Assembly: GCF_003611635.1 (NCBI RefSeq)
Contig: NZ_RAVZ01000002.1
Coordinates: 1-64,000 of the forward strand
Direction of reading: 5' to 3'
Length of the DNA: 64,000 nt
Origin: Corallococcus terminator
Lineage (GTDB): Bacteria > Myxococcota > Myxococcia > Myxococcales > Myxococcaceae
Shown: one piece after another, positions 1-64,000 of the stretch
Position numbering within the stretch: position 1 is the stretch's first letter
How the letters are laid out: every line of letters starts with the position of its first letter
Notes under the pieces: model-generated
The model's database searches: none
What the model was told of the DNA's origin: nothing
What the model saw: only the letters and a program-made list of their open reading frames with translations
Made by a program: the position numbers and the translations under genes

Positions 1-1
1 G

Positions 2-589
2 GCGAAGGCACTCGGGGAGGGCACGCCGCACGCCCTGCGCACCGACACCGAACCGGGCCAGGCCTGCCTCCATGACCTGGAGCTGGCGTGCCGCTTCGCC
101 CGCGCCAACCGGGACACGCTCGCCACCCGGGCCCTCACCGTGATGGCGGACCTCCTGGGCGTGTCCCCGGATGCGGAAAGCACCGTGGACGTGCACCACA
201 ACCACGTCGCCCCGGAGGTGCACTTCGGCCGCACGCTCCAGGTCCATCGCAAGGGCGCGGTGGGGCTGGACGCGGGGGCCCGGGGCCTCATCCCCGGCTC
301 CATGGGCACGGCCTCCTACGTCGTGGAAGGCCGGGGCGAGCCAAGGGCCTTCCGCTCCTGCTCGCACGGGGCGGGCCGCGTGCTCACCCGCACGGAGGCC
401 CGGGCCCGCATCCGCCCGGACGCGCTCGTCCATGCCCTGCGCCGCGTGGTGTTCGACCCGGCTCGGGCCCCCTCGCTGGTGGAGGAGGCCCCCGCCGCCT
501 ACCGGGACCTCTCCGAGGTGCTGGAGGACGAGGCCGACCTCGTGACGCCCCGCGTCCGACTCACCCCCCTGGCCGTGCTCAAGGGTTGA
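2..589 (+). CDS. rtcB: RNA-splicing ligase RtcB, 3' part (partial)
   Basis: The reading frame is open from base 2 and stops at 587-589, giving the last 195 residues of an RtcB-family RNA ligase; the start lies outside the window. RtcB joins 2',3'-cyclic phosphate or 3'-phosphate RNA ends to 5'-OH ends using Mn2+ and GTP, in RNA repair or tRNA splicing. Family marks visible: VDVHHNHVAPE followed by HFG (metal and RNA contacts), a RKGA box, and SCSHGAGR, where the His is the GMP-accepting residue of the family. No RNA-repair partner such as rtcA is visible downstream; the next element is a tRNA gene. Identification is firm. Confidence 0.93.
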   Translation, partial: AKALGEGTPHALRTDTEPGQACLHDLELACRFARANRDTLATRALTVMADLLGVSPDAESTVDVHHNHVAPEVHFGRTLQVHRKGAVGLDAGARGLIPGSMGTASYVVEGRGEPRAFRSCSHGAGRVLTRTEARARIRPDALVHALRRVVFDPARAPSLVEEAPAAYRDLSEVLEDEADLVTPRVRLTPLAVLKG

Positions 590-759
590 GGCGGGGGAGG
601 GGCCTGTCGGGTGGACGACACCCCGCCCGCCCGGCAGCTCTCCGGAAGGGGGTGATCCACCCCCCATACCCCAGGCAGAACGCGCCCCGGCGTCAGAGTG
701 GGTTCCCGAGCCCGTCGAGATGCCGTAGTATCGGCCCGAAAGTACGCGTGCGAACCTGC

Positions 760-833
760 TGGGGCGTCGTCTAATGGCAGGACGTCAGACTTTGACTCTG
801 ATTATCAAGGTTCGAATCCTTGCGCCCCAGCCA
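760..833 (+). tRNA. tRNA-Gln (UUG anticodon), CCA encoded
   Basis: A full cloverleaf can be folded by eye. The acceptor stem is 760-766 with 823-829, seven perfect pairs. The anticodon stem is 785-789 with 797-801, five pairs, around the loop CTTTGAC with anticodon TTG at 792-794. The T stem is 806-810 with 818-822 around TTCGAAT. The discriminator base is G830 and CCA is encoded at 831-833. UUG reads CAA and, by wobble, CAG glutamine codons. No repeat of its 3' end was noticed nearby, so there is no sign that it serves as an integration site here. Confidence 0.97.
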
Positions 834-889
834 CTCCGCTCCGGGGGGACGCGGTCAACGTCCGTCCGGAGGTAGAAGGCGGTGGGCTG

Positions 890-1426
890 ATGCCGCAGAA
901 GACGCTCCTGCTGGTCCCCGTGGGCAGTCCACCGACTGTCCTCGTGAACGCCTTGCAGGAACCGCTGATGACCCACATGGGCGTCAGCGCGGTCGTGAGC
1001 CGGACGGCGCTGTCGTCCCCTGCCTACGCCTTCAACAAGGACCGCGGCCAGTACCACTGCAACGCCATCATGCGGCGGCTGGGCACGCTCCTGGAGGAGT
1101 CGCCGCAGAAGCAGCAACTGGTGATGGGGGTGACGGACGCGGACCTGTTCGTGCCGGAGTCGCCCTTCGTCTTCGGTGAGGCGGACCGGGAGTCCAAGGT
1201 CGCGGTGCTGAGCCTGTTCCGGCTGCGCCAGGGCGCGGAGGGCGAAACGCTGCGCCGCCGCGTCCAGGTGGAGGCCGTGCACCAGGTGGGCCACCTCATC
1301 GGCCTGTCCTACTGCGAGGACTCCCGCTGCGTGATGTTCTTCCCGCAGGCGCCCCAGGACATCGACCGCAAGCAACTGGGGCCGTGCAACGTCTGCCGCA
1401 ACGAACTGAACCGCCTCAACCGCTGA
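890..1426 (+). CDS. Archaemetzincin-like (M54) protein with substituted catalytic residues
   Basis: A 178-residue protein. Archaemetzincins are zinc proteases with the pattern HExxHxxGxxHC-x4-C-x-M and then CxxC, where the four cysteines bind a structural zinc. Here residues 131-142 read HQVGHLIGLSYC: the catalytic Glu is Gln132 and the third zinc-binding His is Tyr141. The cysteine framework (C142, C147, then CxxC) and the Met-turn are intact. The fold is therefore probably kept while classical catalysis is probably lost. The start at 890 has GGAGG about 17 nt upstream, which is rather far, and the frame stays open further upstream through the tRNA, so the start is not certain. It stands alone between the tRNA and a lipoprotein gene. 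Confidence 0.82.
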   Translation: MPQKTLLLVPVGSPPTVLVNALQEPLMTHMGVSAVVSRTALSSPAYAFNKDRGQYHCNAIMRRLGTLLEESPQKQQLVMGVTDADLFVPESPFVFGEADRESKVAVLSLFRLRQGAEGETLRRRVQVEAVHQVGHLIGLSYCEDSRCVMFFPQAPQDIDRKQLGPCNVCRNELNRLNR

Positions 1427-1558
1427 CCGTCGCCACCCCCTGCGGACTCCGGACACAGGGGCGGTGAATGCCGCCGCGTGCGTTGACGTCCCAGCCCGCG
1501 CGCCCTGTAGTCTTCGGGCGAACGTGTGGCAGGGCCGGCGGCACAGCGGGAGACAGCG

Positions 1559-2524
1559 ATGATGGGCATGCAGCGGTGGCTCGGTGCAGTGGTGGCGGTG
1601 GGTCTGCTCGGGGCGTGCGAGCCCCTGGAGCCAGGGAGCGGCGGCACCATCGGTGACGTCCTCTTCGACAAGGGCTTCGCCTTCGTGCGCAGCGACCGGA
1701 ACATCTACGTGGTGGACGACGACGGGGACCCCAACAGCCCGCAGCGGCTGACGACGGCGGGCAACGCGTACACGCCGTCGGTGTCGCGCGATGGCAGCAG
1801 CATCGTGTTCGTGCAGCGGGTGGGCAGCACGTCGTCCCTCCAGACGGTGCCCACCACGGGCGGCCCGGTGGCGACGCTCCTGAGCTCCAACGACGCGGCG
1901 TGCGGCGCGTGCACCAACTTCCGCGGCCCGACGTTCAGCCCGGACGGTCGCACCATCGTGTTCGCGTTCGACCGGGGCTCCGGGTCCATCAGCTCGCTGG
2001 CGCGCATCGCGGTGAACGGCAGCGGCTTCACGGAGCTGACGCCCGGCGCGACCATCAACCACGGCTCGCCGTCCTTCTTCCCCAACGGGACGACGGTGGT
2101 GGCGCCGGCGGGCAGCAACACCTTCCAGTACAACCAGCTCGCGTTCGTGCCGGTGGGCGGTGGCAGCCCTTCCTATACGTCGTCGCTGGGCAACGAGGTG
2201 CTGGCTATCGCGAACCGCGCGGTGGTGTCTCCGGACGGGCGGCAGGTGGCGCTCGACGCGCGGCTGTCGTCCGGCAGCACGCGCATCTTCGTGGGCAACG
2301 TGACGTCGGTGGGCCTGAGCGGCAGCCTGCGCCGGCTGACGGACTACACCGCGAGCACCGTGCAGGAGAGCTTCCCCAGTTGGACGAGCAGCACGACGCT
2401 GGGCTTTCTCTTCAACGACTCCGGCGGCGACCCGAGCATCTACCGCGCTCCGGTGTCCTCGACGGCCAGCTCCGTCAGCCTCGCGGTGCCCGCCGCGAAC
2501 GAGCCCTTCTACGGGCCCACCTGA
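1559..2524 (+). CDS. TolB-like beta-propeller lipoprotein
   Basis: A 321-residue protein. It begins with a short basic stretch, a hydrophobic segment and the lipobox LLGAC, so it is predicted to be lipidated on a cysteine near residue 20 and anchored to a membrane. The rest contains recurring PD40/TolB blade motifs such as SPDGR and FSPDGRTI about every 45 to 50 residues, typical of a six-bladed propeller used for protein contacts. Substrate or partner cannot be told from sequence. Tandem ATG codons at 1559 and 1562 are preceded by GGGAGA, so either may start translation. Transcribed alone; the next gene is on the opposite strand 22 bp away. Confidence 0.75.
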   Translation: MMGMQRWLGAVVAVGLLGACEPLEPGSGGTIGDVLFDKGFAFVRSDRNIYVVDDDGDPNSPQRLTTAGNAYTPSVSRDGSSIVFVQRVGSTSSLQTVPTTGGPVATLLSSNDAACGACTNFRGPTFSPDGRTIVFAFDRGSGSISSLARIAVNGSGFTELTPGATINHGSPSFFPNGTTVVAPAGSNTFQYNQLAFVPVGGGSPSYTSSLGNEVLAIANRAVVSPDGRQVALDARLSSGSTRIFVGNVTSVGLSGSLRRLTDYTASTVQESFPSWTSSTTLGFLFNDSGGDPSIYRAPVSSTASSVSLAVPAANEPFYGPT

Positions 2525-2546
2525 CGGGCGCTTGTGAGACCAGGCT

Positions 2547-2954
2547 TCAGCCCAGGAGCACGACCACGCCCCCGGCCATGAAGCCCAGCATCACCAGCGT
2601 CCAGAAGCCGGTCTTCACGAGCCCGACCCCCATCCCCGTGGGTCGGCTGCGGCGCGGATCCTCTGGCAGGTAGACGACTTCCAGGGGCTCGCCGGGGGAC
2701 ATCTCCGACCAGTCCTCCTGCGTCTCGCTGTATTCGTGGTGGAGCACCGTGCCGTCTGGCAGGCAGAACGCGTAGTACACCGCCGCGTTCTCATCCACCT
2801 TGCCCGGAACGACGCGGAGCACCTTGCCCCGCACGCGCTGCCCGCGCCGGTTGAACCTCCAGGTGACGGCGTAGTCCTTCCACTGGAGCGTCAGCATCAG
2901 CGCGGGGCCACCGATGAAGAGCGCCGCGGTCACGACCTTCGCCAGGAGGTTCAT
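2547..2954 (-). CDS. DUF3592-type membrane protein (copy 1)
   Basis: A 135-residue protein with one membrane segment near the N-terminus (about residues 5-25) and another at the C-terminus. Between them lies a small beta-rich domain of DUF3592 type: the sequence xGxVxxVxP, then YYAFxxPDG, then the VVYLPEDP turn. No enzymatic motif is seen and the function of the family is unknown. The start codon overlaps the stop of the upstream paralogue by 4 nt (2951-2954), so the two are probably translationally coupled. It is the last of six adjacent minus-strand genes of the same type (2547-5499). Confidence 0.72.
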   Translation of the reverse strand: MNLLAKVVTAALFIGGPALMLTLQWKDYAVTWRFNRRGQRVRGKVLRVVPGKVDENAAVYYAFCLPDGTVLHHEYSETQEDWSEMSPGEPLEVVYLPEDPRRSRPTGMGVGLVKTGFWTLVMLGFMAGGVVVLLG

Positions 2955-3415
2955 GGAGGCGCCGGGGTGGTGTGCGCACGCGCTTCTTCCTGTCCCGGGT
3001 GGGTGAGGTATTCGCGCAGCGCGGTCAGGGTGCCGACGCCCGCGAACAACACGAGCAGGGTCGCCAGGATGAGGAAGAACCTCCGGCTGAGTCCCGTGCC
3101 CACGGCCATGTGATGGTGCGGCGCGTCCGCCAGGTAGAGGACGTCGACGGGAGAGCCTGGGGTCTGCTCGGAGGCCGGCGGGGGCCACTCCTGGAAGCTG
3201 CCTTGGAGCTCCGGGCCCTCCGGCGGACGGAAGGAGTAATCGACGGCTCTCTTGTTGTTCCGGGGGTTCCTGACGCGGACCACCTTGCCCCGTGCGTGCA
3301 GCCCGTCCTGCTCCAGCCGCACGACCCGGCGGCGGGAGTAGAGGAGGAGTCCCAGGATGAGGGAGGGGAGTCCCAGGAAGCCCACCAGGAGGCCGGTCAG
3401 GGTTTGGAGGTTCAT
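2951..3415 (-). CDS. DUF3592-type membrane protein (copy 2)
   Basis: A 154-residue paralogue of its neighbours: N-terminal membrane segment, beta domain with xGKVVRVRxP, YSFRPPEG and VDVLYLADAP, a second hydrophobic segment near residues 110-135 and a short polar tail. A stretch of nearly 50 residues in the middle is almost identical to copy 3, and the DNA of the two is nearly identical there as well. That points to a recent duplication or gene conversion. Both ends overlap the flanking paralogues by 4 nt (2951-2954 and 3412-3415), as expected for coupled translation in one operon. Function unknown. Confidence 0.72.
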   Translation of the reverse strand: MNLQTLTGLLVGFLGLPSLILGLLLYSRRRVVRLEQDGLHARGKVVRVRNPRNNKRAVDYSFRPPEGPELQGSFQEWPPPASEQTPGSPVDVLYLADAPHHHMAVGTGLSRRFFLILATLLVLFAGVGTLTALREYLTHPGQEEARAHTTPAPP

Positions 3416-3876
3416 GGAGGCTCCGGGGTGGTGCGTGCACGCGCCGGGTCCTGCCCCTGTCGGGCGAAGTATTCTTCCAGCACGCTCTGGGTGGCGCAGC
3501 TCGCGAACAACACGAGGCAGGTCGCCGCGATGAGGAAGAACCTCCGGCTGAGGCCCTTGCCCACGGCCATGTGGTGGTGCGGCGCGTCCGCCAGGTAGAG
3601 GACGTCGACGGGAGAGCCTGGGGTCTGCTCGGAGGCCGGCGGGGGCCACTCCTGGAAGCTGCCCTGGAGCTCCGGGCCCTCCGGCGGACGGAAGGTGTAA
3701 TCGACGGTTCTCTTGTTGCTCCGGGGGTACCTGACGCCGAGCACCTTGCCCTGTGCGTGCAGCCCGCGCCGCTCCAGCCGCACGACCCCGCGGCGGATGT
3801 AGACGAGGAGGCCCAGGATGAGGGTGGGGAATCCCAGGGAGGGAATCAGGAGGCCGGTCAGCATCGAGGATTCCAT
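3412..3876 (-). CDS. DUF3592-type membrane protein (copy 3)
   Basis: A 154-residue protein, the near-twin of copy 2. The central domain (YTFRPPEG, QEWPPPAS, VDVLYLADAP) is almost residue-for-residue the same. Differences gather in the first 50 residues and in the second membrane segment, where copy 3 carries extra cysteines (ATCLVLFASC). The start at 3876 is chosen because GAGGA sits about 6 nt upstream; an internal ATG at 3864 is possible. Only 7 nt separate it from the upstream paralogue's stop. Same operon as copies 1, 2 and 4. Confidence 0.72.
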   Translation of the reverse strand: MESSMLTGLLIPSLGFPTLILGLLVYIRRGVVRLERRGLHAQGKVLGVRYPRSNKRTVDYTFRPPEGPELQGSFQEWPPPASEQTPGSPVDVLYLADAPHHHMAVGKGLSRRFFLIAATCLVLFASCATQSVLEEYFARQGQDPARARTTPEPP

Positions 3877-3883
3877 GGTGTCC

Positions 3884-4354
3884 TCAGGATGGCGGAGGGG
3901 CGGCCGCCGAATCAACGTCCGCTGTCGCCGGCCCGGCCCGGGCCAGCATGAACAACAGCCCGATCAGGCTGAAGGGCACCAGCACCCCGGTGAAGAACAG
4001 GGCGAGCCCCAGGGACATCAGCCCGTGGCCCTCGGGGAAGCTCCAGCGCGGTTGTTCGCGGCTGTAGAGCACCTGGATGCTGTCTCCAACGCGCAGGCGC
4101 TTCCACAGTCCGGAGGAGATGTTGCGGCGGTTCTTCACCCGCGTGCCGTCGTGCGATGTGAAGGCGTAGTGCAGCACGTATTCACTGTCGTCCGTGAACG
4201 CGAGGAACTCCTTCTTGAGCACCGTGCCTTGCGTGTAGGCGCCCTCGTCCACGATGCGCGAGTCCCGCCGGTACATCCCCCAGCTCAGCACCAGCATCGT
4301 GAGGCCAATCGCCGCGAACGATGCGCCCAGGACGCGGGCCGCGATGAGGGACAT
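3884..4354 (-). CDS. DUF3592-type membrane protein (copy 4)
   Basis: A 156-residue member of the same family but more diverged. It has an N-terminal membrane segment (residues about 5-27), the domain signature YTQGTVLKKE, YAFTSHDG and IQVLYSREQP, a second membrane segment about residues 110-140 and an Ala/Pro-rich tail. A strong ribosome site (GGAGGA, 8 nt before ATG) makes 4354 a confident start and suggests this is the first gene of the transcript covering copies 4 to 1. The 96-bp gap upstream could hold the promoter. Confidence 0.72.
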   Translation of the reverse strand: MSLIAARVLGASFAAIGLTMLVLSWGMYRRDSRIVDEGAYTQGTVLKKEFLAFTDDSEYVLHYAFTSHDGTRVKNRRNISSGLWKRLRVGDSIQVLYSREQPRWSFPEGHGLMSLGLALFFTGVLVPFSLIGLLFMLARAGPATADVDSAAAPPPS

Positions 4355-4450
4355 GGGGTGCTCCTCCCTGCGCCCTACACCGTGGCGCCTGCCACCGTGT
4401 CTAGGTATCGGGAGCGGAGCGCCGAAAGTGACGCTCCGGTGAACTCCGTC

Positions 4451-4951
4451 CTAGGGGTGAGGCCTGTACGGTTGCAGGTTGCCGCGAGAAGAAGGGGTCG
4501 CCGGAGCAGGAGGGACCGGGTTCTTCTGCTTCCTCTGTTCGAGCGTGTAGACGCACAGTAGAAAGAGCGCCACGCCCGTGATCCAGATCATGGGATGGAC
4601 GCCCTGCGGCTGTTCTTTGCCTGTCTCCTGCGCAGGAAGGCTCTGACGTGGATCCTCGGTCAGATAGATGATGTCGATGGGGGAGCCGGCGCTCACGTCG
4701 CCCCAGGAGAGCCTGAAGGGGGACCGGTAGGAGTGGCGCATCTCCCGGCCATCCGTCAGGGTGAAGCTGTAGTGCAACGTGTCCGCGGTGTCCTCGTAGC
4801 CCTCCTCGACGAAGAGCACCTCGCCTTGCGTGCGCCGTCCCCGGCGAAGGAGCTCCTGGATGCTGCGGGCCTTCTGTCTGCGGACCCAAACGATCACGAC
4901 GAAGAACACCAGCATGAGCAGAATGAGCGCGATCGTTCCCACGGGATCCAT
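4451..4951 (-). CDS. DUF3592-type membrane protein (copy 5)
   Basis: A 166-residue protein with a strongly hydrophobic N-terminal segment (residues about 5-24), a beta domain containing RTQGEVLFVEEG, YSFTLTDG and IDIIYLTEDP, a second membrane segment near residues 125-140 and a proline-rich, charged C-terminal tail. It belongs to the same array but is separated by about 95 bp from copy 4 and 65 bp from copy 6, so it may be transcribed separately. The start at 4951 is the most likely ATG; the frame is open 12 codons further upstream and no strong ribosome site decides it. Confidence 0.7.
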   Translation of the reverse strand: MDPVGTIALILLMLVFFVVIVWVRRQKARSIQELLRRGRRTQGEVLFVEEGYEDTADTLHYSFTLTDGREMRHSYRSPFRLSWGDVSAGSPIDIIYLTEDPRQSLPAQETGKEQPQGVHPMIWITGVALFLLCVYTLEQRKQKNPVPPAPATPSSRGNLQPYRPHP

Positions 4952-5016
4952 GTGCCCATCATGGTGAAGGACGCCGCGGGCTGGCAATCCGGGAAACCCA
5001 CCGACGTGCCCGTGCC

Positions 5017-5499
5017 CTACCGGTACGAATGCGAGCTGTCGCGAGCCGCCGGCTTCCTGTGCGGGTGCGTGGATTCCTCGGGGCCGAAGTCCCAGCTTCG
5101 CAGCATGAACACGACGAGGCCCAGGACGAGCAGTCCGCCCACGAGCCAGAAGACGAACTCGACGCTGGTCACGCCGTGGAGCACCGGCATGCTCTGCTCG
5201 GGGTCCTCCGGCAGGTAGACGAGGTCGATGGTGTCGCCGCGATGCAGGCTGTCCCAGGAGTCCAAGTAGGACTGATACGCATGGCGGAGCTCGGTGCCAT
5301 CCGGCAGGCAGAAGGAGTAGTGCACCCTGGAGGGGCGGTCCTCCCGGGCCCGCTCCACGAGGAGCACCTCGCCCTGGACGCGCCGCCCCTTCTTCTGGAG
5401 GCGCTCGTGCTTGACGTGGACGTTCCAGAGCACCATCAGCACTGACACGACCAACGCCACCAGCAGGCAGATGATGGTGACCTTTTCGGGGAACCCCAT
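5017..5499 (-). CDS. DUF3592-type membrane protein (copy 6)
   Basis: A 160-residue protein, first in transcription order of the six-gene array. It has an N-terminal membrane segment (about residues 6-26), the domain signature RVQGEVLLVERA, YSFCLPDGTE and IDLVYLPEDP, then a second membrane segment about residues 115-135 and a charged tail. The closest relatives within the array by eye are copies 1 and 5 (shared VYLPEDP and PDGTxLxH motifs). Start at 5499 by alignment with the other copies. Its 5' region faces the divergent ankyrin gene over 146 bp, where promoters for both may lie. Function unknown. Confidence 0.7.
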   Translation of the reverse strand: MGFPEKVTIICLLVALVVSVLMVLWNVHVKHERLQKKGRRVQGEVLLVERAREDRPSRVHYSFCLPDGTELRHAYQSYLDSWDSLHRGDTIDLVYLPEDPEQSMPVLHGVTSVEFVFWLVGGLLVLGLVVFMLRSWDFGPEESTHPHRKPAARDSSHSYR

Positions 5500-5645
5500 G
5501 GTGCCCACAGCATGGTGCGGGGTGTCACGAGGAGGCAACCCGGGAACTCCACCGCCGTGCCCGCAGAAGGACCCGGAGCAGGACATGCCCTGGCATCGCG
5601 TCCCCTGAAACGCGATGCTGCCCGCCGCTGCTGGAGGTGCACACC

Positions 5646-6125
5646 GTGTCCCTGTTCGATGCCGTCACCGCGGGAGACCGCGCCGCCCTCGCCGCCCAGC
5701 TCGATGCGGGCGCCGACCCCAACCCCTTCGACGCCGACGGGCGCACGCCCCTCATGGCCGCCGCGCGCGTGGGCCGCGAGGACCTGGTGCGGCTGCTGCT
5801 GGAGGCGGGCGCGGACCCCACGCTGCCCGACAACCTGGGGGAGACGCCCTTCGTCACCGCCGCCGCGTACGGCCACGTGAAGGTGTGCGCGCTGCTGTCT
5901 TCCAAGGCCACCGACGACGAGAAGGACCTGGCCCGCACGCTGCTGGCCAACCAGGGCCTCACGGAGCTGCCCTCGCGTCCCTCCGAAATCGCCCCGGACG
6001 ACTTCCGCCGCAAGCTCGCCTCCGCGAGCGCCTACGTCGTCGGCAAGCTGGGCGATGACGGCGCCACGAAGCGCCTGGAGCGCGTGCTGCGCTCGGAGAA
6101 GGGCTCCGACAAGGGCCGCAAGTAG
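5646..6125 (+). CDS. Ankyrin-repeat protein
   Basis: A 159-residue cytosolic protein with about three ankyrin repeats in the first 90 residues, shown by AGADPNPFDADGRTPLMAA, LVRLLLEAGADPTLPDNLGE and TPFVTAAAYGH. Ankyrin repeats mediate protein binding. The C-terminal half (about residues 95-159) is helical, charged and ends in a Lys/Gly-rich tail. The GTG at 5646 is chosen as start because GGAGG at 5633-5637 sits 8 nt before it; a GTG at 5637 overlaps that site. It is monocistronic and ends before a bidirectional terminator shared with the oxidoreductase on the other strand. Confidence 0.8.
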   Translation: MSLFDAVTAGDRAALAAQLDAGADPNPFDADGRTPLMAAARVGREDLVRLLLEAGADPTLPDNLGETPFVTAAAYGHVKVCALLSSKATDDEKDLARTLLANQGLTELPSRPSEIAPDDFRRKLASASAYVVGKLGDDGATKRLERVLRSEKGSDKGRK

Positions 6126-6154
6126 CCCCAGGCACCGTTCGCGCTGACAAGCAG

Positions 6155-6196
6155 AAGGGCCCGGCCGCTCCCACATCGGGGAGCCACCGGGCCCTT
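6155..6196. terminator. Bidirectional terminator hairpin between convergent genes
   Basis: The arms AAGGGCCCGG (6155-6164) and CCGGGCCCTT (6187-6196) pair perfectly, with a further CTCCC/GGGAG pairing inside. The structure lies between the ankyrin stop (6125) and the oxidoreductase stop (6223), so it can end transcription from both sides. Confidence 0.75.
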
Positions 6197-6222
6197 GGCA
6201 CATCTGGAGGCGAAGAAGAGGA

Positions 6223-8436
6223 CTACTCCGGCTTGGCGCTCACCACGGGGCTGGGGGACACGGTGCCGCCCTTGTGCTGGGGCTCCAGCGCGTCGGCGAC
6301 CAGTTCGGTGATGTCCTTGACCTGGATCTGCTCGCGGCCGGTGTCGTTCTTCGCGTCGTTGAGCATCGTGGAGCAGAAGGGACAGGCCACCGCGACGATG
6401 CCGGCGCCGCCCTGCTCCTTGTAGTCACCCACCATGCCCGGCTTCTTCCGGTCCGCGGCGTCCGGGAAGGGCGTGGTCGGGTCCTCCGCGTGCTTGAGCG
6501 TGAGGGCCACTTCGTTGATGCGGTTGTGGTTGATGCGCGTGCCGATGTGCTCTTCCATCCACATCCGGCCGCCACCGGCGCCGCAGCAGAAGCCTTCGCG
6601 CTTGCTGCGCTGCATCTCCACCACTTCCAGGCCCGGGATGCTCTTGAGCACTTCACGGGGCGCGTCGTACACGCCGTTGTGCCGGCCCAGGTAGCAGGGG
6701 TCGTGGTAGGTCAGCTTGGTGGTGGTGTTCATCACCGACGAGAGCTTGATGCGCTTCTCGTTCAGCAACTCGTTGATGAGCTGCGTGTGGTTGATGACGC
6801 GGTACTCGCCGCCGAACTCCGGGTACTCGTTCTTGATGGTGTTGAAGCAGTGCGGGCACTGGGTGATGACCGCCTTCACGCCCATGGAGTTCCAGGACTC
6901 GACGTTCGTCTTCGCCAGCGTCTGGTACAGGTACTCGTTGCCCATGCGGCGCGCGGAGTCGCCGTTGCACATCTCCTGCTTGGACAGTGTCGCGAACGAC
7001 ACGCCCGCCTCGCGCAAAATCTTCACCAGCGCGCGGCTGACCTTCTTCTGCTTGTCGTCGTAGCTGCCCGCGCAGCCCACGAAGAACAGGTACTCGTACG
7101 GGCCGCCGTCGTCACCCCAGGTGGGCAGCGCCAGGTCGGAGGCCCACTCGTCGCGCTGGTCCTGGCCGATGCCCCAGGGGTTGCCCTGGCGCTCCATGCC
7201 CTCGAACACGCGCTGGATTTCGGGCGGGAACTCCGCCTTCACCTGCACCTGGTAGCGACGCATGTCGATAAGGCGCGGGACGTTCTCGATGAACACCGGG
7301 CACGCCTGCTCGCACCAGCCGCAGCTCGTGCACGCCCACACCGTCTCCGCCTTCAGCGCGCTGCCAATGATTTCCGGCAGGGGCTCCTTGATGCCGTTGG
7401 GGCCGTAGCCCTCTTCCACCCAGCGCTCGTTGTCCCAGAGCCAGTGCTTCAGGTCCTGGTTGACGGCCTTGTGCGTGAGCGGCTTGCCCGTGATGTACGT
7501 GGGACAGTGCGTCTGGCACCGACCGCATTCGGTACAGGAGTACAGGTCCAGGCCGTTCTTCCAGGTGAGGTCCTTCACCGTCGCGGCGCCGAACTCCTCC
7601 TTCTCCAGGTTGGGCGTGGGCAGCTTGCCGGTGGAGTGCGTGCGCTGGAAGAAGACGTTGGGCAGGCCCGTGATGATGTGGAAGTGCTTGCCCAGCGGCA
7701 GGAAGTTCAGGAACGCCAGGATGATGGCCAGGTGGATGAAGAAGCTCACCACGCCCACCACGTGCGCCGCCGTCGCTCCCAGCGGCATCATCCCCAGACC
7801 CACCACGCTGGTGATGGGCTCCCACCACACGAGCGCGGCCGGCGTCGTGGGCACCTGCGTGGCGCCCATCTGCACCTGCTCCGCGGCGGCGCGCGCGGCC
7901 ACCATGTGGCTGCCACCGAAGAGGAACTCGGTGAGCATCAGGCCCGCGATGAAGCCCAGGATGAGGTACGCCTCCCACGACTGGGACATGCGGTCCGGCT
8001 TCACCTTCCAGCGCGTCCACACGAAGTACGCCACGCCCGCCAGCGCCAGCCCCGCCACCACGTCCTTCACCAGCAGGTAGGCGCGGTAGAGGAACAGGAG
8101 CGGCGGCGCGGCATCCCACGCCGGGTGGCTCATGTCGGTGAGCACTTCCAGCGCGGTGGACGAAAAGCCCATCACGAACATCATGATGGTGCGCACCGCC
8201 AGCACCATGAACGCCGCGTAGATGAAGATGTGGAACAGGCCCGGCGTGAACTCCTCCGGATCCACCATGCGCTGCTGGCCCAACCCGAAGCGCAGAAGCT
8301 GCACCGCGCGGTAGGGGATGCGGTCCAGCCGGTTCTCCTTCTTCATCGCGAGCAGCACGCCCGCGCGGCCGGACATCGTGATGACGAAGAGCGAGAGAGC
8401 GCCTGCCAGGAGCAGGCCGGTGATGATGGGACTCAT
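6223..8436 (-). CDS. Membrane (Fe-S) oxidoreductase, ETF:quinone oxidoreductase (EMO/FadF, DUF224) type
   Basis: A 737-residue protein. The N-terminal third (to about residue 270) has some six membrane segments like the cytochrome b / NarI-type domain. Two 4Fe-4S motifs follow: CTECGRCQTHCP near residue 300 and CTSCGWCEQACP near residue 370. The C-terminal half has the CCG-type cysteine-rich domains of heterodisulfide reductase subunit D (DPCYLGR, FCCGAGGG, ACPFC). This architecture is that of proteins proposed to pass electrons from electron-transferring flavoprotein, during acyl-CoA oxidation, into the quinone pool. No etfAB or acyl-CoA dehydrogenase gene is adjacent, so the donor is inferred. 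ATG at 8436 has GAGG 4 nt upstream. Confidence 0.85.
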   Translation of the reverse strand: MSPIITGLLLAGALSLFVITMSGRAGVLLAMKKENRLDRIPYRAVQLLRFGLGQQRMVDPEEFTPGLFHIFIYAAFMVLAVRTIMMFVMGFSSTALEVLTDMSHPAWDAAPPLLFLYRAYLLVKDVVAGLALAGVAYFVWTRWKVKPDRMSQSWEAYLILGFIAGLMLTEFLFGGSHMVAARAAAEQVQMGATQVPTTPAALVWWEPITSVVGLGMMPLGATAAHVVGVVSFFIHLAIILAFLNFLPLGKHFHIITGLPNVFFQRTHSTGKLPTPNLEKEEFGAATVKDLTWKNGLDLYSCTECGRCQTHCPTYITGKPLTHKAVNQDLKHWLWDNERWVEEGYGPNGIKEPLPEIIGSALKAETVWACTSCGWCEQACPVFIENVPRLIDMRRYQVQVKAEFPPEIQRVFEGMERQGNPWGIGQDQRDEWASDLALPTWGDDGGPYEYLFFVGCAGSYDDKQKKVSRALVKILREAGVSFATLSKQEMCNGDSARRMGNEYLYQTLAKTNVESWNSMGVKAVITQCPHCFNTIKNEYPEFGGEYRVINHTQLINELLNEKRIKLSSVMNTTTKLTYHDPCYLGRHNGVYDAPREVLKSIPGLEVVEMQRSKREGFCCGAGGGRMWMEEHIGTRINHNRINEVALTLKHAEDPTTPFPDAADRKKPGMVGDYKEQGGAGIVAVACPFCSTMLNDAKNDTGREQIQVKDITELVADALEPQHKGGTVSPSPVVSAKPE

Positions 8437-8853
8437 GGAACCTCTGGACCTCTGGGGCCGCACGGCGCGGGCGCCGGGTTGCCGCGTTGCGGCAATTCTT
8501 GAGTGTTCGTCAACCCTAACAGGGGTGATTCTCGAATCAAGCCTCGTACATCAGAGCGTGTCCGGCAGCAGGCCCTGCCAGGTCGGCGCACGTCCTCGTT
8601 GTCCGGTACCACAACCGCGCCTGGCCTGCTGGACGGCAGGCGGCCGGGCGTGGGCCGTTGGACGTCAGAGAAACTTTGGGGGCCCGAGGGCTTTACAAAA
8701 CCGGGGCGAACTCCCAACATGTTCGTAAATCGGTCAAGCACCGCTTGTAAAGGGTCCCGCATGGGGCGGGCCCGGTGACCGACGCAGGGCGTCCAAGGGG
8801 ATGCGAGCTGGTAGAGCCGTACACCCCGTGAATGGAGCGCCAAGGAGCCGGAC
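8437..8853. other. 417-bp intergenic region with an inverted repeat
   Basis: No gene is supported here; the open frames show no coding bias. The region must contain the promoter for the minus-strand oxidoreductase and one for the 51-residue gene. It holds a perfect 8-bp inverted repeat, CTTTACAA at 8691-8698 and TTGTAAAG at 8745-8752, 46 bp apart, and the first copy of a duplicated block described separately. Confidence 0.5.
8725..8793 (+). repeat. Leader block A (second copy at 9181-9240)
   Basis: Two short blocks recur in the same order and orientation about 450 bp downstream. GTAAATCGGTCAAGCAC at 8725-8741 matches 15 of 17 bases at 9181-9197, and GACGCAGGGCGTCC at 8780-8793 is identical at 9227-9240. 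The spacing differs by 9 bp. The blocks precede the 51-residue gene here and the VWA gene in the second copy, so they may be shared regulatory sequence or remains of a duplication. Confidence 0.5.
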
Positions 8854-9009
8854 ATGAGCCACGACGACAGCACGTACCTGGATGAGGGGCGGGACTATCT
8901 CTACACGGGCGATGATGGTCAGGCCGGAGTGCCTCTCCAGCCCGTGGACGGCCAGCGCTGGGGCCACCTGGATGAAGAGGCCTGGGGCGGCTGGGACGTG
9001 GTGGAGTGA
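8854..9009 (+). CDS. Small acidic protein, 51 residues
   Basis: ATG at 8854 with AAGGAG 8 nt upstream opens a 51-codon frame ending TGA at 9007-9009. The product is strongly acidic and aromatic: it starts MSHDDSTYLDEGRDY and ends with a Trp/Glu-rich segment (RWGHLDEEAWGGWDVVE). Third codon positions are mostly G or C, as in neighbouring genes. A hairpin terminator lies 7 nt after the stop, which supports an independent transcription unit. No membrane segment, cysteine or known domain is seen. Function unknown; an inhibitor or peptide-type regulator is possible but nothing shows it. Confidence 0.6.
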   Translation: MSHDDSTYLDEGRDYLYTGDDGQAGVPLQPVDGQRWGHLDEEAWGGWDVVE

Positions 9010-9015
9010 GCCGGG

Positions 9016-9045
9016 GCCCCCGCGGCCCGTGGACTGCGCGGGGGC
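9016..9045 (+). terminator. Terminator of the 51-residue gene
   Basis: The arms GCCCCCGCG (9016-9024) and CGCGGGGGC (9037-9045) pair perfectly over 9 bp around a 12-nt loop. They are followed by ATTTGT and sit 7 nt after the stop codon of the small acidic gene. Confidence 0.65.
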
Positions 9046-9513
9046 ATTTGTCAGGACGTCGGGGAGCTTGCACTCCCGGGCGGTGATGCAGTGCGCTGGA
9101 CGCGGCGCTCCCCTTCGTCTGGAAGGGTCGAGTTCCCGGGCCAGGATTTCGCGGGTCGACTTTCTCCGACCGCTCCAGAAGTAAATCCGTAAAGCACTGA
9201 GCGGTGGTCCGGAAGCGTGGATGACGCAGGGCGTCCTTGTCATCACGCGCGGTCCTGCCCCGCTGATCGCCACACCTGGGAGGGGTTCGTCCCGAGGCCC
9301 GGATGAAGGGGGCCGCTGGGAGGCGGGCTTCGCGCGGAGGGTGGCGGGATGGCCGGCCGGAGCGATTGCTTTCACGACCGGAAACCCGACATCCTGTCCG
9401 TGAGCGGCAGGACTTCCGGGACGGACGCGGGCCAGGCAGGGGCGTCCGGGGCCAGGGGAGTCTTCGCGACGGATTCGCGGCAGGATGGCCCCATCCACCA
9501 TGCGGGAGTGCGG
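9046..9513. other. 468-bp region without a supported gene
   Basis: Frames here are short or lack coding bias. The region contains the second copy of the duplicated block (GTAAATCCGTAAAGCAC at 9181-9197 and GACGCAGGGCGTCC at 9227-9240) and must hold the promoter of the VWA gene. The frame of the VWA gene is open back to 9349, but the stretch before 9514 is low in coding character and was not taken as protein. Confidence 0.45.
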
Positions 9514-10809
9514 ATGAAGCAGACGGCCTGGGCAGTGGAGCGCGACGCGGAAGGCGGCCGCGAAGTGCTGCTGCTCGTGACGCTGGAGGCTGAAGCGGAG
9601 ACGCCTCGGGCCCCGGTGGCGGTGAACCTGGTCATCGACCGCAGCGCGTCCATGCGGGGCGCGCCGCTGGCGGCGGCGGTGGAGGCGGCGCGGGCGCTGG
9701 TGGAGCGCGCGGGCCCCCGCGACTACGTGGGCCTGCTCACCTTCGACGCGGACGCGGAGCAGGTGCTGCCCGTGCGCGCGATGGACGCCGGCGCCAAGGC
9801 GACCTTCCTGAAGACGCTGTCCCGCCTGGAGTCGGGCGAGGGCACCGCGCTGCACGAAGCCGTGGAGCGGGGCGCGGAGGCGGTGCGGCGCGTGCTGGTG
9901 CCGGGCGCCCGTCCGCAGCTCTTGATGCTCACCGACGGCGAGCCCTCCGTGGGCCCCACCGCGCTGGGCGAGTTCAAGGTGCTGGGCACGCGGGTGACGG
10001 ACTCCGGCGTGGCGCTGCACGCGCTGGGACTGGGCCGGCACTACCTGCCGGAGATTCTCGAAGCCCTCACGGGCCCCTCCGGCACGGGCTTCACGCACGT
10101 GGACGACGCGGAAGGGCTGCCGCTGGCGGTGGGCGCGCTGGGCGCGGAGCTGTTCGGGGAGGTGGTGTCGGACGCGCGCGTGTACGTGCTGCCCACCGGC
10201 TTCGCGGATTTGCGCTGCCGTCACCGCTACCCGTCGCGTGTGGAAGGCGATGCGATGAGCGCGGCGCTGGGTGCGGTGTCGCACGCGTTCGCTCGCCGGG
10301 TCCTCTTCGCGGGCGTGCTGGAGAAGGGCGAGTGGAACCTCACCGTCACGGCCTCGTACACGGAGCACAACGACACCCGGCGGATGTCCGTGCCGGTGAC
10401 GCGCCTGTTGCCGGACAGTGAAGAGGGGCGCTTCGTGCGCGCCGTGTCCGCGGAGCTGGAGCTGGTCTCCTTCGAGGCCGCCGCGTGGAAGGCCCTGTCC
10501 CGGCGGCAGCAGGAAGCAGCCGAGCGGGCGCTCGAGGGCGCGGACAAGGGGCTCTACAAGCTGGCCCGGCTGGGCGCGTCGGACGTCCCCGCGCAGCGGC
10601 ACGTGGACCGGCTGGCGGACCTGCGCCGGGCGGTGGAGCGCCGGGCGGCCCAGCCGTCCGCGCTGGGGGTGCGCCGGGCCCAGTCGGAGGTGTCCCGCAT
10701 CACCATGAGCCGCATCGGGCCCGCGCTGCCGGTGGCGGCCAACGGGGGCGCCCTGCCCGCCGGGAACGTGGCGGCCATCCTTCCCTGGAAGACGGACGAG
10801 AAGCCGTAA
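9514..10809 (+). CDS. von Willebrand factor A domain protein
   Basis: A 431-residue protein without signal peptide. Residues about 25-200 form a VWA domain: the metal-ion-dependent adhesion site DxSxS is intact in VIDRSASM, a TDGEPSVG segment follows, and the usual alternation of hydrophobic strands and helices is present. The C-terminal 230 residues are beta-rich, then helical and charged, with no recognised catalytic site. Such cytosolic VWA proteins usually serve as metal-dependent binding platforms in complexes. No AAA+ ATPase is adjacent, unlike the VWA protein at 31537. ATG at 9514 is preceded by GGGAG. Confidence 0.78.
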   Translation: MKQTAWAVERDAEGGREVLLLVTLEAEAETPRAPVAVNLVIDRSASMRGAPLAAAVEAARALVERAGPRDYVGLLTFDADAEQVLPVRAMDAGAKATFLKTLSRLESGEGTALHEAVERGAEAVRRVLVPGARPQLLMLTDGEPSVGPTALGEFKVLGTRVTDSGVALHALGLGRHYLPEILEALTGPSGTGFTHVDDAEGLPLAVGALGAELFGEVVSDARVYVLPTGFADLRCRHRYPSRVEGDAMSAALGAVSHAFARRVLFAGVLEKGEWNLTVTASYTEHNDTRRMSVPVTRLLPDSEEGRFVRAVSAELELVSFEAAAWKALSRRQQEAAERALEGADKGLYKLARLGASDVPAQRHVDRLADLRRAVERRAAQPSALGVRRAQSEVSRITMSRIGPALPVAANGGALPAGNVAAILPWKTDEKP

Positions 10810-10864
10810 CCTCCCGTCCTCTGGGCCGTATCCGAGTGCGACGGGACCCGACGTGGGCTCCCGC

Positions 10865-10885
10865 CACGCCCGGCGTGCGGGCGTG
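10865..10885 (+). terminator. Hairpin after the VWA gene
   Basis: The arms CACGCCCG (10865-10872) and CGGGCGTG (10878-10885) form 8 perfect pairs around a 5-nt loop, 55 nt after the VWA stop. No T-run follows, so termination by this hairpin alone is uncertain. Confidence 0.35.
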
Positions 10886-10976
10886 AGGAATGGCCGGCTG
10901 CCTGGAAGGTTGAGTGGACCCGCAGGGGACGCATCCCAGGTAGCACGGCGTTCCCAGGTGGATTAACGGGAGTCGC

Positions 10977-13301
10977 ATGACGCATCCGTGGCGCAAGAGG
11001 TCTGGAAGCCGGCTCGGTGGACTGGGCGCGGTGGCGATGGTGCTGCTGGCGGCGGTGGCGCACGCCGCCCTGCCGGCCTCCGCCGTGGGCAGTACCGCGC
11101 CCGACGAGGGCGACCCGCGGCTGGAAGGCGCGCTGCTGCTGGACACCACGCAGGTGAAGGCGGGCGGCGAGCTGCGCGTGGGCGTGCGCCTCAAGCTGGA
11201 CCCGGACTGGCACGTCTACTGGAAGAACCCGGGGGACTCGGGGCTGGCCACGGAGGTGTCGTGGGATGCGCCGGGCGTCAAGGTGGGCGACCTGCGCTGG
11301 CCGTTCCCGCAGACCTTCCGCACGCCGGATGGCTTCATCACCACGCACGGCTACCACGACGAGGTGCTGCTGTTCGCCCCGGCGCATGTGTCCGAATCCG
11401 CCACCGGCACGCTGACGGTGTCGGCGGCGGTGGATGCGCTCGCGTGCAAGGTGCACTGCATCCCCGCGCAGTTGGTGCTGTCGCGCACGCTGCCGGTGGG
11501 CCCGGAGACGGTGACGGACGCGGAGTTCGCGCCGCTGTTCGACGCGGCGCAGGCCCAGGTTCCGGCGGCTCCCGGCGCGCAGGGTGCGCCGCGCGTGGCC
11601 CTGGCGCTGGACGGCGCGACGCTCACCGCGGGCAAGCCGTTCACTGGCACGCTCACCGTGACGACGGCGGACGGCAAGCCGTTCGCGGGCAACGTGGAGG
11701 GTGACTTCTTCGTGCCCGGCCGCATCGCGGGCGTGGACACGGTGGCGCTGAAGCCGTCGGGGCCGGGCCGCTTCGCGCTGGAGGGCAAGGCGTCGTCGGT
11801 GGTGCCGAAGGGCGAGCCCCGGCTCACGGGTGCGCTGCGTCTGGGCACGCAGACCGCGGGCTTCACGGCGGTGGACGTGGACGCGCCGCTCGCGCCGGTG
11901 GTGGCGGACGCTGCGGTGGCGGCGGGGCCCGCGCCGTTGAAGCTGCCGTCGGTGAAGGACGCGGCGGGCAAGGTGCAGCCCGTGGCCGTGGCGAGCGCCC
12001 CGGTGGCGGCGGAGTCTCCGATGGGCTTGGGGCTCGCGCTGGTGTTCGCGTTCCTGGGCGGCGCGCTGCTCAACCTGATGCCGTGCGTGTTCCCGGTGCT
12101 GGCGCTCAAGGCGTACGGCTTCACGCGGATGGTGCAGGAGGAGAAGGGGAAGGTCGCGCCGCACGCGGCGGCGTACGCGGGTGGCATCCTGGCGACGATG
12201 ATGCTGCTGGCGGGCGCGGTGCTGGCGGTGCGCGCGGGCGGCACGAGCGTGGGCTGGGGCTTCCAGTTCCAGGAGCCGCTGTTCGTCGCGGCGGTGAGCG
12301 CCATCCTGGTGGCGTTCGCGCTGAACCTCTTCGGCGTGTACACGCTGGGCGCGGACGGCACTGCGCTGGCGGGCAAGGTGGACCAGAGCCACGGCCTGAT
12401 GCGCAGCGCGGGCGAGGGTGTGCTCGCGGTGGTGCTGGCCACGCCGTGTTCGGCGCCGCTGTTGGGCACGGCGGTGGGCTTCGCCTTCGCGGCGGGCCCG
12501 GCCACGGTGGTGGCGGTGTTCCTGGCGCTGGGCCTGGGCCTGGCGCTGCCCTTCTGCGTGCTGGTGCTGGTGCCGGGGCTCGCGCAGCGGCTTCCGAAGC
12601 CGGGCATGTGGATGGAGCGCGGCAAGCAGTTCCTGGGCTTCGCGCTGCTGGCCACCACGGTGTGGCTGGTGTGGGTGATGGGCGGGCTCGCGGGCGTGGA
12701 CGGGATGGGGCGGCTGCTCGCGTTCCTCATCGCGGTGGGCCTGGGCACGTGGCTGTATGGCCAGTCGCAGGGGCTGGAGGGTGGACGCCGGGGCGTGACG
12801 GTGGGCCTGGCGGTGTTGACGCTGGTGGGCGCGGGCACGGTGGCGCTGCGCTTCGACGAGGCGCAGGCGTCGGTGGAGACGCGCGGCGCGACGGCGTCGG
12901 CGCATGGCGGCTCGCAGCCGTGGGACGAGGCGGCGGTGGCCGCGGCGCTGGCGGCGGGGCAGCCGGTGTTCGTGGACTTCACGGCGGACTGGTGCCTGAC
13001 GTGCAAGTTCAACGAGCGCACCGTGCTGTCGCGCGAGGATGTGCGTCAGGCGTTCATGAAGCACAACGTGGCCTTCTTCGTGGCGGACTGGACGCGCCGG
13101 GATGCGCGCATCACCACGAAGCTGGCGGCGCATGGCCGCGCGGGCGTGCCCATGTACCTGGTGCTGAGCCCGGGCTCGCCGGACAAGCCCGAGGTGCTCA
13201 ATGAATTGCTCACCGCCGACAGCGTCATCCAGGCGGTGCAGCGCGCGGATGGATGTGAGTCGCCGTTGAAGGCGGGCTCGGTGGTGTGCTCCCGGCCCTG
13301 A
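10977..13301 (+). CDS. Thiol:disulfide interchange protein, DsbD/ScsB family
   Basis: A 774-residue inner-membrane protein that would carry electrons from cytosolic thioredoxin to periplasmic thiol proteins. It has a signal segment in the first 30 residues, an N-terminal beta domain of DsbD/ScsB type with a CKVHC pair near residue 157, and a central eight-helix DsbD/CcdA domain with the membrane cysteines in NLMPCVFPVL (about 368) and ATPCSAPLL (about 489). The C-terminal thioredoxin-fold domain carries the active site DWCLTCKF (about 672). All three cysteine pairs expected for an electron relay are present. The length fits ScsB better than classical DsbD. A redoxin gene follows 74 nt downstream and is the likely partner. 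Confidence 0.88.
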   Translation: MTHPWRKRSGSRLGGLGAVAMVLLAAVAHAALPASAVGSTAPDEGDPRLEGALLLDTTQVKAGGELRVGVRLKLDPDWHVYWKNPGDSGLATEVSWDAPGVKVGDLRWPFPQTFRTPDGFITTHGYHDEVLLFAPAHVSESATGTLTVSAAVDALACKVHCIPAQLVLSRTLPVGPETVTDAEFAPLFDAAQAQVPAAPGAQGAPRVALALDGATLTAGKPFTGTLTVTTADGKPFAGNVEGDFFVPGRIAGVDTVALKPSGPGRFALEGKASSVVPKGEPRLTGALRLGTQTAGFTAVDVDAPLAPVVADAAVAAGPAPLKLPSVKDAAGKVQPVAVASAPVAAESPMGLGLALVFAFLGGALLNLMPCVFPVLALKAYGFTRMVQEEKGKVAPHAAAYAGGILATMMLLAGAVLAVRAGGTSVGWGFQFQEPLFVAAVSAILVAFALNLFGVYTLGADGTALAGKVDQSHGLMRSAGEGVLAVVLATPCSAPLLGTAVGFAFAAGPATVVAVFLALGLGLALPFCVLVLVPGLAQRLPKPGMWMERGKQFLGFALLATTVWLVWVMGGLAGVDGMGRLLAFLIAVGLGTWLYGQSQGLEGGRRGVTVGLAVLTLVGAGTVALRFDEAQASVETRGATASAHGGSQPWDEAAVAAALAAGQPVFVDFTADWCLTCKFNERTVLSREDVRQAFMKHNVAFFVADWTRRDARITTKLAAHGRAGVPMYLVLSPGSPDKPEVLNELLTADSVIQAVQRADGCESPLKAGSVVCSRP

Positions 13302-13375
13302 GTGTCCGGGTGTCTGGGATGGAAGTGGTGGCAGTGGTGTGGATGCGCAGCGTTCAACTCTCTGGAGGTTCCGTC

Positions 13376-13960
13376 ATGAATCCGTTCTTCAAGGCAGTCG
13401 CGCTCTCCGTGGCTTTCGTCGGGGCTCCCGTTCTGGCTGCTGACACCGCGGAGGTGGGCAAGCCCGCTCCGGCGTTCACGCTCAAGGACGAGGCCGGCAA
13501 GTCGCACGCGCTGGCGGACTACAAGGGCAAGGTCGTGGTGCTGGAGTGGACGAACTCGGAGTGCCCGTTCGTGAAGCGGCACTACGAGGCGAAGACGATG
13601 CAGACGACGCAGAAGGGCTTCGATGCGAAGAAGGTGGTGTGGCTGACGGTGGACTCCACCGCGTCGCACAACGCGAAGTTCGCGGCGGACTGGAAGAAGA
13701 AGGAAGGCTTCACGCAGCCGGTGCTCATCGACACGGATGGCAAGGTGGGCAAGAGCTACGCCGCGAAGACGACGCCGCACATGTACGTCATCGACGGTGA
13801 GGGCGTGGTGCGCTACGCGGGCGCCATCGACGACGACGCGCGCGGCAAGGGCGCGACGACCAACTACGTGAAGACGGCGGTCGACGCGGTCCTCACCGGC
13901 CAGCAGGTCCCGACGGCGACCTCCGAGCCGTACGGCTGCTCGGTGAAGTACAAGAGCTGA
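13376..13960 (+). CDS. Exported redoxin (AhpC/TSA-like, thioredoxin fold)
   Basis: A 194-residue protein with a clear Sec signal peptide ending near ALA at residues 20-22. The mature part has the redoxin fold: VGKPAPAFTLKDE, then KVVVLEWTNSECPFVKRH, where the single cysteine near residue 62 sits at the peroxidatic position, and later TTPHMYVID with the cis-proline. A second cysteine lies near the C-terminus (YGCSVKY). This is the CPFV type of periplasmic peroxiredoxin-like proteins. Its position behind the DsbD/ScsB-like gene suggests that the membrane protein keeps it reduced. GGAGG is 8 nt before ATG. A strong terminator follows. Confidence 0.85.
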   Translation: MNPFFKAVALSVAFVGAPVLAADTAEVGKPAPAFTLKDEAGKSHALADYKGKVVVLEWTNSECPFVKRHYEAKTMQTTQKGFDAKKVVWLTVDSTASHNAKFAADWKKKEGFTQPVLIDTDGKVGKSYAAKTTPHMYVIDGEGVVRYAGAIDDDARGKGATTNYVKTAVDAVLTGQQVPTATSEPYGCSVKYKS

Positions 13961-13986
13961 GCCGTCCCGTTCTCGTGACGTGAATG

Positions 13987-14025
13987 AGGCCCGTGTCCCT
14001 TCGTGGGACGCGGGCCTTCTTTATT
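13987..14025 (+). terminator. Terminator with stem identical to the one at 15658
   Basis: A 13-bp stem (AGGCCCGTGTCCC at 13987-13999 with GGGACGCGGGCCT at 14005-14017, one G-T pair) is followed by TCTTTATT. It ends the dsbD-like/redoxin unit. The same stem recurs just after the AbiE-type pair. Confidence 0.85.
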
Positions 14026-14052
14026 GGGATTCCAATGGGTTGGCGGTGAGGC

Positions 14053-14081
14053 TTGTTGATTCAGAAGTACGGTTGTATGTT
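14053..14081 (+). promoter_or_regulatory. Likely sigma-70-type promoter of the AbiE pair
   Basis: TTGTTG (14053-14058) and TATGTT (14076-14081) are separated by 17 bp in an unusually AT-rich stretch for this window. A ribosome site AGGAGA (14088-14093) and the ATG at 14106 follow. The low GC of this short region contrasts with its surroundings. Confidence 0.5.
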
Positions 14082-14105
14082 TTTTTCAGGAGACTTCGTA
14101 CAGCC

Positions 14106-14687
14106 ATGCCGCCCGCTGCTCATCCAACCCTCGAACAAGGTCGCGTCTACCGGACGAAGGAGCTTGGGCGTTGGGGCAAGAATGCGCCTCGTCTGGTGAA
14201 GCGACTGGTGAGCGAGGGAGCGCTGATTCCCCTGGCCCAGGGACTCTTCGCTTGTCCGAAGAAGGGGCGCTTCGGCCCTGTGGCGCCGACTGATTCGGAG
14301 ATCATGCGGGCATTCTTGGAGGATGCACCGTTCGTCTTCACCGGACCCGAGCGATGGAATGCGCTGGGCTTGGGGTCGACTGCCGTGTTCGCCACGTCCC
14401 TCGTCTACAACACGAAGCGTTCGGGTTTGTTTGAACTGGGAGGGCGGAAGTTCGACCTGCGACGTGTTGCTTTTCCCCAGCCTCCGACACCGGAGTGGTT
14501 CGTGATCGATCTCTTCGAGAACGCGGGGAGTGTCAGTGCCTCACCTAGAATGCTGGCGGATGCATTGGTGCGAGTCCTTCGCCGAGGCGCGTTCGACATC
14601 CAGCGGTTGGGTGAGATGGTCGACCGGTTTGGCAAGCGGAGCACCCAGGTGTTGGTACATGACGCGATCCAGGTGGCCACTGTTTGA
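14106..14687 (+). CDS. AbiEi-type (DUF6088-like) antitoxin/regulator
   Basis: A 193-residue protein. The N-terminal third looks like a winged-helix domain (GRVYRTKELGRWGKNAPRLV, then LVSEGALIPLAQGLFACP), as in type IV AbiEi antitoxins that bind the operon promoter. The remainder matches the conserved C-terminal region of these proteins (FTGPERWNALGLG, VYNTKRSG). The downstream gene encodes the matching nucleotidyltransferase toxin and overlaps by 4 nt (TTGA). Type IV antitoxins act on the target or on toxin activity rather than by forming a tight complex. GC content is lower than in neighbouring genes, suggesting transfer. ATG at 14106 is preceded by AGGAGA. Confidence 0.78.
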   Translation: MPPAAHPTLEQGRVYRTKELGRWGKNAPRLVKRLVSEGALIPLAQGLFACPKKGRFGPVAPTDSEIMRAFLEDAPFVFTGPERWNALGLGSTAVFATSLVYNTKRSGLFELGGRKFDLRRVAFPQPPTPEWFVIDLFENAGSVSASPRMLADALVRVLRRGAFDIQRLGEMVDRFGKRSTQVLVHDAIQVATV

Positions 14688-15646
14688 ACTTTGTTCACGA
14701 AGACCCCGAGTTCGATGACCTGCTGCGAATCGTCGCGGAAAGGCGGCGACTTTCTCTTGGACTCGCGGAGAAGGACTACTGGGTCACCCATACGCTGTGG
14801 GCACTCCATGAAGCCGGCTTCGAAGTCTGGTTCACGGGCGGTACCTCGCTCTCAAAGGGCTTCTCGCTCATCCAGCGGTTCTCAGAAGACCTGGACCTCA
14901 AGCTGGAAGCGGGAGCGGTGGACCTTCCCGCGGTGACGGATTGGCTCCGTACCGGGACGGGAGCGACCCATGCCCGCCGGGCCTACTTCGAAGCGCTTGC
15001 CTCGCGCATCCATGTTCCCGGTGCGCGAGTGGAGTTGGATGCCGATGGCGCGGAACGCTACTGGCGCTCCGCGAACGTGCGCATCGTGTACCCGGCGCAA
15101 AATCTGGGGGCGCTGGAGGGAGTCCTGCGCCCCTTTGTTCTCCTGGAGGTTGGCAGCGCTCGGGTAACGCCGTTCGTGCCGCGCGACATGACCTCGTTCG
15201 TTCACGACGAACTTGAAGCCCAGCAGCAACTGGCCGACTTCAAGGATAACAGGCCCAGGGCTGTGCGCTGTGTTCACCCCATGGTCACGCTCATGGAGAA
15301 GCTGGATGCGCTCCAGAAGAGGCTCCGGAGGAACCAGGAACCTGCCACTTTCGTGCGCCACTACGAGGATGCAGCGCGGATCATCGCAGCAGAAGACCGA
15401 TTGCCACCGCTCGCTGACTACCCCGATATCCGTGCACTGGCATCCGAGATGATCCGACAGAAGCAGATTGCACCGCCTCCAGGTGCGGACGTGCACCACT
15501 TCCTCCCTCACGGAGAGCGACGCGTCGCGATCCAGGCTGCATTTGATGCGATTGCCCCGATGTTCTGGGGGCCTCGCCAGACGCTTGATGAGGCTGTTGC
15601 CACCATTTGTGCCTGGCTTGCGCGGACGGCACTGCCTTCGGAATAG
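14684..15646 (+). CDS. AbiEii/AbiGii-type nucleotidyltransferase toxin
   Basis: A 320-residue protein. Residues 45-75 carry the nucleotidyltransferase signature: FTGGTSLSKGFSLI followed by SEDLDLKL, giving the GGS...DxD arrangement that binds metal and NTP. Further conserved features are a Lys/Asp segment in the middle (VTLMEKLDALQKR) and RHYEDAARI. Related toxins such as MenA transfer nucleotides to tRNA acceptor ends and stop growth; that activity here is inferred. The start is taken as TTG at 14684, whose last bases overlap the antitoxin stop, implying coupled translation. A terminator follows at 15658. Confidence 0.82.
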   Translation: MNFVHEDPEFDDLLRIVAERRRLSLGLAEKDYWVTHTLWALHEAGFEVWFTGGTSLSKGFSLIQRFSEDLDLKLEAGAVDLPAVTDWLRTGTGATHARRAYFEALASRIHVPGARVELDADGAERYWRSANVRIVYPAQNLGALEGVLRPFVLLEVGSARVTPFVPRDMTSFVHDELEAQQQLADFKDNRPRAVRCVHPMVTLMEKLDALQKRLRRNQEPATFVRHYEDAARIIAAEDRLPPLADYPDIRALASEMIRQKQIAPPPGADVHHFLPHGERRVAIQAAFDAIAPMFWGPRQTLDEAVATICAWLARTALPSE

Positions 15647-15657
15647 CGCGAGACAAG

Positions 15658-15695
15658 AGGCCCGTGTCCCCGTGGGGGACGCGGGCCTTCTTCAT
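15658..15695. terminator. Terminator after the AbiE pair
   Basis: The stem AGGCCCGTGTCCC (15658-15670) with GGGACGCGGGCCT (15676-15688) is identical to the one at 13987; only the 5-nt loop differs (CGTGG against TTCGT). The tail is TCTTCATTTC. It also lies 4 nt from the stop of the convergent DUF2236 gene, so it may act in both directions. Confidence 0.8.
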
Positions 15696-16681
15696 TTCGC
15701 GTCCCGGTGGGCGTACTCCGGGCCCAGGTGTTCGATGCCGTAGGTGTTGCCCGGGTAGGTGCGGTTGAGGCTGCCCTCGATGGGCGTCGGGTAGCGCTCC
15801 AGCGACACGTAGCGTTTGACGTGCTTGCGCAGCTTGAGGGCCGCGCGCGTCAGGCCTGTCACCCAGGTGGGTGGAGGCTCGAACTGGATGGCGGGCAGCA
15901 GGCGCGGGGGGACCAGTCCGAGGCTGATGGGCGGCACCAGCGGGCGCAGGGGGCGCGGCACCCAGCCTGCGAGGATGTCCACGGTGGCCTGGGCGACGCG
16001 GTGACTGGCCTCACTGGGCACGAACTCGCGGGCCTCGTAGTCGCGGACGTAGGCGTCGAAGGCGGCCCGGTCCTCCGGGATGTCCTTCAGACCCATGCGG
16101 CGGCCAATCTCACACCAGTAATGGAACCAGGCTTCGCGCTCATGGGCGGTGAAGGCTCGCCAGCCGAAGTCGTCCATCCACTGGATGGGGAAGTCGATGA
16201 AGGTCCACAGCACGAAGAGGAAGTCCTCGTTCGGGATGCGGAAGAAGGAATGGATGTGATTCATCTGCTCCAGGGAGCGGCGCCCGGCCTCCACGTCCCA
16301 GCCGCACTCCATGAACTGCGCGATGAGCAGCCGCGTGTCGTCGTAGCGCTTCTGGCCGCGCTTGCTGAACTCGCCGGTGCGGTCCAACAGTGTCGAGACG
16401 GAGCGGCTGCCGTAGGTGTGGAAGAGCGCGACCTCGGTGGCCCGCTGCACGTCGAACGGGAACTCATAGTTGGTCAGCAGGTGCACGATGCGCTGGCAGT
16501 CCCGCCGTGCGTCCAGGGAGGCGATTTCACGGCGGACCTCCGTCAGGCGCGGCTTCCAGAAGGGCTTGCGGTAGACGGGCCCGGGGACGCGGGTGTCGGG
16601 ACGTGCGCCGTGAGCCTTGAAGGGACAGCCCGCGGGGACGGCATCCGCCTGGGAGTGGGCGATAGAGGCCGGGTCGTTCAT
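15692..16681 (-). CDS. MpaB/Lcp-like oxygenase-family protein (DUF2236)
   Basis: A 329-residue protein with the pattern of the DUF2236 family, which includes heme-containing latex-clearing protein Lcp and MpaB. Visible marks are RIVHLLTNYEFPFDVQRATE, then LFHTYGSRSVSTLLDRTG, and later FSKRGQKRYDDT, where the family carries a conserved RYDDT-type segment. Further on are GWRAFTAHEREAWFHYW and MGLKDIPE. No signal peptide is evident. Family members bind heme b and some are oxygenases; the substrate here is unknown. The ATG at 16681 follows CCGGAG about 8 nt upstream. Single gene. Confidence 0.78.
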   Translation of the reverse strand: MNDPASIAHSQADAVPAGCPFKAHGARPDTRVPGPVYRKPFWKPRLTEVRREIASLDARRDCQRIVHLLTNYEFPFDVQRATEVALFHTYGSRSVSTLLDRTGEFSKRGQKRYDDTRLLIAQFMECGWDVEAGRRSLEQMNHIHSFFRIPNEDFLFVLWTFIDFPIQWMDDFGWRAFTAHEREAWFHYWCEIGRRMGLKDIPEDRAAFDAYVRDYEAREFVPSEASHRVAQATVDILAGWVPRPLRPLVPPISLGLVPPRLLPAIQFEPPPTWVTGLTRAALKLRKHVKRYVSLERYPTPIEGSLNRTYPGNTYGIEHLGPEYAHRDAK

Positions 16682-16874
16682 GGGCGTCACTCCGGGAAGG
16701 CAGGGCAGGAGGCCTTGCGGGGATGGTAGCCCGGTCCGCGCCGTCGTGCCGCTGCCCGCGGCTTTCGAGGGGCCGGACGGTGCGCCGGGTGGACGGCGCG
16801 GGGTGGCCTTGTCGCGGACATCATGGCGCCGGACCTTGTTGTGGGAGCACGACTCCCAGACAGGAGACGCGATC

Positions 16875-17111
16875 ATGGCCAGCAACAAGGGCACGCCCGT
16901 GAAGGGCACCGAGCGCACGGACACGCAGAGCCCTGAAGAATTGGAGCGCGAAGCCAGACACCAGCGCCCGGGCACCGAACGGGGCGAAGTGACGGACGAG
17001 GACGTGGGCGAGGACCGCATCCTCCAGAAGGGCATTGGAGGCTACGGCGCGCAGAAGGGCACGGAGCCCGCGCGCGAAGCACCGCCGCTCAGCGACGACG
17101 GCGACCGGTAG
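16875..17111 (+). CDS. Small hydrophilic protein, 78 residues
   Basis: ATG at 16875, with CAGGAG about 8 nt upstream, begins a 78-residue protein composed almost entirely of Glu, Asp, Lys, Arg, Gly and Thr. The segment TDEDVGEDRILQKGIGGYG is the only stretch likely to fold; the rest looks disordered. There is no cysteine, signal peptide or membrane segment. The composition recalls small stress or desiccation proteins, but this is only a resemblance. A short hairpin (TGGGAG/CTCCCA, about 16842-16858) precedes the ribosome site. Confidence 0.62.
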   Translation: MASNKGTPVKGTERTDTQSPEELEREARHQRPGTERGEVTDEDVGEDRILQKGIGGYGAQKGTEPAREAPPLSDDGDR

Positions 17112-17178
17112 CGTTGACCGGTGCACGGGGCGGTCCGCGCGAGCGTGACGCCGGGGGACGGCTCCCTAGAGTGCCGTC

Positions 17179-17805
17179 ATGGCTTCCGCCCGCCTCGTGC
17201 GCTCCTGCTGTGTCCTGGTGCTGCTGTTCCTCGCGATGCCGTGGGCAGCGCAGGGGCAGGAGGCCGCCCTGCCCCCCGCCGATGGGAGGGCGTGGCTCGC
17301 GGAGCACAACGCGGAAGCGGTGCGGGTGAACCGCGTGGCCATGGGCATCCTGTTCGGCTGGGCCGTGCTGAACATCGGCACGGGCGTGGCGGGGCACTTC
17401 GCGAGCGAGGGAGAGACGCGGGCCTTCTTCCAGGCGAACGCCGCCTGGAACCTGGTCAACCTGACCATCGCGGCCATCGGCTACCACGGGCAGGCGACCG
17501 CGGACCCGGGCTCCTGGGACCTGGCGCGCAGCCTCTCCGAAGGCCAGCGCATGGAGAAGCTGCTGCTCTTCAACGCGGGCCTGGACGTGGGCTACATCGC
17601 GTTCGGCGGGTTCCTGTGGGAGCGCGGCGCGCGCAAGGACTCGGCGCGACTGCGCGGGTGGGGCAAGAGCCTGCTGGTGCAGGGCGGGTTCCTGCTCGTG
17701 TTCGACGGCGTGCTGACGTTCCTCAACGCGCGGCTGAACGGGGAGCTCACGGCGCGGCTGGTGCCCGCTCCCAATGGAATCGGGCTGATGCTGACGTGGC
17801 CGTGA
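17179..17805 (+). CDS. Exported membrane protein, DUF6992-like
   Basis: A 208-residue protein with an N-terminal signal segment (residues about 8-25) and three or four further hydrophobic segments. Conserved-looking features are VAMGILFGWAVLNIGTG, then FFQANAAWNLVNLTIAA and a final FDGVLTFLNARLN. The repeated WxxxN patterns resemble the DUF6992 family of small membrane proteins of unknown function; that match is from memory. It stands alone between a small hydrophilic gene and the convergent protease gene at 17821. Confidence 0.6.
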   Translation: MASARLVRSCCVLVLLFLAMPWAAQGQEAALPPADGRAWLAEHNAEAVRVNRVAMGILFGWAVLNIGTGVAGHFASEGETRAFFQANAAWNLVNLTIAAIGYHGQATADPGSWDLARSLSEGQRMEKLLLFNAGLDVGYIAFGGFLWERGARKDSARLRGWGKSLLVQGGFLLVFDGVLTFLNARLNGELTARLVPAPNGIGLMLTWP

Positions 17806-17820
17806 GCTCCCCGTCGCGGT

Positions 17821-18735
17821 TCAAGCCGCCACGGGTTCAACGCGCTTGCGAGCCCGGGCGGAGACGCCTTTGCGGCGGCCCTTGCGCAGCACGTCCAGGT
17901 GCACCTCTTCGTCGTTGGCGAGCGCCATCAGTCGTTGTAGGTCGTCCACGCTGTTGACGGGCCGGCTGTTGATACCGAGCAGCAGGTCGTCGGGCTGGAG
18001 TCCCGCATCATCGGCGGGCGTGCCCTCCTGCACTCTCAGCACGCGCACGGCTCGGGGCTGGCCCGTGTCGCGAGCGAGCGCGGGCTCAAGGTTCACCGCC
18101 GTGGCGGCGATGCCCAGGAACTTCCGGTCCACCCGGCCGCGCTGGATGAGGAGGCTCGCCACCCACGCCGCCGTGGTCGCGCTCACCGCGAAGCCGATGC
18201 CCTGCGCATACGGCAGCACCAGCGTGTTGAGCCCCACCACGCGTCCGCGCGTGTCGAGCAGTGGCCCACCGGAGTTGCCCGGGTTGATGGCTGCGTCCGT
18301 CTGGAGCATCCCTTCCAGGACGACGCCGTCGGGCAGGTTGATGGAGCGGTTGATGGCGCTCACCACGCCCAGGGACACGGACTGCTCCAGGCGGAAGGGA
18401 TTGCCAATGGCCATCACGAGCTGGCCCACCTTCACCGTCTCCGGATCCGCGAGCGGCAGCGTGGGGAAGTTGTCGCCCTCCGCGCGCACCACCGCGAGGT
18501 CGGTGGGTGCATCCCCGCCCACCAGCGTGGCCCGGCGCTCCTCGCCGTTGTTGAGCTGCACGACGAGTCGCTTGGGCGTGCGCATCACGACGTGCCGGTT
18601 GGTGAGCACGTAGCCGTCCGGCGTGAGGAACAGGCCGGTGCCATGGCCCCGTGCGTGTTCCACGCCCACCACCGCTGGCGCGGCGCCAGCGACGAGGGAC
18701 TCCAGGTCATCGGAGAGCTGCTGCAACAGTTTCAT
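17821..18735 (-). CDS. HtrA-like serine protease with PDZ domain, no signal peptide
   Basis: A 304-residue protein with a trypsin-fold domain (residues about 10-195) and a PDZ domain (about 205-290). The triad is complete: His in LTNRHVV, Asp in PTDLAVV and Ser in NPGNSGGPLL. The N-terminus has no signal or membrane segment, so unlike DegP, DegQ or DegS it is predicted to be cytosolic. PDZ marks are LGIAATAV and GLQPDDLLLGINSRPV. It lies 12 nt after a paralogue and shares its transcript. AGGAG sits about 9 nt before ATG. Likely role: intracellular protein quality control or regulated proteolysis; targets unknown. Confidence 0.85.
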   Translation of the reverse strand: MKLLQQLSDDLESLVAGAAPAVVGVEHARGHGTGLFLTPDGYVLTNRHVVMRTPKRLVVQLNNGEERRATLVGGDAPTDLAVVRAEGDNFPTLPLADPETVKVGQLVMAIGNPFRLEQSVSLGVVSAINRSINLPDGVVLEGMLQTDAAINPGNSGGPLLDTRGRVVGLNTLVLPYAQGIGFAVSATTAAWVASLLIQRGRVDRKFLGIAATAVNLEPALARDTGQPRAVRVLRVQEGTPADDAGLQPDDLLLGINSRPVNSVDDLQRLMALANDEEVHLDVLRKGRRKGVSARARKRVEPVAA

Positions 18736-18747
18736 GGCCGGCTCCTT

Positions 18748-19638
18748 TCACGAACGCTTGCCCACGGTGACGGGCACCTCGCGCAGTTCGCCCGCGCGCA
18801 GCACCTTCGCCTGGATGGACGTGCCCACCTTCTCGTCGCCCAGGTAGCCCAGCAGGTCCTCCACGCCGTGCAGCGACTGGCCGCCCAGGCTCACCAGCAC
18901 GTCGCCCAGCAGCAGCCCGGCCTTCTGCGCGGGCCCTTCCGGATCCACCGACAGCAGGATGAGTCCCGCCTTGGTGCCGTCGATTTCCCGGGGCAGGCGC
19001 ACGGGGTAGGCGCCCACGCCCAGGTAGCCCCGGCGGATGCCGCCGTGCTCGCGCAGCGAGTTCGCCACGCGCGTCAGCGTGTCGCCGGGGATGGTGACCG
19101 CCGCGGTGCGCGAGAAGGCCGCCGTGGGGATGCCGAGGAAGCGGCCCTGCGCATCCACCAGCGCGCCACCGGAGAAGCCGGGCGGCAGGTCGGCGTCCGT
19201 TTCCAGGTAGCGGTCCACCTGTCCGCCCGCGTGCGTGCGCCAGTCGCCGCCGAACGCGCTGACGATGCCCAGCGTCGCCCGGGCGGTGCGCCCCGGACGG
19301 CCGATGGCCAGCACCACGTTGCCGACCTTCACGCCATCGAGCGGCGTGGGAGCGAGCGCGGTGAGGCCGGTGGTGTCGGCCTTGAGGAGTGCCAGGTCGG
19401 TGCTCGGGTCGCGGCCGATGAGTTCAGCGGAGACCGAGCGACCGTCCGCGAGGCCCACCTGGATGGAGCCTTCGTGTTCGACGGCGTGGCTGGTGGTGAG
19501 GATGTGACCGTCGGCATCCCAGACGATGCCGCTGGCGCCCCGGCGACGGCGGGCCTCGACGCGGACGATGGAGGGGGCGATGCGCTCGACGACGATGGCG
19601 ATGGACTGCGAGAGGGATTGGAGGGCGTCGGTGGACAT
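18748..19638 (-). CDS. HtrA-like serine protease with PDZ domain, no signal peptide (paralogue)
   Basis: A 296-residue paralogue and the upstream partner of the 17821 gene. The triad is present: His in LTTSHAV, Asp in STDLALL and Ser in PPGFSGGALV. The oxyanion segment reads GFSGG instead of the usual GNSGG, a small but noticeable change. A PDZ domain follows (LGVGAYPV, GLLLGDVLVSLGGQSL). Again no export signal. AGGAA lies before ATG at 19638. The two proteases are only about one-third identical by eye, so the duplication is old and the pair may act as hetero-oligomers or on different targets. Confidence 0.83.
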   Translation of the reverse strand: MSTDALQSLSQSIAIVVERIAPSIVRVEARRRRGASGIVWDADGHILTTSHAVEHEGSIQVGLADGRSVSAELIGRDPSTDLALLKADTTGLTALAPTPLDGVKVGNVVLAIGRPGRTARATLGIVSAFGGDWRTHAGGQVDRYLETDADLPPGFSGGALVDAQGRFLGIPTAAFSRTAAVTIPGDTLTRVANSLREHGGIRRGYLGVGAYPVRLPREIDGTKAGLILLSVDPEGPAQKAGLLLGDVLVSLGGQSLHGVEDLLGYLGDEKVGTSIQAKVLRAGELREVPVTVGKRS

Positions 19639-19795
19639 GGGGTGTTCCTTTCGAGCTTGAAACTAAAAGGCTCGAAGGCGCGCCACATCGGCGAACCGGG
19701 CAGGACGGGGACCTGCCCATTCGGGTAGGCACCCTCTCCATCCGACCGGGGTCCTGCGTGTGCCCGGTGTTTCGGGCAGGAGATGCGTCTCGCGC

Positions 19796-20644
19796 TCACC
19801 TCCGGTCGAGCAGGGCCCCACCCGGGCCGAAGCCCAGGGACATGCACAGCACCCGCTGTCCGGTGACCCGGGCGTCGCGCCGCGCGGATTCGGCTGCCAG
19901 CTCCGCGTCGTTGAGCACGAACACCGGTCCTCCTGTGTCCGGCAATCCGGCGCGGGCGAGGATGTCCGGCACGAGTGACGCCGCGCCCTCGAAGCCGTAG
20001 GTGCAGCCTCCTGGCAGCAGGTCCTCATCCAGTGGACACGGCAATGCGAGACACAGGGCGTCCGGCGCGGTCCGTGTGTCCTCCGCGAGGAACGTGCTCA
20101 GCGCGCCCGCGAAGAACGCCACGGTGTCCCGGAGGTGATGGCCGTCCTCGGGACGCGGCTGACCGATGAACAGCGGTGGCAGGTGGGACAGGTCCCGTTC
20201 GAAGACGCGCGTCGAACCGGAGCGCGCGCACTTGATGCTGGTCTGGCCCACGTCCACGCAGATTGGTGCGTGGAAGCCCTGGGCCTCCAGCATGCGCAGG
20301 CCCGCGCGCACGGGGGCGAAGCGTGGCGTCGGCGCGATGTACACCGAGCAGGGCAGTGCTGCCGTGGCTTCGTTCAACGCAGCCTGGAATCCGTCCAGCT
20401 CCGCCAGTCCTCCGCTCAGATACGCCGCATCCGGGGTGTGTCGCGCCACCAGCAGTTCGAGCGCTTCGGCCAGGGGCGGCATCATTCGCGCCGTGAGCGT
20501 GGTGCCGGCCACTCCCGCGCGCCGATCGTCCTCCACCCACGGAGAGCCCAGCACCTCCCACAGCTCGCGTCCGGACACGGGCAGGTTCCACACCTCCAGC
20601 GGGGTGATGCCCGTGGGATGGTGCCTGCTCGGACTCCAACGCAC
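19796..20644 (-). CDS. ROK-like (ASKHA) sugar kinase-type protein, apparently circularly permuted
   Basis: About 282 residues. The halves of a ROK-family protein occur in reversed order. The N-terminal half (residues 1-105) looks like the usual ROK C-terminus: PLAEALELLVARH, then AAYLSGGLAELDGF (the GGG adenosine-side motif), then APVRAGLRML. The C-terminal half begins with ICVDVGQTSIKCA (phosphate-1 loop), continues with LPCPLD and VLNDAELAAE (the catalytic-base region NDA) and ends at LGFGPGGALL (phosphate-2 loop). Third gene of an operon with a glycosyltransferase and an asparagine-synthetase-like gene. GTG at 20644 is used; a TTG at 20653 would overlap the upstream stop. Activity is unproven. 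Confidence 0.65.
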   Translation of the reverse strand: MRWSPSRHHPTGITPLEVWNLPVSGRELWEVLGSPWVEDDRRAGVAGTTLTARMMPPLAEALELLVARHTPDAAYLSGGLAELDGFQAALNEATAALPCSVYIAPTPRFAPVRAGLRMLEAQGFHAPICVDVGQTSIKCARSGSTRVFERDLSHLPPLFIGQPRPEDGHHLRDTVAFFAGALSTFLAEDTRTAPDALCLALPCPLDEDLLPGGCTYGFEGAASLVPDILARAGLPDTGGPVFVLNDAELAAESARRDARVTGQRVLCMSLGFGPGGALLDRR

Positions 20645-20649
20645 GGACG

Positions 20650-21843
20650 TCAAGCGACGAGTCCGGCGATGCGTTCGGCGGCGGTCCTGGCGCCGTCGTG
20701 GGCCCGGTAGGACCGGGAGATCTCCGCCACCCGCTCGCGCATCGGTGACGCGGGCGCGAGGAGCTGGGCGATGGCCTCCCGGCAGGTCTCCACCGTGAGG
20801 TGTCTCGGGTCCCTGGCGAGCCCCGCTCCGGATTTCTCCAGGAAGTGCGCCTGCACGGGCTGGTCGTTGCACACCGGCAGCAACAGCATCGGCACGCCCG
20901 CGGTCATCGCCTCCATCACGGAGTTGGCGCCTCCGTGGGAGATGAACGCGGTCGCGCGCTCCAGCACCTGTCGCTGTGGCGTGTACGGCACCGCCACCAC
21001 GTCACCGGGCAGCGTGTTCGGGAAATCCGTGTCGGCCAGCTCGCCCGCGCACAACACCAGCGTCACGCCGAAGGGCTGCGCGGCCTCCGCGATGAGACGG
21101 AACAGCTCCGGCTGATAGGAGATCTGGCTGCCGAAGGACACGTACAGCACGGGCTTGTCGCCCAGGCGCTCCCAGGGGAAGGGCACCTCGTCGCCCCGGG
21201 GTTCGGGTGGAGCCGACGGTCCGACGAGCAGTGTGTTCGGCGGCACTCCGGCGTCCGGGCCCAGGAAGGCCTCGGTGGCGAAGATGACGTTGAGCCGGGG
21301 CGACAGGCATTCGCAGGTGCGGAAGCGCGCGTCGAAGCCATGCCGCTGGAACAGGGCCTGTCGGTCCTCCTTGAGCGCGCCCACGTTGAGCAGCAGGGGA
21401 ATGTCTGGCCGGGGTTCCAGCAGCGTGAGCGCGGAGGACACGCCCGCCCACGGGATGCCCTCCGTGTGCGCCGCGAGCACCGCCGCGTATTGCATCCCGT
21501 CCAGGGCCATCACGTCGGGACGGAAGGCGCGCACCACCTCGCGCACCGGCTCCAGGAGCGCGGGGGCTGCGTCCAGCAGCAAGCCACGGATCCACTTGCC
21601 CAGCGCCACGTCGTCCAGCACCAACTTCGCCAGGGCTTCGCCACCGGTCTCGATGCCAGGGGGCTGCGCTTCGCGGTGGGGCAGGTGGAGGATTTCCACG
21701 CCCAGCCCGTCGAGTTGCGGCGTCGGTTCGGGGATGCACAGCCAACCGACGGTGTGCCCCAGCAGGCGCAGCCATTGGGCCACCCCGACCATCGGGTTCA
21801 CGTGGCCCTTCTCGGGCGAGGTGGCGATCAGGATTCGGGACAT
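20650..21843 (-). CDS. Glycosyltransferase, GT1 (macrolide/UGT type)
   Basis: A 397-residue soluble enzyme of the GT-B fold. The N-terminus has the acceptor-domain start RILIATSPEKGHVNPMVG. The C-terminal nucleotide-sugar domain shows LYVSFGSQ and the donor-binding HGGANSVMEAMTAGVPMLL followed by NDQPVQA, as in macrolide and flavonoid glycosyltransferases. It would move a sugar from an NDP-sugar to a small-molecule acceptor; both are unknown. The start overlaps the end of the asparagine-synthetase-like gene by 16 nt and the permuted ROK gene follows within a few bases, so the three are very likely co-translated as one small-molecule modification unit. Confidence 0.88.
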   Translation of the reverse strand: MSRILIATSPEKGHVNPMVGVAQWLRLLGHTVGWLCIPEPTPQLDGLGVEILHLPHREAQPPGIETGGEALAKLVLDDVALGKWIRGLLLDAAPALLEPVREVVRAFRPDVMALDGMQYAAVLAAHTEGIPWAGVSSALTLLEPRPDIPLLLNVGALKEDRQALFQRHGFDARFRTCECLSPRLNVIFATEAFLGPDAGVPPNTLLVGPSAPPEPRGDEVPFPWERLGDKPVLYVSFGSQISYQPELFRLIAEAAQPFGVTLVLCAGELADTDFPNTLPGDVVAVPYTPQRQVLERATAFISHGGANSVMEAMTAGVPMLLLPVCNDQPVQAHFLEKSGAGLARDPRHLTVETCREAIAQLLAPASPMRERVAEISRSYRAHDGARTAAERIAGLVA

Positions 21844-23543
21844 GGTGGATGCGCCTCGGTGTGGGCCTGGAGCATGGCCAGGGACACGAGTCGCATCAAC
21901 AACCGATCCATCACTCCTGCCTGCGCGTCCCCGGGCGACAGGCGCGTGTAGCGCTCCAGCAGCCGGGAGACGGCCCCGGGGTCGATGACCTGGAGGGGCT
22001 CCAGGCGCTCGGGGGATAGCCAGGCGCGGTACAGCTCCAGCCAGCGCGCCCGCACCGGACTGGAGAGCGCCGTGTGCCCATACCGGGGCAGCTTGCGCGC
22101 GAGGCGCACCTCGTCGGGCACGAGCGAGCGCACCGCGTGCCGGAACAGCCATTTGCCGAACCCGTCTCGCATCAGTACGGACTCCGGCAGCCCGAGCGCC
22201 ACCCGAGCGAAGCCCGGGTCCAGGTACGGCGTGCGGACCGTGAGGCCATGGGCTCGTGCGCCTCGCAGTTCGGGCGGGAGGATGAGCTCCCGCAGCACCC
22301 ATTCGGCGTAGCGAAGCTCTCCGGAAGCAGAGGCGTCCCCCGGCGGCAGATCCCACGGAGCAGGCAGCGAGGTGAGCGCCGCCCCCAGGTTGTCCACAGG
22401 GGGGGATGCCGGCGCGTGATCGCTGTTCACGCCCTCGGAAACACCCCTCAAGTTGTCCACAGGCTGGCGATTGCCGCGAGGGCTCGCCGTTTGATCGCGA
22501 CCCTGGGTTCCAGAGGGAGCGGGCCCGGTTTCTCCGGTGGACGACTCCTCGGTGGCTCCCGGTTCCTGATCGCGGGCCCCCACTGAGTCCAGAGGCGTTC
22601 CCGAGTTGTCCACAGCCCCCCCAGGGGTTTGGAGGGCGTCCTCATGATCGTGCGAGCCGCCCCGGAGCGACGCCCGCAAGTTGTCCACAGCCGCCCGGGC
22701 GTCATGTCTCAAGACCTCCACGGCCAGGGCCCGGTCCTCATCCACGCGTGCCTTCGCGGAGACCATCGCGCCCGGGGTGCCCTGGAGCACTTCATCCGCG
22801 CCCGCGCCGCTCAAGAGGACGGGGCCCGCGCCCAGCCGGTGGGCCTCCAGGTAGAAAACGAAGCTCGCCACGGCGCGGGCGTTGAGGATGACGGTCTGGT
22901 TGGCGAGGACCGCGTGCTCGAACTGGTCCGGCAGCACGGCGTCGGGGATGAGCACATCCACCAGCTCCGCGCCCGTTACCTGCGCCATCCGCCGCGCGTT
23001 GCTCCGCTCCACCGCGTCCGCGAAGTGCACATCCATGGTCCACGCGCGCACCTGGCCGTGGGCATGGCGCGCGACCATCGCGCACAGGGCCGCGCTGTCC
23101 ACCCCGCCGCTCAGGCTGACCTCATGCGTGCCAGCCTCCACGTGGGCCCGCACGGTGTCGGACCAGACAGCCAGAAGCCGATCCGCGAGCGTGTCCTCGT
23201 CTTCACGCGTGTTCGCTGGCCGGGTCACGCGCGGCAGCGTCACCTCCAGCGACTCCGCCCCAGGCACCAGGGTCGCGTTGGATGCGCGTCCGTGGCACAG
23301 CAATTCGGCGACCGCCTGGGCGGAGAGGCCGTGCGCGGACGCTCTTCCCTGGGGTGGCGCGTTGGGAGTCCGGATCGGCATGCGGGCCGCATCATAGAGG
23401 CTGTGTCCGCGCTTGACCGCTCCCGTCGTCTCGGAGGGCGCGAGCGCTTTGGACAAGGCCTGGTCCGTTGCGCCGGCCAGGGAGGAGGCGAGTACGAAGC
23501 CGAGCCGTGAAGCCCCGCGGTGGGTGAGCTTGTGCGATGACAT
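21828..23543 (-). CDS. Asparagine-synthetase-like ATP-dependent enzyme with tandem-repeat insertion
   Basis: A 571-residue protein. The adenylating domain has the PPi loop VSLSGGVDSAAL near residue 144, LSGAGADEV near 255 and, towards the end, TVRTPYLDPGFA and RKLPRYGHTAL. The glutaminase domain that normally fills the first 200 residues is reduced to about 105 residues and has no N-terminal catalytic Cys, so glutamine is probably not used. That situation is known from beta-lactam synthetases and lasso-peptide cyclases. Residues about 283-395 are an inserted, proline/glycine-rich region of 25-residue repeats centred on VDN. First gene of a three-gene operon. No lasso precursor, PqqD-like or transglutaminase gene is nearby. 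Confidence 0.8.
   Translation of the reverse strand: MSSHKLTHRGASRLGFVLASSLAGATDQALSKALAPSETTGAVKRGHSLYDAARMPIRTPNAPPQGRASAHGLSAQAVAELLCHGRASNATLVPGAESLEVTLPRVTRPANTREDEDTLADRLLAVWSDTVRAHVEAGTHEVSLSGGVDSAALCAMVARHAHGQVRAWTMDVHFADAVERSNARRMAQVTGAELVDVLIPDAVLPDQFEHAVLANQTVILNARAVASFVFYLEAHRLGAGPVLLSGAGADEVLQGTPGAMVSAKARVDEDRALAVEVLRHDARAAVDNLRASLRGGSHDHEDALQTPGGAVDNSGTPLDSVGARDQEPGATEESSTGETGPAPSGTQGRDQTASPRGNRQPVDNLRGVSEGVNSDHAPASPPVDNLGAALTSLPAPWDLPPGDASASGELRYAEWVLRELILPPELRGARAHGLTVRTPYLDPGFARVALGLPESVLMRDGFGKWLFRHAVRSLVPDEVRLARKLPRYGHTALSSPVRARWLELYRAWLSPERLEPLQVIDPGAVSRLLERYTRLSPGDAQAGVMDRLLMRLVSLAMLQAHTEAHPPCPES
22390..22692. repeat. In-frame ~75-bp tandem repeats with DnaA-box-like core
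   Basis: GTTGTCCACAG occurs four times in the same orientation; its 9-base core TTGTCCACA starts at 22390, 22453, 22606 and 22681. A decayed copy (TTTCTCCGG) sits near 22529, where the missing member is expected. TGATCG accompanies the units at 22417, 22492, 22567 and 22645. Unit lengths are 63, 75, 78 and 75 bp, all multiples of three, so the array is read through as 21, 25, 26 and 25 residues of the asparagine-synthetase-like protein. The core equals the TTGTCCACA DnaA box preferred in Streptomyces. Confidence 0.8.
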
Positions 23544-23625
23544 GGGAAGCCTTCGGGAAGATGCCGGATCCAAAGGGCTGCCAGAGCGGGTGGGCTATCC
23601 TCACGCGAACAGGGGAGGGCGGGAC

Positions 23626-25563
23626 ATGCGGGAGGATGCGATGGACGTCGTGTTGCGGGAGCGCTTCGGTCTGGATTCATTCCGGCCCGGACAGCGCGAG
23701 GTGCTCACGGCCCTCTTGAAGCCCCAGGGCTCCGCGCTCGCGGTGTTCCCCACGGGGGGCGGCAAGTCGCTGTGCTACCAGCTCCCCGCGCTGCTGCTCG
23801 AAGGACTCACGGTGGTGGTGTCGCCGCTCATCGCGTTGATGAAGGATCAAATCGATTCGCTGAGCCGCAAGGGCATCCGCGCGGCGCGGCTGGATTCGTC
23901 CCTGTCGCTGGAGGAGTCGCGCGAGGTGACGGAGTCCCTGCGGGACGGGTCGCTCAAGCTGCTCTACGTGGCACCAGAGCGCTTCAACAACGAGCGCTTC
24001 ATGGGCCTCTTGAGCGAACTCCCCATCTCGCTGTTCGCGGTGGATGAAGCGCACTGTGTCTCCGAGTGGGGCCACAACTTCCGTCCGGACTACCTCAAGC
24101 TCGCGCAGGCGGCGAGGACGCTGAACGCCGAGCGCATCCTGGCGCTCACCGCCACCGCGACACCGCAGGTGGTGCATGACATCTGCGAGGGCTTCGGCAT
24201 CCCGGAGCAGAACGCGATCGTCACCGGCTTCTACCGGGGCAACCTCACGCTGGAGACGACGCCCACGGGCATCGAGGCGCGCGACGCGCTGCTCGTGGAG
24301 CGGCTGAAGTCCCGCCCGACCGGCTCCACCATCGTCTACGTCACGCTCCAGAAAACCGCCGAGCGCATCGCGGCGCTCCTGTCCGCGGCGGGGCTGCCCG
24401 CGAGCGCCTATCACGCGGGCCTGGAGTCGGAGGACCGCGAGCGGGTGCAGGAGTCATGGACCCACTCCGCGAAGGGCATCGTCGTGGCGACCATCGCGTT
24501 CGGGATGGGCATCGACAAGGCGGACGTGCGCGCCGTGTATCACTACAACCTGCCCAAGGGCCTGGAGAGCTACAGCCAGGAGATCGGCCGCGCGGGCCGG
24601 GACGGCAAGCCATCAGTGGTGGAATTGCTGGTGTGTCCGGACGACGTGCCCACGCTGGAGAACTTCGCGCTCGGGGACACGCCGCTGCCGGAAGCGCTGG
24701 AGGGACTGGTGACGGGCCTGCTGGCCGCCGGGCCCGAACTGCACCTGGACCTGTACGCGCTGGGCAACCGTCACGACCTGCGGCCGTTGGTGCTGCGCAC
24801 GGCGCTGACGTACCTGGAACTGGAAGGTGTGTTGAAGCAGGGCACGCCGTTCTACGCAGGCTACAAGGTGCAGCCGACGGGCACGTTGGAAGCGCTCATC
24901 GGGAAGTTCCAGGGGGAGCGAGCACGCTTCGTGAAGGACCTCTTCGCGCACGCGAAGAAGGGACGCACCTGGTACACGTTCGATCCCGCCGAGATTTCAA
25001 AGGCGATGGGACAGCCGCGCGACCGCATCGTGAAGGCGCTCGACTACTTCCAGGAGCAGGGCTACGCCGAGACGCAGGTCGCGGAACCCCGCCAGCGCTA
25101 CACGCGGCTGCGCGAGCACGAAGACGCGCAGGCCCTCGTGTCCCTGTTGCAGGAGCGCTTCCAGAAGCGCGAGGCGCAGGAGGTGTCACGGGTGCGGGAG
25201 GTGCTCAAGCTCGTCACGCACGACGGATGCCAGAGCAACGCGCTGGTGGCCCACTTCGGAGAGCAGCGCGAAGCCCCGTGCGGACACTGCACGTTCTGCC
25301 GCACCGGTGTGGCCCGCGTGCTGCCGCCGCCGCATCCCCGGCCGGACCTGCGTGAACAGCTCGACGCGGCCACGTTCCGGTCCCTCGTCACGAAGCACCC
25401 GGACGCACTGGGCCACCCGAGGCAGGCCGCGCGCTTCCTCTGCGGCCTGAGCAGCCCCGCGCTGTCCAAGGCGAAGCTCAACGGGAACAAGCTCTTCGGC
25501 ACCCTGACTGAGTGGCCGTTCGCCCAGGTGCTGGCTTTCTGCGAGGAGCGCCCCAGGCGCTAG
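23626..25563 (+). CDS. recQ: RecQ-family ATP-dependent DNA helicase
   Basis: A 645-residue superfamily-2 helicase that unwinds DNA 3' to 5' in recombination and repair. Motifs in order: FPTGGGKSLCYQLP (I), VSPLIALMKDQ (Ia), DEAHCVSEWGHNFRPDY (II and the RecQ aromatic loop), LTATATP (III), STIVYVTLQKT (IV), VATIAFGMGIDK (V) and QEIGRAGRDG (VI). A zinc-binding segment follows with cysteines in HDGCQSN and CGHCTFC. The C-terminal end shows no clear HRDC domain. Two starts are plausible, ATG at 23626 and at 23641, each behind a GGGAGG-type site. A radical-SAM gene begins 1 nt after the stop. Confidence 0.9.
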   Translation: MREDAMDVVLRERFGLDSFRPGQREVLTALLKPQGSALAVFPTGGGKSLCYQLPALLLEGLTVVVSPLIALMKDQIDSLSRKGIRAARLDSSLSLEESREVTESLRDGSLKLLYVAPERFNNERFMGLLSELPISLFAVDEAHCVSEWGHNFRPDYLKLAQAARTLNAERILALTATATPQVVHDICEGFGIPEQNAIVTGFYRGNLTLETTPTGIEARDALLVERLKSRPTGSTIVYVTLQKTAERIAALLSAAGLPASAYHAGLESEDRERVQESWTHSAKGIVVATIAFGMGIDKADVRAVYHYNLPKGLESYSQEIGRAGRDGKPSVVELLVCPDDVPTLENFALGDTPLPEALEGLVTGLLAAGPELHLDLYALGNRHDLRPLVLRTALTYLELEGVLKQGTPFYAGYKVQPTGTLEALIGKFQGERARFVKDLFAHAKKGRTWYTFDPAEISKAMGQPRDRIVKALDYFQEQGYAETQVAEPRQRYTRLREHEDAQALVSLLQERFQKREAQEVSRVREVLKLVTHDGCQSNALVAHFGEQREAPCGHCTFCRTGVARVLPPPHPRPDLREQLDAATFRSLVTKHPDALGHPRQAARFLCGLSSPALSKAKLNGNKLFGTLTEWPFAQVLAFCEERPRR

Positions 25564-25564
25564 G

Positions 25565-26368
25565 ATGCACTCCGTGCGCTATGAGCTTCACGACAGCCGC
25601 GTCCTCACCTGGTCCCTGGAGACGCACGTCACCACGCACTGCAACCTGCGCTGCGTGCAGTGTTGCCCGCTGTCCCCGCACCTGCCCGCGTGGGCCGTCT
25701 CCCCAGAAGCGCTGGGCGAGGACCTGCGCAAGCTCGCGCGCGTGCTCAAGCCCAACGTCTTCAAGCTCACCGGCGGCGAACCCTTCCTCCACCCGGACCT
25801 GCCCGCCGTGCTCGACCAGGTGCGCGCCTCCGGCATCTCCGAACAGGTGTCCATCACCACCAACGGCTTCCTCGCCCAGAGCGCTCCCGACGCCGTCTAT
25901 GAGCGGCTCGACCGGATGACCCTGTCCGTCTACACCTCCGCGCCGCTGCCCGAACGCTCCATCGCTCGCATCACCGAGCGCTGCGAACGCCACGGCGTCC
26001 ACCTCTCCGTGAAGCACATCGACGCGTTCCAACGCATCACCCCGGACGCGCCGCTGGACTCCGATGCGGCCATCCAGGACGTCTTCGCGAAGTGCTGGCT
26101 CAAGCACCGCTGCCACCTCGTCTACCGGGGCCGCTTCTTCACCTGCACCCGCCCGCCCCACGTCGCCACCGTGCTCGCAGCGCAGCACCCACACCTGCCC
26201 GCGCTCGCGGAGGCGGATGGCCTCTGGCTCGACAGTCCGGAGCTGCTCTCGGGCCTCCTCGCCTACCTGGAGCGAGACACGCCCCTGGCGACCTGCCAGC
26301 ACTGCCTGGGCTCCAGCGGCCCGTGGGAACCCCACGCGCAGCTTCCTCGTCCCCGCGCGGCTACCTGA
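25565..26368 (+). CDS. Radical SAM protein
   Basis: A 267-residue protein. The radical-SAM cluster motif CNLRCVQC (CxxxCxxC) lies near residues 29-36, followed by the GGE motif in KLTGGEPFLHPDL and a partial TIM barrel (VSITTNGFL, MTLSVYTSA, LSVKHIDAF). The C-terminal part carries additional cysteines (KCWLKHRC, FTCTRPP, CQHCLGSSG) that could bind a second cluster as in SPASM or twitch domains. The reaction cannot be told. Translation begins 1 nt after the recQ stop codon, so expression is coupled to the helicase, an unusual neighbour. Confidence 0.82.
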   Translation: MHSVRYELHDSRVLTWSLETHVTTHCNLRCVQCCPLSPHLPAWAVSPEALGEDLRKLARVLKPNVFKLTGGEPFLHPDLPAVLDQVRASGISEQVSITTNGFLAQSAPDAVYERLDRMTLSVYTSAPLPERSIARITERCERHGVHLSVKHIDAFQRITPDAPLDSDAAIQDVFAKCWLKHRCHLVYRGRFFTCTRPPHVATVLAAQHPHLPALAEADGLWLDSPELLSGLLAYLERDTPLATCQHCLGSSGPWEPHAQLPRPRAAT

Positions 26369-26379
26369 GTCGGGCTGAA

Positions 26380-28539
26380 TCAGGGCGGCGGGGGAATCAG
26401 GGCGGGCGGATTCGCTCGCAGGGGCAGCTCCGTGGTGAAGACGGAACCCTGCCCCAGTTGGCTCTCCACGCGCACCGTGCCGCCCATGGCCTCCACCAGC
26501 GTGCGCGTGATGTAGAGCCCCAGGCCTAGGCCTCCGTAGTGCCGCTCGCTCACCGCGCGCTCGAAGCGGCCGAAGAGCCTTGGCAGCGACTCCGCAGAGA
26601 TGCCGATGCCCTGGTCCCGCACCGTCAACGTCGCACGCCCGTCCTTCGCCTCCACGCGGATGTCGATGGGGCGCCCCTGGCCGTACTTGATGGCGTTGTC
26701 CACCAGGTTCACCACCACCTGCTCCAGGCGCGGCCGGTCCCACCACCCCGTCGTCGCGGTGTCCACTCCCTCCACGCGCAGCACGGAACCTGAACGCGCG
26801 GCGGGGCCCTCGTAGGCGGCCACCACGTCGCGCACCAGCTCCGCCAGGTCCACCGACGCGGGGTCCAGGGACATCCGCCCGGAGGCGATGCGCGACACGT
26901 CCAGCAGGTCGTTCACCAGCTCCGCCAGCTTCTTCAACTGCCGCGAGCCCACCTCCAGGTAGTTCTCCACCGTCGCGCGCGACACCGGGCCCGGCGTGCG
27001 GTCCATCTCCCGCCGCAGCGACTGGAGCTTGAGGTTGAGCGGCGTGAGCGGCGTCTTCAGCTCGTGGCTCGCGATGGACAGGAACTCGTCGCGCAGGCGC
27101 ACGGCTTCGCGCGCCTCGCGGTACAGCCGCGCGTTCTCCATGGACAGCGCGGCGCGGTTGGCCATCTCCTGGAGGATGGGCAGGTCCGCCTTCATGTAGC
27201 TCCGGCCGGACGCGTGGCTGGTGGCGAAGATGATGACGCCCAGCGTGCGCTCGCGGGCCACCAGGGGCACCATCGCCAGGGAGCGCAGCTTCATGGCCTG
27301 GAGCAGCTCCATCCGATGCGGCTCATTGGTCAGTTGCATGAGGTCCACATCGGTGACGTCCTCCACGAAGAAGGGCTGGCCCTTGAGCAGCAGGGTCCCG
27401 GCGCCCATCGATGGGTAGCATTGCCCCTCGGGAACGGGCGTCCGCAGCCCCTCCGCGTGCGCTTCCGACTCCGTCCTCGCGTGCGCCACCTCCATCCTCA
27501 TGAAGGTGCCGTCCTCCATCGCCATGTCGACGATGCACCAGTCCGCCAGTGTGGGGACGACGAGGCGCACCACGTTGTGCAGCGTGGCCTCGTAGTCCAG
27601 CGACGTGGCGAGGAAGGAGCTGGCGCCCGCCAGCAGGCGCAGGTGCTCCTCGTTGTGCGACAGCTCGCGCGCCAACTGCTCCGCGCGCGCCCGCGCCCGC
27701 ACGTGGCCCGTCACGTCGAAGCCGAAGCCGGCGATGCCGTCCACCTTCCCCTCGGTGTCATGCGTGGGCGTGTACGTGATGTCGAAGAAGTACTCGCGCA
27801 CGGAGCCATCCGGTTGCTTCAGATGGAGCGGCATCTCCTTGCCCTGGAAGGGTTCGCCCGTCGCGTAGATGCGGTCCAACAGCCCGGAGATGCGCGCGGC
27901 CTCCTCCTTCGGTCCCACGTCCCGCACGGGCCGGCCCAGCAGGTCCGGGTTGCCCAGCATCTCGGAGTTGAGGGGGTTGGACAGCTCGAAGAGGTGGTCG
28001 GGCCCGCGGAAGATGACCAGGTGCGCGGGCGCTTGCATGAAGAGCTCACGCAGGCGCGCGCGTTCGTACTCGGCGGCGGCGCGGGCCGCGCGCTCGCTCT
28101 CCAGCAGGCTGGCGCGCTCCACGTTGGCCCGGCGCAGGCGCGCGTTGAGCAGCGTCACGAACAGGGACAGCGCGAGGAAGAGGCCCAGCGTGATGAGGCT
28201 GCCGGTCCGCACCTTCCAGGTGTGGATGGGCGTCAGGAAGAAGTAGTCCACGATGACCAGCGACATCCCCGTGGCCAGCAGCCCCGGGCCCCACCCTCCT
28301 CGCCAGCCGGAGAACATCACGGCGGCGAAGAAGGCGAGGAAGGGCATCCCCACCGTAATCGACGACAGCAGCTCCTGGGCCACGAAGGCCAGCGCCACGC
28401 TGCCCACCGCGAGCCCGTAGCGCAGCGTCGCGGACCCTTCCTCCTTCGAAACGGCCGGAGGCCCCGGGGGAGCCGGAGTAGGGGGCGCCACCGGAACAGG
28501 GGCTGGGACCCGGACTGCGGACGTCGAGGGGACGGACAT
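26380..28539 (-). CDS. Membrane sensor histidine kinase (DUF4118-PAS-GAF-HisKA-HATPase)
   Basis: A 719-residue sensor kinase. After a proline-rich N-terminal tail (about 30 residues) come four membrane segments with GWRGGWGPGLLATG and VDYFFLTP, typical of the DUF4118 sensor domain of KdpD. A PAS domain (about 165-290), a GAF domain (about 310-455, KGQPFFVEDV), HisKA with the phospho-accepting His in SIASHELKTPLTP (about 492) and HATPase with NAIKYGQG, DQGIGI and GLGLGLYI follow. No response regulator is adjacent, so it is an orphan, which is common in myxobacteria. It ends 12 bp from the convergent radical-SAM gene and starts 32 nt after the aldo/keto reductase gene, possibly on the same transcript. 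Confidence 0.88.
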   Translation of the reverse strand: MSVPSTSAVRVPAPVPVAPPTPAPPGPPAVSKEEGSATLRYGLAVGSVALAFVAQELLSSITVGMPFLAFFAAVMFSGWRGGWGPGLLATGMSLVIVDYFFLTPIHTWKVRTGSLITLGLFLALSLFVTLLNARLRRANVERASLLESERAARAAAEYERARLRELFMQAPAHLVIFRGPDHLFELSNPLNSEMLGNPDLLGRPVRDVGPKEEAARISGLLDRIYATGEPFQGKEMPLHLKQPDGSVREYFFDITYTPTHDTEGKVDGIAGFGFDVTGHVRARARAEQLARELSHNEEHLRLLAGASSFLATSLDYEATLHNVVRLVVPTLADWCIVDMAMEDGTFMRMEVAHARTESEAHAEGLRTPVPEGQCYPSMGAGTLLLKGQPFFVEDVTDVDLMQLTNEPHRMELLQAMKLRSLAMVPLVARERTLGVIIFATSHASGRSYMKADLPILQEMANRAALSMENARLYREAREAVRLRDEFLSIASHELKTPLTPLNLKLQSLRREMDRTPGPVSRATVENYLEVGSRQLKKLAELVNDLLDVSRIASGRMSLDPASVDLAELVRDVVAAYEGPAARSGSVLRVEGVDTATTGWWDRPRLEQVVVNLVDNAIKYGQGRPIDIRVEAKDGRATLTVRDQGIGISAESLPRLFGRFERAVSERHYGGLGLGLYITRTLVEAMGGTVRVESQLGQGSVFTTELPLRANPPALIPPPP

Positions 28540-28571
28540 GGGCGCGGCTCAGACTACCTGTCGGCGTGGCT

Positions 28572-29588
28572 TCAGCGGGCTTCCTTGCTCGCGGAGGTGT
28601 TGGACTGGGTGAGGCCCTGCATGGAGGCAGGGTAGCGCTCTCCGGCGGCGATGCCCGGCGGCGCGATGGCTTCGATGTCCTTCAGGTCTTGCGGTGTGAG
28701 CTTCACCTCCAGGGCCCCCAGGTTGTCGTCCAGGTACTTGCGGCGCTTGGTGCCGGGGATGGGCACCACGTCCTGCCCGCGCGACAGCACCCAGGCGAGC
28801 GCCAACTGCGCGGGCGAGCACTGCTTCTGCCGGGCGAGCCGGTCGATGTGCTCCACCAGCTTCAGGTTGCGCTGGAAGTTCTCCCCCTGGAAGCGGGGCG
28901 AGTGGCGGCGGTAGTCGTCCTCGGCCAGGTCCTCGAAGCGTTTGATCTGCCCGGTAAGGAACCCGCGTCCCAGGGGGCTGTAGGGCACGAAGCCCACGCC
29001 CAGCTCGCGGCACGCCTGGAGCACGCCGTCCTCCGGATCCCGACTCCACAGCGAGTATTCCGACTGGAGCGCGGTGATGGGATGCACGGCGCACGCGCGG
29101 CGCAATGTGTCCGCGTTGACCTCCGACAGGCCCAGGAAGCGCACCTTGCCGGCCTTCACCAGCTCCGCCATCGCGCCCACCGTGTCCTCGATGGGCGTCT
29201 TCGGATCCACGCGGTGCAGGTAGTACAGGTCGATGACGTCCATTCCCAGCCGCTGGAGGCTCGCTTCGCACGCCTGCTTCACGTACTCGGGCCGGCCGTT
29301 GACGCCGCGCGCCTGGGGGTTGTTGGGGTCGCGGACGAGGCCGAACTTGGTGGCCAGGACGAGCTTCGCGCGGTGGGGGTTGAGCACGCGGCCCACCAGC
29401 TCCTCGTTGCGTCCCGGGCCATAGGCGTCGGCGGTGTCGAAGAAGGTGATGCCCCTGTCCAGCGCGTGGAGCAGCGTGGCCTCCGACTCCGCGTCGTCGC
29501 GGCCCGCGTAGAATTCCGACATGCCCATGCAGCCCAGGCCCAGCGCCGAAACGGTGAGGCCCTGCCTGCCCAGCTTCCGAGTCTCCAT
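28572..29588 (-). CDS. Aldo/keto reductase
   Basis: A 338-residue NADPH-dependent oxidoreductase of the (beta/alpha)8 AKR family that reduces aldehydes or ketones. The tetrad is complete: Asp and Tyr in [15 protein letters not shown], Lys in VLATKFG and His in DLYYLHRVD. Coenzyme-site segments [19 protein letters not shown] and [13 protein letters not shown] are typical of the YajO/AKR11-13 group. The start at 29588 (METRKLG) fits the family. A near-perfect 18-bp palindrome lies 65-82 bp upstream and probably binds a TetR-type repressor encoded elsewhere. Confidence 0.9.
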
Positions 29589-29652
29589 GGCTTGCGTCCT
29601 CCCCTGAAAGTTCCCTCTTCTGAGGGTCGTCATGCGGCGCGCGGGAGTCCAG

Positions 29653-29670
29653 GACAAACGATCGTTCGTC
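29653..29670 (-). promoter_or_regulatory. Palindromic operator, TetR-type
   Basis: The 18-bp sequence beginning GACAAACGATCG and ending TTCGTC is a palindrome with 16 of 18 positions symmetric around ACGATCGT. The AACGATCGTT core is a common TetR/AcrR-family operator form. It lies 65 bp upstream of the aldo/keto reductase start and just past the end of the adenylate-forming gene, as expected for a regulated promoter. No TetR gene is in the window. Confidence 0.6.
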
Positions 29671-29678
29671 AGGACGGC

Positions 29679-30977
29679 TTACCCCGGAGTCGCAAGCTCG
29701 CTACGGAAGGGGAGCGGCTTGGCGGACGGTGGGAATGCCTCCGCTTCGCTCGCCGCCACCTCGGGCGCGGGCCAACCCAGGTTGCGCAGCGCCGCGGTCA
29801 ATCGCTCGCACAGCGCGACCACGCTGTCCTCGGGGGCCCCCGCCAGCTCCAACGTGAAGCGCTCCCGCGACACCTGCGTGAGCCGGAACGCGCGCAGCGG
29901 GTGATGTTTGAACACCCACGCCAGGGCCCACGCATCCACCGCGCGTCCCGCCGGCGTGTGGAACGTGCAGGCCCCCCGTCCGCCGAAGCCCGTCAGCGTC
30001 CAGCCGTGAAAGCCGCAGGTGCAGGCGTCCCTGCGGACGGTGCCGGTGTCGCCCGGCCGGTAGCGCAACAGCGGCAGCACGCTGGGCCGCAGCCGCGTCA
30101 CCACCACTTCCTCCCCGTCCGGCTCCAACCAGACATCCGGCGTGAGCACGTGGAAGCGGCCCGGGTTCGCGTCCTCGCGGCACTCCCATGCGAGTGGCCC
30201 CGTCTCCGTGGCGGCGTAGTAGTTGAGGACCGGCACGCCCCGCTCGCGCTCCCACGCGTCGCGCAGCGCTCGCGGCAGGTGCTGCGCGGAGGTGAGCACC
30301 AGCCGGGGGGCGGGCACCTCCGGATGGGCCAGCAACCAGCGCAGCCCTTCCGGGTCGGAGAAGACGACGGCCGCGCGCACCCGCTGCAAACGCGCCACCG
30401 CGTCATCGCGCAGCACGGAGACGCGGTGCAGGGCGCCGTCATGGAAGAGGGGCAGCCGCACCGAATACTCCAGCCCTCCCGGCAGCACGTCCAGCAACAC
30501 CACGCGCGGGCGCGGCGGCGGCACCGTGCCGGTGTGTTCGGTGAAGAAGCGCAGCACGGCCCACATCAAGAGGCAGTCGCGCCTGTCTCTCAGCACGTTC
30601 ACCGGATCGCCCGTGGTGCCGGAGCTCTTCACCACCACGCACTCGTCGGACGCATCCGGCAGCGTGGGCACGTCCTCCCAATGGCGCGCGAGCGTCGCGC
30701 GGTCCAGCGCCGGGAAGTGCCGCAGGTCCTCCAGCCGCTGGAGGTCTCCCGGGTGCAGCCCCGCCTCCCGCAACACCCGCACGTAGTAGGGCGAACCCTG
30801 GAGCGCCTGCCGCAGCCAGCCCAGGCGCGACTCCAGCGCCGCGCGGGCCACGGCCTCGTCCACCGTGGAGGCGCCGCGCGAAAGCCCCGCGGCCACGTCC
30901 AGCGCCCACGGCAGGTGGGGCCGCTGGGTCTGGGCATCGCGGCGGATGCGGGCCCTGGGGGCCACTGCCAACGTCAC
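29679..30977 (-). CDS. PaaK/CapK-like adenylate-forming enzyme (last gene of the MoxR-VWA operon)
   Basis: A 432-residue protein of the phenylacetate-CoA ligase / CapK branch of the ANL superfamily. The ATP loop VVKSSGTTGDPV lies near residue 118, the A5-type motif YYAATETGPLAWEC near 240 and the hinge Asp region LRYRPGDTG near 320. A CTCG cysteine pair just after is also seen in PaaK-like enzymes. It should activate a carboxylate as acyl-AMP; no carrier protein is evident. GTG at 30977 overlaps the stop of the 187-residue gene (GTGA), so this enzyme is co-translated with the AAA+/VWA genes, an unusual combination. Confidence 0.78.
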   Translation of the reverse strand: MTLAVAPRARIRRDAQTQRPHLPWALDVAAGLSRGASTVDEAVARAALESRLGWLRQALQGSPYYVRVLREAGLHPGDLQRLEDLRHFPALDRATLARHWEDVPTLPDASDECVVVKSSGTTGDPVNVLRDRRDCLLMWAVLRFFTEHTGTVPPPRPRVVLLDVLPGGLEYSVRLPLFHDGALHRVSVLRDDAVARLQRVRAAVVFSDPEGLRWLLAHPEVPAPRLVLTSAQHLPRALRDAWERERGVPVLNYYAATETGPLAWECREDANPGRFHVLTPDVWLEPDGEEVVVTRLRPSVLPLLRYRPGDTGTVRRDACTCGFHGWTLTGFGGRGACTFHTPAGRAVDAWALAWVFKHHPLRAFRLTQVSRERFTLELAGAPEDSVVALCERLTAALRNLGWPAPEVAASEAEAFPPSAKPLPFRSELATPG

Positions 30978-31537
30978 TCGCGCCAGCCCCGGGCCTCGGC
31001 GTCCTTCTGCTGGGCCTCCTGCAACATCTTCGTGCGCCGGTCCGCCTCCTGCTTGCGCGCCTCCTCCACCTTGCGCAGGTCCGTGACGGCCTGCCGGTAG
31101 TCCAGGGCCTTCAGGCGCTCCTTCGACTGCTGCTCCGTCTCACCTTCGATGTCCGCGCCCAGCGCGGAACACCACTTGCGCAGGAACTCCTCCTGGCGGA
31201 AGGCGTTGGAGCGGATCATCTCCGCCGTCAGCGGGTTCACCTCCTCGAAGAACTGCTGGAGGCGCGCCATCGGGGTGCGGTCCGCGGTGAGGTAGAGCAC
31301 CGTCTTCTTGCGCAGCTCCGACGCCACCAGCACGTGCGCGAGCATGCCCACCTGTTCGCGGAACAGCGGGTTCTTCACCCACTTCTCCAGCTTCTCCCAC
31401 TCGGCCTCGGAGGGAGGCTTCTGGCTGCCCTGGCGGAAGGTGTCGCAGATGATGGCCACCGCCAGGTCGTGCGGATACGGCGACACGATGGGCGAGGCCG
31501 CCAGTTGATCACGAAGGTGTGCGAGCGAGATCGCCAT
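30974..31537 (-). CDS. Unknown 187-residue protein with C-terminal coiled coil
   Basis: Fourth gene of the five-gene operon. Residues 1-130 are helical and soluble (HLRDQLAASPIVSPYPHDLAV, NPLFREQVGMLAHVL), without cysteine pairs, signal or membrane segments. Residues about 135-185 are rich in Glu, Lys, Gln and Ala and should form a coiled coil (LRKVEEARKQEADRRTKM). No family is recognised. The start overlaps the VWA gene stop by one base (TGATG) and its own stop overlaps the next start by 4 nt, so it is translated in fixed proportion with its partners. A role as structural or adaptor subunit is inferred from that. Confidence 0.7.
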   Translation of the reverse strand: MAISLAHLRDQLAASPIVSPYPHDLAVAIICDTFRQGSQKPPSEAEWEKLEKWVKNPLFREQVGMLAHVLVASELRKKTVLYLTADRTPMARLQQFFEEVNPLTAEMIRSNAFRQEEFLRKWCSALGADIEGETEQQSKERLKALDYRQAVTDLRKVEEARKQEADRRTKMLQEAQQKDAEARGWRE

Positions 31538-33216
31538 CAGTTCTCCAACAAGGCATCGGCCAGCGCCGCGGCGGCGGGACCGAAGTCAGACATCCATTGC
31601 ACTGTCGCCAGCCGGAAGCGCTTGTCCGCGAGCACCGGCGCCAGCACCAGCCGGGCGCGTTGCTCATCCGGCACCGCGAGGAAGGCCACCACCCGGCGTG
31701 ACTTCTTCATCGCGCGGGACAGGCGCGCCAGCGCATCCGGGTCCTGCATGTTCGACAGGAAGTCGCTGTCGGAGATGATGACCCGCAGCACGTCCGGCCG
31801 CTCCTGGGACAGCTTCTCCATCTCCTCCACCGGGAACCACGTCCCCCCGCCGATGTAGTGCAGGAGGAAGTCGCGCGCCGTCTCCTCGTCGTACATCCAC
31901 GGGGAGATGAAGGGCTGCCGGTCCGAGTACACGATGCCGCGCACCGTGGCGCCCTTGCGCAGCGCGGACGCCGCCAACACCTGCGCCGCCAGCGTCATCG
32001 AATTGAGCTGGTGCTCGGGGTTGGGCATGGAGCCGCTGGTGTCCAGGTACAGCTCCACCGCCGGCACGCCCAGGTCCGACGGCGGCGGCAGGTCCGCCTC
32101 CAATTCGCGACGCAGGGGCGCGATGGCGGCCAGGTGCCCCTGCGACACCACCGTGAGCGTCCAGTCGATGGTGGACGGGTCGTCGCCGTACTCCCACGCC
32201 TCCGGCGTCGTGCGCAGGTACGGCTCCGGCTTCGCCGGTGAGGATGGAAGCTTGAGGATGTACCGGTCCACCAGCCGCCGGTAGTGCCGGGCGACCAGGG
32301 CCCGCCGCAGCTTCCCGCCGCCCTTGCCGGGCAGGTGCTCCGTCACGCGGGCGATGGTGGTGAGCGGATCCGCGTCCTTCGTGTCGTGCGTCGCGTCCAG
32401 CCAGCCCTGCTCGCGCGCCTCCGCCAGTGCGTCCTCCCACCGTCCGCCGGCCTGCACCGCCGCGTCCACGTCGCCCTCGTCCGGACCGGGCACGTCTCCG
32501 GCGAGCGGGATGCGGAAGCGCAGCTTGCCGGGCGCGTCGATGTAGCGGATGAACGCGGCGCAGAAGTAGAGGAACTGGAGGCGCGGGTCGGGCAGCGCGT
32601 AGAACGTCTGCACGAACAGGCGGGCCTGGATGCGGAAGCCCGGGTAGTCCCGCTCCAGCGTCTCCAGGCGCCCCTTGGGCACGAGGTCGCCGTGCGGCTT
32701 GCGCCACAGCTCCTCGTAGAGGGCCAGGTAGAAGCAGAACAGCGGGCTCGTGCCTCCGGCCGGGTCCTGCCCCTTGTCTGGCGCGCGGAGGAAGCCCCGG
32801 TACACCTCGCACAGGGCTTCGGCGTGGGTGCGCCCCACGAACTCGTTCACCTGGAGGTCGAAGAACAGGTTGGTGAGCGACTGGCCCAGTCCGGGCAACA
32901 GCCGCTGCTCCAGCACGCGCAGCTCCGCGTCCCACCCGAGCGTGTGCGGGAAGCGCACGTGGTGCCCGATTTCGTGCGCCAGCACGGCGGTGAGGCTGTC
33001 GCGCGCGCCCATGCGGTCCAGCAGCTCGAAGTGGACGAACACCTGCCGGCGCACCATGTCGATGTACGCGAGCGGTTCGTCCTTCACGTCCTCGCCGGGA
33101 CGGAACGGCTGGTGGGGCTCTGGCGGGCTCAACTGCACGCGCACGTCCCACAGCGCCAGCGCGTCGTGCCAGCACCGCTCCACCTCCTCGGGCGTGAAGG
33201 TCGCGCGCCGGGTCAT
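31537..33216 (-). CDS. HExxH metallopeptidase-like plus VWA domain protein
   Basis: A 559-residue protein with two recognisable parts. The N-terminal part carries an HExxH site, AVLAHEIGHHVRF at residues 77-89 (H81, E82, H85), followed by a conserved-looking acidic helix FFDLQVNEFVGR that could supply the third zinc ligand. The C-terminal part is a VWA domain with a full metal-adhesion motif LDTSGSM (D392) and VIISDSDF. Proteins joining a metallopeptidase-like region with a VWA-like domain (as in DUF2201 families) typically partner MoxR ATPases, and a MoxR gene is two genes upstream. The stop and start overlaps with both neighbours are 1 and 4 nt. Protease activity is not proven. Confidence 0.8.
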   Translation of the reverse strand: MTRRATFTPEEVERCWHDALALWDVRVQLSPPEPHQPFRPGEDVKDEPLAYIDMVRRQVFVHFELLDRMGARDSLTAVLAHEIGHHVRFPHTLGWDAELRVLEQRLLPGLGQSLTNLFFDLQVNEFVGRTHAEALCEVYRGFLRAPDKGQDPAGGTSPLFCFYLALYEELWRKPHGDLVPKGRLETLERDYPGFRIQARLFVQTFYALPDPRLQFLYFCAAFIRYIDAPGKLRFRIPLAGDVPGPDEGDVDAAVQAGGRWEDALAEAREQGWLDATHDTKDADPLTTIARVTEHLPGKGGGKLRRALVARHYRRLVDRYILKLPSSPAKPEPYLRTTPEAWEYGDDPSTIDWTLTVVSQGHLAAIAPLRRELEADLPPPSDLGVPAVELYLDTSGSMPNPEHQLNSMTLAAQVLAASALRKGATVRGIVYSDRQPFISPWMYDEETARDFLLHYIGGGTWFPVEEMEKLSQERPDVLRVIISDSDFLSNMQDPDALARLSRAMKKSRRVVAFLAVPDEQRARLVLAPVLADKRFRLATVQWMSDFGPAAAALADALLEN

Positions 33217-34043
33217 GTCGGCAGGATGACCGCCAGCCACTGGGACGTGTGCATCGTGGCCACCGCGCGCCATTCGTTGCTCAGCGTGCTGTACCAGTCG
33301 CCCGCGCGCGGGTCGCGCTGTGACAGGGAGGTGATGGCCTTGACGGTCATGCGCGTGGGCTCCAGCCGTTCGTTGCAGCCCATGGGCCCCAGGAGCATGG
33401 GCTTCTTCGTGAGCCACACGCCCTGCGTGGCCGCGTCGCGTCCTCCGGCGGCGGTGGCGCGGTGCCGGTCGTGCACGCACACCACGGAGGGCGCCAGGAA
33501 GTGCACCTCCCCCGGCATGAAGCGGCTGTCCTCCTGCGACAGGTCCACCCACAGCGCGGTGGACGTGTCGCCCAGCGTGTCGGAAGGCGGCTCCATCGCG
33601 GCGTTGGCGATGGCGTGCAGGTGGCCCTCGATGTCGTTCAGCGAGGGCATGTTCGTGCCCACGCGGCAGAACAGGCGCTGCACCCAGGGGGGCGCGGACT
33701 CCAGGTTCTCGCTCAGGTTCCACATCCGCGCGAGCGCCGCGGCCTGCTGCTCCGAGGGCAGCCGGGGCAACAGGCGCGGCACCAGCTCCGACCACGCGAG
33801 CGTGAAGAAGTTCTGCCGCCCGGCGGAGGTCGGGTACAGGTAGCCCAGGCCGATGCCCTCGGCGCCCAGGCGCAGGTAGTTGCGGAGGATCTGCTCGCCC
33901 TGGGCCGCGTCCTGACCGGAGGCCGCCATCGCCTGGCCCATGCGCGCCACCGGGCCGCTGAGAAAGCCCGTCCACAGCGCGCGGTCCCAGCGCACGAAGC
34001 GCGAGCGCGCCTCCTTCTCCACGGTGTCGACGAACTCGCTCAT
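33213..34043 (-). CDS. Unknown 276-residue protein of the MoxR-VWA operon
   Basis: Second gene of the operon, overlapping the MoxR gene stop and the VWA gene start by 4 nt each. The N-terminal 110 residues are helical (FVRWDRALWTGFLSGPVARM, EQILRNYLRLGAEGIGLGY). The C-terminal half is beta-rich (ALWVDLSQED, EVHFLAPSVVCVHD, WLAVILPT) and has a few cysteines without a metal-site pattern. No signal peptide, membrane segment or known catalytic motif is seen. Being fixed between the ATPase and the VWA protein, it is likely a subunit or substrate adaptor of the same complex. No family recognised. Confidence 0.7.
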   Translation of the reverse strand: MSEFVDTVEKEARSRFVRWDRALWTGFLSGPVARMGQAMAASGQDAAQGEQILRNYLRLGAEGIGLGYLYPTSAGRQNFFTLAWSELVPRLLPRLPSEQQAAALARMWNLSENLESAPPWVQRLFCRVGTNMPSLNDIEGHLHAIANAAMEPPSDTLGDTSTALWVDLSQEDSRFMPGEVHFLAPSVVCVHDRHRATAAGGRDAATQGVWLTKKPMLLGPMGCNERLEPTRMTVKAITSLSQRDPRAGDWYSTLSNEWRAVATMHTSQWLAVILPT

Positions 34044-35575
34044 GGCTGACCGCCCGGGTTTTCCTTCAGCCACGTCGCGTAGTTGCGATAGCGGCTGTAG
34101 AGGGATTTCAAGTGGATGATGTCTTCGTACACGGGGCCGGAAAGCTCGTGGCGGGACATCAGCTCGTTCATCAGCACGGTGACGGCGGACAGGCGCTTCT
34201 CGGTGGTGCGCAGGTCCACGCCAGACAGGCCCAGGTCCAGTTCGGTGCGAAGCTGGACGACCTTCTGGCGCAGCGGCGCGTGCGTGCCGTAGCGGGCCAT
34301 GGCCATGTCGAACATGTTGCGGATCCACGCCACGCGGTCCTGGAGCAGCAGCTTGTTGCCCTTGCCTTCGAAGAAGGGGCTGCGCGCGTTGGGGGTGAGC
34401 TTCTCGTGCAGCACCCAGGGGATGATCTGCCGGAAGTCCTCCAGCTCCACCGCGCGGTGGCCCCGGAAGAACGCGAGCGCCTTCGCGAAGTGCAGGATGG
34501 TCTGGTACGCGCGCACGCTGGTGCCGTTCTCCGTCTGCGTGCAGAGGTGCACCTTCTTGTCCAAGGGGCACTGCTCGTTGCACACCGCGGACACTGTCTG
34601 GCCGGCGAGCTTCAGCGTGTCCTTGTGCTTGAACTCGAAGCGCGGGGACGCCATGCGGCAGAAGTCGAGCTGACCCAGGAAGAAGGCCACGCGCTCCAGC
34701 GCGCCCTTGGGCACCTCCACGGCGAGGATGGCGTTGTAGGCCTTCTCCAGTTCGCCCGGCGTGAAGACGATGTCCTTGGGGAGCATCTCCTCCGGGGACT
34801 TGTCGGACTCGATGCGCTGGAGCAGCGTGTCCACGAAGCCGGAGTTGAAGGGAACCGCGCGCACCACGACGTCGATGCGGTCCTTGAGCGCTTCGATGAC
34901 CTGGAAGGTGCCGCCGCCCTGGTCGTCGTTGGCGGTGAGGAACCAGGACGAGCGACCGGTGTAGACGTACTGGTCCATCATCTCCGCGTAGCCCTCGCCC
35001 AGCAGCGACAGCAGGGCGGACTGGGTCTTCGTGGGGATGCGGTTGTACTCGTCGATGATCTTCACGCGCTGGCTGATCCACTTGCGCCAGCTCACCTTGA
35101 CGGCGGACAGGTCCTCCGCCTTGAGCATGTCCGACGGCAGCGGCGCGCCCAGCAGGTCCGCGATGGACAACTGCGGATGTCCGCGCTGGATGCCCCGGTG
35201 CACGTCCTCGCGGCCCATGCCGGACAAGAGCGCCATGAGGATGGCGCTGGTCGTCTTGCCCCGGCCCGGGCCGCCGACGAGCAGGGCGCGGCGGCAGGTG
35301 AAGAGGGTGAGCAGCGGGATGAGGACGAAGGAGCTGTAGCTCATGTCCTCCGGCAGGTGCAGCTCATCCCCGGCGGCGTTCTTCAGCGCGGCGGTGCCGC
35401 CGAATTCGATGTCGTAGTAGGGGCAGATGACGGCGTTGTTGGTGATCCACCAATACGCCTGCCGCATCTTGTCGTGGAGGCTGCCGCCGTCGCGCTCGGA
35501 GAGGTGGACGCTGAGGCCCTTGTCCGCCGATGCGCGTCCGGTGAGCAGGCGCGAAACCCAATCCTGGTTGGCCAT
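34040..35575 (-). CDS. MoxR-type AAA+ ATPase
   Basis: A 511-residue AAA+ ATPase, larger than the usual 330-residue MoxR. Walker A is GGPGRGKTT near residue 100, Walker B with the MoxR-specific pattern IDEYNRIPTKTQSALL near 185, sensor 1 LTANDDQGGGTFQVIEALKDRID near 225. About 230 C-terminal residues follow, with several cysteines (CNEQC, VHLC) that could form a small metal site. MoxR ATPases work with VWA proteins to insert cofactors or remodel complexes. It starts a five-gene operon with every junction overlapping. No good ribosome site precedes ATG 35575; the promoter probably lies in the 80-bp gap upstream. Confidence 0.88.
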   Translation of the reverse strand: MANQDWVSRLLTGRASADKGLSVHLSERDGGSLHDKMRQAYWWITNNAVICPYYDIEFGGTAALKNAAGDELHLPEDMSYSSFVLIPLLTLFTCRRALLVGGPGRGKTTSAILMALLSGMGREDVHRGIQRGHPQLSIADLLGAPLPSDMLKAEDLSAVKVSWRKWISQRVKIIDEYNRIPTKTQSALLSLLGEGYAEMMDQYVYTGRSSWFLTANDDQGGGTFQVIEALKDRIDVVVRAVPFNSGFVDTLLQRIESDKSPEEMLPKDIVFTPGELEKAYNAILAVEVPKGALERVAFFLGQLDFCRMASPRFEFKHKDTLKLAGQTVSAVCNEQCPLDKKVHLCTQTENGTSVRAYQTILHFAKALAFFRGHRAVELEDFRQIIPWVLHEKLTPNARSPFFEGKGNKLLLQDRVAWIRNMFDMAMARYGTHAPLRQKVVQLRTELDLGLSGVDLRTTEKRLSAVTVLMNELMSRHELSGPVYEDIIHLKSLYSRYRNYATWLKENPGGQP

Positions 35576-35655
35576 GGAGGAGGCGGACTCTAGCCCGTGC
35601 GCGAGGGGGTGGGGGAGAGGATGGAGGCTGCCCGGTCCTCCAGTAGGCTGGGGCG

Positions 35656-35910
35656 ATGAAGGCCCTCTGGTGTGTCCTGGCCCTGGCGACCCTCGCGGTG
35701 CTGCTGTCCTGCGCGTCCCTGCCGTGGTCGCCGTTCGACTCGGAGGCGCGCTCCGAGGCGCGATTGGACACGGTGGCCCCGAGACAACCGGAGACGCACA
35801 CCCTCCAGGACGCGGGGCTTCGCTTCAGAGCGTCACGAGCCCCAGCCGCGCGGCGCGCACCACGGCCTCCGTTCGCCGCTGCACGCCCAGCTTGGCCAGC
35901 ACCGCGTTGA
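35656..35910 (+). CDS. Possible small lipoprotein, 84 residues, overlapping the next gene's 3' end
   Basis: ATG at 35656 opens an 84-codon frame. The first 22 residues look like a lipoprotein signal with lipobox VLLSC ([19 protein letters not shown]), and third positions are GC-rich to about 35810. Beyond that the frame overlaps, in antisense, the last 86 bp of the LuxR-type gene, and its composition becomes proline/arginine-rich and non-protein-like. It may be a real short lipoprotein that has lost its original stop, or a chance frame. The ribosome site is weak. Confidence 0.35.
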
Positions 35911-36457
35911 CGTGGAACTTGGCCGTGTGCTCGCTGATGGCGAGCCGGTCCGCGATGGCCTTGTTCGACAGGCCCTCCGCCAGCAGGCCCAGCACCTCGC
36001 GCTCGCGCGGCGTCAGCGTGTCCTGTGGTGCCGGTGCTCCGGACGGGGCCGTGTTTCGCGGTGCGGCGCGGACTTGCGACAGCCCGGGCTCGAACACGGT
36101 GAGCCCGCGCGCCACGGCGTGCAGCGCGGCCACGAGCATCTCCGGCGCCACGTCGCGGAACAGCAGCCCGCGCGCCCCCGCGCCCAGCGCCAGTTCTCCC
36201 GCCGCTTCGTCCGCCACCAGCGCCAGCACCGGCGCGCCCAGGTCCGGCGCCGCGCCCTCCGTCAGCCGCAGGCCCGTGTCCCAGAGCACCACGTCGGGTG
36301 GTCCGCTCCGCGCCGTCTCCAGCTCCACCTGCGTGCCGGAGGCCACCACCGTCCAACCCTCCCCCTGGTCGCTCAAGGCCCGTGCGAGCGCACCCCGGGC
36401 CAGGGGGTCCTCCGAGACGAGGGCGAGCCGCTGCGATGAAGGGGGCGCATCCAACAT
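35825..36457 (-). CDS. LuxR/NarL-type regulator with degenerate receiver domain
   Basis: A 210-residue protein. The C-terminal 65 residues form a NarL/LuxR helix-turn-helix ([22 protein letters not shown], then [18 protein letters not shown]). The N-terminal domain has the length and pattern of a receiver: the acidic pair in [10 protein letters not shown] and the phospho-site position in DVVLWDTGL are kept. The switch Thr/Ser after strand 4 reads ALVADEA and the strand-5 Lys is missing ([10 protein letters not shown]). It is probably a pseudo-receiver controlled without normal phosphorylation. Start at 36457 (MLDAPPS) has GAGGGG just upstream. Divergent to the S41 peptidase gene. Confidence 0.78.
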
Positions 36458-36578
36458 GGGCCCCTCATCCCTAACCGCCCCCGCCGCGTTCGCCACACCG
36501 CACGGCGCCGGAAGCCCTTTGCTTCCCTCTGGGCGCCGGGCCTGTGAAGAATCGTGAAGTCCCCACGGGAGGTGGCAG

Positions 36579-37766
36579 ATGGCGGTCCAGACGGCGCGTT
36601 GGCTGGCGGTGGCGGGGCTGTTGATGTCGGCCAGCGTCCACGCGGCTCCAGGGCCCTACTTGAAGCTGGGGGATGAAATCGTCGGCCTCGTGCGCACGCG
36701 CTTCCATGACCCGACGAAGGGCGCCGCGTGGGCGGACGCACACCAGGGCTATGCCGCCGACGTGAAGGACGCGGAGGACTTCGCCCGGCGCACGAACGCG
36801 GCGCTCGCGGAGCTGAAGGTCTCCCACACGACCTACTACCCGAAGCAGTCCCCTGGCCACGCGGCGGTGTCCTCCATCTTCCAGGGCTTCCTGAAGCCGA
36901 AGAAGGTGGCGGCCACCGGCATCGGCGTGGACGTGATGGAGACCCCGGACGGCTTCTTCGTCCGCCACGTCTTCGTGGAAGGTCCCGGCGCGAAGGCGGG
37001 CCTCTTGCGCGGTGACCGACTGCTCACCGTGGAGGGCCAGCCCTTCCATCCCTGGCGCGCCTTCGCGAACCGCACCGGCAAGGCCACACGGCTCACCGTG
37101 GAGCGTACGAAGGGCGCGGAGCCCCTGTCGCTCACCGTCACGCCTCGGAGCATGGACCCGCGCAAGGAGTGGCTCGCCTACCAGAAGGCCAGCTCGCGCG
37201 TCGTCGAACACCAGGGGCGCCGGGTCGCGTACCAGCACCTCTACTCGTGCGCGGGCGAGGACCACCAGCAGTTGCTGGAAGAGACGCTCCAGGACACCTT
37301 CGCGGACGCGGAGGCGCTGGTCATCGACTTCCGCGACGGCTGGGGCGGATGCAGCCCGGCCTTCGTCAACCTCTTCAATCCCCACGTGCCCACGATGGTG
37401 AGCACCGGCCGCGACGGCAAGACGCAGACCCTGGCGATGGCCTGGCACAAACCGGTGGTGCTGCTCGTCAACGGCAACTCGCGCAGCGGCAAGGAGCTGG
37501 TGGCCTTCGCGATGAAGCGCCACCGGCTGGCGACGCTCGTGGGGCAGCGCACCGCGGGCGCGGTGATGGCGGGCGGACCGCAGAAGCTGTCCAACGGCGA
37601 CCTGCTCTACCTCGCGGTGATGGACGGGACGGTGGACGGCGAGCGCCTGGAAGGGGTAGGCGTGCCGGTGGACGTGGAGGTCCCGGACGCGCTGCCGTAC
37701 GCCACGGGCGTGGATCCGCAGAAGGCGCGGGCGCTCGACGTGGCCGCGTCGTTGGTGAAGGGCTGA
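36579..37766 (+). CDS. Exported S41-family peptidase with PDZ domain
   Basis: A 395-residue protein with a signal peptide (about residues 1-22, cleavage near VHAAP). Residues about 110-190 form a PDZ domain ([30 protein letters not shown]) and residues about 205-390 the S41 core: [10 protein letters not shown] and the nucleophile region [15 protein letters not shown]. The Lys of C-terminal processing proteases, normally in a TFGKG loop, is replaced by TAGAV, while a His is available in VSHTTYY. The site is thus closer to the IRBP/tricorn type or is inactive. GGGAGG lies about 11 nt before ATG. It ends 4 bp from the convergent epimerase gene. Confidence 0.8.
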
Positions 37767-37770
37767 CGCT

Positions 37771-38829
37771 TCAGCGCAGCGTGACGCCGTGGCCCGGTGC
37801 GTCCGGGTCCAGCGTCAGTCGCGAGCCCGCGTAGTGCGCACCGCCCTGGAACGGGTGGCTCGCGATGAACAGCGGCGTGTCCAGGTCCGCGTAGGTGAAG
37901 CCGCCCAGGCCCGCCGCCAGGTGCGCGGAGGCGCTCATCGCGAGCACGCTCTCCACCATGCCGCCCACCATCAACTCCAGCCCCGCCGCGCGCGCGAGGC
38001 TCCACATCGTCAGCGCTTCCACCATCCCGCACTTCATCGTCTTGATGTTGATGGCGTGACAGGCGCCCTCGCGGATGAGCCGGAGCACGTCCTTCGCGGA
38101 CCGCGCGGATTCATCCGCGCACACCGGCACCTTCGAGCGGCGCGTCACCTCCGCGAGCCCCGCGAAGTCGGCGGCGGGCACGGGCTGTTCGAACAGCGAC
38201 AGCGGCACATCCGCCCGCTCCAACTCCTTGAGAAAGGCCAGCGCCTCCGACACGTCGTAGCCCCCGTTCGCGTCCGCGAAGAGCCGCGCCTTCGGGGCCT
38301 CCTGGTGGATGGCCACGAGCCGCGCCGCGTCCGCATCCGGGTCCAACGCCCCGACCTTCACCTTCAATGTGTCGATGCCCCGCCCGAGGATGGCCCGCGT
38401 GGAGGCCACCGCGTGCGCCACGTCCCCGGCCGTCACGGTCATGTCGATGTCCAGCGCGGTGCCCGCTCCGCCAAAGAAGGCGTGCAGCGGGAGGCGGTGG
38501 TGCCGCGCCAGCGCGTCCAGGAGCGCCATCTCCACGCCACACCGCGCGGACGGGGCGAGCGCGAGCGCATCCGCCAGCGCCTCCGACGTGGGCCGCCAGG
38601 CCTGGGCGTCGCGGCCCAGGAGCAGCCCCCGCACCGACTCCAGCGCGGTCAGGGTGCTGGCCTGCGTCTCCCCACTCACGGCGGTGAAGGGCGCTGCCTC
38701 GCCCAGGCCCACGGTGCCGTCCGCGAGCGTGATGCGCACGAGCGCGTTCTCCGCCGCGTGCTGCGCGCCCGTCGCGATGGCGAAGGGCTCTGTGAGGGGC
38801 AGGTGCAGCGCTTCGAAGGAAACCTGCAT
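37771..38829 (-). CDS. Dipeptide epimerase (enolase superfamily, L-Ala-D/L-Glu type)
   Basis: A 352-residue enzyme of the muconate-lactonizing subgroup. The catalytic Lys pair is present: KxK in TLKVKVG near residue 155 and Lys in INIKTMKCGM near 260. Metal ligands are Asp in FADANGGYD, Glu in LFEQPVP and Asp in VCADESA. This set is that of L-Ala-D/L-Glu epimerases, which act in murein peptide recycling. Glutamate-side binding usually involves the C-terminal DLDTPLF segment, which is present. The start at 38829 matches the family; 38847 is an alternative. Exact dipeptide specificity is inferred. Confidence 0.85.
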   Translation of the reverse strand: MQVSFEALHLPLTEPFAIATGAQHAAENALVRITLADGTVGLGEAAPFTAVSGETQASTLTALESVRGLLLGRDAQAWRPTSEALADALALAPSARCGVEMALLDALARHHRLPLHAFFGGAGTALDIDMTVTAGDVAHAVASTRAILGRGIDTLKVKVGALDPDADAARLVAIHQEAPKARLFADANGGYDVSEALAFLKELERADVPLSLFEQPVPAADFAGLAEVTRRSKVPVCADESARSAKDVLRLIREGACHAINIKTMKCGMVEALTMWSLARAAGLELMVGGMVESVLAMSASAHLAAGLGGFTYADLDTPLFIASHPFQGGAHYAGSRLTLDPDAPGHGVTLR

Positions 38830-38913
38830 GACGTGGGTGGGGCGCATGGGCGGGGCCGAGTGTGGCCGACGTCCCCGGCCCATGGGGAGCACTTCCTTGC
38901 GCGCCGTGCCTGC

Positions 38914-39423
38914 TTACAGTCGGGTGAACGTGAGGGACGTGGACCCCGCCAGCCGCGTCAGCCCCTGGGGCCACAGGCACGCCAGCAGGTCCGTGTTGAG
39001 GGACCGGTTGACGAGCAGCACCTGGTCCCCCTGGAAGCGACCGTGGGTCACCTTTCCCACGGAGGTGAAGACCTGGATGTTGCCCACCACGTTCGCGCTC
39101 ACGCCCTGGAAGGTGAACGTCGACGAGGAACCATCACTCCACGCGATGGTGGCCTGCGAAGGCCCGATGTTCGCGGCACAGCTATTGTGGGAGCTGGCGG
39201 TCACATCGAGGGTGCCGGACGTGATGGCGGAAACGCTCGTGGTGCAGTGGTTGTAGTCGGACGCGTTCGTGTAGGTGACCACGCGAGGAAGGACCTTGAG
39301 GCCGGGCGCCCAGGTCTGCTCGATGTCGCCATCGCACTGCACATCCACCAGGGCCTGGGCGGGTGCCGCATGGAGGAGCAGCAGGGCGAAGAGGACAATG
39401 GAACACGACGCGAACCGGGGCAT
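38914..39423 (-). CDS. Secreted protein, 169 residues, unknown
   Basis: The protein begins with a signal peptide (about residues 1-24, cleavage near AQA). The mature 145 residues are beta-rich, Ser/Thr/Asn-rich and contain four well-spread cysteines (VQCDGD, NHCTTS, NSCAANI, ACLWP) that could make two disulfides. Such a profile fits a small extracellular or periplasmic beta-sandwich protein. No family is recognised. It is monocistronic, 84 bp upstream of the epimerase gene on the same strand. Confidence 0.68.
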   Translation of the reverse strand: MPRFASCSIVLFALLLLHAAPAQALVDVQCDGDIEQTWAPGLKVLPRVVTYTNASDYNHCTTSVSAITSGTLDVTASSHNSCAANIGPSQATIAWSDGSSSTFTFQGVSANVVGNIQVFTSVGKVTHGRFQGDQVLLVNRSLNTDLLACLWPQGLTRLAGSTSLTFTRL

Positions 39424-39775
39424 GGGGGACCTCGCGGAGGAAAGGGGGTGGGCAATAGGCCCATGGCCATGGTGAGGACGCATCGTCCCGCGGCCCATCG
39501 CCTCCAGGGGTCAACCCACACGTCGGCTTACGACATTGTCAGTTAAAGGGCGTCTTACTGCTTTGTCCTTCCTCCCCAATTCCGCCCGTTTGCTCTCCGA
39601 TTACCTGAAATTCCAGGGTGATGTGAAAGACGCGTACGGGGGGACCCTGACTTGAGCCGCCGTGCGATTCGTGGCGACATGCGGGTCCCCGGGAGATGGG
39701 TAGGGCCGGGGCCGCTCAGGGGAATCCTGTCGGGGGGCGGCTTCCCAACCCCACTGGATGCACCGGAGGAGGCGG
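39424..39775. other. 352-bp intergenic region between divergent genes
   Basis: No gene is supported in this region. It separates the secreted-protein gene (minus) from the hybrid kinase gene (plus) and must hold both promoters. The stretch 39530-39580 is more AT-rich than the surroundings. No convincing paired promoter hexamers, hairpin or repeat could be found. Confidence 0.4.
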
Positions 39776-41806
39776 ATGTCCGCGATCGACACGTTCGTGC
39801 CCCTTCCGCTCGCGGATGCGCTCCTGGTCGCGCTCGAGGAGGCCGAGCGGGAGCACCCGGAGGCGTGCATGCTGCTGCGCGCCGTGCGCTCCGACAGCGG
39901 GGCCATCATCGACTTCGAATGGCTGTGGGCGAACCCCGCCGCCGCGCGCGCGCTGGGCCACGGTCCGGAGTTCCTGCGGGGCCGGCGCCTGGGCGAGGTG
40001 TCCGCGCCGGAGGGGCTGGCGGGCCGCATGGAGGTCCTGCGGCAGGTGGTGGAGTCCGGCCGGTCGCGCGCGGACAACTTCGCCGAAGGGGAGGCCTGGC
40101 TGCAGAGCACCGCCGTGCGCCTGCGCGACGGGGTGCTGGTGCGCCTGCGCGACGTCACCAGCGCCCAGCGGATGGAGGAGGGGCTGCGCGACACGCTGGA
40201 CTGGGTGCGCGACGTGCTGGAGAGCATGCCGGACGCCTTCTTCACCGTGGATACCGACTGGCGCATCACCTACGTCAACCGCAACGCCGCCGCGCTCACC
40301 GGCCACACCCAGGAGACCCTCTTCCGCCGCGTGCTGTGGGAGGCCTGCCCGGAGATGTGCGGCACGCCCATGGAGCGCGCGCTGCGCGAGGTGGCCACCG
40401 AGGAGGGCTACCGCCTCTTCGAGCTGCGCACCGGCAAGGACCGCTGGCACGAGGTGCACACCTGGTCGAGCGGTCGCAACATCTCCACCTATGCGCGCGA
40501 CGTCACGGACAAGAAGCGCGTCCAGGCGGAGCGCGACGCGCTGCTCGCTCGCGAGCACTCCGGCCGCCTGGAGGCGGAGGCCCTGGCCCAGCGCCGCACG
40601 CATGAGCTGATGGCCGCACGCGAGCGGCTGGTGCAGTCGGAGAAGCTGGCCATGGCGGGCCAGCTCGCCGCGGGCGTGGGCCACGAAATCAACAACCCGC
40701 TGTCCTACGTCGCCGGCAACCTCCAGTTCGCCGTGGAGCAGCTCACGCCGCTGGCCCGCCGCGCCAACGCCGGGGCCGCGGTGCAGGCGGCGCTGGGCGA
40801 AGCGCTGGAGGCCCTGCGCGAAGCGCGCGAGGGCGCCGAGCGCATCCGCGTCATCGTGCGCGACCTTCAGACCTTCGCCCGCGCGGACGAGCTGCGCCTG
40901 TCGCCGGTGGATGTGCACTCGGCGGTGGAGTTCGGCATCTCCATGGCGATGACGCACCTGCGAAGCCGCGCCCGGGTGGAGCGCTCCTTCGGACAGGTGC
41001 CCCACGCGCTGGCCCACGAGGCGCGCCTGGGCCAGGTGTTCCTGCACCTGCTCATCAACGCCGCGCACGCCATCCCCGTGGGCGACTTCGAGCGCCACCG
41101 GGTGACGCTCACCACCCGCCGCGAGGGCGCCTGGGTGCTGGTGGAGGTGTCCGACACCGGCCTGGGCATGACGCCGGAGGTGCTCCAACGCGCCTTCGAG
41201 CCGTTCTTCACCACGCGCCCCGTGGGAGAAGGCACCGGCCTGGGTCTGTCCATCTGCCTGGGTCTCGTGCGCAGCATGCACGGGGAGCTCACCGCCACCA
41301 GCATCCCCGGCATGGGCAGCACCTTCCAGGTGCGGCTGCCCGTCTCGGAGGCCGCCACGCACCCCGGCGTCCCCGCGGTGCGGGTGGCCGAAGGGCCCCA
41401 GCGCAAGCGCGTGCTGGTGGTGGACGACGAACCGCAGCTCACCTCGGTGCTCAAGCGCATGCTGGGCCGGCAGCACGACGTGGTGGTGGCGCACAGCGGC
41501 CGCGAGGCGCTGGCGCTGCTGGAGCAGGACGACGCCTTCGACCGCGTCTTCTGCGACCTGATGATGGCGGACCTGACCGGGATGGACGTGCACGCGGAGC
41601 TGTCGCGGCGCCGCTCGGAGGTGCTCTCGCGCTTCGTGTTCATGACGGGCGGCAGCTTCACCGAGCGCGCCCGGACGTTCCTTCAGGCCGTGCCCCTGCC
41701 GCGCATCGAAAAGCCCTTCGAGCCGGGGCTCCTGCTGGCGCTGGTGGACGCCTCACCCCCGCGCCCGGGGGCCGTCGTCCGGCTCCCCGCGCGCGAAGGT
41801 GCGTGA
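39776..41806 (+). CDS. Hybrid sensor histidine kinase with C-terminal receiver
   Basis: A 676-residue soluble kinase. Order: a PAS-like domain (about 35-135), a second PAS domain (about 150-265, DAFFTVDTDWRITYVNRNAA), a short coiled coil, HisKA with His in GVGHEINNPLSY near residue 303, HATPase (NAAHAIPVG, DTGLGMTPE, GEGTGLGLSI) and a receiver domain (about 545-665) with acidic pair VVDDEPQ, phospho-Asp in VFCDLMMADLTG and Lys in RIEKPFEPG. No membrane segment, so it senses a cytosolic signal. The HEINNP H-box is of the NtrB-like group common in myxobacteria. ATG 39776 has GGAGGAGG upstream. Confidence 0.88.
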   Translation: MSAIDTFVPLPLADALLVALEEAEREHPEACMLLRAVRSDSGAIIDFEWLWANPAAARALGHGPEFLRGRRLGEVSAPEGLAGRMEVLRQVVESGRSRADNFAEGEAWLQSTAVRLRDGVLVRLRDVTSAQRMEEGLRDTLDWVRDVLESMPDAFFTVDTDWRITYVNRNAAALTGHTQETLFRRVLWEACPEMCGTPMERALREVATEEGYRLFELRTGKDRWHEVHTWSSGRNISTYARDVTDKKRVQAERDALLAREHSGRLEAEALAQRRTHELMAARERLVQSEKLAMAGQLAAGVGHEINNPLSYVAGNLQFAVEQLTPLARRANAGAAVQAALGEALEALREAREGAERIRVIVRDLQTFARADELRLSPVDVHSAVEFGISMAMTHLRSRARVERSFGQVPHALAHEARLGQVFLHLLINAAHAIPVGDFERHRVTLTTRREGAWVLVEVSDTGLGMTPEVLQRAFEPFFTTRPVGEGTGLGLSICLGLVRSMHGELTATSIPGMGSTFQVRLPVSEAATHPGVPAVRVAEGPQRKRVLVVDDEPQLTSVLKRMLGRQHDVVVAHSGREALALLEQDDAFDRVFCDLMMADLTGMDVHAELSRRRSEVLSRFVFMTGGSFTERARTFLQAVPLPRIEKPFEPGLLLALVDASPPRPGAVVRLPAREGA

Positions 41807-41818
41807 CCGCGGGGACGG

Positions 41819-42514
41819 CTACAGCTTCAGCTCCTCCCGCTCCGGCCGGGTGGTGTACGCGGCGCTCGGGTTCGCCGGGTCCGCCAGCTTCAGCAGCAGC
41901 TTGTCCATGCCGTTGGAGCGCGAGAAGGCCATCTCGTTCTTCGTCACGCCCACGAGCGTGAGCAATTCCACCTGGCCGCTGGGCAGGGTGAAGTGGCTGG
42001 GGCGCGTGGCGTCCTTCACGAACACGAAGCCCGCGAGCTTCGTCTCGCCGCCGGTGAGGGTGCCGTCCACCGGGTAGCGGTGCCCCATGGCGAACAGCCG
42101 GGCGCACACGAGGTTGTAGGCCATCATGTCCATGAGGCGCAGGATGGGCCAGCGCTCCTCCTCAGGGGTGTGGATGACCATCTCGTAGCCCAGGCCACTG
42201 CGCGCGTCGTCCGCCAGCTCCTCGCCGGGCGATACCGTGAAGGGGTTGGACAGGCCGCTCGTGACGTAGGTCCAGTACGGGTGCTCGGGGCTGGGCGGCG
42301 CCACGCGCACGCCCATGGGGAGCCAGTTCGGATCCAACGCCTGACCCTGCGCCAGCTCGCTCTCCAACCACCCCTCCAGCACGCCGGTGCCTTCCAGGAG
42401 GTCGACTTCCTCGCGGATGGCACCGAACAGCTTCGGGTACTCCACCTCGTCACGGTCGGCCCAGCAGTCTTCGTACCACTGGATGAAGTCTTCGTCGGTC
42501 TCCGGGACTTTCAT
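41819..42514 (-). CDS. SUFU-domain (suppressor of fused) protein
   Basis: A 231-residue cytosolic protein matching the bacterial suppressor-of-fused domain: SGLSNPFTVSPGEE, then GLGYEMVIHTPEEERWPILRL around residues 107-127 and a C-terminal LLTLVGVTKNEM. Bacterial SUFU proteins are best known as immunity proteins in polymorphic toxin loci, where they bind and block toxins. No toxin gene adjoins it here, so it may be an orphan immunity protein or have another binding role. It is single, ending 12 bp from the convergent hybrid kinase gene. Confidence 0.82.
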   Translation of the reverse strand: MKVPETDEDFIQWYEDCWADRDEVEYPKLFGAIREEVDLLEGTGVLEGWLESELAQGQALDPNWLPMGVRVAPPSPEHPYWTYVTSGLSNPFTVSPGEELADDARSGLGYEMVIHTPEEERWPILRLMDMMAYNLVCARLFAMGHRYPVDGTLTGGETKLAGFVFVKDATRPSHFTLPSGQVELLTLVGVTKNEMAFSRSNGMDKLLLKLADPANPSAAYTTRPEREELKL

Positions 42515-42606
42515 GGGGCGGACTCTAGAGGTTCACCCCGATTTCACAACTTCATCCGAGCGCCGTCGTCATCCGGCCGGTGGGCTGGCGGACAGACGTT
42601 CAGGAT

Positions 42607-43803
42607 TCAGGTTCCGGTGGACCCGGGGGCGACGGGGGGCGCGGGGTTCCAGGGCTTGAGGCCGCAGATGCGTTCGGCCTCTTCCACCGCGGGTGTCAGT
42701 CGCATCCGCTCCATGCGCAGGAAGCCCCGGACGGCCTTGTCCAGGCGCTTGTCGAAAATCAGGTGGGCGCTGTGCACGGCGGTGGGCTCGAAGCCGCGCG
42801 ACACCTTGTGTTCGCCGCCCGCGCCGGGTTCGAACACCTTGCGGCCCATCTGGATGCAGTCGTCCACGGACTGGTACAGGCAGACGTTGAAGTGCAGGAA
42901 GGGGTGCTCTTCCGTGCAACCCCAGTAGCGGCCGTAGAGCCGCTCCGGGGTGACCAGGTTGAAGGCGCCCGCGATGACCTGCCCGTCCTTCACCGCCTCC
43001 ACCATCTCCACGGACTGGGGCAGGTGCTGGAAGACGCGGTCGAAGAAGCCCGGGGTGAGCTGCACCTGGCCCCAGGCGTGGCGTTCGCAGGTGGAGGTGT
43101 AGAAGGTGTACGCGCGCTTGGCGTGCTCGGGGCCCAGGTCCGCGCCCCGCACGGTGCGCAGTTGGATTCCCTGGGGGCCCGCGGCGGCGCGCTCGCGCTT
43201 GAGCTGGTGGCGGCGCTTGGAGTCGAAGCGGGCCAGGTAGTCGTCGTAGCTTTGATAGCCCGGGTTCTTCCAGTGGAACTGGAGGGTGATGCGGCGCGCG
43301 AGCCCGGCCTCCTCCAGGAAGTCGGCCTCCTCGTCGGTGGGGTAGAGCACGTGCACCCCGGAGCAGCCCGCGTCCTCGGCGCTTTGCACCGCGGCCTCCA
43401 GCAGGGCGCGGCGCAGGACGGAGGCGTCCTCGCCCGGGGCGGTGAGGAAGCGCGGCACGGTGGCGGGGGACAGGGGGCCGCCCACGAGGAGCTTGGGGTA
43501 GTACTCCACGCCCAGTTGGGCGGCGGCGTTGGCCCAGCCGAAGTCGTAGATGTATTCGCCCATGCTGTGGAACTTGAGGTAGGCGGGCGCGGCGGCGACC
43601 AGCTTCTTTCCCCTCCACAGCGTCAGGTGGTGCGGGGCCCAGCCGGTCTCCTCGGTGGCGCTGCCGCTGTCCTCCATGGCGGACAGCCACGCGTGGCGCA
43701 CGAAGGGGGGCGCGCCGGGGGCGATGAGCGCGTCCCATTGGGCGGCCGGGACGTCGTGGATGGCATCGAGGATGCGGACCTGGAGCGGGGTGTCGACGGG
43801 CAC
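42607..43803 (-). CDS. COG3146-type (FemAB-like) acyltransferase
   Basis: A 398-residue soluble protein with the double-GNAT pattern of COG3146 (peptidogalycan biosynthesis / FemAB-like) proteins. Marks in order: PFVRHAWLSAMEDSGS, WAPHHLTLWRG, EYIYDFGWANA, YPKLLVGGPLSPA, then in the second half FLARFDSK-like RFDSKRRHQLKRER, YTSTCERHAWG and YGRYWGCTEEHPFLHFNVC. The last segment is the strongest signature. These proteins are presumed N-acyl or aminoacyl transferases; the substrate is not established. GTG start at 43803. About 100 nt downstream of the HxlR-type gene on the same strand. Confidence 0.78.
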   Translation of the reverse strand: MPVDTPLQVRILDAIHDVPAAQWDALIAPGAPPFVRHAWLSAMEDSGSATEETGWAPHHLTLWRGKKLVAAAPAYLKFHSMGEYIYDFGWANAAAQLGVEYYPKLLVGGPLSPATVPRFLTAPGEDASVLRRALLEAAVQSAEDAGCSGVHVLYPTDEEADFLEEAGLARRITLQFHWKNPGYQSYDDYLARFDSKRRHQLKRERAAAGPQGIQLRTVRGADLGPEHAKRAYTFYTSTCERHAWGQVQLTPGFFDRVFQHLPQSVEMVEAVKDGQVIAGAFNLVTPERLYGRYWGCTEEHPFLHFNVCLYQSVDDCIQMGRKVFEPGAGGEHKVSRGFEPTAVHSAHLIFDKRLDKAVRGFLRMERMRLTPAVEEAERICGLKPWNPAPPVAPGSTGT

Positions 43804-43905
43804 GGGGGCAGTCTTAACGCGAGCCCGCGCCCTGCGCTTTCGTCCGTTTCGCTGGCTGGCGTCCGGGGGAGGGAGCGCGGGGCGCCTGGCCTGGGAGCCT
43901 CCGGG

Positions 43906-44316
43906 TCAGGAGGCCTTCTTGCGGCTGACTTCCTGGGTCCGCGCGGAGAGCACCCGCTGCACGTTGTTTTCAATCCACGTGGTCAGGGACTTCACGTGCT
44001 CGGCGACCTCCTGGCCCATGGGGGTGAGGCTGTAGTCCACGTGGGGGGGAATCACCGGGTGGGCCTCGCGCAGCACGAAGCCGTCCTGCTCCAGGGCCTG
44101 GAGCGTCTGGGCGAGCATCTTTTCGCTCACCCCGCCCACCTTGCGGCGCAGCTCGCTGAAGCGGTGGGTGCCCTCTTCCCGCAGCGCGATGAGCACCAGC
44201 ACGCCCCAGCGGCTGGTGACGTGTTCCAGCACCCCGCGCGACGGACACACGGCCGCGTAGAGGTCCCCGCGCTGCTTCACCTTCGCCAGCAGTGCACTGC
44301 CCTTGCTTGCCTTCAT
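43906..44316 (-). CDS. HxlR-family transcriptional regulator, QorR-like
   Basis: A 136-residue winged-helix regulator. It carries the HxlR signature: the redox-type Cys in AAVCPSRGVLEHVTSRWGVLVL, then FSELRRKVGGVSEKMLAQTLQ and the wing DGFVLREAHP, PHVDYSLTPMG. In E. coli the related QorR (YtfH) senses thiol stress through this single cysteine and represses the divergent qorB (ytfG). The same arrangement is present here: the qorB-like gene is divergent and the spacer holds an inverted repeat. Start at ATG 44316; a GTG at 44325 is also possible. Confidence 0.85.
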   Translation of the reverse strand: MKASKGSALLAKVKQRGDLYAAVCPSRGVLEHVTSRWGVLVLIALREEGTHRFSELRRKVGGVSEKMLAQTLQALEQDGFVLREAHPVIPPHVDYSLTPMGQEVAEHVKSLTTWIENNVQRVLSARTQEVSRKKAS

Positions 44317-44339
44317 GATTGACACTTACCATAAGGTAC

Positions 44340-44360
44340 GTACTTACGGAAAGTGAGTAC
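44340..44360. promoter_or_regulatory. Inverted-repeat operator of the HxlR/QorR-like regulator
   Basis: GTACTTAC (44340-44347), 5-nt spacer, GTGAGTAC (44353-44360): 7 of 8 positions are symmetric. GTACTTAC half-sites are characteristic of HxlR-family operators. It lies 24 bp from the regulator start and 65 bp from the qorB-like start, well placed to control both. Confidence 0.75.
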
Positions 44361-44424
44361 CCCCGTTAGGGTTAGTGCCAGTTCGAATCCACGCGCACGG
44401 CGCGGGAAGAAAGAGGCACGGGCC

Positions 44425-45282
44425 ATGATCGTCGTCACTGGAGCCACGGGGAAGCTGGGGCGGTTCGTCGTCGAGGGGCTGTTGAAGAAGGTGCCCGCGA
44501 ATCAGGTCGCGGTGGCGGTGCGCGACCCGGAGAAGGCGAAGGATTGGGCGGCGCGCGGGGTGCAGGTGCGCAAGGTGGACTACAGCCAGCCGGAGACGCT
44601 GGCGGGGGCGTTCGGGAAGGGGGACGGGGTGTTGCTCATCTCCGCGAACGAGGTGGGCAAGCGCTTCCCGCAGCACTCGGCGGTGATTGAGGCGGCGAAG
44701 AAGGCGGGCGTGAAGCTGCTGGCGTACACGAGCGCTCCGTACGCGGACACGTCGGGCATCAAGCTGGTGGGGGAGCACAAGGCCACGGAGGAGGCCATCA
44801 AGGCGTCGGGGCTGCCGTACGCGTTCCTGCGCAACGGCTGGTACTTCGAGAACTACACGGACAACCTGGCACCGGCGCTGGAGTACGGCGTGGTGCAGGG
44901 CAGCGCGAAGGACGGCCGGGTGTCAGCGGCCAGCCGCAAGGACTACGCGGACGCGGCGGTGGAGGTGCTCACGGGCACGGGCCACGAGAACCAGGTGTAT
45001 GAGCTGGCGGGGGACACGGCCTTCACGCTGACGGAGTACGCGGCGGAGGTGTCGCGCCAGTCGGGCAAGAAGGTGGCGTACGTGGACCTGCCGGTGCCGG
45101 AGTACTCGGCGGCGCTGGTGAAGGTGGGGCTGCCGCAGGTGTACGCGGACATCCTGGCGGACGCGGACGCGGGGCTCGCGAAGGGTGAGTTGTACAACGA
45201 CAGCCACACGCTGAGCCGGCTCATCGGGCGGTCCACGACGAAGCTCGCGGATGCGGTGGGCGCGGCGCTCAAGGCGCGCTGA
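44425..45282 (+). CDS. NAD(P)-binding quinone reductase-like protein, QorB/NmrA family
   Basis: A 285-residue Rossmann-fold protein of the atypical short-chain dehydrogenase (NmrA/QorB) type. The dinucleotide motif is VVTGATGKLGRFV at residues 3-15. Further marks are VAVAVRDPEKA, LLISANEVGKR, LLAYTSAPYADTS and LRNGWYFENY, as in E. coli QorB (YtfG, 286 residues), an NADPH:quinone oxidoreductase. The length is the same. It is divergent to the HxlR-type regulator with a shared operator. The 3' end overlaps the convergent gene at 45269 by 14 bp. Confidence 0.85.
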   Translation: MIVVTGATGKLGRFVVEGLLKKVPANQVAVAVRDPEKAKDWAARGVQVRKVDYSQPETLAGAFGKGDGVLLISANEVGKRFPQHSAVIEAAKKAGVKLLAYTSAPYADTSGIKLVGEHKATEEAIKASGLPYAFLRNGWYFENYTDNLAPALEYGVVQGSAKDGRVSAASRKDYADAAVEVLTGTGHENQVYELAGDTAFTLTEYAAEVSRQSGKKVAYVDLPVPEYSAALVKVGLPQVYADILADADAGLAKGELYNDSHTLSRLIGRSTTKLADAVGAALKAR

Positions 45283-46051
45283 GGTCGGAGCGTCCGCCGA
45301 TTTCCGGGAAGCGCTCGTAAGCAAGCAGGAGCGCTTCCAGGTGGGTGGGATTGTCGAGGTCGAGCGGTGCCTCGGTGAGGCGGACGATCCACCCGCCCGT
45401 CGCGGTGCGCCGTGAACGGGACAGCAATTCCGCGTCGCGCGCCGGGTCCGGGAAACCGATGGCCTGGGCGGATGCGGCGGACCAGTAGTTGAGCCACCCG
45501 AGATAATAGGGGATCTCCGGCGAGCGGATGTCCTCGGGCAACTTGAGTGCCGGCAACCCGCGCGAGGGGGATGGCGGCCCTACGGTGCCAACAGCGCTGA
45601 CCGTGCGGGCTCTCTGAAGCGCGATGTCCATGGACGCGTTGCCGGGTGTGACCCGTCCCCAGTGGGCGTGCGCACCCTCCGCCACGGCTTCCAGCACGGC
45701 TTCTGCCGCGGCAAGGGTCGTGGCATCCAGGGGCAACTCCGCGTTCACGTCGAGCTGTGTTTGGCCACCCGGTGCCGCACTGGCCCAGAGCTTGAATCCG
45801 GAGATCGTCACGAAGTGGCTCTCGTCTCCGTTGCAAAGAAGCGGAAGCACCTCGTCTGGCTGTGTCTCCATGACCCAGGCGTCGCGCTGTGGCAGCAAGA
45901 TGAATTGCCCTTCGTCTGAAATGGTCCACGCGAGACGCAGGCCGGGCAGCGCGCGTTCCATGCCGTGGACCACCGCCAGGGGACGCGTGTCTCCGTCCAC
46001 GAGCCAGGGTGCGTAGACCTTCAAATGGAGTGTGTCATCCAGGGCAACCAT
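45269..46051 (-). CDS. DUF5953-like protein, probable immunity partner
   Basis: A 260-residue cytosolic protein without known catalytic motif; it resembles myxobacterial DUF5953 proteins from memory (HLKVYAPWLVDG near the start, GWLNYWSAASAQAIGFPDP and a TEAPLDLDNPTHLEALL ending). It begins 2 nt after the stop of the nuclease-fold lipoprotein gene, so the two form a tight pair. That arrangement, a PD-(D/E)XK toxin-like protein followed by a small soluble gene, suggests an immunity protein. The function is inferred from the context alone. Its 3' end overlaps the convergent qorB-like gene by 14 bp. Confidence 0.65.
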   Translation of the reverse strand: MVALDDTLHLKVYAPWLVDGDTRPLAVVHGMERALPGLRLAWTISDEGQFILLPQRDAWVMETQPDEVLPLLCNGDESHFVTISGFKLWASAAPGGQTQLDVNAELPLDATTLAAAEAVLEAVAEGAHAHWGRVTPGNASMDIALQRARTVSAVGTVGPPSPSRGLPALKLPEDIRSPEIPYYLGWLNYWSAASAQAIGFPDPARDAELLSRSRRTATGGWIVRLTEAPLDLDNPTHLEALLLAYERFPEIGGRSDLSAP

Positions 46052-46053
46052 CT

Positions 46054-46671
46054 TCAGCACCAGTCCATGAGGACGACAGTCAGGTCGTCGGCAGCTTCGC
46101 GTAGTGCGGTCAGATGCGTGCTGCTTCGCACTCCGACAAGGAAGCCGTATCCGCACGCCTTTGCCAGGTCGCGTTCGCGCCGCAGCTCTATCACCTGCTT
46201 TTCGATTACGATTCTTCGAAGGGCAGGGGTGTACGCCTCGAAGTTGTCGGTCTTGATCTCCCAGAGGATCCGGGCCACGGATTGCACGGCGTCGAAGCGC
46301 TTGCCGTTGACCAGCACGTCGAAGCCGCTCATGCCGTTCTGGGGCACCCTGTCGGCGCACTGGTTGTGCAGGTCATCGCCTCCCAGGTGCGGCACCCTCT
46401 CCGGGATGCACTTCGGGTCGCCGTTCGGCGTGACAGGGATGGGCGGTCTCCTGGTCGAGCCGACCCCCTGCGCTTCGGGATCCGGATGCACCCGGGGATC
46501 CACCATGATGGTCACCGGAGGCGTCAAACCCATGGGGGCCGGCATCACCACGGGTTTCGGTCCCGCGAGGGGCGCCACCCAGGGCATGGCCACCTGATGG
46601 AGCGGCTTCTGTTCCGTCGTCGAGCAGGCGCAGAGCAGCACCAGGAACAGGCCACAGGTCCGGAGCGTCAT
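46054..46671 (-). CDS. Lipoprotein with restriction-endonuclease-fold C-terminus (DUF6310-like)
   Basis: A 205-residue protein. It has a lipoprotein signal with lipobox VLLCAC (about residue 16), a proline-rich linker to about residue 75, a stretch with cysteines (DPKCIPERVPH, NQCADRVP) and a C-terminal domain of PD-(D/E)XK type: the catalytic set is D in KRFDAVQ and ExK in ILWEIKTDN, followed by a basic helix RIVIEKQVIELRRERDLA. This is the restriction-endonuclease fold found in polymorphic toxins (Tox-REase families). As a lipidated nuclease it may be delivered between cells by contact, as in outer-membrane exchange. The immunity candidate follows by 2 nt. Start at 46671. Confidence 0.72.
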   Translation of the reverse strand: MTLRTCGLFLVLLCACSTTEQKPLHQVAMPWVAPLAGPKPVVMPAPMGLTPPVTIMVDPRVHPDPEAQGVGSTRRPPIPVTPNGDPKCIPERVPHLGGDDLHNQCADRVPQNGMSGFDVLVNGKRFDAVQSVARILWEIKTDNFEAYTPALRRIVIEKQVIELRRERDLAKACGYGFLVGVRSSTHLTALREAADDLTVVLMDWC

Positions 46672-46755
46672 TCCCTGGGAGTGTGGCAGTGCATCTCCCA
46701 GGGGCGCCAGCGCCAACCGCCACCAGCAGCGCCGCACTGAGCCCGGAAACGAAAA

Positions 46756-46788
46756 CGGGGGAGCAGTCCCTGACGGACGGCTCCCCCG
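46756..46788 (-). terminator. Terminator of the desaturase gene
   Basis: The arms CGGGGGAGC (46756-46764) and GCTCCCCCG (46780-46788) pair perfectly over 9 bp. Read on the minus strand they are followed by TTTTCGTTT, a good rho-independent tail, 22 bp beyond the desaturase stop. Confidence 0.85.
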
Positions 46789-46809
46789 CGTGACTTCAAT
46801 GCCAGGACC

Positions 46810-47607
46810 TCAGGCCGTCTGCGCCCCGCCACTGCTCGCGCGCGCCACTTCGCGCGGCTCCGGGTACACCGCGCGCTGGGGCGTGGTGATGCGGATGACG
46901 CCCAGCTTCGACAGCACGCGCATCACCTGCCACGTGGGGTCGATTTCAAAGGCGCGCGCCGCGAAGTTCGGGCTCGCGCCGAACTTGTGATGGTTGTTCT
47001 GGAACAGCTCGCCCATGCACAGCACGTCCACCGGCAGCGTGTTGCGCGACTGGTCGCTGCCCTTGAAGTTGCGGTAGCCGTACTTGTGCCCGCACCAGTT
47101 CACGATGGCGCCGTGCACCGGCCCCATCACGAAGTGCACCGGCAACAGCAGGAACATCCAGGGCGACGTCGCGAACGCCACGTAGAACGCCGTGTACAGG
47201 CCCACCCACACCAGCGGCGCCCACCAGGACTGGCCCAGCGTCTTGTCCACGAGCGGCCACTCCGGGTACCCACCCTCGAAGCGCGGCTCCGGCGTCACGG
47301 TGCCCTTCACGAAGCCGTCGTAGCGCTTCTTCGTGTGCAGCATCATCCGCAGCGCGTCCTTGAAGAAGTGCGGAGAGTGCGGGTCCTTCTCCGTGTCGGA
47401 GAAGGCGTGGTGCTCGCGGTGCAGGATGGCGTACGCCTTGGGCGACAGGTACGACGAGCCCTGCACCAGGTAGGTGAGCAGGTGCATCGCCTTCTCCGTG
47501 CGCGGCCCCATGCTGTACATGCGGTGCGCCGCGTAGCGGTGCTGGAAGAAGCTCTGGAAGAAGACGCAGAGCAGCCAGTGACTGATGAAGAAGATAGCGA
47601 TGGCCAT
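46810..47607 (-). CDS. Fatty acid desaturase (delta-9 acyl-CoA desaturase type)
   Basis: A 265-residue membrane di-iron enzyme that introduces double bonds into fatty acyl chains. The three histidine boxes are complete: HRYAAHR (about residue 23), HREHHAF (about 64) and NNHHKFG (about 208). Hydrophobic segments lie around residues 1-20 and 130-160. It is shorter at the N-terminus than typical delta-9 desaturases (300-380 residues), so the first membrane pair is reduced. GGGAGA precedes ATG at 47607. The gene has its own terminator and is divergent to bioA. Confidence 0.9.
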   Translation of the reverse strand: MAIAIFFISHWLLCVFFQSFFQHRYAAHRMYSMGPRTEKAMHLLTYLVQGSSYLSPKAYAILHREHHAFSDTEKDPHSPHFFKDALRMMLHTKKRYDGFVKGTVTPEPRFEGGYPEWPLVDKTLGQSWWAPLVWVGLYTAFYVAFATSPWMFLLLPVHFVMGPVHGAIVNWCGHKYGYRNFKGSDQSRNTLPVDVLCMGELFQNNHHKFGASPNFAARAFEIDPTWQVMRVLSKLGVIRITTPQRAVYPEPREVARASSGGAQTA

Positions 47608-47863
47608 GACTCTCCCGTGCTTTCAGACCAGGGGTAACACTCCGGCTGTCACGGCAATGTCAGCGCTCTTCATGACGTCGGCAGCGCCCGGCCCTCCCGA
47701 ACCCTCCCGGACGACCGACACTGAGCGTCCCGCCTTCCTCCGTGTCCGCTGACGGATAGGGCGCGGTGCGGCAAGGACGTTGCGGCCTGCCCCCAAGGAG
47801 GGCAGAACGGCACGCGGCGCGTCACCCGGGGCATGGATCATCCCCCAGTCAGGAGCACACACC

Positions 47864-49195
47864 GTGGAGCGGGCAGCCATCGTCGGCCTGGACAAGCAGC
47901 ACGTCTGGCACCCCTACACCGCCATGGCCCAGTACATCGCGGACACCGACCCGCTGGTCATCGTCCGCGCGGAGGGCGTCTACCTCCATGACGCTGACGG
48001 CCAGCGCTACCTGGACGCCAACGGCTCCTGGTGGGTGTCCACCCTGGGACACCGCCACCCCCGGCTGGTGCGGGCCCTCACCGACCAGCTCGGCTGCCTG
48101 GCCCACGCCTCGCTCGCGGGCATCACCCACGGCCCCGCGGCCCTCCTGGCCTCTGAGCTGACCGCGCTGGCCCCCGGCGCGGACCGCGCGGACGTGCCCG
48201 CGGAACAGAAGCTGTCGCGCGTCTTCTATTCGGACAACGGCAGCACCGCGGTGGAGGTGGCCATCAAGATGGCCGCGCAGTACTGGGCCCAGAACGGGCG
48301 GCCCCGCCGCACCCGCTTCATCACCCTGTCCGGGGCCTTCCACGGCGAGACGCTGGGCGCCACCAGCGTGGGCGGCGTGTCCGAGTTCCGCGACGTGTTC
48401 GGCCCGCTCCTCTTCGACGTGGTGCACGTGCCGTCCCCCGCGGAGGAGGGCGGACACGCGCGCGCCCTGGCGCAGTTGCGCGCGGCGCTCCAGGCGGATC
48501 CGGACGGCATCGCCGGTGTCATCCTGGAGCCCGTCATCCAGGGCGCGGTGGGCATGTGGATGTCGTCACCGGACTTCGTGCGCGAGGTGCGCAAGGCCAC
48601 CCGCGACGTGGACACCTTCCTCATCGCCGACGAGGTCTTCACCGGCCTGGGCCGCACCGGCGCCCGCTTCGCGGTGGACCTGGCGGAGGTGGTGCCGGAC
48701 CTGCTGTGCCTGGCCAAGGCGCTGAGCGGGGGCCTGTTGCCCTTTGGCGCCACGCTCGCGTCGGAGCGCATCTTCGCGGGCTTCCTGGGGGCGAAGGACC
48801 GGGCGCTGTATTACGGGCACTCGTACTGCGGCAACCCGCTGGGCGCGGCCGTGGCTCGCGAGGTGCTGGCCGTGTACCGCGACGAGGACGTGCTGGGACA
48901 GGTCCAGCGCAAGGCGCCCCGCGTGAAGGCCGCCTTTGAACGCATGGCCGCCACCATCCCCGGCCTGGTGCGCCCGCGCGCCGTGGGCATGGTGGGGGCG
49001 CTGGACCTGGGCGGCGGGGGCTACTTCGCCAACAGCGGCTGGCGTGTGTACGAGGCCGCGCGCCGCCGGGGGCTCTACCTGCGCCCGCTGGGCGACACCG
49101 TCTACATCGCGCCCGCGCTCAACATCCCGGACGCGGACCTGGACGTGCTGCTCGCCGGCGTGGAGGACAGCCTGCGGGAGGTGGCCTCGGGCTGA
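47864..49195 (+). CDS. bioA: Adenosylmethionine-8-amino-7-oxononanoate aminotransferase
   Basis: A 443-residue PLP enzyme of biotin synthesis (7-keto-8-aminopelargonic acid to 7,8-diaminopelargonic acid with S-adenosylmethionine as amino donor). Typical marks are KQHVWHPYTAM at the start, DANGSWWVSTLGHRHP, SDNGSTAVEVAIKMA, AFHGETLGATS, DEVFTGLGRTG and the lysine in LCLAKALSGGLLP. WHPYT and SWW are specific for BioA among class III aminotransferases. The GTG at 47864 is chosen as start because CAGGAG lies about 9 nt before it. No other bio gene is adjacent. Confidence 0.92.
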   Translation: MERAAIVGLDKQHVWHPYTAMAQYIADTDPLVIVRAEGVYLHDADGQRYLDANGSWWVSTLGHRHPRLVRALTDQLGCLAHASLAGITHGPAALLASELTALAPGADRADVPAEQKLSRVFYSDNGSTAVEVAIKMAAQYWAQNGRPRRTRFITLSGAFHGETLGATSVGGVSEFRDVFGPLLFDVVHVPSPAEEGGHARALAQLRAALQADPDGIAGVILEPVIQGAVGMWMSSPDFVREVRKATRDVDTFLIADEVFTGLGRTGARFAVDLAEVVPDLLCLAKALSGGLLPFGATLASERIFAGFLGAKDRALYYGHSYCGNPLGAAVAREVLAVYRDEDVLGQVQRKAPRVKAAFERMAATIPGLVRPRAVGMVGALDLGGGGYFANSGWRVYEAARRRGLYLRPLGDTVYIAPALNIPDADLDVLLAGVEDSLREVASG

Positions 49196-49368
49196 TGCCC
49201 GCGGAGGTCCGCTGGGAGAGACGGAGGAGCGGAGCGCTGCGTCCGCTCCCGTCGGTCGGCACGTGCCTGGAAGCCCCCTGCCGCCCCCTTATGTCGAGGG
49301 ACTGGCGGCGTGCGCATTCGTTGATTCAGGCGCCGTGTCGTCTCCAGCCCATCCAGGAGGGAATTCCC

Positions 49369-50823
49369 ATGACTGTCGAAACCCAACGTCCGACTCCGAC
49401 GAGCGGCACGGGGCCGCCCTCCGGGCTGACGCCCGACAGCGTGGAACCCTTCCGGGCGCGGCTGCGGGGAACGCTCCTCCAGCCGGGGGACGCTGGCTAC
49501 GAGGAGGCCTGCCAGCTCTACAACGGGATGATCCACAAGCACCCGGCCATGGTGGTCCGGTGCGCGGACGCGGCGGACGTCATCGCCTCCGTGAACTTCG
49601 CTCGCGAGCGGAAGCTCGAGGTGTCCGTGCGCGGAGGCGGACACAACGGCGGTGGCCTGGGGCTGTGCGACAACGGGCTGGCCATCGACCTGACGAACAT
49701 GCGCGGCGTGCGGGTGGATCCCGAGGCCCGCACGGTGCGGGTCGCGGGCGGGGCTGTCTGGGGGGACGTGGACCACGCCACCCATGCCTTCGGGCTCGCC
49801 GTGCCCTCCGGCATCATCTCCACCACGGGGGTGGCCGGACTCACGCTGGGGGGCGGCATGGGCCACCTCTCGCGCCGCTTCGGGCTCACCATCGACAACC
49901 TGCTCGCCGTGGACATGGTGCTCGCCGACGGGCGGCTCGTCACCGCCAGCGCGGAGAAGTACCCGGACCTGTTCTGGGCGGTGCGCGGCGGGGGCGGCAA
50001 CTTCGGCGTGGTGACGTCGTTCCTCTTCCGGGCCTGTCCGGTGGACACGGTCATCGCCGGCCCCACGCTCTGGCCCCTGGACCGCGCGGCGGAGGTGATG
50101 CGCTGGTACCGCGAATTCCTGCCGGCCGCGCCCGAGGATCTCAACGGCTTCTTCGCCATGATGACCGTGCCGCCCGCGCCTCCCTTCCCGGAGGAGCTGC
50201 ACCTCAAGAAGATGTGCGGCGTGGTGTGGTGCTACACCGGGGACCCCGCGAAGGCGGACGCGCTGTTCGCGCCCGTGCGAGCGCTCAATCCCGCGCTGCA
50301 TGGGGTGCAATCCATGCCCTACCCCCTGTTGCAGACCGCCTTCGACGCGCTCTACCCACCGGGGCTTCAATGGTACTGGCGCGCGGACTTCGTGCGCGAG
50401 CTGAGCGACGCAGCCATCACGCGCCACGTGCAGTTCGCTGAACGCCTCCCGTCGATGCAGTCCACCATGCACCTCTACCCCGTGGACGGGGCGGTGCACC
50501 GGGTGGGGGCGAAGGACACGGCCTTCAGCTTCCGCGACGTCCGCTGGTCGGAGGTCATCGTCGGCGTGGATCCCTCGCCGGAGCGGGCGGCGGAGGTCTC
50601 CGACTGGGCGAAGTCCTACTACGACGCGCTGCACCCCTACTCGTCGGGCGGCGCCTACGTGAACTTCATGATGGAGGAGGGCCAGGAGCGCGTGCAGGCG
50701 ACCTACCGCGACAACTACCCCGGGCTGGTGGCGGTGAAGAACATCTACGACCCCACCAACTTCTTCCACTGGAACCAGAACATCCGGCCCGGCGTGGAGA
50801 AGCCCCCGAGCGTCGCGCATTGA
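49369..50823 (+). CDS. FAD-binding oxidoreductase, berberine-bridge (BBE/VAO) type
   Basis: A 484-residue flavoprotein. The FAD_binding_4 domain (residues about 55-230) shows VSVRGGGHNGGGLG, where the His is the FAD-linking residue in this family, and TTGVAGLTLGGGMGHLSRRFG, where the second, cysteinyl link is replaced by Ala. The flavin is therefore probably bound through one covalent bond only. A BBE C-terminal domain ends with YRDNYPGLVAVKNIYDPTNFFHWNQNI. Such enzymes oxidise sugars or secondary metabolites; the substrate is unknown. A strong ribosome site (AGGAGGG, 8 nt) fixes the start. The gene ends 21 bp from the convergent kinase gene. Confidence 0.88.
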   Translation: MTVETQRPTPTSGTGPPSGLTPDSVEPFRARLRGTLLQPGDAGYEEACQLYNGMIHKHPAMVVRCADAADVIASVNFARERKLEVSVRGGGHNGGGLGLCDNGLAIDLTNMRGVRVDPEARTVRVAGGAVWGDVDHATHAFGLAVPSGIISTTGVAGLTLGGGMGHLSRRFGLTIDNLLAVDMVLADGRLVTASAEKYPDLFWAVRGGGGNFGVVTSFLFRACPVDTVIAGPTLWPLDRAAEVMRWYREFLPAAPEDLNGFFAMMTVPPAPPFPEELHLKKMCGVVWCYTGDPAKADALFAPVRALNPALHGVQSMPYPLLQTAFDALYPPGLQWYWRADFVRELSDAAITRHVQFAERLPSMQSTMHLYPVDGAVHRVGAKDTAFSFRDVRWSEVIVGVDPSPERAAEVSDWAKSYYDALHPYSSGGAYVNFMMEEGQERVQATYRDNYPGLVAVKNIYDPTNFFHWNQNIRPGVEKPPSVAH

Positions 50824-50844
50824 GTGAGGCTGGCCGCTGCCGCC

Positions 50845-53800
50845 TCAGGCCCGGGCCTGGGGTCGCAGCGGCAGCTCGATGGTGAAGGTGGCGCCCTGGC
50901 CCGCGTCGCTGTCCAGGCGCAGTTGGCCGTGGTGGCCCTGGACGATCTGGCTGGCGATGAAGAGCCCCAGCCCCAGCCCGTGCACGGAGCGGGGCGGCCC
51001 GCCGCGCTCGAAGCGCTCGAAGACGCGGTCCTGGTGCTCGCGGGGGATGCCGGGGCCAGAGTCCGCGACGCGGATGGCCAACTGTCCGTCGTGCGGCGCG
51101 ACCTCGATGCGGATGGGCTGACCGGGCGCGTACTTGATGGCGTTGGACAGCAGGTTCACCAGCACCTGCTCCATGCGCGAGCGGTCCCACCACACGCGCG
51201 CCCCGGACGTCACCCGCAGCTCCACCCTGCAGTGGGCCTGATCCAACTGCTCCTGGAAGGACTCGACGACCTCGCGCACCAGCTCCGCCGGGTCGCTCTC
51301 CTCCAGGTGGAAGTCCAGCTTGCCGGCCTGGATGCGGGAGACGTCCAGCAGTTCGTCCACCAGCCGCGCCAGCCGCTCCACCTGCCGCAGCGCCGTGTCC
51401 ATCGCCGTCGTCATCCTCGCGGGCGACAGGGGCTCGCCGCGCTTGGGGGACAGGCGGCGGCGCGTCACCTCCAGGTGCAGCATCAGCGCGGTGACGGGCG
51501 TCTTCAATTCGTGTGACGCCACGCCCAGGAAGGTGTCCCGCGAGGTGAGGGCGCTCTGGAGGTCCTGCGTGAGGGCCTCCAACTGCTTTCGCGCGCGGAC
51601 CTGTTCGCTGACCTCCTGCACGGCGACCAGCAGGCCCTGGATGTGGCCCTCCCCATCGCGCTGCGGGTGGATGTCCACGTCCGCCAGCAGCTCCTTCAGA
51701 CCGCCCTGGCCGTCCGGCTGCCGCACCGGCACCTCGCGGCCCACGAAGGGCTCTCCCGTCTGGTAGACGCGCTCCATGTGCTTGAGCAGGTGGCCGTGAC
51801 CTCCCGCCGGTTGGGCCTCGCGGACCGGCCTGCCCAGCATGTCCCGCCCCATCAGGTTCGCGAACAGCGGGTTGATGACCGTGAAGACCAACTCCGGGCC
51901 CGTCAGCACGCACATGGCCGCGGGGGCCTGCATGAAGAAGTCGGAGAGCTGCTGGCGCGCGCGTCCCAACTGGAGCTGGCTGTCCACCCGCGCCTGCAAT
52001 TCTCTCGCGGAGAAGGGCTTCACCAGGTAGTCGTCCGCGCCGGCCTGGAGACCCTCGATGCGCGCCTCTTCGCCCGCGCGCGCCGACAAGAGGACGAAGG
52101 GAATGCCGCGCGTGCGCGCGTCCGAGCGCAGCTTCTTCAAGAGGCCGAAGCCGTCCAGCCGCGGCATCATCACGTCGCTCAGGATGAGGTCCGGCGGGGA
52201 CGCGAGCGCCGCCTCGAAGGCCGCCTCGCCATCCGCCACCGCGCGCACGTCCCACTGGGGGGCCAGCAGGCTGCTCACGTACGCGCGCATGTCCGAATTG
52301 TCGTCCGCGACGAGGATGCGCCCGCGTCCCGGCGACGGCGCGAGCCCCGCGCCCAGACTCCCCAGCGCCGTGCTGGAGCCCACGCGCGTGGCCTGCTCCG
52401 GCACCGACAGCGGGGGGACGTCCAGCGCGTCCGGAAGCCACCGCAGGGCCTCCTCGCTGAAGGCCGAACACAGCTTGCCCGCGTGCGCGTCGCCCCGCGC
52501 CTGATGGACGTGCTCCGCCGGAAGGTGCGCGCTTCCCAGCGGCAGCTCCACGAAGAAGGTGCTGCCTGCATCCTCCACGCTCGAAACGCCCAGCGTGCCG
52601 CCGTGCAGCTTCACCAGCTCCTGGATGAGCGCCAGCCCGATGCCGGTGCCCTCGTGCGTGCGTCCCCGGGAGGTCTCCACGCGGTGGAAGCGCTCGAACA
52701 CGCGCGGCAGCTCCGCCTCCGGGATGCCGGTGCCGGTGTCGCGCACGGTGAACCGCACCCGGTCCCCGTCACGCCCAAGCCCCACCGTGACGCTGCCCTG
52801 GAGCGTGAACTTGAAGGCGTTGGAGAGCAGGTTGAGGACAACCTTCTCCCACATGTCCCGGTCCACGTAGACGGGCTCGCCCACGTCCGCCACCTCCACG
52901 GTGTACATGAGGCCCGCCTTCTCCATCGCGGAGCGGAAGACGCTGGCCAGGTCCTCGGTGAGCCGTCCCAGGTCCGTGGGGTGGAAGTTCGCCTTCACCC
53001 GCCCGGCCTCGATGCGGGAGAAGTCCAGCAGCGAGTTGACCAGCTTGAGCAGGCGCAGCGCGTTGCGGTGGGTGAGCTCCTGGCGCGCGCGCTGGGCGGG
53101 CGGCAGCGGGTTGACGGTGTCCGCGAGCGACTCCTCCAGCGGGCCCAGGATGAGCGTGAGCGGTGTGCGGAACTCGTGCGACACGTTGGAGAAGAACGCC
53201 GTCTTCGCCCGGTCGATGGCGGCCAGGGCCTCCAGGCGCTGCGCCTCCGCTTCATGGGCGCGCACGTTCACCACCGCGGTGGTGAGGGTGCTCTGCAATT
53301 GCTCGTAGAAACCCCGGTAGGCGTCGTCCATCGCGCGTCGGGGACTCACGCCCGCCACCAGGTAGCCGAAGGGCTCCGTCATGCCGGCGGGGATGAGCGG
53401 CAGCACGCGCGCGTGCACGGGCGCATCCTCGTACGGGCCACACGTCACGCCCTGAAGCGTCGCGCCCGGGACGTCCACCGTGCGGGGCTCCGGCCCGGTG
53501 CCGGCCGCGAAGGGCCACGGCCCGTCCAGCCCAGCCTCCTCCGGACTCCACGCGCTGCCCCGGGGCAGGCCCATGGCGCCCACGAGTCGGACCCCGGCGC
53601 GCGCCTCGTCGCGGCGGTAGAACAGCAGGAAGGGCACGTCGAGCGCCGCGTCCGGCGGGAGCTGCGGCAGCGCGGCGCCAATGTCCTCCACCGTCTTCAC
53701 CTTGCCCAGCAGGGCGGACAGCTCGCGCAGCGTCTGCGTGCGCCGCGCGCTGAGCATCTTCTCGGTGACTTCGGTGATGGGGTGGAAGAGGCCGCCCACG

Positions 53801-54270
53801 TTGCCGGACTCGTCGCGGATGGGGCTGAAGGAGAAGGTCATGAAGGCCTCCTCCAGGTAGCCGTACCGGTCCAGGAGCATGCGCTGGTTCTCGATGTAGG
53901 AACCCGTGCCGGCGCCCGCCTTGTCGAAGGCTCCGCCCACCACCGGCAGCGCCGTGGCCCAGCAGTCGCGGAAGGGCTGCCCCATGGACTCCGGATGCTT
54001 GGCGCCGCAAATGGGCCGGTAGCTGTCGTTGTAGATTTGAACGCGCTCCGGCCCCCACGCGATGAGGATGGGGAACGTGGAGGACAGGCACAGGCTGACC
54101 GTCGTGCGCAGGCTCTGCGGCCAGGTCTCCACCGGGCCGAGCGGCGTCTTCGACCAGTCCATGGAGCGGATGAGCCCGCCCATCTCACCGCCTCCGGAAA
54201 GCCAGTCCATCCGGGCTCCACGGGACACCGCCCCTCCAGATCCGCCCTGCGTGGTGCTGTCCTGTTCCAT
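50845..54270 (-). CDS. Hybrid histidine kinase with two complete kinase cores
   Basis: A 1,141-residue soluble protein. Order: PAS (about 40-170), GAF-like region (about 180-340), first HisKA with SHEFRTPLTL near residue 365 and first HATPase (NAFKFTLQG, DTGTGIPE, GTGIGLAL), receiver (about 650-770) with phospho-Asp in LSDVMMPRLDG near 700 and Lys in LVKPFS, PAS (about 785-900), second HisKA with SHELKTPVTA near 919 and second HATPase (NAIKYAPG, DSGPGIPR, GLGLGLFI). Both kinase cores look intact and the receiver lies between them, so phosphotransfer could run inside one chain. CGAGGAGAC precedes the ATG. No response regulator adjoins it. Confidence 0.88.
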   Translation of the reverse strand: MEQDSTTQGGSGGAVSRGARMDWLSGGGEMGGLIRSMDWSKTPLGPVETWPQSLRTTVSLCLSSTFPILIAWGPERVQIYNDSYRPICGAKHPESMGQPFRDCWATALPVVGGAFDKAGAGTGSYIENQRMLLDRYGYLEEAFMTFSFSPIRDESGNVGGLFHPITEVTEKMLSARRTQTLRELSALLGKVKTVEDIGAALPQLPPDAALDVPFLLFYRRDEARAGVRLVGAMGLPRGSAWSPEEAGLDGPWPFAAGTGPEPRTVDVPGATLQGVTCGPYEDAPVHARVLPLIPAGMTEPFGYLVAGVSPRRAMDDAYRGFYEQLQSTLTTAVVNVRAHEAEAQRLEALAAIDRAKTAFFSNVSHEFRTPLTLILGPLEESLADTVNPLPPAQRARQELTHRNALRLLKLVNSLLDFSRIEAGRVKANFHPTDLGRLTEDLASVFRSAMEKAGLMYTVEVADVGEPVYVDRDMWEKVVLNLLSNAFKFTLQGSVTVGLGRDGDRVRFTVRDTGTGIPEAELPRVFERFHRVETSRGRTHEGTGIGLALIQELVKLHGGTLGVSSVEDAGSTFFVELPLGSAHLPAEHVHQARGDAHAGKLCSAFSEEALRWLPDALDVPPLSVPEQATRVGSSTALGSLGAGLAPSPGRGRILVADDNSDMRAYVSSLLAPQWDVRAVADGEAAFEAALASPPDLILSDVMMPRLDGFGLLKKLRSDARTRGIPFVLLSARAGEEARIEGLQAGADDYLVKPFSARELQARVDSQLQLGRARQQLSDFFMQAPAAMCVLTGPELVFTVINPLFANLMGRDMLGRPVREAQPAGGHGHLLKHMERVYQTGEPFVGREVPVRQPDGQGGLKELLADVDIHPQRDGEGHIQGLLVAVQEVSEQVRARKQLEALTQDLQSALTSRDTFLGVASHELKTPVTALMLHLEVTRRRLSPKRGEPLSPARMTTAMDTALRQVERLARLVDELLDVSRIQAGKLDFHLEESDPAELVREVVESFQEQLDQAHCRVELRVTSGARVWWDRSRMEQVLVNLLSNAIKYAPGQPIRIEVAPHDGQLAIRVADSGPGIPREHQDRVFERFERGGPPRSVHGLGLGLFIASQIVQGHHGQLRLDSDAGQGATFTIELPLRPQARA

Positions 54271-54453
54271 GTCTCCTCGGGGGCGCGAGCCCGGCCTTCG
54301 CCCACAAAGGCGATGCGAGGCGGTGTCCCCGGTGTGTCACGTCGGGGAGCACGTCCAGTAGATACCGGAACCGTTGGGACGCCGCCGCGCCTCCATGTTT
54401 GGAGTGTGCGCTTGCTTGCTTCCTCTCAGGGTGGGGTGAGCCGGACCGCTCCG

Positions 54454-55065
54454 TCAGGCGGGGGCCTGGTCGCGTTGGCGCTCGCGCACGTGGCGCACGC
54501 CCAGGATGATCAGCAGGGCGGCCACGCCTCCCAGCGCGATGAAGTGCTCCACCTGACCCACGCCCTTCGCCACGCGGTCCACGCTGGCGGAGCCCACGTA
54601 GCCCAGCAGCACCACCAGGGGAGAGCTCAGACACAGCGCCAGGCCGTCCCACAAGAGGAAGCGGCGCAGGGGCATGCCCTCGGCCGCGGCCATGGCGAAC
54701 ACCGGCACGCGCAGCACGGACATGAAGCGGCCGACGAAGACGACGCGCGAGCCATGCTTCGCGTACAGGCCCTGGATGCGCGCGCGGCGTTCGGGGGGGA
54801 ACAGGCGGCGGGTGCGCGGGTGCGTGTACAGGGCCTGCCCCAGGCGCCGGGACGTGAGGAAGAGCACGGTGTCACCGCACAGCACGCCCAGGAAGCACAG
54901 GGCGATGGCCGCGGGCAGCGGCATCAGGCCCCGGTGCGCGAGCACGCCCGCGGCCAACTGCACGATGTCCTCCGGGAAGGGAAGCCCCAGGCCTCCCGCC
55001 ACCAGCACGAGGAAGATGAGCGGTCCCGAGCCGTGGGTGAGCAGGAGTTCAAGCGGCGAGGCCAT
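54454..55065 (-). CDS. DedA-family membrane protein
   Basis: A 203-residue membrane protein of the DedA/SNARE-associated family, proposed lipid flippases (undecaprenyl phosphate and other phospholipids). Marks are GGLGLPFPEDIVQLAAGVLA near residue 25, CGDTVLFLTSRRLG near 65 and the conserved FVGRFMSVLRVPVFAMAA near 110, which carries the functionally important Arg residues. Four to five membrane segments. The start overlaps the stop of the AI-2E-type transporter gene by one base (TGATG), so the two are translated together. Confidence 0.88.
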   Translation of the reverse strand: MASPLELLLTHGSGPLIFLVLVAGGLGLPFPEDIVQLAAGVLAHRGLMPLPAAIALCFLGVLCGDTVLFLTSRRLGQALYTHPRTRRLFPPERRARIQGLYAKHGSRVVFVGRFMSVLRVPVFAMAAAEGMPLRRFLLWDGLALCLSSPLVVLLGYVGSASVDRVAKGVGQVEHFIALGGVAALLIILGVRHVRERQRDQAPA

Positions 55066-56150
55066 CAGGACTCCACGGGAAGCACCGCCGCCTCGCGGCG
55101 CTCCTGACGGAAGAGGAGGACTTCCCGGATGATGATCTGCACCGTGGCGGCCACGGGCACCGCGACCACCGCGCCGACGATACCGGCCAGTTCCACACAG
55201 AAGAGGACGGCCAGCAGCGTGAGCAGGGGATTGACGTGCACGGTGCGCTTGAAGATGAGCGGCGCCATCACGTTGCCCTCCAGTTGGCCGTACAGCAGGA
55301 AGTAGACGAACACCGCCAGCGCCTTCCACGCGCCGCCCGTGACGAGCGTGAGCAGCGTGATGAAGCCGCCCGCGATGATGGGGCCCGCGTAGGGCACGAG
55401 GCTGGAGAAGCCGCTCGCGACCCCCAGCGGCAGGTAGAAGGGCAGGCCCAGCACGGCCAGCATCGTGGTGGTCAGCGTGGCGTTGACGGCGCAGATGAGG
55501 GTGATGCCGGACAGGTAGCCGCCCGTCGCGGTGTAGATGTTGTGCAGCACGCGCACGTACCGCATGCGGTGGTCCGGCCGGGCCAGCTCCAGCAGGCGCT
55601 TGAGCACGCCGCCGCCGAACACCAGCATGAACACCACCAGGAAGAACACGGTGAGCATGCCGCCCAGCAGGCCCACCACGCCGCCAATGGCGCTCATCAG
55701 GAGCGCGGGCAGCGGGCCAGCGAGCGCCGGGGTGGCCTCCTCCAGGCGCTCATTCCAGCCCAGGCTGTGCAGCCGCTGGTTGAGCGCGCGCAGGATGCCG
55801 GTGCCACGCACCTGCCGCCACAGTTGGGGCCACTGCGTGACGAGCGCGTCCACCTGCTCCACCAGGTCCGGAATCACCAGCAGGCCCAGCGCGGACACCG
55901 CCACGAACAGCGCCAGCAGCACCAGGGCGATGGCCAGCCACCGCTTGAGGCCGCGCTTCTCCAGCCGCGACACGCCGTGCTCCAGCGACAGGGCGACCAG
56001 CACCGCGATGCCCGTGAGCGTGAGCGCCACGCGCGTCTTGACGACGAGCGTCGCCAGGATCATCACCCCCAGCACCGTGAAGCACACGGTGAGCACCGTG
56101 CGCAGCGTGACCTGGGAACGCAGCTCCAGCCTGACTTCGGGTTCAGCCAC
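55065..56150 (-). CDS. AI-2E family transporter (PF01594)
   Basis: A 361-residue membrane protein with about eight hydrophobic segments. The pattern is that of the AI-2E transporter family (YdgG/TqsA/PerM group): a long N-terminal membrane pair, a helical soluble segment (LVEQVDALVTQWPQLWRQV), then LVPYAGPIIAGGFITLL and the conserved YGQLEGNVMAPLIFKRTVHVNPLLTLLAVL near the end. Some members export signals or act as Na+/H+ antiporters; the substrate here is unknown. A GTG at 56150 with GGGGAG 8 nt upstream is the best start; the frame is open further upstream. Operon with the DedA gene. Confidence 0.86.
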   Translation of the reverse strand: MAEPEVRLELRSQVTLRTVLTVCFTVLGVMILATLVVKTRVALTLTGIAVLVALSLEHGVSRLEKRGLKRWLAIALVLLALFVAVSALGLLVIPDLVEQVDALVTQWPQLWRQVRGTGILRALNQRLHSLGWNERLEEATPALAGPLPALLMSAIGGVVGLLGGMLTVFFLVVFMLVFGGGVLKRLLELARPDHRMRYVRVLHNIYTATGGYLSGITLICAVNATLTTTMLAVLGLPFYLPLGVASGFSSLVPYAGPIIAGGFITLLTLVTGGAWKALAVFVYFLLYGQLEGNVMAPLIFKRTVHVNPLLTLLAVLFCVELAGIVGAVVAVPVAATVQIIIREVLLFRQERREAAVLPVES

Positions 56151-56554
56151 CGGTTCGACTCCCCAACAGGGGCCACCGTGCTCGGGCCCGTCTTCTGCGG
56201 ATGCGACATCCCTGGCCTGACGGCAACCGTCCTCGTCGCCCAAGTGTGTGCGCCGGGGTCGCATCCGGGCCAGGTGTCCGGCGGGTGACATCCGGCGCTG
56301 CGCCGGACCTGTTCGCGGCAGGCAATCGCCGCGTGCCCGGTTCGTCCTCCGCACAGCGCGGAAACCGCCGGTCGTCCGTCCCCGGAAGCGGGGGTGCGCG
56401 TCCTCCAGGCGACGGCCGTGCCGCCTCGCGTCCGACAGCGGACGGGCCGGGACGTCCCGGGAAACAGGGACAGCACGCTTTGCGGGGCCCACGCGTCAGA
56501 CCGGGATGGGAACCTTCGTGGTGAGGGGACCTTCGCGGGATGGGAGAGGACACC
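56151..56554. other. 404-bp intergenic region between divergent genes
   Basis: No gene is supported. It separates the transporter gene (minus) from the 173-residue gene (plus). It holds a 7-bp inverted repeat, TCCGGCG (56291-56297) and CGCCGGA (56301-56307), with a 3-nt loop, plus several nearby TCCGG repeats. No convincing promoter hexamers were found. Confidence 0.4.
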
Positions 56555-57076
56555 ATGAAGAAGATGGGTGAGCAGGAGCTGGACGGGATGCGGCGGGAGG
56601 CTCGCGAGACGGAAGCCCGGTGGCGGTCGCTGGCGGCGAGGCTGACGGAGCTGGGCGGCGAAGCGATGGACGCGCAGTTGCTGGTGACGTTCCGGGGCGC
56701 GCGGGACGCGGGGACGGTGCCGCCGGACGCGGGATTTTTCCTGGTGGCGCACATCCTGACGGCGATGGCGGACGAGGCCATCGCGGAGGATCCGCGCGTG
56801 CGGATGCGGGCCGGGGAGCTGGACGCGATGGAGCGCGAGTACGGCCTCACGGGGGAGGGCTGGCCGGAGGGGGACATTCCGCCGGAGGACTGGGAGGCGC
56901 TGTGCGTGGAGTACGAGCGGGCGTGTGACGAAGCGCGCGCCGCGTTCTTCCGCGCCTACGGCGAGGAGGAGATGGCGCGGCTGTACCTGGATCAGCGCGT
57001 CACCTTCCACCACCGCTTCGAGAGCGGGCGGCGCTTCTTCCACGGGCTGCCCATGCTGCCAGAGCTGCTTCACTGA
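56555..57076 (+). CDS. Unknown helical protein, 173 residues
   Basis: ATG at 56555 follows GGGAGAGG by about 5 nt; an ATG at 56540 lies upstream of that site and is less likely. The product is acidic, helical and soluble, without signal, membrane segment or cysteine pair (a single Cys pair is not spaced for metal binding). Segments: LDGMRREARETEARWRSLA, then VAHILTAMADEAIAED, then DWEALCVEYERACDEARAAFF. No family is recognised. It is followed after 67 bp by the S9 peptidase gene on the same strand. Confidence 0.62.
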   Translation: MKKMGEQELDGMRREARETEARWRSLAARLTELGGEAMDAQLLVTFRGARDAGTVPPDAGFFLVAHILTAMADEAIAEDPRVRMRAGELDAMEREYGLTGEGWPEGDIPPEDWEALCVEYERACDEARAAFFRAYGEEEMARLYLDQRVTFHHRFESGRRFFHGLPMLPELLH

Positions 57077-57112
57077 GCCAGGCAGTGGGGCCCGGAGGCT
57101 TTCCGCTACACT

Positions 57113-57140
57113 CCGCCGCCGCGGTTCTTCGCGGAGGCGG
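57113..57140 (+). promoter_or_regulatory. Hairpin enclosing the Shine-Dalgarno of the S9 peptidase gene
   Basis: CCGCCGCCGCG (57113-57123) pairs with CGCGGAGGCGG (57130-57140): ten GC pairs with one internal G-A mismatch and a 6-nt loop. The ribosome site GGAGG (57133-57137) lies inside the 3' arm and the ATG is at 57144. Translation should need opening of this stem, by heat, a helicase, a ligand or ribosome flow from the upstream gene. Confidence 0.6.
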
Positions 57141-57143
57141 ACG

Positions 57144-59231
57144 ATGCGAGCGGGAAGCCTGGGCCTGGTGGTGGGGTGCCTGTTGTGGAGCGCGCTTTCG
57201 GCCGGTGCGGCGCCGCCCGTGGCCGTGCCCGCGCGTCCGGAGTCGGGCGCGGTCTACGACGCGCTCCAGCGCACGGTGCGCATCAAGCAGGTGGCGCTGT
57301 CGCCGGACGGCGCGCGGGTGGCCTGGGTGGAGTCGGTGCCGGTGACGGAGGGCGCTCGCGCGGAGGCCACGCGGCTCCAGGTGTTGGAGCGGGCGCATCC
57401 GGAGCGGCCCCCCTTGCGCGTCACCGCGTCGCCGGACGGCGTGCCGTGCGCGGAAGGGTCGCTGGCGTGGAGTCCGGATGGCAGGCGGCTCGCGTTCCTG
57501 TCCACGGCGGGGGAGGGCACGGCGCGGCAGCTCTATGTGGCGGACGCGACGGGCACGGGCGTGCCCGCGCGCCGGCTCACGACGGTGAAGGGCGTGCTGG
57601 CCACGCCGAAGTGGTCGCCGGATGGGAAGTCCGTCGGGGTGCTGGTCATCGAAGGCGCGGAGGACGCGCAGGGGCCGCTGGGGCCGGCGGCGCGTGAGAC
57701 GGGCGTGGTGCGGGAGTCCTCGCCGGTGAAGCGCTTCGCGGTGGTGTCGGTGGAGGACGCGAAGTTGCGCTTCGTGTCGCCCGCGGGCCTGTTCGTCTAC
57801 GAATACGCATGGAGCCCGGACGGGGCCCGCGTGGCGCTCACGGCCGCGCCGCCGCCGGGGGATGCGAACTGGTGGGTCGCCCGCGTGTACGCGGTGGAGG
57901 CGGCGACCGGGGAGACGTCGCTGTTGCACGCGCCCAGGTGGCAGGTGGCGGAGCCCGCGTGGAGCCCGGATGGCAGGCAGTTGGCGTTCATCGAAGGGCT
58001 GATGAGCGACGAGGGCAACACGGGCGGAGACGTGTGGGTGGTGTCGGTGCCGGAGCGGTTGGCGGCGAAGGTGCGGCCCGGGGAGAAGGCGGTGTTCGGG
58101 GGCAAGGTGCCGCCCGCGCGCAACCTGACGGACGGGGTGAAGGCGTCCGCCACGGACCTGTTCTGGCCGACGGCGGAGCGGCTGGTGTTCGCGGCGCAGG
58201 TGCAGGGGGAGTCCGCGCTGGTGGCGCTGTCGCCGAAGTCAGCGGAGCTCACGGTGTTGTGGAAGGGCCCGGAGCACGTGACGGTGTCGCTGGCGCGCGA
58301 CGGCGTGACGAGCGCGGTGGTGCGCGACACGTTCACGCAGCCGCCGGAGGTGTGGACGGGGCCGGTGGGGGCGTGGACGCAGGCGACGCGGCTCAACGCG
58401 TCCGTGCGGGTGTCGGTGGGGGAGGTGCGCAGCGTGACGTGGACGAGCGACGGGCTCCAGGTGCAGGGCTGGCTGGTGCTGCCTTCGGGCTCTGAGGTGA
58501 AGGGCCGCAAGGTGCCCATGGTGACGGTGGTGCACGGCGGGCCGGCGGCGGGTGTCACGCCCGCGTTCAACCCGCAGACGGTGTTGCTGGCGGCGCGGGG
58601 CTACGCGGTGTTCCTGCCCAACCCGCGTGGCAGCTATGGCCAGGGGGAGGCGTTCGTGCAGGCCAACCGCCGCGACTTCGGCCATGGCGACTTCCGCGAC
58701 GTGCTGGCCGGCGTGGACACGGTGCTTGGGTCGGCGCCGGTGGACCCGGCGAGGCAGGGCATCACGGGGTGGAGCTACGGCGGCTTCCTGGCGATGTGGG
58801 CGGTGACGCAGACGCAGCGCTTCCAGGCGGCGGTGGCGGGCGCTGGCGTCGCGAACTGGCAGAGCTACTACGGCACGAACCACATCGACACGTGGATGCT
58901 GCCGTACTTCGGCGCGTCGGTGTACGATGAGCCGGAGGTGTACACGCGCTCGTCACCCATCAATGGGGTGAAGCAGGTGCGCACGCCCACGCTGCTGCTG
59001 CACGGCGAGCGGGACGTGGAGGTGCCCGCGTCGCAGAGCTACGAATTCCACAAGGCGCTCAAGGCGCTGGGCGTGAAGACCCAGCTCGTCATCTACGCGG
59101 ACGAGGGCCACGCCTTTCGCAAACCTGAACATCAGAAGGACCGGTTCCTGCGCACGCTGGACTGGTTCGACGCGAACCTGGCGCCGGTGGTTCCTGCCCC
59201 GGCGCCGAAGGTGCGGGCGCCCTCGCGTTAG
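57144..59231 (+). CDS. Exported S9-family prolyl oligopeptidase-type peptidase
   Basis: A 695-residue protein with signal peptide (about residues 1-22, near AGAAP). The N-terminal half is a beta-propeller with many SPDG blade repeats; the C-terminal 250 residues form the alpha/beta-hydrolase. The triad is Ser in GITGWSYGGFLAMWA, Asp in LHGERDVEVP and His in DEGHAFRKPEHQ. The pattern GxSYGG is that of acylaminoacyl-peptidase / DPP-IV-like enzymes of the S9C group. Likely cleaves peptides in the periplasm or outside. GGAGG lies 6 nt before ATG, but inside a hairpin. The 3' end overlaps the convergent gene by 4 bp. Confidence 0.9.
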   Translation: MRAGSLGLVVGCLLWSALSAGAAPPVAVPARPESGAVYDALQRTVRIKQVALSPDGARVAWVESVPVTEGARAEATRLQVLERAHPERPPLRVTASPDGVPCAEGSLAWSPDGRRLAFLSTAGEGTARQLYVADATGTGVPARRLTTVKGVLATPKWSPDGKSVGVLVIEGAEDAQGPLGPAARETGVVRESSPVKRFAVVSVEDAKLRFVSPAGLFVYEYAWSPDGARVALTAAPPPGDANWWVARVYAVEAATGETSLLHAPRWQVAEPAWSPDGRQLAFIEGLMSDEGNTGGDVWVVSVPERLAAKVRPGEKAVFGGKVPPARNLTDGVKASATDLFWPTAERLVFAAQVQGESALVALSPKSAELTVLWKGPEHVTVSLARDGVTSAVVRDTFTQPPEVWTGPVGAWTQATRLNASVRVSVGEVRSVTWTSDGLQVQGWLVLPSGSEVKGRKVPMVTVVHGGPAAGVTPAFNPQTVLLAARGYAVFLPNPRGSYGQGEAFVQANRRDFGHGDFRDVLAGVDTVLGSAPVDPARQGITGWSYGGFLAMWAVTQTQRFQAAVAGAGVANWQSYYGTNHIDTWMLPYFGASVYDEPEVYTRSSPINGVKQVRTPTLLLHGERDVEVPASQSYEFHKALKALGVKTQLVIYADEGHAFRKPEHQKDRFLRTLDWFDANLAPVVPAPAPKVRAPSR

Positions 59232-60775
59232 GGTGCTGGTGGCGTGGGGATGGGGGCCTTCAACGCGGGCTCCCACCGCACGGGGCCGATGAGGGGCTCG
59301 CCCCGTTCGACCACCGCGGTGGGACTCGGGCGCAGGACCCGTCCCCAGGTGTCGATGGCCATGGGCGCGTGCTCGACTTCGCCCAGCACCCGCCCCGTGC
59401 GCAGGTCGATCCACTTGTCCATGATGAGCACCGTGTCGCCTGCCTTGTACAGGCCGTAGCCTTCCGCCTCGCTCAAGACGCTCTTGTCCTCCGTCTCCGC
59501 GTTCCACAGCCACAGTCGCTGCGTCCACGTGTCATCGGGACTGGAGCGGCCCTCCTTCAGCAGCGCGAGCGCGCCCAGGGACGTCACCGGCCCCCAGTTG
59601 GACAGGGGATGCGCGGTGCGCCGCTCCATGTCGATGACGAGCGTCAGCCACGTGTTGGGCTGGGTCTTGGATTCGACCTCCGTGGAGACCAGCCGGCCAT
59701 CGCGTCCGGAGTCGATGCCATGACTCATCAGGACCGCGAGGGTCGTCTGCCAGCCGAGTGACTGATGGACCCCGGCGCCGTGCAGCTCCAGGGGCACCAT
59801 GATCTGCCGCGTGTTGCAGGCCACCAGGACTTGCTGGCGCGCTTCGTCCACGTGCAACAGCTTCGCGTTGCAGCTCGCGGGCACCCAGGTCTCCCGCCGT
59901 CCTTGCACGTCTTCGAAGACGATGGAGCTGTCCGGAGCGCGGCGCAGCATGCCTCTCCCCAGGGGGTGGAGGACGTCGTTGCCCTGGACGAAGGGGCCTC
60001 CGTCCACCCGGCGGAAGCGGCGGATGGACGTGCCGCCGCCCTGCCCGTTGAAGGACGAACTGGACAGGACCGGCCCCATGCACCCCGCGTTGTTCGCGAA
60101 CATGGGGTTCTGCTGGGTCCAGGGCTGCTCCGGGTCGTCGTCCTCCACCATGTCGAGCACCGCCCAGTGGCCGGAGGGCGTCAGCACAGCCTGTTCGATG
60201 CGTCCTCTTCCCGCGTCGAGCACGCGCTCGGTACCTTCGCGCAGGTCGCGCACGACGGCGACGGACCTGCTTCCCTCGGGACGGAGGAAGAGGAGTTGAC
60301 GGCCGTCCCGGGAGAAGCTGGCGCGGACGGGAGGCTCGGGACTCGCAGGGTCGGTCGTCACCTTCGAGGCCAGCTCCTTCTCTTCGCGGGTCTCCAGGTC
60401 GAGGAGCAACAGCGTTCCGTCCCGCACCAGGGCGAGGAATCTCCCCGTGGGGTCCGTGGCGAGCAACGCGTCAATGGGGATGCCCGCGCCTGGCTCCAGG
60501 AAGAGGTACGTACGCACCGCGTCTCCAAAGATCTCACCGTGGTTGCCGAAGAAGATCTGGATCCGCCCATCGCCGTCCGTGTCCGTTCTCGCCTGGCAGG
60601 CGAGAAGCCACCGCCCGTCCTGTGCGGAGGCATTGAGCAGGAACGGATGCGCGGTGCCGTAGTCCGCGGAAGGTCTGGAGGGATCCACCCCGCCCGCGTT
60701 GGACGCGAGGAACGATGGCCCCCGGGACGCACACGCGGACAGCATCAGGGCGAACAGCACGGGCTGGAGACGCAT
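59228..60775 (-). CDS. Beta-propeller-like lipoprotein, 515 residues
   Basis: The protein starts with a lipoprotein signal and lipobox LMLSAC (about residue 15). The mature part is beta-rich with blade-like motifs (FSRDGRQLLFLRPEGS, ATDPTGRFLALVRDG, LLLLDLETREEKEL) and an insertion with cysteines. It contains a DTDGDGR stretch that could bind Ca2+. No catalytic motif. It probably sits on a membrane as a binding protein. It is convergent with the S9 peptidase gene, overlapping by 4 bp at TTAG, and lies 60 bp downstream of the GNAT gene. Confidence 0.7.
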   Translation of the reverse strand: MRLQPVLFALMLSACASRGPSFLASNAGGVDPSRPSADYGTAHPFLLNASAQDGRWLLACQARTDTDGDGRIQIFFGNHGEIFGDAVRTYLFLEPGAGIPIDALLATDPTGRFLALVRDGTLLLLDLETREEKELASKVTTDPASPEPPVRASFSRDGRQLLFLRPEGSRSVAVVRDLREGTERVLDAGRGRIEQAVLTPSGHWAVLDMVEDDDPEQPWTQQNPMFANNAGCMGPVLSSSSFNGQGGGTSIRRFRRVDGGPFVQGNDVLHPLGRGMLRRAPDSSIVFEDVQGRRETWVPASCNAKLLHVDEARQQVLVACNTRQIMVPLELHGAGVHQSLGWQTTLAVLMSHGIDSGRDGRLVSTEVESKTQPNTWLTLVIDMERRTAHPLSNWGPVTSLGALALLKEGRSSPDDTWTQRLWLWNAETEDKSVLSEAEGYGLYKAGDTVLIMDKWIDLRTGRVLGEVEHAPMAIDTWGRVLRPSPTAVVERGEPLIGPVRWEPALKAPIPTPPAP

Positions 60776-60835
60776 GCCTCGAAGCGTCGTTGATGCGAGG
60801 TCAGGCCGGCAAGGGTGGGCCCCGGTGTCCCCGGC

Positions 60836-61432
60836 TCAGGGACCGCCGCGCACCCCGGGCTCGGGGGCGGCCACGAGCGAGGTGAGGACGTGGTCGCGCC
60901 ACCTGCCGTCGAGCAGCAGGAAGTCGCGAGCGTAGCCCTCCACGACGAAGCCCAGGCGGCGCAGCACGGCGGCGCTGCGCAGGTTCTCCGGCAGGTGGCT
61001 GGCCTGGACGCGGTGCAGGCCCATGGCGCCGAAGGCGTAATCACAGACGGCCTGGAGGGCCTCGGTCATCAGCCCCTGGCCTTCGTGCTGGTGGTCCAGC
61101 CCGTAGCCGATGTCCGCGGCCTGGAGGGGACCCCGGCGGATGTGCGTGAGCGCGACGCTGCCCAGCACGGGGGCGAGCGAGATGGGCTGGCCCCGGGGCA
61201 GCAGGAACACGCGCAGGGAGATGTCATGGCGGAAGTCCTCGCGGTCCTGCGCGAGGCGCGTGCGCCAGTAGGCGGTGGAGAAGAAGGTCGCCGGGCGGTC
61301 CGGTGACACCGGCCCCAGGTGCTGCTTGTTGGCCAGGTGGTACGTGAGCACGCGCTCCGCCGCGTCGGGGGGCAGCAGCATCAGGTGCAGGCGCTCGGTG
61401 GTGAGCAGGAGGGGCGACTTGTCGGTCGACAT
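60836..61432 (-). CDS. GNAT N-acetyltransferase, RimJ/RimL type
   Basis: A 198-residue GNAT-fold enzyme. Marks of the ribosomal-protein/aminoglycoside N-acetyltransferase group: LLTTERLHLMLL at the start, LGSVALTHIRRGPLQAADIGYGLD, then the acetyl-CoA site HQHEGQGLMTEALQAV and GLHRVQASHLPENLRSAAVLRRLGF near the C-terminus. It would transfer an acetyl group from acetyl-CoA to an N-terminal or side-chain amine; the acceptor is unknown. Start at 61432 (MSTDKS); a TTG further up at 61450 is less likely. Confidence 0.83.
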   Translation of the reverse strand: MSTDKSPLLLTTERLHLMLLPPDAAERVLTYHLANKQHLGPVSPDRPATFFSTAYWRTRLAQDREDFRHDISLRVFLLPRGQPISLAPVLGSVALTHIRRGPLQAADIGYGLDHQHEGQGLMTEALQAVCDYAFGAMGLHRVQASHLPENLRSAAVLRRLGFVVEGYARDFLLLDGRWRDHVLTSLVAAPEPGVRGGP

Positions 61433-61498
61433 GGCGGGGCCGGACTTCAAGGGTAACGCGCTCCCTTGGGGCCCGCGCGTGCGAAGCGCGGACGAAAA

Positions 61499-61527
61499 AG
61501 GTCCCCACCCTCGTGGGATGGGGACCT
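61499..61527 (-). terminator. Terminator after the OmpA-domain gene
   Basis: The arms AGGTCCCCA and TGGGGACCT (61499-61507 and 61519-61527) pair perfectly. On the minus strand the hairpin is followed by CTTTTTCGTC, and it lies 32 bp after the OmpA-domain gene stop. Confidence 0.85.
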
Positions 61528-61558
61528 GGGGTTCTAGCTCAAGGGCTGCGAAGCGGCG

Positions 61559-62800
61559 TCACTCCCCATGGTCCTGCGGCTGCTCGGGCACCTGCTTCTG
61601 TGCGCCGCTGCCGCCGGTGCCCTGATCCGGGGCCGGGTCCTGATGGTCGATGCCCGCGCCGTGCGGCTTCGGCTGCTGCGTCCCACTGCCGCCCGGCTGC
61701 GCGTTCTGGCCGCTTTCCTTGTCGCCCTGGCCCGGCTGCTGCGCGCCGCTGCCGCCGACGCCCCCCGAGCGCGAAGGCTGCGCGCCCGCCACGTTGCGCT
61801 CCACCACGATCTCCACGCGGCGGTTGTTGGCGCGGCCCTCCGCCGTGGCGTTGCTCGCCACCGGCCGGTTCTCACCCATGCCCCGGATGTTGATGCGGTC
61901 CGAGGGCACGCCCTGGTTGACGAGGAAGTCGCGCACGCTCTCCGCACGCCGCTCCGACAGTTGCTCGTTGTAGGTGTCCGTGCCGCGCGAGTCCGTGTAG
62001 CCCTCGATGAGCAACGGGTTCTTCGACTCCTTGAGCGCCGTGGCCACATCACTCAGCCGGTCTCTCGCCGCGGGCAGCAGGTCCGTCGCGTTCGTCGCGA
62101 AGAGCACGCTCCCCGACAGCGTCACCACCGTGCCGCGCGCCTCTTCACGCACCTTCACGTCCTTGTCCTGCAATTGCGTCAGCGCCGTGGACGCGCGCTG
62201 TTCGGCCTGGAGCCGCGCCTGGCGCTCCTGCTCCAGTTGCTGCGTGCGCTGCTGCAACTCCTGGTTGAGCTGGGCCATCCGCTGCGCTTCCGCCTCCTGC
62301 TGCTGGCGCGTCTGCGCCTCCGCCGTGCGCATGCGTTCGGCTTCCTGCTGGCGCTGGGCGTCGTACTGCTGCCGCTCCTGGTCGTATTGCTGGCGCTGCT
62401 GCTCGTACCTCGCGCGCTCCTCTTCCTGCTGCTTCGTGAGCGTCTGCGCGCGCGCCTCCTGCTGCTGACGCAGGGCCTGCTCCGCCTGGGCCCGCTGCTG
62501 CGCGGCCAGGTCCGCCTGTCCGCGGGCCTCCGCGATCTCCGCCTTGCGCAGGGCCACGTACGCCAGCGACCGGGTCTTCACCGAACCGTCGCTCTCCGCG
62601 TACTCGTTCTCCGCCTCCTGGAGCGCCGCGCGGGCCGCCGCCACGTCCGCGGGCCGCTCGCGGCCCTCGGGACTGCGGGACACCTCTTGGTACGCCGTCC
62701 GAGCCGCGGTCAGCTCACTGGGGGGCGAACTGTGAGCACACCCCACCGTGAGCGCGGAGGCTCCCGCGAAAGCCAACCATCCAAATTTCCAACGCTGCAT
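61559..62800 (-). CDS. OmpA-family lipoprotein with DUF4398 and long Gln/Glu coiled coil
   Basis: A 413-residue envelope protein. It has a lipoprotein signal with lipobox TVGC (about residue 20), a DUF4398-like helical region to about residue 115, a Gln/Glu/Arg-rich coiled coil (about 115-215, repeats such as QQYDQERQQYDAQRQQ), then an OmpA peptidoglycan-binding domain (about 225-345). The peptidoglycan-binding signature is present: IEGYTDSRGTDTYN, LSERRAESVRDFL and GENRPVASN. The C-terminal 70 residues are Gly/Gln/Pro-rich and look disordered. It could tie the outer membrane to the cell wall across the periplasm. Operon with the lipoprotein at 62834, 33 nt upstream. Confidence 0.88.
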   Translation of the reverse strand: MQRWKFGWLAFAGASALTVGCAHSSPPSELTAARTAYQEVSRSPEGRERPADVAAARAALQEAENEYAESDGSVKTRSLAYVALRKAEIAEARGQADLAAQQRAQAEQALRQQQEARAQTLTKQQEEERARYEQQRQQYDQERQQYDAQRQQEAERMRTAEAQTRQQQEAEAQRMAQLNQELQQRTQQLEQERQARLQAEQRASTALTQLQDKDVKVREEARGTVVTLSGSVLFATNATDLLPAARDRLSDVATALKESKNPLLIEGYTDSRGTDTYNEQLSERRAESVRDFLVNQGVPSDRINIRGMGENRPVASNATAEGRANNRRVEIVVERNVAGAQPSRSGGVGGSGAQQPGQGDKESGQNAQPGGSGTQQPKPHGAGIDHQDPAPDQGTGGSGAQKQVPEQPQDHGE

Positions 62801-62833
62801 GACGCTCTCCTCACAGACAAAAGGGGATGGACC

Positions 62834-63199
62834 TCAAGGCTGACCACGACGCATCGAATCGAGCTGTTCGGAGGTCCGCCGCGCCTCGTTCTGCATGGGC
62901 ACCGCGCGGGCCAGCGCCGACGCGAGGTCCGCGTCCGCCGCGGCCTGACGGAAGCGCAGCTCCGCCGCCTCCTGCTCACCTTCCTGGATCAACCGCTCTC
63001 CGTCGGAGATCTGCTGCCGGGCGAACTCCAGATGTCGCGCGGCCTCTGGAATGTTCGGGGCCTGCGAGTTCTCAGCCGAGCGCAGCGCCGCTTCGGCCTG
63101 GACGCGTTGCTGATGGGTGGCGGTCGTAATCACCTGCTTGCCTGCACAGCCAACGGTGGCGAAGCAGAGCAAGGCAGCGGCGAACAGCTTCGGGCGCAT
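62834..63199 (-). CDS. DUF4398 lipoprotein, 121 residues
   Basis: A small lipoprotein (lipobox ATVGC, about residue 18) whose mature part is a helical DUF4398 domain: LRSAENSQAPNIPEAARHL, FARQQISDGERLIQEG and AAADADLASALARA. The same domain forms the N-terminal part of the OmpA-domain protein encoded 33 nt downstream, so the two may pair through their helices. Such proteins occur in pairs with OmpA-like proteins in many proteobacteria; the function is structural as far as can be told. Single start at 63199. Confidence 0.8.
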   Translation of the reverse strand: MRPKLFAAALLCFATVGCAGKQVITTATHQQRVQAEAALRSAENSQAPNIPEAARHLEFARQQISDGERLIQEGEQEAAELRFRQAAADADLASALARAVPMQNEARRTSEQLDSMRRGQP

Positions 63200-63447
63200 G
63201 GGTCACCTCAAGCCGGGTGGAATGCTGGGACGCACCGGCGGCCCAGGGGGAGTCGGTCAGAAAATGGGGGCCGTTCGTCCACTCGGCATCGGCGCCGCAT
63301 TCCCGACAGGCTTGCTGGCCAAGGGGGTTGACAGGCGTCGTGTAGGGAACGAGGCGCACAGGCAGGAGACGCCCCGCACCTCCCTTTCAGGCTGCCCGGC
63401 CGAACGGGCTGCTGGCCGCGCGGCGGAAGGGACGCTAGAGGGGGAAC

Positions 63448-64000
63448 ATGCGCCTGCACCTCGTGGACGGCACGTATGAGCTGTATCGGGCCCACTATTC
63501 GCCCCGGCCGGGCACCACCACCCCGGACGGGCGCGACGTGAAGGCCACGGCGGGGGTGATGGATTCCCTGCTCGCGCTGTTGCACGACGAGACCGAGGCC
63601 GTGACACACATCGCGGTGGCGTTCGACAACCCCATCCGCTCGTTCCGCAACGCGCTGTTCGCCGGCTACAAGGGCGACGAGGGCGTGCCGCCGGAATTGC
63701 GCGCGCAGTTCGACCTGGTGGAGCACGCGGTGGAGTCGCTGGGCGTACGCGTGTGGTCCATGAAAGACCATGAGGCCGATGACGCGCTCGCCACGGCGGC
63801 GGCGCGCTTCGCGGGCGAGGTGGAGCAGGTGCGGCTGCTCACGCCGGACAAGGACCTGGGCCAGTGCGTGCGGGGCCAGCACGTGGTGCAGGTGGACCGG
63901 CGGCAGCAGAAGGTGATGGACGCTGAAGCGGTGAAGGCGAAGATGGGGGTGGCGCCCGAAAGCATCCCGGACCTGCTGGCGCTGATGGGCGACGACGCGG
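63448..64000 (+). CDS. 5'-3' exonuclease (PolA N-terminal-like), partial
   Basis: The frame from ATG 63448 runs off the end of the window with 184 codons visible. It matches the PIN/flap-nuclease fold of DNA polymerase I 5'-3' exonuclease: LHLVDGTYELYRAHYS at the N-terminus (first metal Asp), AVAFDNPIRSFRNALFAGYKG, then MKDHEADDALATAAARF (metal-binding acidic cluster) and LLTPDKDLGQCV. The start of the helix-hairpin-helix region, IPDLLALMGDDA, is at the window edge. Whether it is a free-standing exonuclease (about 290 residues) or part of a larger protein cannot be seen. Confidence 0.88.
   Translation, partial: MRLHLVDGTYELYRAHYSPRPGTTTPDGRDVKATAGVMDSLLALLHDETEAVTHIAVAFDNPIRSFRNALFAGYKGDEGVPPELRAQFDLVEHAVESLGVRVWSMKDHEADDALATAAARFAGEVEQVRLLTPDKDLGQCVRGQHVVQVDRRQQKVMDAEAVKAKMGVAPESIPDLLALMGDDA

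Follow-up and report, generated by a model that had tools for sequence, protein, structure and literature searches.

A conserved five-gene MoxR–VWA operon with an adenylate-forming enzyme in Corallococcus terminator: a possible carrier- or tag-protein pathway

The myxococcal bacterium Corallococcus terminator possesses five overlapping genes, designated here as A–E, which encode a MoxR-type AAA+ ATPase (A), a helical and beta-domain protein (B), a HExxH metallopeptidase-like protein with a VWA domain (C), a helical protein (D), and a PaaK-like adenylate-forming enzyme (E). These genes are a real conserved unit, beyond a chance arrangement. The preliminary description had left room for chance, should the homologues not be conserved together or the adenylating gene be routinely absent; we found A–E linked across phyla and E nearly always present. 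The literature that we searched contained no description of the five-gene set, which is apparently undescribed so far. We tentatively favor the view that a pathway for biosynthesis or protein modification has A–E as its conserved core: D would be a carrier or tag served by E, and A–C would carry out remodeling or release. In the following, the window is the whole 64,000-nucleotide stretch of contig NZ_RAVZ01000002.1 that was analyzed.

Results

All five genes of the operon A-B-C-D-E are on the minus strand, as read directly from their open reading frames. Consecutive genes overlap at 34040-34043 (A/B, 4 nt), 33213-33216 (B/C, 4 nt), 31537 (C/D, 1 nt), and 30974-30977 (D/E, 4 nt), exactly matching the five overlapping genes and the 4/4/1/4-nt junctions reported in the preliminary description. 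Junctions of 4 nt are again frequent in the A–E sets of other genomes. Profiles and motifs also agree with its assignment of A as a MoxR AAA+ protein, C as a HExxH-VWA protein, and E as an adenylating enzyme.

A (34040..35575, minus strand, 511 aa) was assigned from an AAA_lid_2 match above the Pfam cut-off, with AAA_3/AAA_5 slightly under it, from its P-loop (GGPGRGKTT) and Walker motifs, and from an identity of 43–99% over the whole set of relatives. B (33213..34043, minus strand, 276 aa) had no Pfam match, and AlphaFold2 predicted a helical solenoid (residues 1–150) and a beta domain (residues 160–276) with a pLDDT of 90; a distant homologue of B occupies the equivalent position in other loci. 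Foldseek gave no match for the beta domain at an E-value of 0.001, and its VIA-align Z of 7–8 with part of a propeller is the background level stated for that tool. On these grounds, and because the P-loop variant differs, we set aside a ternary system of the beta-propeller type (subsystem 4 of Kaur et al.).

C (31537..33216, minus strand, 559 aa) carries the HExxH site AHEIGHH, with a Peptidase_M48 match above the Pfam cut-off, and its peptidase activity is assumed from this motif. The VWA part is of the MIDAS type (DTSGSM ... GGGT ... ISDSD); the Pfam scan returned no VWA match for it, and profile comparison (hhalign) aligned it with the VWA part of DUF2201 at a probability of 78. Among 18 sequences, H81, E82, G84, H85, N116, D120, and N124 are invariant, as are D392-x-S394-G395-S396 and D483 of the MIDAS.

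E (29679..30977, minus strand, 432 aa, GTG start) matches PF00501 (AMP-binding) with 36.8 bits against a cut-off of 29.9, and aligns with PDB 2y4o over most of its length (E-value 5e-28). Its best NCBIfam match is the DVU_1553 family, at 79 against a cut-off of 300. The P-loop, RYxxGD, and catalytic Lys that characterize the ANL superfamily are all present, and T122, G123, E258, R305, Y306, G309, D310, and K420 are invariant.

The operon is widely conserved. A is present in 16 of 16 sampled Corallococcus genomes and in 27 Myxococcus-type genomes, and the order A-B-C-D-E is kept in those Corallococcus, Myxococcus, and Pyxidicoccus loci that were fetched with intact flanks. The locus is a fixed chromosomal site with conserved flanks in two genera. 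Planctomycetota and other MAGs likewise carry all five genes together, and sets of greater divergence are found elsewhere; A-B is separated from C in some genomes. When E lies apart from A–C, it is usually beside D, and E was near D in the nine fetched loci of this kind. Thirteen of 16 system-bearing genomes, which were chosen mainly since E was not adjacent to A–C, contained E, and it was absent altogether from two tested genomes that have solely a radical-SAM/F-type cluster with a Trp-ending D. The divergence of E runs parallel to that of A, C, and D (Mantel r 0.94–0.97 over all loci; 0.84 for A-E and 0.96 for C-E within the close class).

D (30974..31537, minus strand, 187 aa) had no Pfam match above cut-off and no fold match at an E-value of 0.001. 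It holds two scattered Cys and closes with a long charged helix of 39 residues and a conserved ...GWRE terminus, which reads ARGWRE in the window. The terminal Glu occurs in 52 of 55 D proteins encoded near E (17 of 19 after clustering at 60%), and the terminal residue is Trp in all six radical-SAM/F-type clusters that lack E. The 4-nt overlap with E was ruled out as a chance cause of the Glu codon, because GAG or GAA is kept at loci free of this constraint (e.g., L121, L147, and L181). In L142, L184, and L186, D ends in RE and E is absent from the same fetched stretch, so the D-E link is not always local. The preliminary description had raised acyl-AMP ligation or tagging as an idea, and the conserved Glu at the C terminus of D lends it unexpected support. 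A docking signal is conceivable for this Glu as an alternative to a conjugation site.

The operon lies in a larger conserved neighborhood (window positions 19796-26368). R (25565..26368, plus strand, 267 aa), a conserved neighbor oriented opposite to A–E, is a radical SAM protein with the motif CNLRCVQCC (PF04055, 1.7e-10). J (21828..23573, minus strand), whose true start is probably near 23381, is an AsnB-like, ATP-dependent amide synthetase that lacks a glutaminase domain, PF00733 (1.5e-38) being its sole Pfam match. K (20650..21846, minus strand) is an MGT-family (macrolide-type) glycosyltransferase, for which TIGR01426 (2.8e-44) fell under its cut-off and UDPGT was above its own. M (19796..20872, minus strand), which probably starts near 20650, is an ASKHA/ROK-like protein recognized by eye from the motif VDVGQT, with no Pfam match. 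R, J, K, and M are linked in equal relative orientation in Myxococcota and Planctomycetota, and PIG-L is likewise linked in L121, L122, and L132. According to a neighbor table that rests on profile 'R', three of the classes, including the one without E, have linked radical SAM genes, and no such gene is near the class-II loci except at L144. The divergent classes do not have the R-J-K-M set, which may therefore be a client pathway and not part of the machine. We also considered a RiPP whose short precursor is encoded by a gene of its own, and set this aside: no such precursor gene is obvious in L132, where A–E and R-J-K-M-N are packed almost without gaps.

Discussion

The shared gene order, the co-divergence, the D-E pairing, the Glu terminus, the invariant residues, and the linked R, J, K, and M genes lead us to favor a carrier pathway, for which the LysW carrier with its C-terminal Glu (PMC10433800) and the pearlins (PMC9303977) are precedents. 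In such a pathway, E would activate a carboxylate using ATP, and the activated moiety would end on, or derive from, the Glu at the C terminus of D, a protein that we infer to act as carrier or tag. R, the amide synthetase J, and the glycosyltransferase K might then elaborate the D-tethered moiety. A would form the MoxR ring, B would serve as adaptor, and C would be the VWA co-chaperone; together they may capture conjugated D, or some other substrate protein, and remodel it by ATP hydrolysis, and cutting by the HExxH domain of C would free the product or regenerate D. We regard as slightly more doubtful the specific proposal that D and E constitute a new carrier- or tag-protein system, in which E adenylates or loads the Glu of D, a pathway centered on the radical SAM protein elaborates the attached group, and A-B-C extracts and cuts the conjugate. 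Among the points against the carrier reading, D has no LysW-type Cys cluster, and E belongs to the ANL type, whereas the known C-terminal-Glu systems use ATP-grasp or PafA-type enzymes.

Nearly as probable as the carrier pathway is that A-B-C, perhaps with D, is a MoxR-VWA maturation chaperone that loads a metal or cofactor into, or remodels, one linked enzyme (e.g., the radical SAM protein or E), the HExxH being metal-binding or merely structural and D a structural subunit whose tail docks on E. The MoxR-VWA pairs that have been characterized act in maturation, as in metal insertion by NorQD (PMC13036017) and the cases reviewed in PMC7159879, the conserved tail of D resembles a docking motif, and the linkage of radical SAM genes extends to the E-less class. 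However, no single client enzyme is common to all classes, as the class-II loci illustrate, and a chaperone by itself leaves the terminal Glu invariance and the presence of unlinked E unexplained.

It is unlikely that E, together with R, J, K, and M, makes up a secondary-metabolite pathway in which it is a free enzyme of the acyl/aryl-CoA or acyl-AMP kind, and that A–D are an unrelated, co-regulated protease/chaperone unit. E does resemble PaaK, and enzymes like J, K, and R are typical of secondary metabolism, but the D-E linkage survives without R, J, K, and M and without A–C, E co-diverges with the other components, and the terminus of D tracks E.

Still less probable is a conflict or defense system of the ternary MoxR-vWA type with E or C as effector, although such systems are found in planctomycetes and show enrichment among multicellular bacteria (PMC7159879), and B, C, and D are evolving more rapidly than A (within-genus dN/dS 0.2–0.7 versus 0.04–0.14). 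The preliminary description had hinted at this role; we set it aside as a leading idea because the site is fixed with conserved flanks, A is in all sampled Corallococcus genomes and 27 of the second genus, the Corallococcus and Myxococcus-type loci whose flanks are intact have a constant gene content and no variable effector, the P-loop is unlike the GXXXTAKS variant reported for the FtsH and beta-propeller types (PMC7159879), the linked genes are metabolic, a PADLOC scan gave no convincing match for the operon, and searches for relatives of C in viral contigs and of P0003 in plasmids found none.

If the more specific proposal of a new carrier- or tag-protein system is correct, it would contain, to our knowledge, the first AAA+ MoxR-VWA motor within a carrier-protein or protein-conjugation pathway. 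Most MoxR-VWA pairs have no known role; this one is tied across phyla to an adenylating enzyme and to D, whose Glu offers a specific target residue. With D in the role of carrier or tag, a conjugation or biosynthesis system that is widespread and unannotated would reside in the Myxococcus and Corallococcus core genome and also in planctomycetes, and R, J, and K would indicate an unknown metabolite or modification. Myxococcus and Corallococcus are hosts amenable to genetics.

Comparison with known systems

Kaur et al. 2020 (PMC7159879) describe ternary MoxR-vWA conflict systems, in which the third component is of the VMAP, iSTAND, FtsH, or beta-propeller type. Like A–E, these systems combine a MoxR AAA+ protein, a vWA partner, and extra subunits in one operon, and are found in planctomycetes and multicellular bacteria. 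Unlike them, A–E has no recognized component of those four types and no hypervariable effector module, its VWA domain is fused to HExxH, and an adenylating enzyme and a radical SAM gene are linked. NorQ/NorD, RavA/ViaA, and related chaperones (PMC13036017, PMC9976466, PMC10585395) likewise pair a MoxR ring with a VWA co-chaperone, whereas here the VWA partner bears a metallopeptidase-like domain and three more near-constant subunits, including the adenylating enzyme, are present.

DUF2201 proteins (PF13203/PF09967) resemble C in joining an HExxH domain and a downstream VWA within a single protein, and in having a similar N-x3-D-x2-VN motif downstream of HExxH, and an adjoining AAA gene (L153 and L154). 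However, the DUF2201 loci seen consist of two genes only, and similarity to C is detectable by profile for the VWA part alone. We rejected C as a DUF2201 member despite the equal architecture, since DUF2201_N (PF13203) matched nothing in the genome that carries C at an E-value of 0.1 and did not match C in the Pfam scan. The pairing of a MoxR protein with an HExxH-VWA fusion, part of a combination unfamiliar to the preliminary description, is not unique.

E shares with PaaK-type phenylacetate-CoA ligases an alignment over most of its length and the catalytic residues, but scores 37 bits against the PaaK equivalog TIGR02155, whose cut-off is 646.3. The LysW/ArgW amino-group carriers have a conserved C-terminal Glu in the motif EDWGE (PMC10433800), comparable to RGWRE in D, and an adjoining carboxylate-activating ligase; in contrast, D is larger and helical and has no Cys/Zn cluster or EDWGE, and E is ANL-type whereas LysX is an ATP-grasp enzyme. 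Pearlins are small molecules made at the C-terminal end of a genetically encoded carrier peptide, with a radical SAM enzyme and a releasing metalloprotease (PMC9303977). No PEARL (LanB-like) ligase was recognized among the neighbors scanned with Pfam/NCBIfam. The proposed A–E route would share with these pathways the carrier C terminus as a building site, the radical SAM chemistry, and metalloprotease release, but its carrier has about 190 aa and the release step would be tied to a MoxR-VWA motor.

Genes of the operon and their conserved residues

Direct reading of the window sequence gave the same five − strand ORFs (A–E, 29679–35575) and the same four junctions as the preliminary description. 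The family profile search identified gene A as a MoxR-type AAA+ ATPase and gene E as an AMP-binding enzyme, and returned no family match above the cut-off for B and D. The sole family match of C was Peptidase_M48, around the HExxH motif; its VWA half was undetected by Pfam. In 18 sequences, down to 23% identity, C keeps both the VWA residues (D392-x-S-G-S-M, the GGGT region and D483) and the metallopeptidase-like residues (H81-E82-x-G84-H85 and N116/D120/N124), and T122 G123, E258, RYxxGD and K420 of E are present in all sequences compared. Because these catalytic residues are kept across relatives, C and E both look like active enzymes. The structure prediction for B, which has high confidence (pLDDT 90), consists of an N-terminal helical solenoid and a C-terminal beta domain; the latter aligns with parts of propellers, with Z at background level. 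This model would be compatible with an adaptor role.

Conservation of the five-gene unit

The nearest relatives of the window among genome contigs are Corallococcus species. A is present in all 16 sampled genomes of this genus (95–99% identity in the other 15), and a second, Myxococcus-type genus (g41) contributes 27 genomes with A. By tblastn, wherever a Corallococcus, Myxococcus, Pyxidicoccus or Archangium locus had sufficient flanking sequence, its gene order was A-B-C-D-E, with the exception of locus L025 of one MAG, in which A and B are broken. In this MAG (PMG_225, genome G007; L004/L025), two A pieces and two B pieces are interrupted or frame-broken, possibly through an assembly error. 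All five genes are also found together in L047 (a myxobacterium from a different family), in L121 and L122 (both MAGs of the Planctomycetota sample) and in L046 (a 'Proteobacteria' MAG). Divergent sets, in which A is 43–57% identical, are sporadic: at E 1e-60, A was matched in 14/343 genomes of the Planctomycetota sample and 26/331 of another phylum's sample. These sets have between A and C a B-like protein whose profile matches B (hhalign prob 84, E 8e-6), often with D and E next after C. A, C, D and E have correlated distances (Mantel r 0.92–0.97, 0/999 permutations; within the close class only, 0.84 for A–E and 0.96 for C–E). Since five-gene sets recur in shared order across genera and phyla and these distances are correlated, the genes form a conserved unit, from which the adenylating gene is not routinely absent.

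Variant and split clusters

In Myxococcus species with large genomes there is an additional A-B-C-D cluster, a paralogue of the first, in which E is replaced by gene F (~245 aa) together with a radical SAM gene (CNLRCPFCFSRS) (L084:3895-10348 (−), L085 and L087; the same type occurs in L139 and L143). A–C are separable from D–E in some genomes. When E was searched for in 16 system-bearing genomes, chosen mainly because E did not adjoin A–C, it was found in 13 and not found in G822 and G689, known only for the F/radical-SAM type, or in G195, a MAG with a split cluster. D lies near E in nine fetched loci with E apart from A–C or past the first stretch (L173, L175–L182). The operon can be split, because in some Planctomycetota MAGs C is solitary and A-B lie on another contig (L043 8001–9692 and L109 8613–10980, both G195).

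Wider neighbourhood

Beside the operon lie R, a radical SAM protein gene (25565–26368, +); J, an AsnB-like synthetase without a glutaminase domain (21828–23573, −); K, an MGT-family glycosyltransferase (20650–21846, −); and M, an ASKHA-like protein (19796–20872, −). In Myxococcus and Pyxidicoccus (L034–L042 in part, L187–L191), as in Planctomycetota (L121, L122), R-J-K-M comes after the operon, with J-K-M in the direction of A–E and R opposite; in L132 the set sits between C and D. L121, L122 and L132 have a PIG-L deacetylase in addition. In the window, a RecQ-type helicase gene (23413–25563, +, by eye; divergent from J) splits this neighbourhood in two halves; genes for a sensor kinase and an aldo/keto reductase are likewise located between the two parts. 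In L041/L042, no RecQ-type helicase gene interrupts R, J, K and M, which adjoin one another. Other radical SAM genes accompany the F type and the L135/L144/L178–L180 type, and none was found in the remaining divergent (class II) loci. After E, L144, L178 and L179 have two tandem radical SAM-like motifs or genes (CNRxCPWC, CNARCxFCVEEL).

Downstream of M is an HtrA-like trypsin/PDZ protease gene pair (17821–19638, −). A LuxR-type regulator directly upstream of the operon (35825–36496, −), in the same place in Myxococcus (L090:7994-8638), is a candidate operon regulator. In myxobacterial L083, a WD40 beta-propeller protein gene (10434–12320, −) lies upstream of A.

C-terminus of D and rates of evolution

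D is predicted to be all helical, with a terminal helix of 39 residues (pLDDT 87.5). Its C-terminus was read through to the stop codon in 72 proteins, 55 of them near E. A terminal Glu is associated with E: 52/55 of these have it (with endings such as GWRE, YGGE, VSRE and PSGE), while the last residue is Asp in one and Leu in two, both of the latter being extra D copies adjoining a partner with a GRRE end. At 60% clustering the count is 17/19, with a crude binomial p of 3e-17 that assumes an 8% background and is indicative only, the sequences being related. This Glu is encoded by GAG or GAA and is kept also without D/E overlap. All six D proteins of F/radical-SAM clusters end in Trp, and in G279 the D of the A–C cluster ends in APPK and that beside E in DTRE.

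In Corallococcus, dN/dS was 0.04–0.14 for A (strongly constrained), 0.17–0.25 for E (moderate constraint) and 0.2–0.7 for B, C and D; in these GC-rich genes synonymous rates are depressed, so only the contrast between genes is meaningful. A client that changes might explain why B, C and D evolve fast.

Proposed function and comparison with known systems

We favour a carrier- or tag-based pathway with the MoxR machine as its driver, in which D would be adenylated, a moiety would be tethered, a peptidase would act and a product would result. Its strongest competitor is a maturation-chaperone model, in which the conserved tail of D would be a docking motif. A defence system, at which the preliminary description had hinted, draws on a resemblance in family and on the fact that B, C and D evolve faster, and found no further support.

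The carrier or tag pathway is favoured by analogy, because MoxR-VWA pairs offer precedents and the D–E pairing and terminal Glu of D recall two known systems. In known MoxR-VWA pairs, a client held by the VWA domain is remodelled (PMC7159879, section 8; NorQD, PMC13036017). C here would have an additional cutting or metal-binding site. The D–E pairing and terminal Glu resemble LysW, which bears its substrate on a C-terminal Glu (PMC10433800), and likewise the pearlins, whose carrier-peptide products involve radical SAM chemistry and metalloprotease release (PMC9303977).
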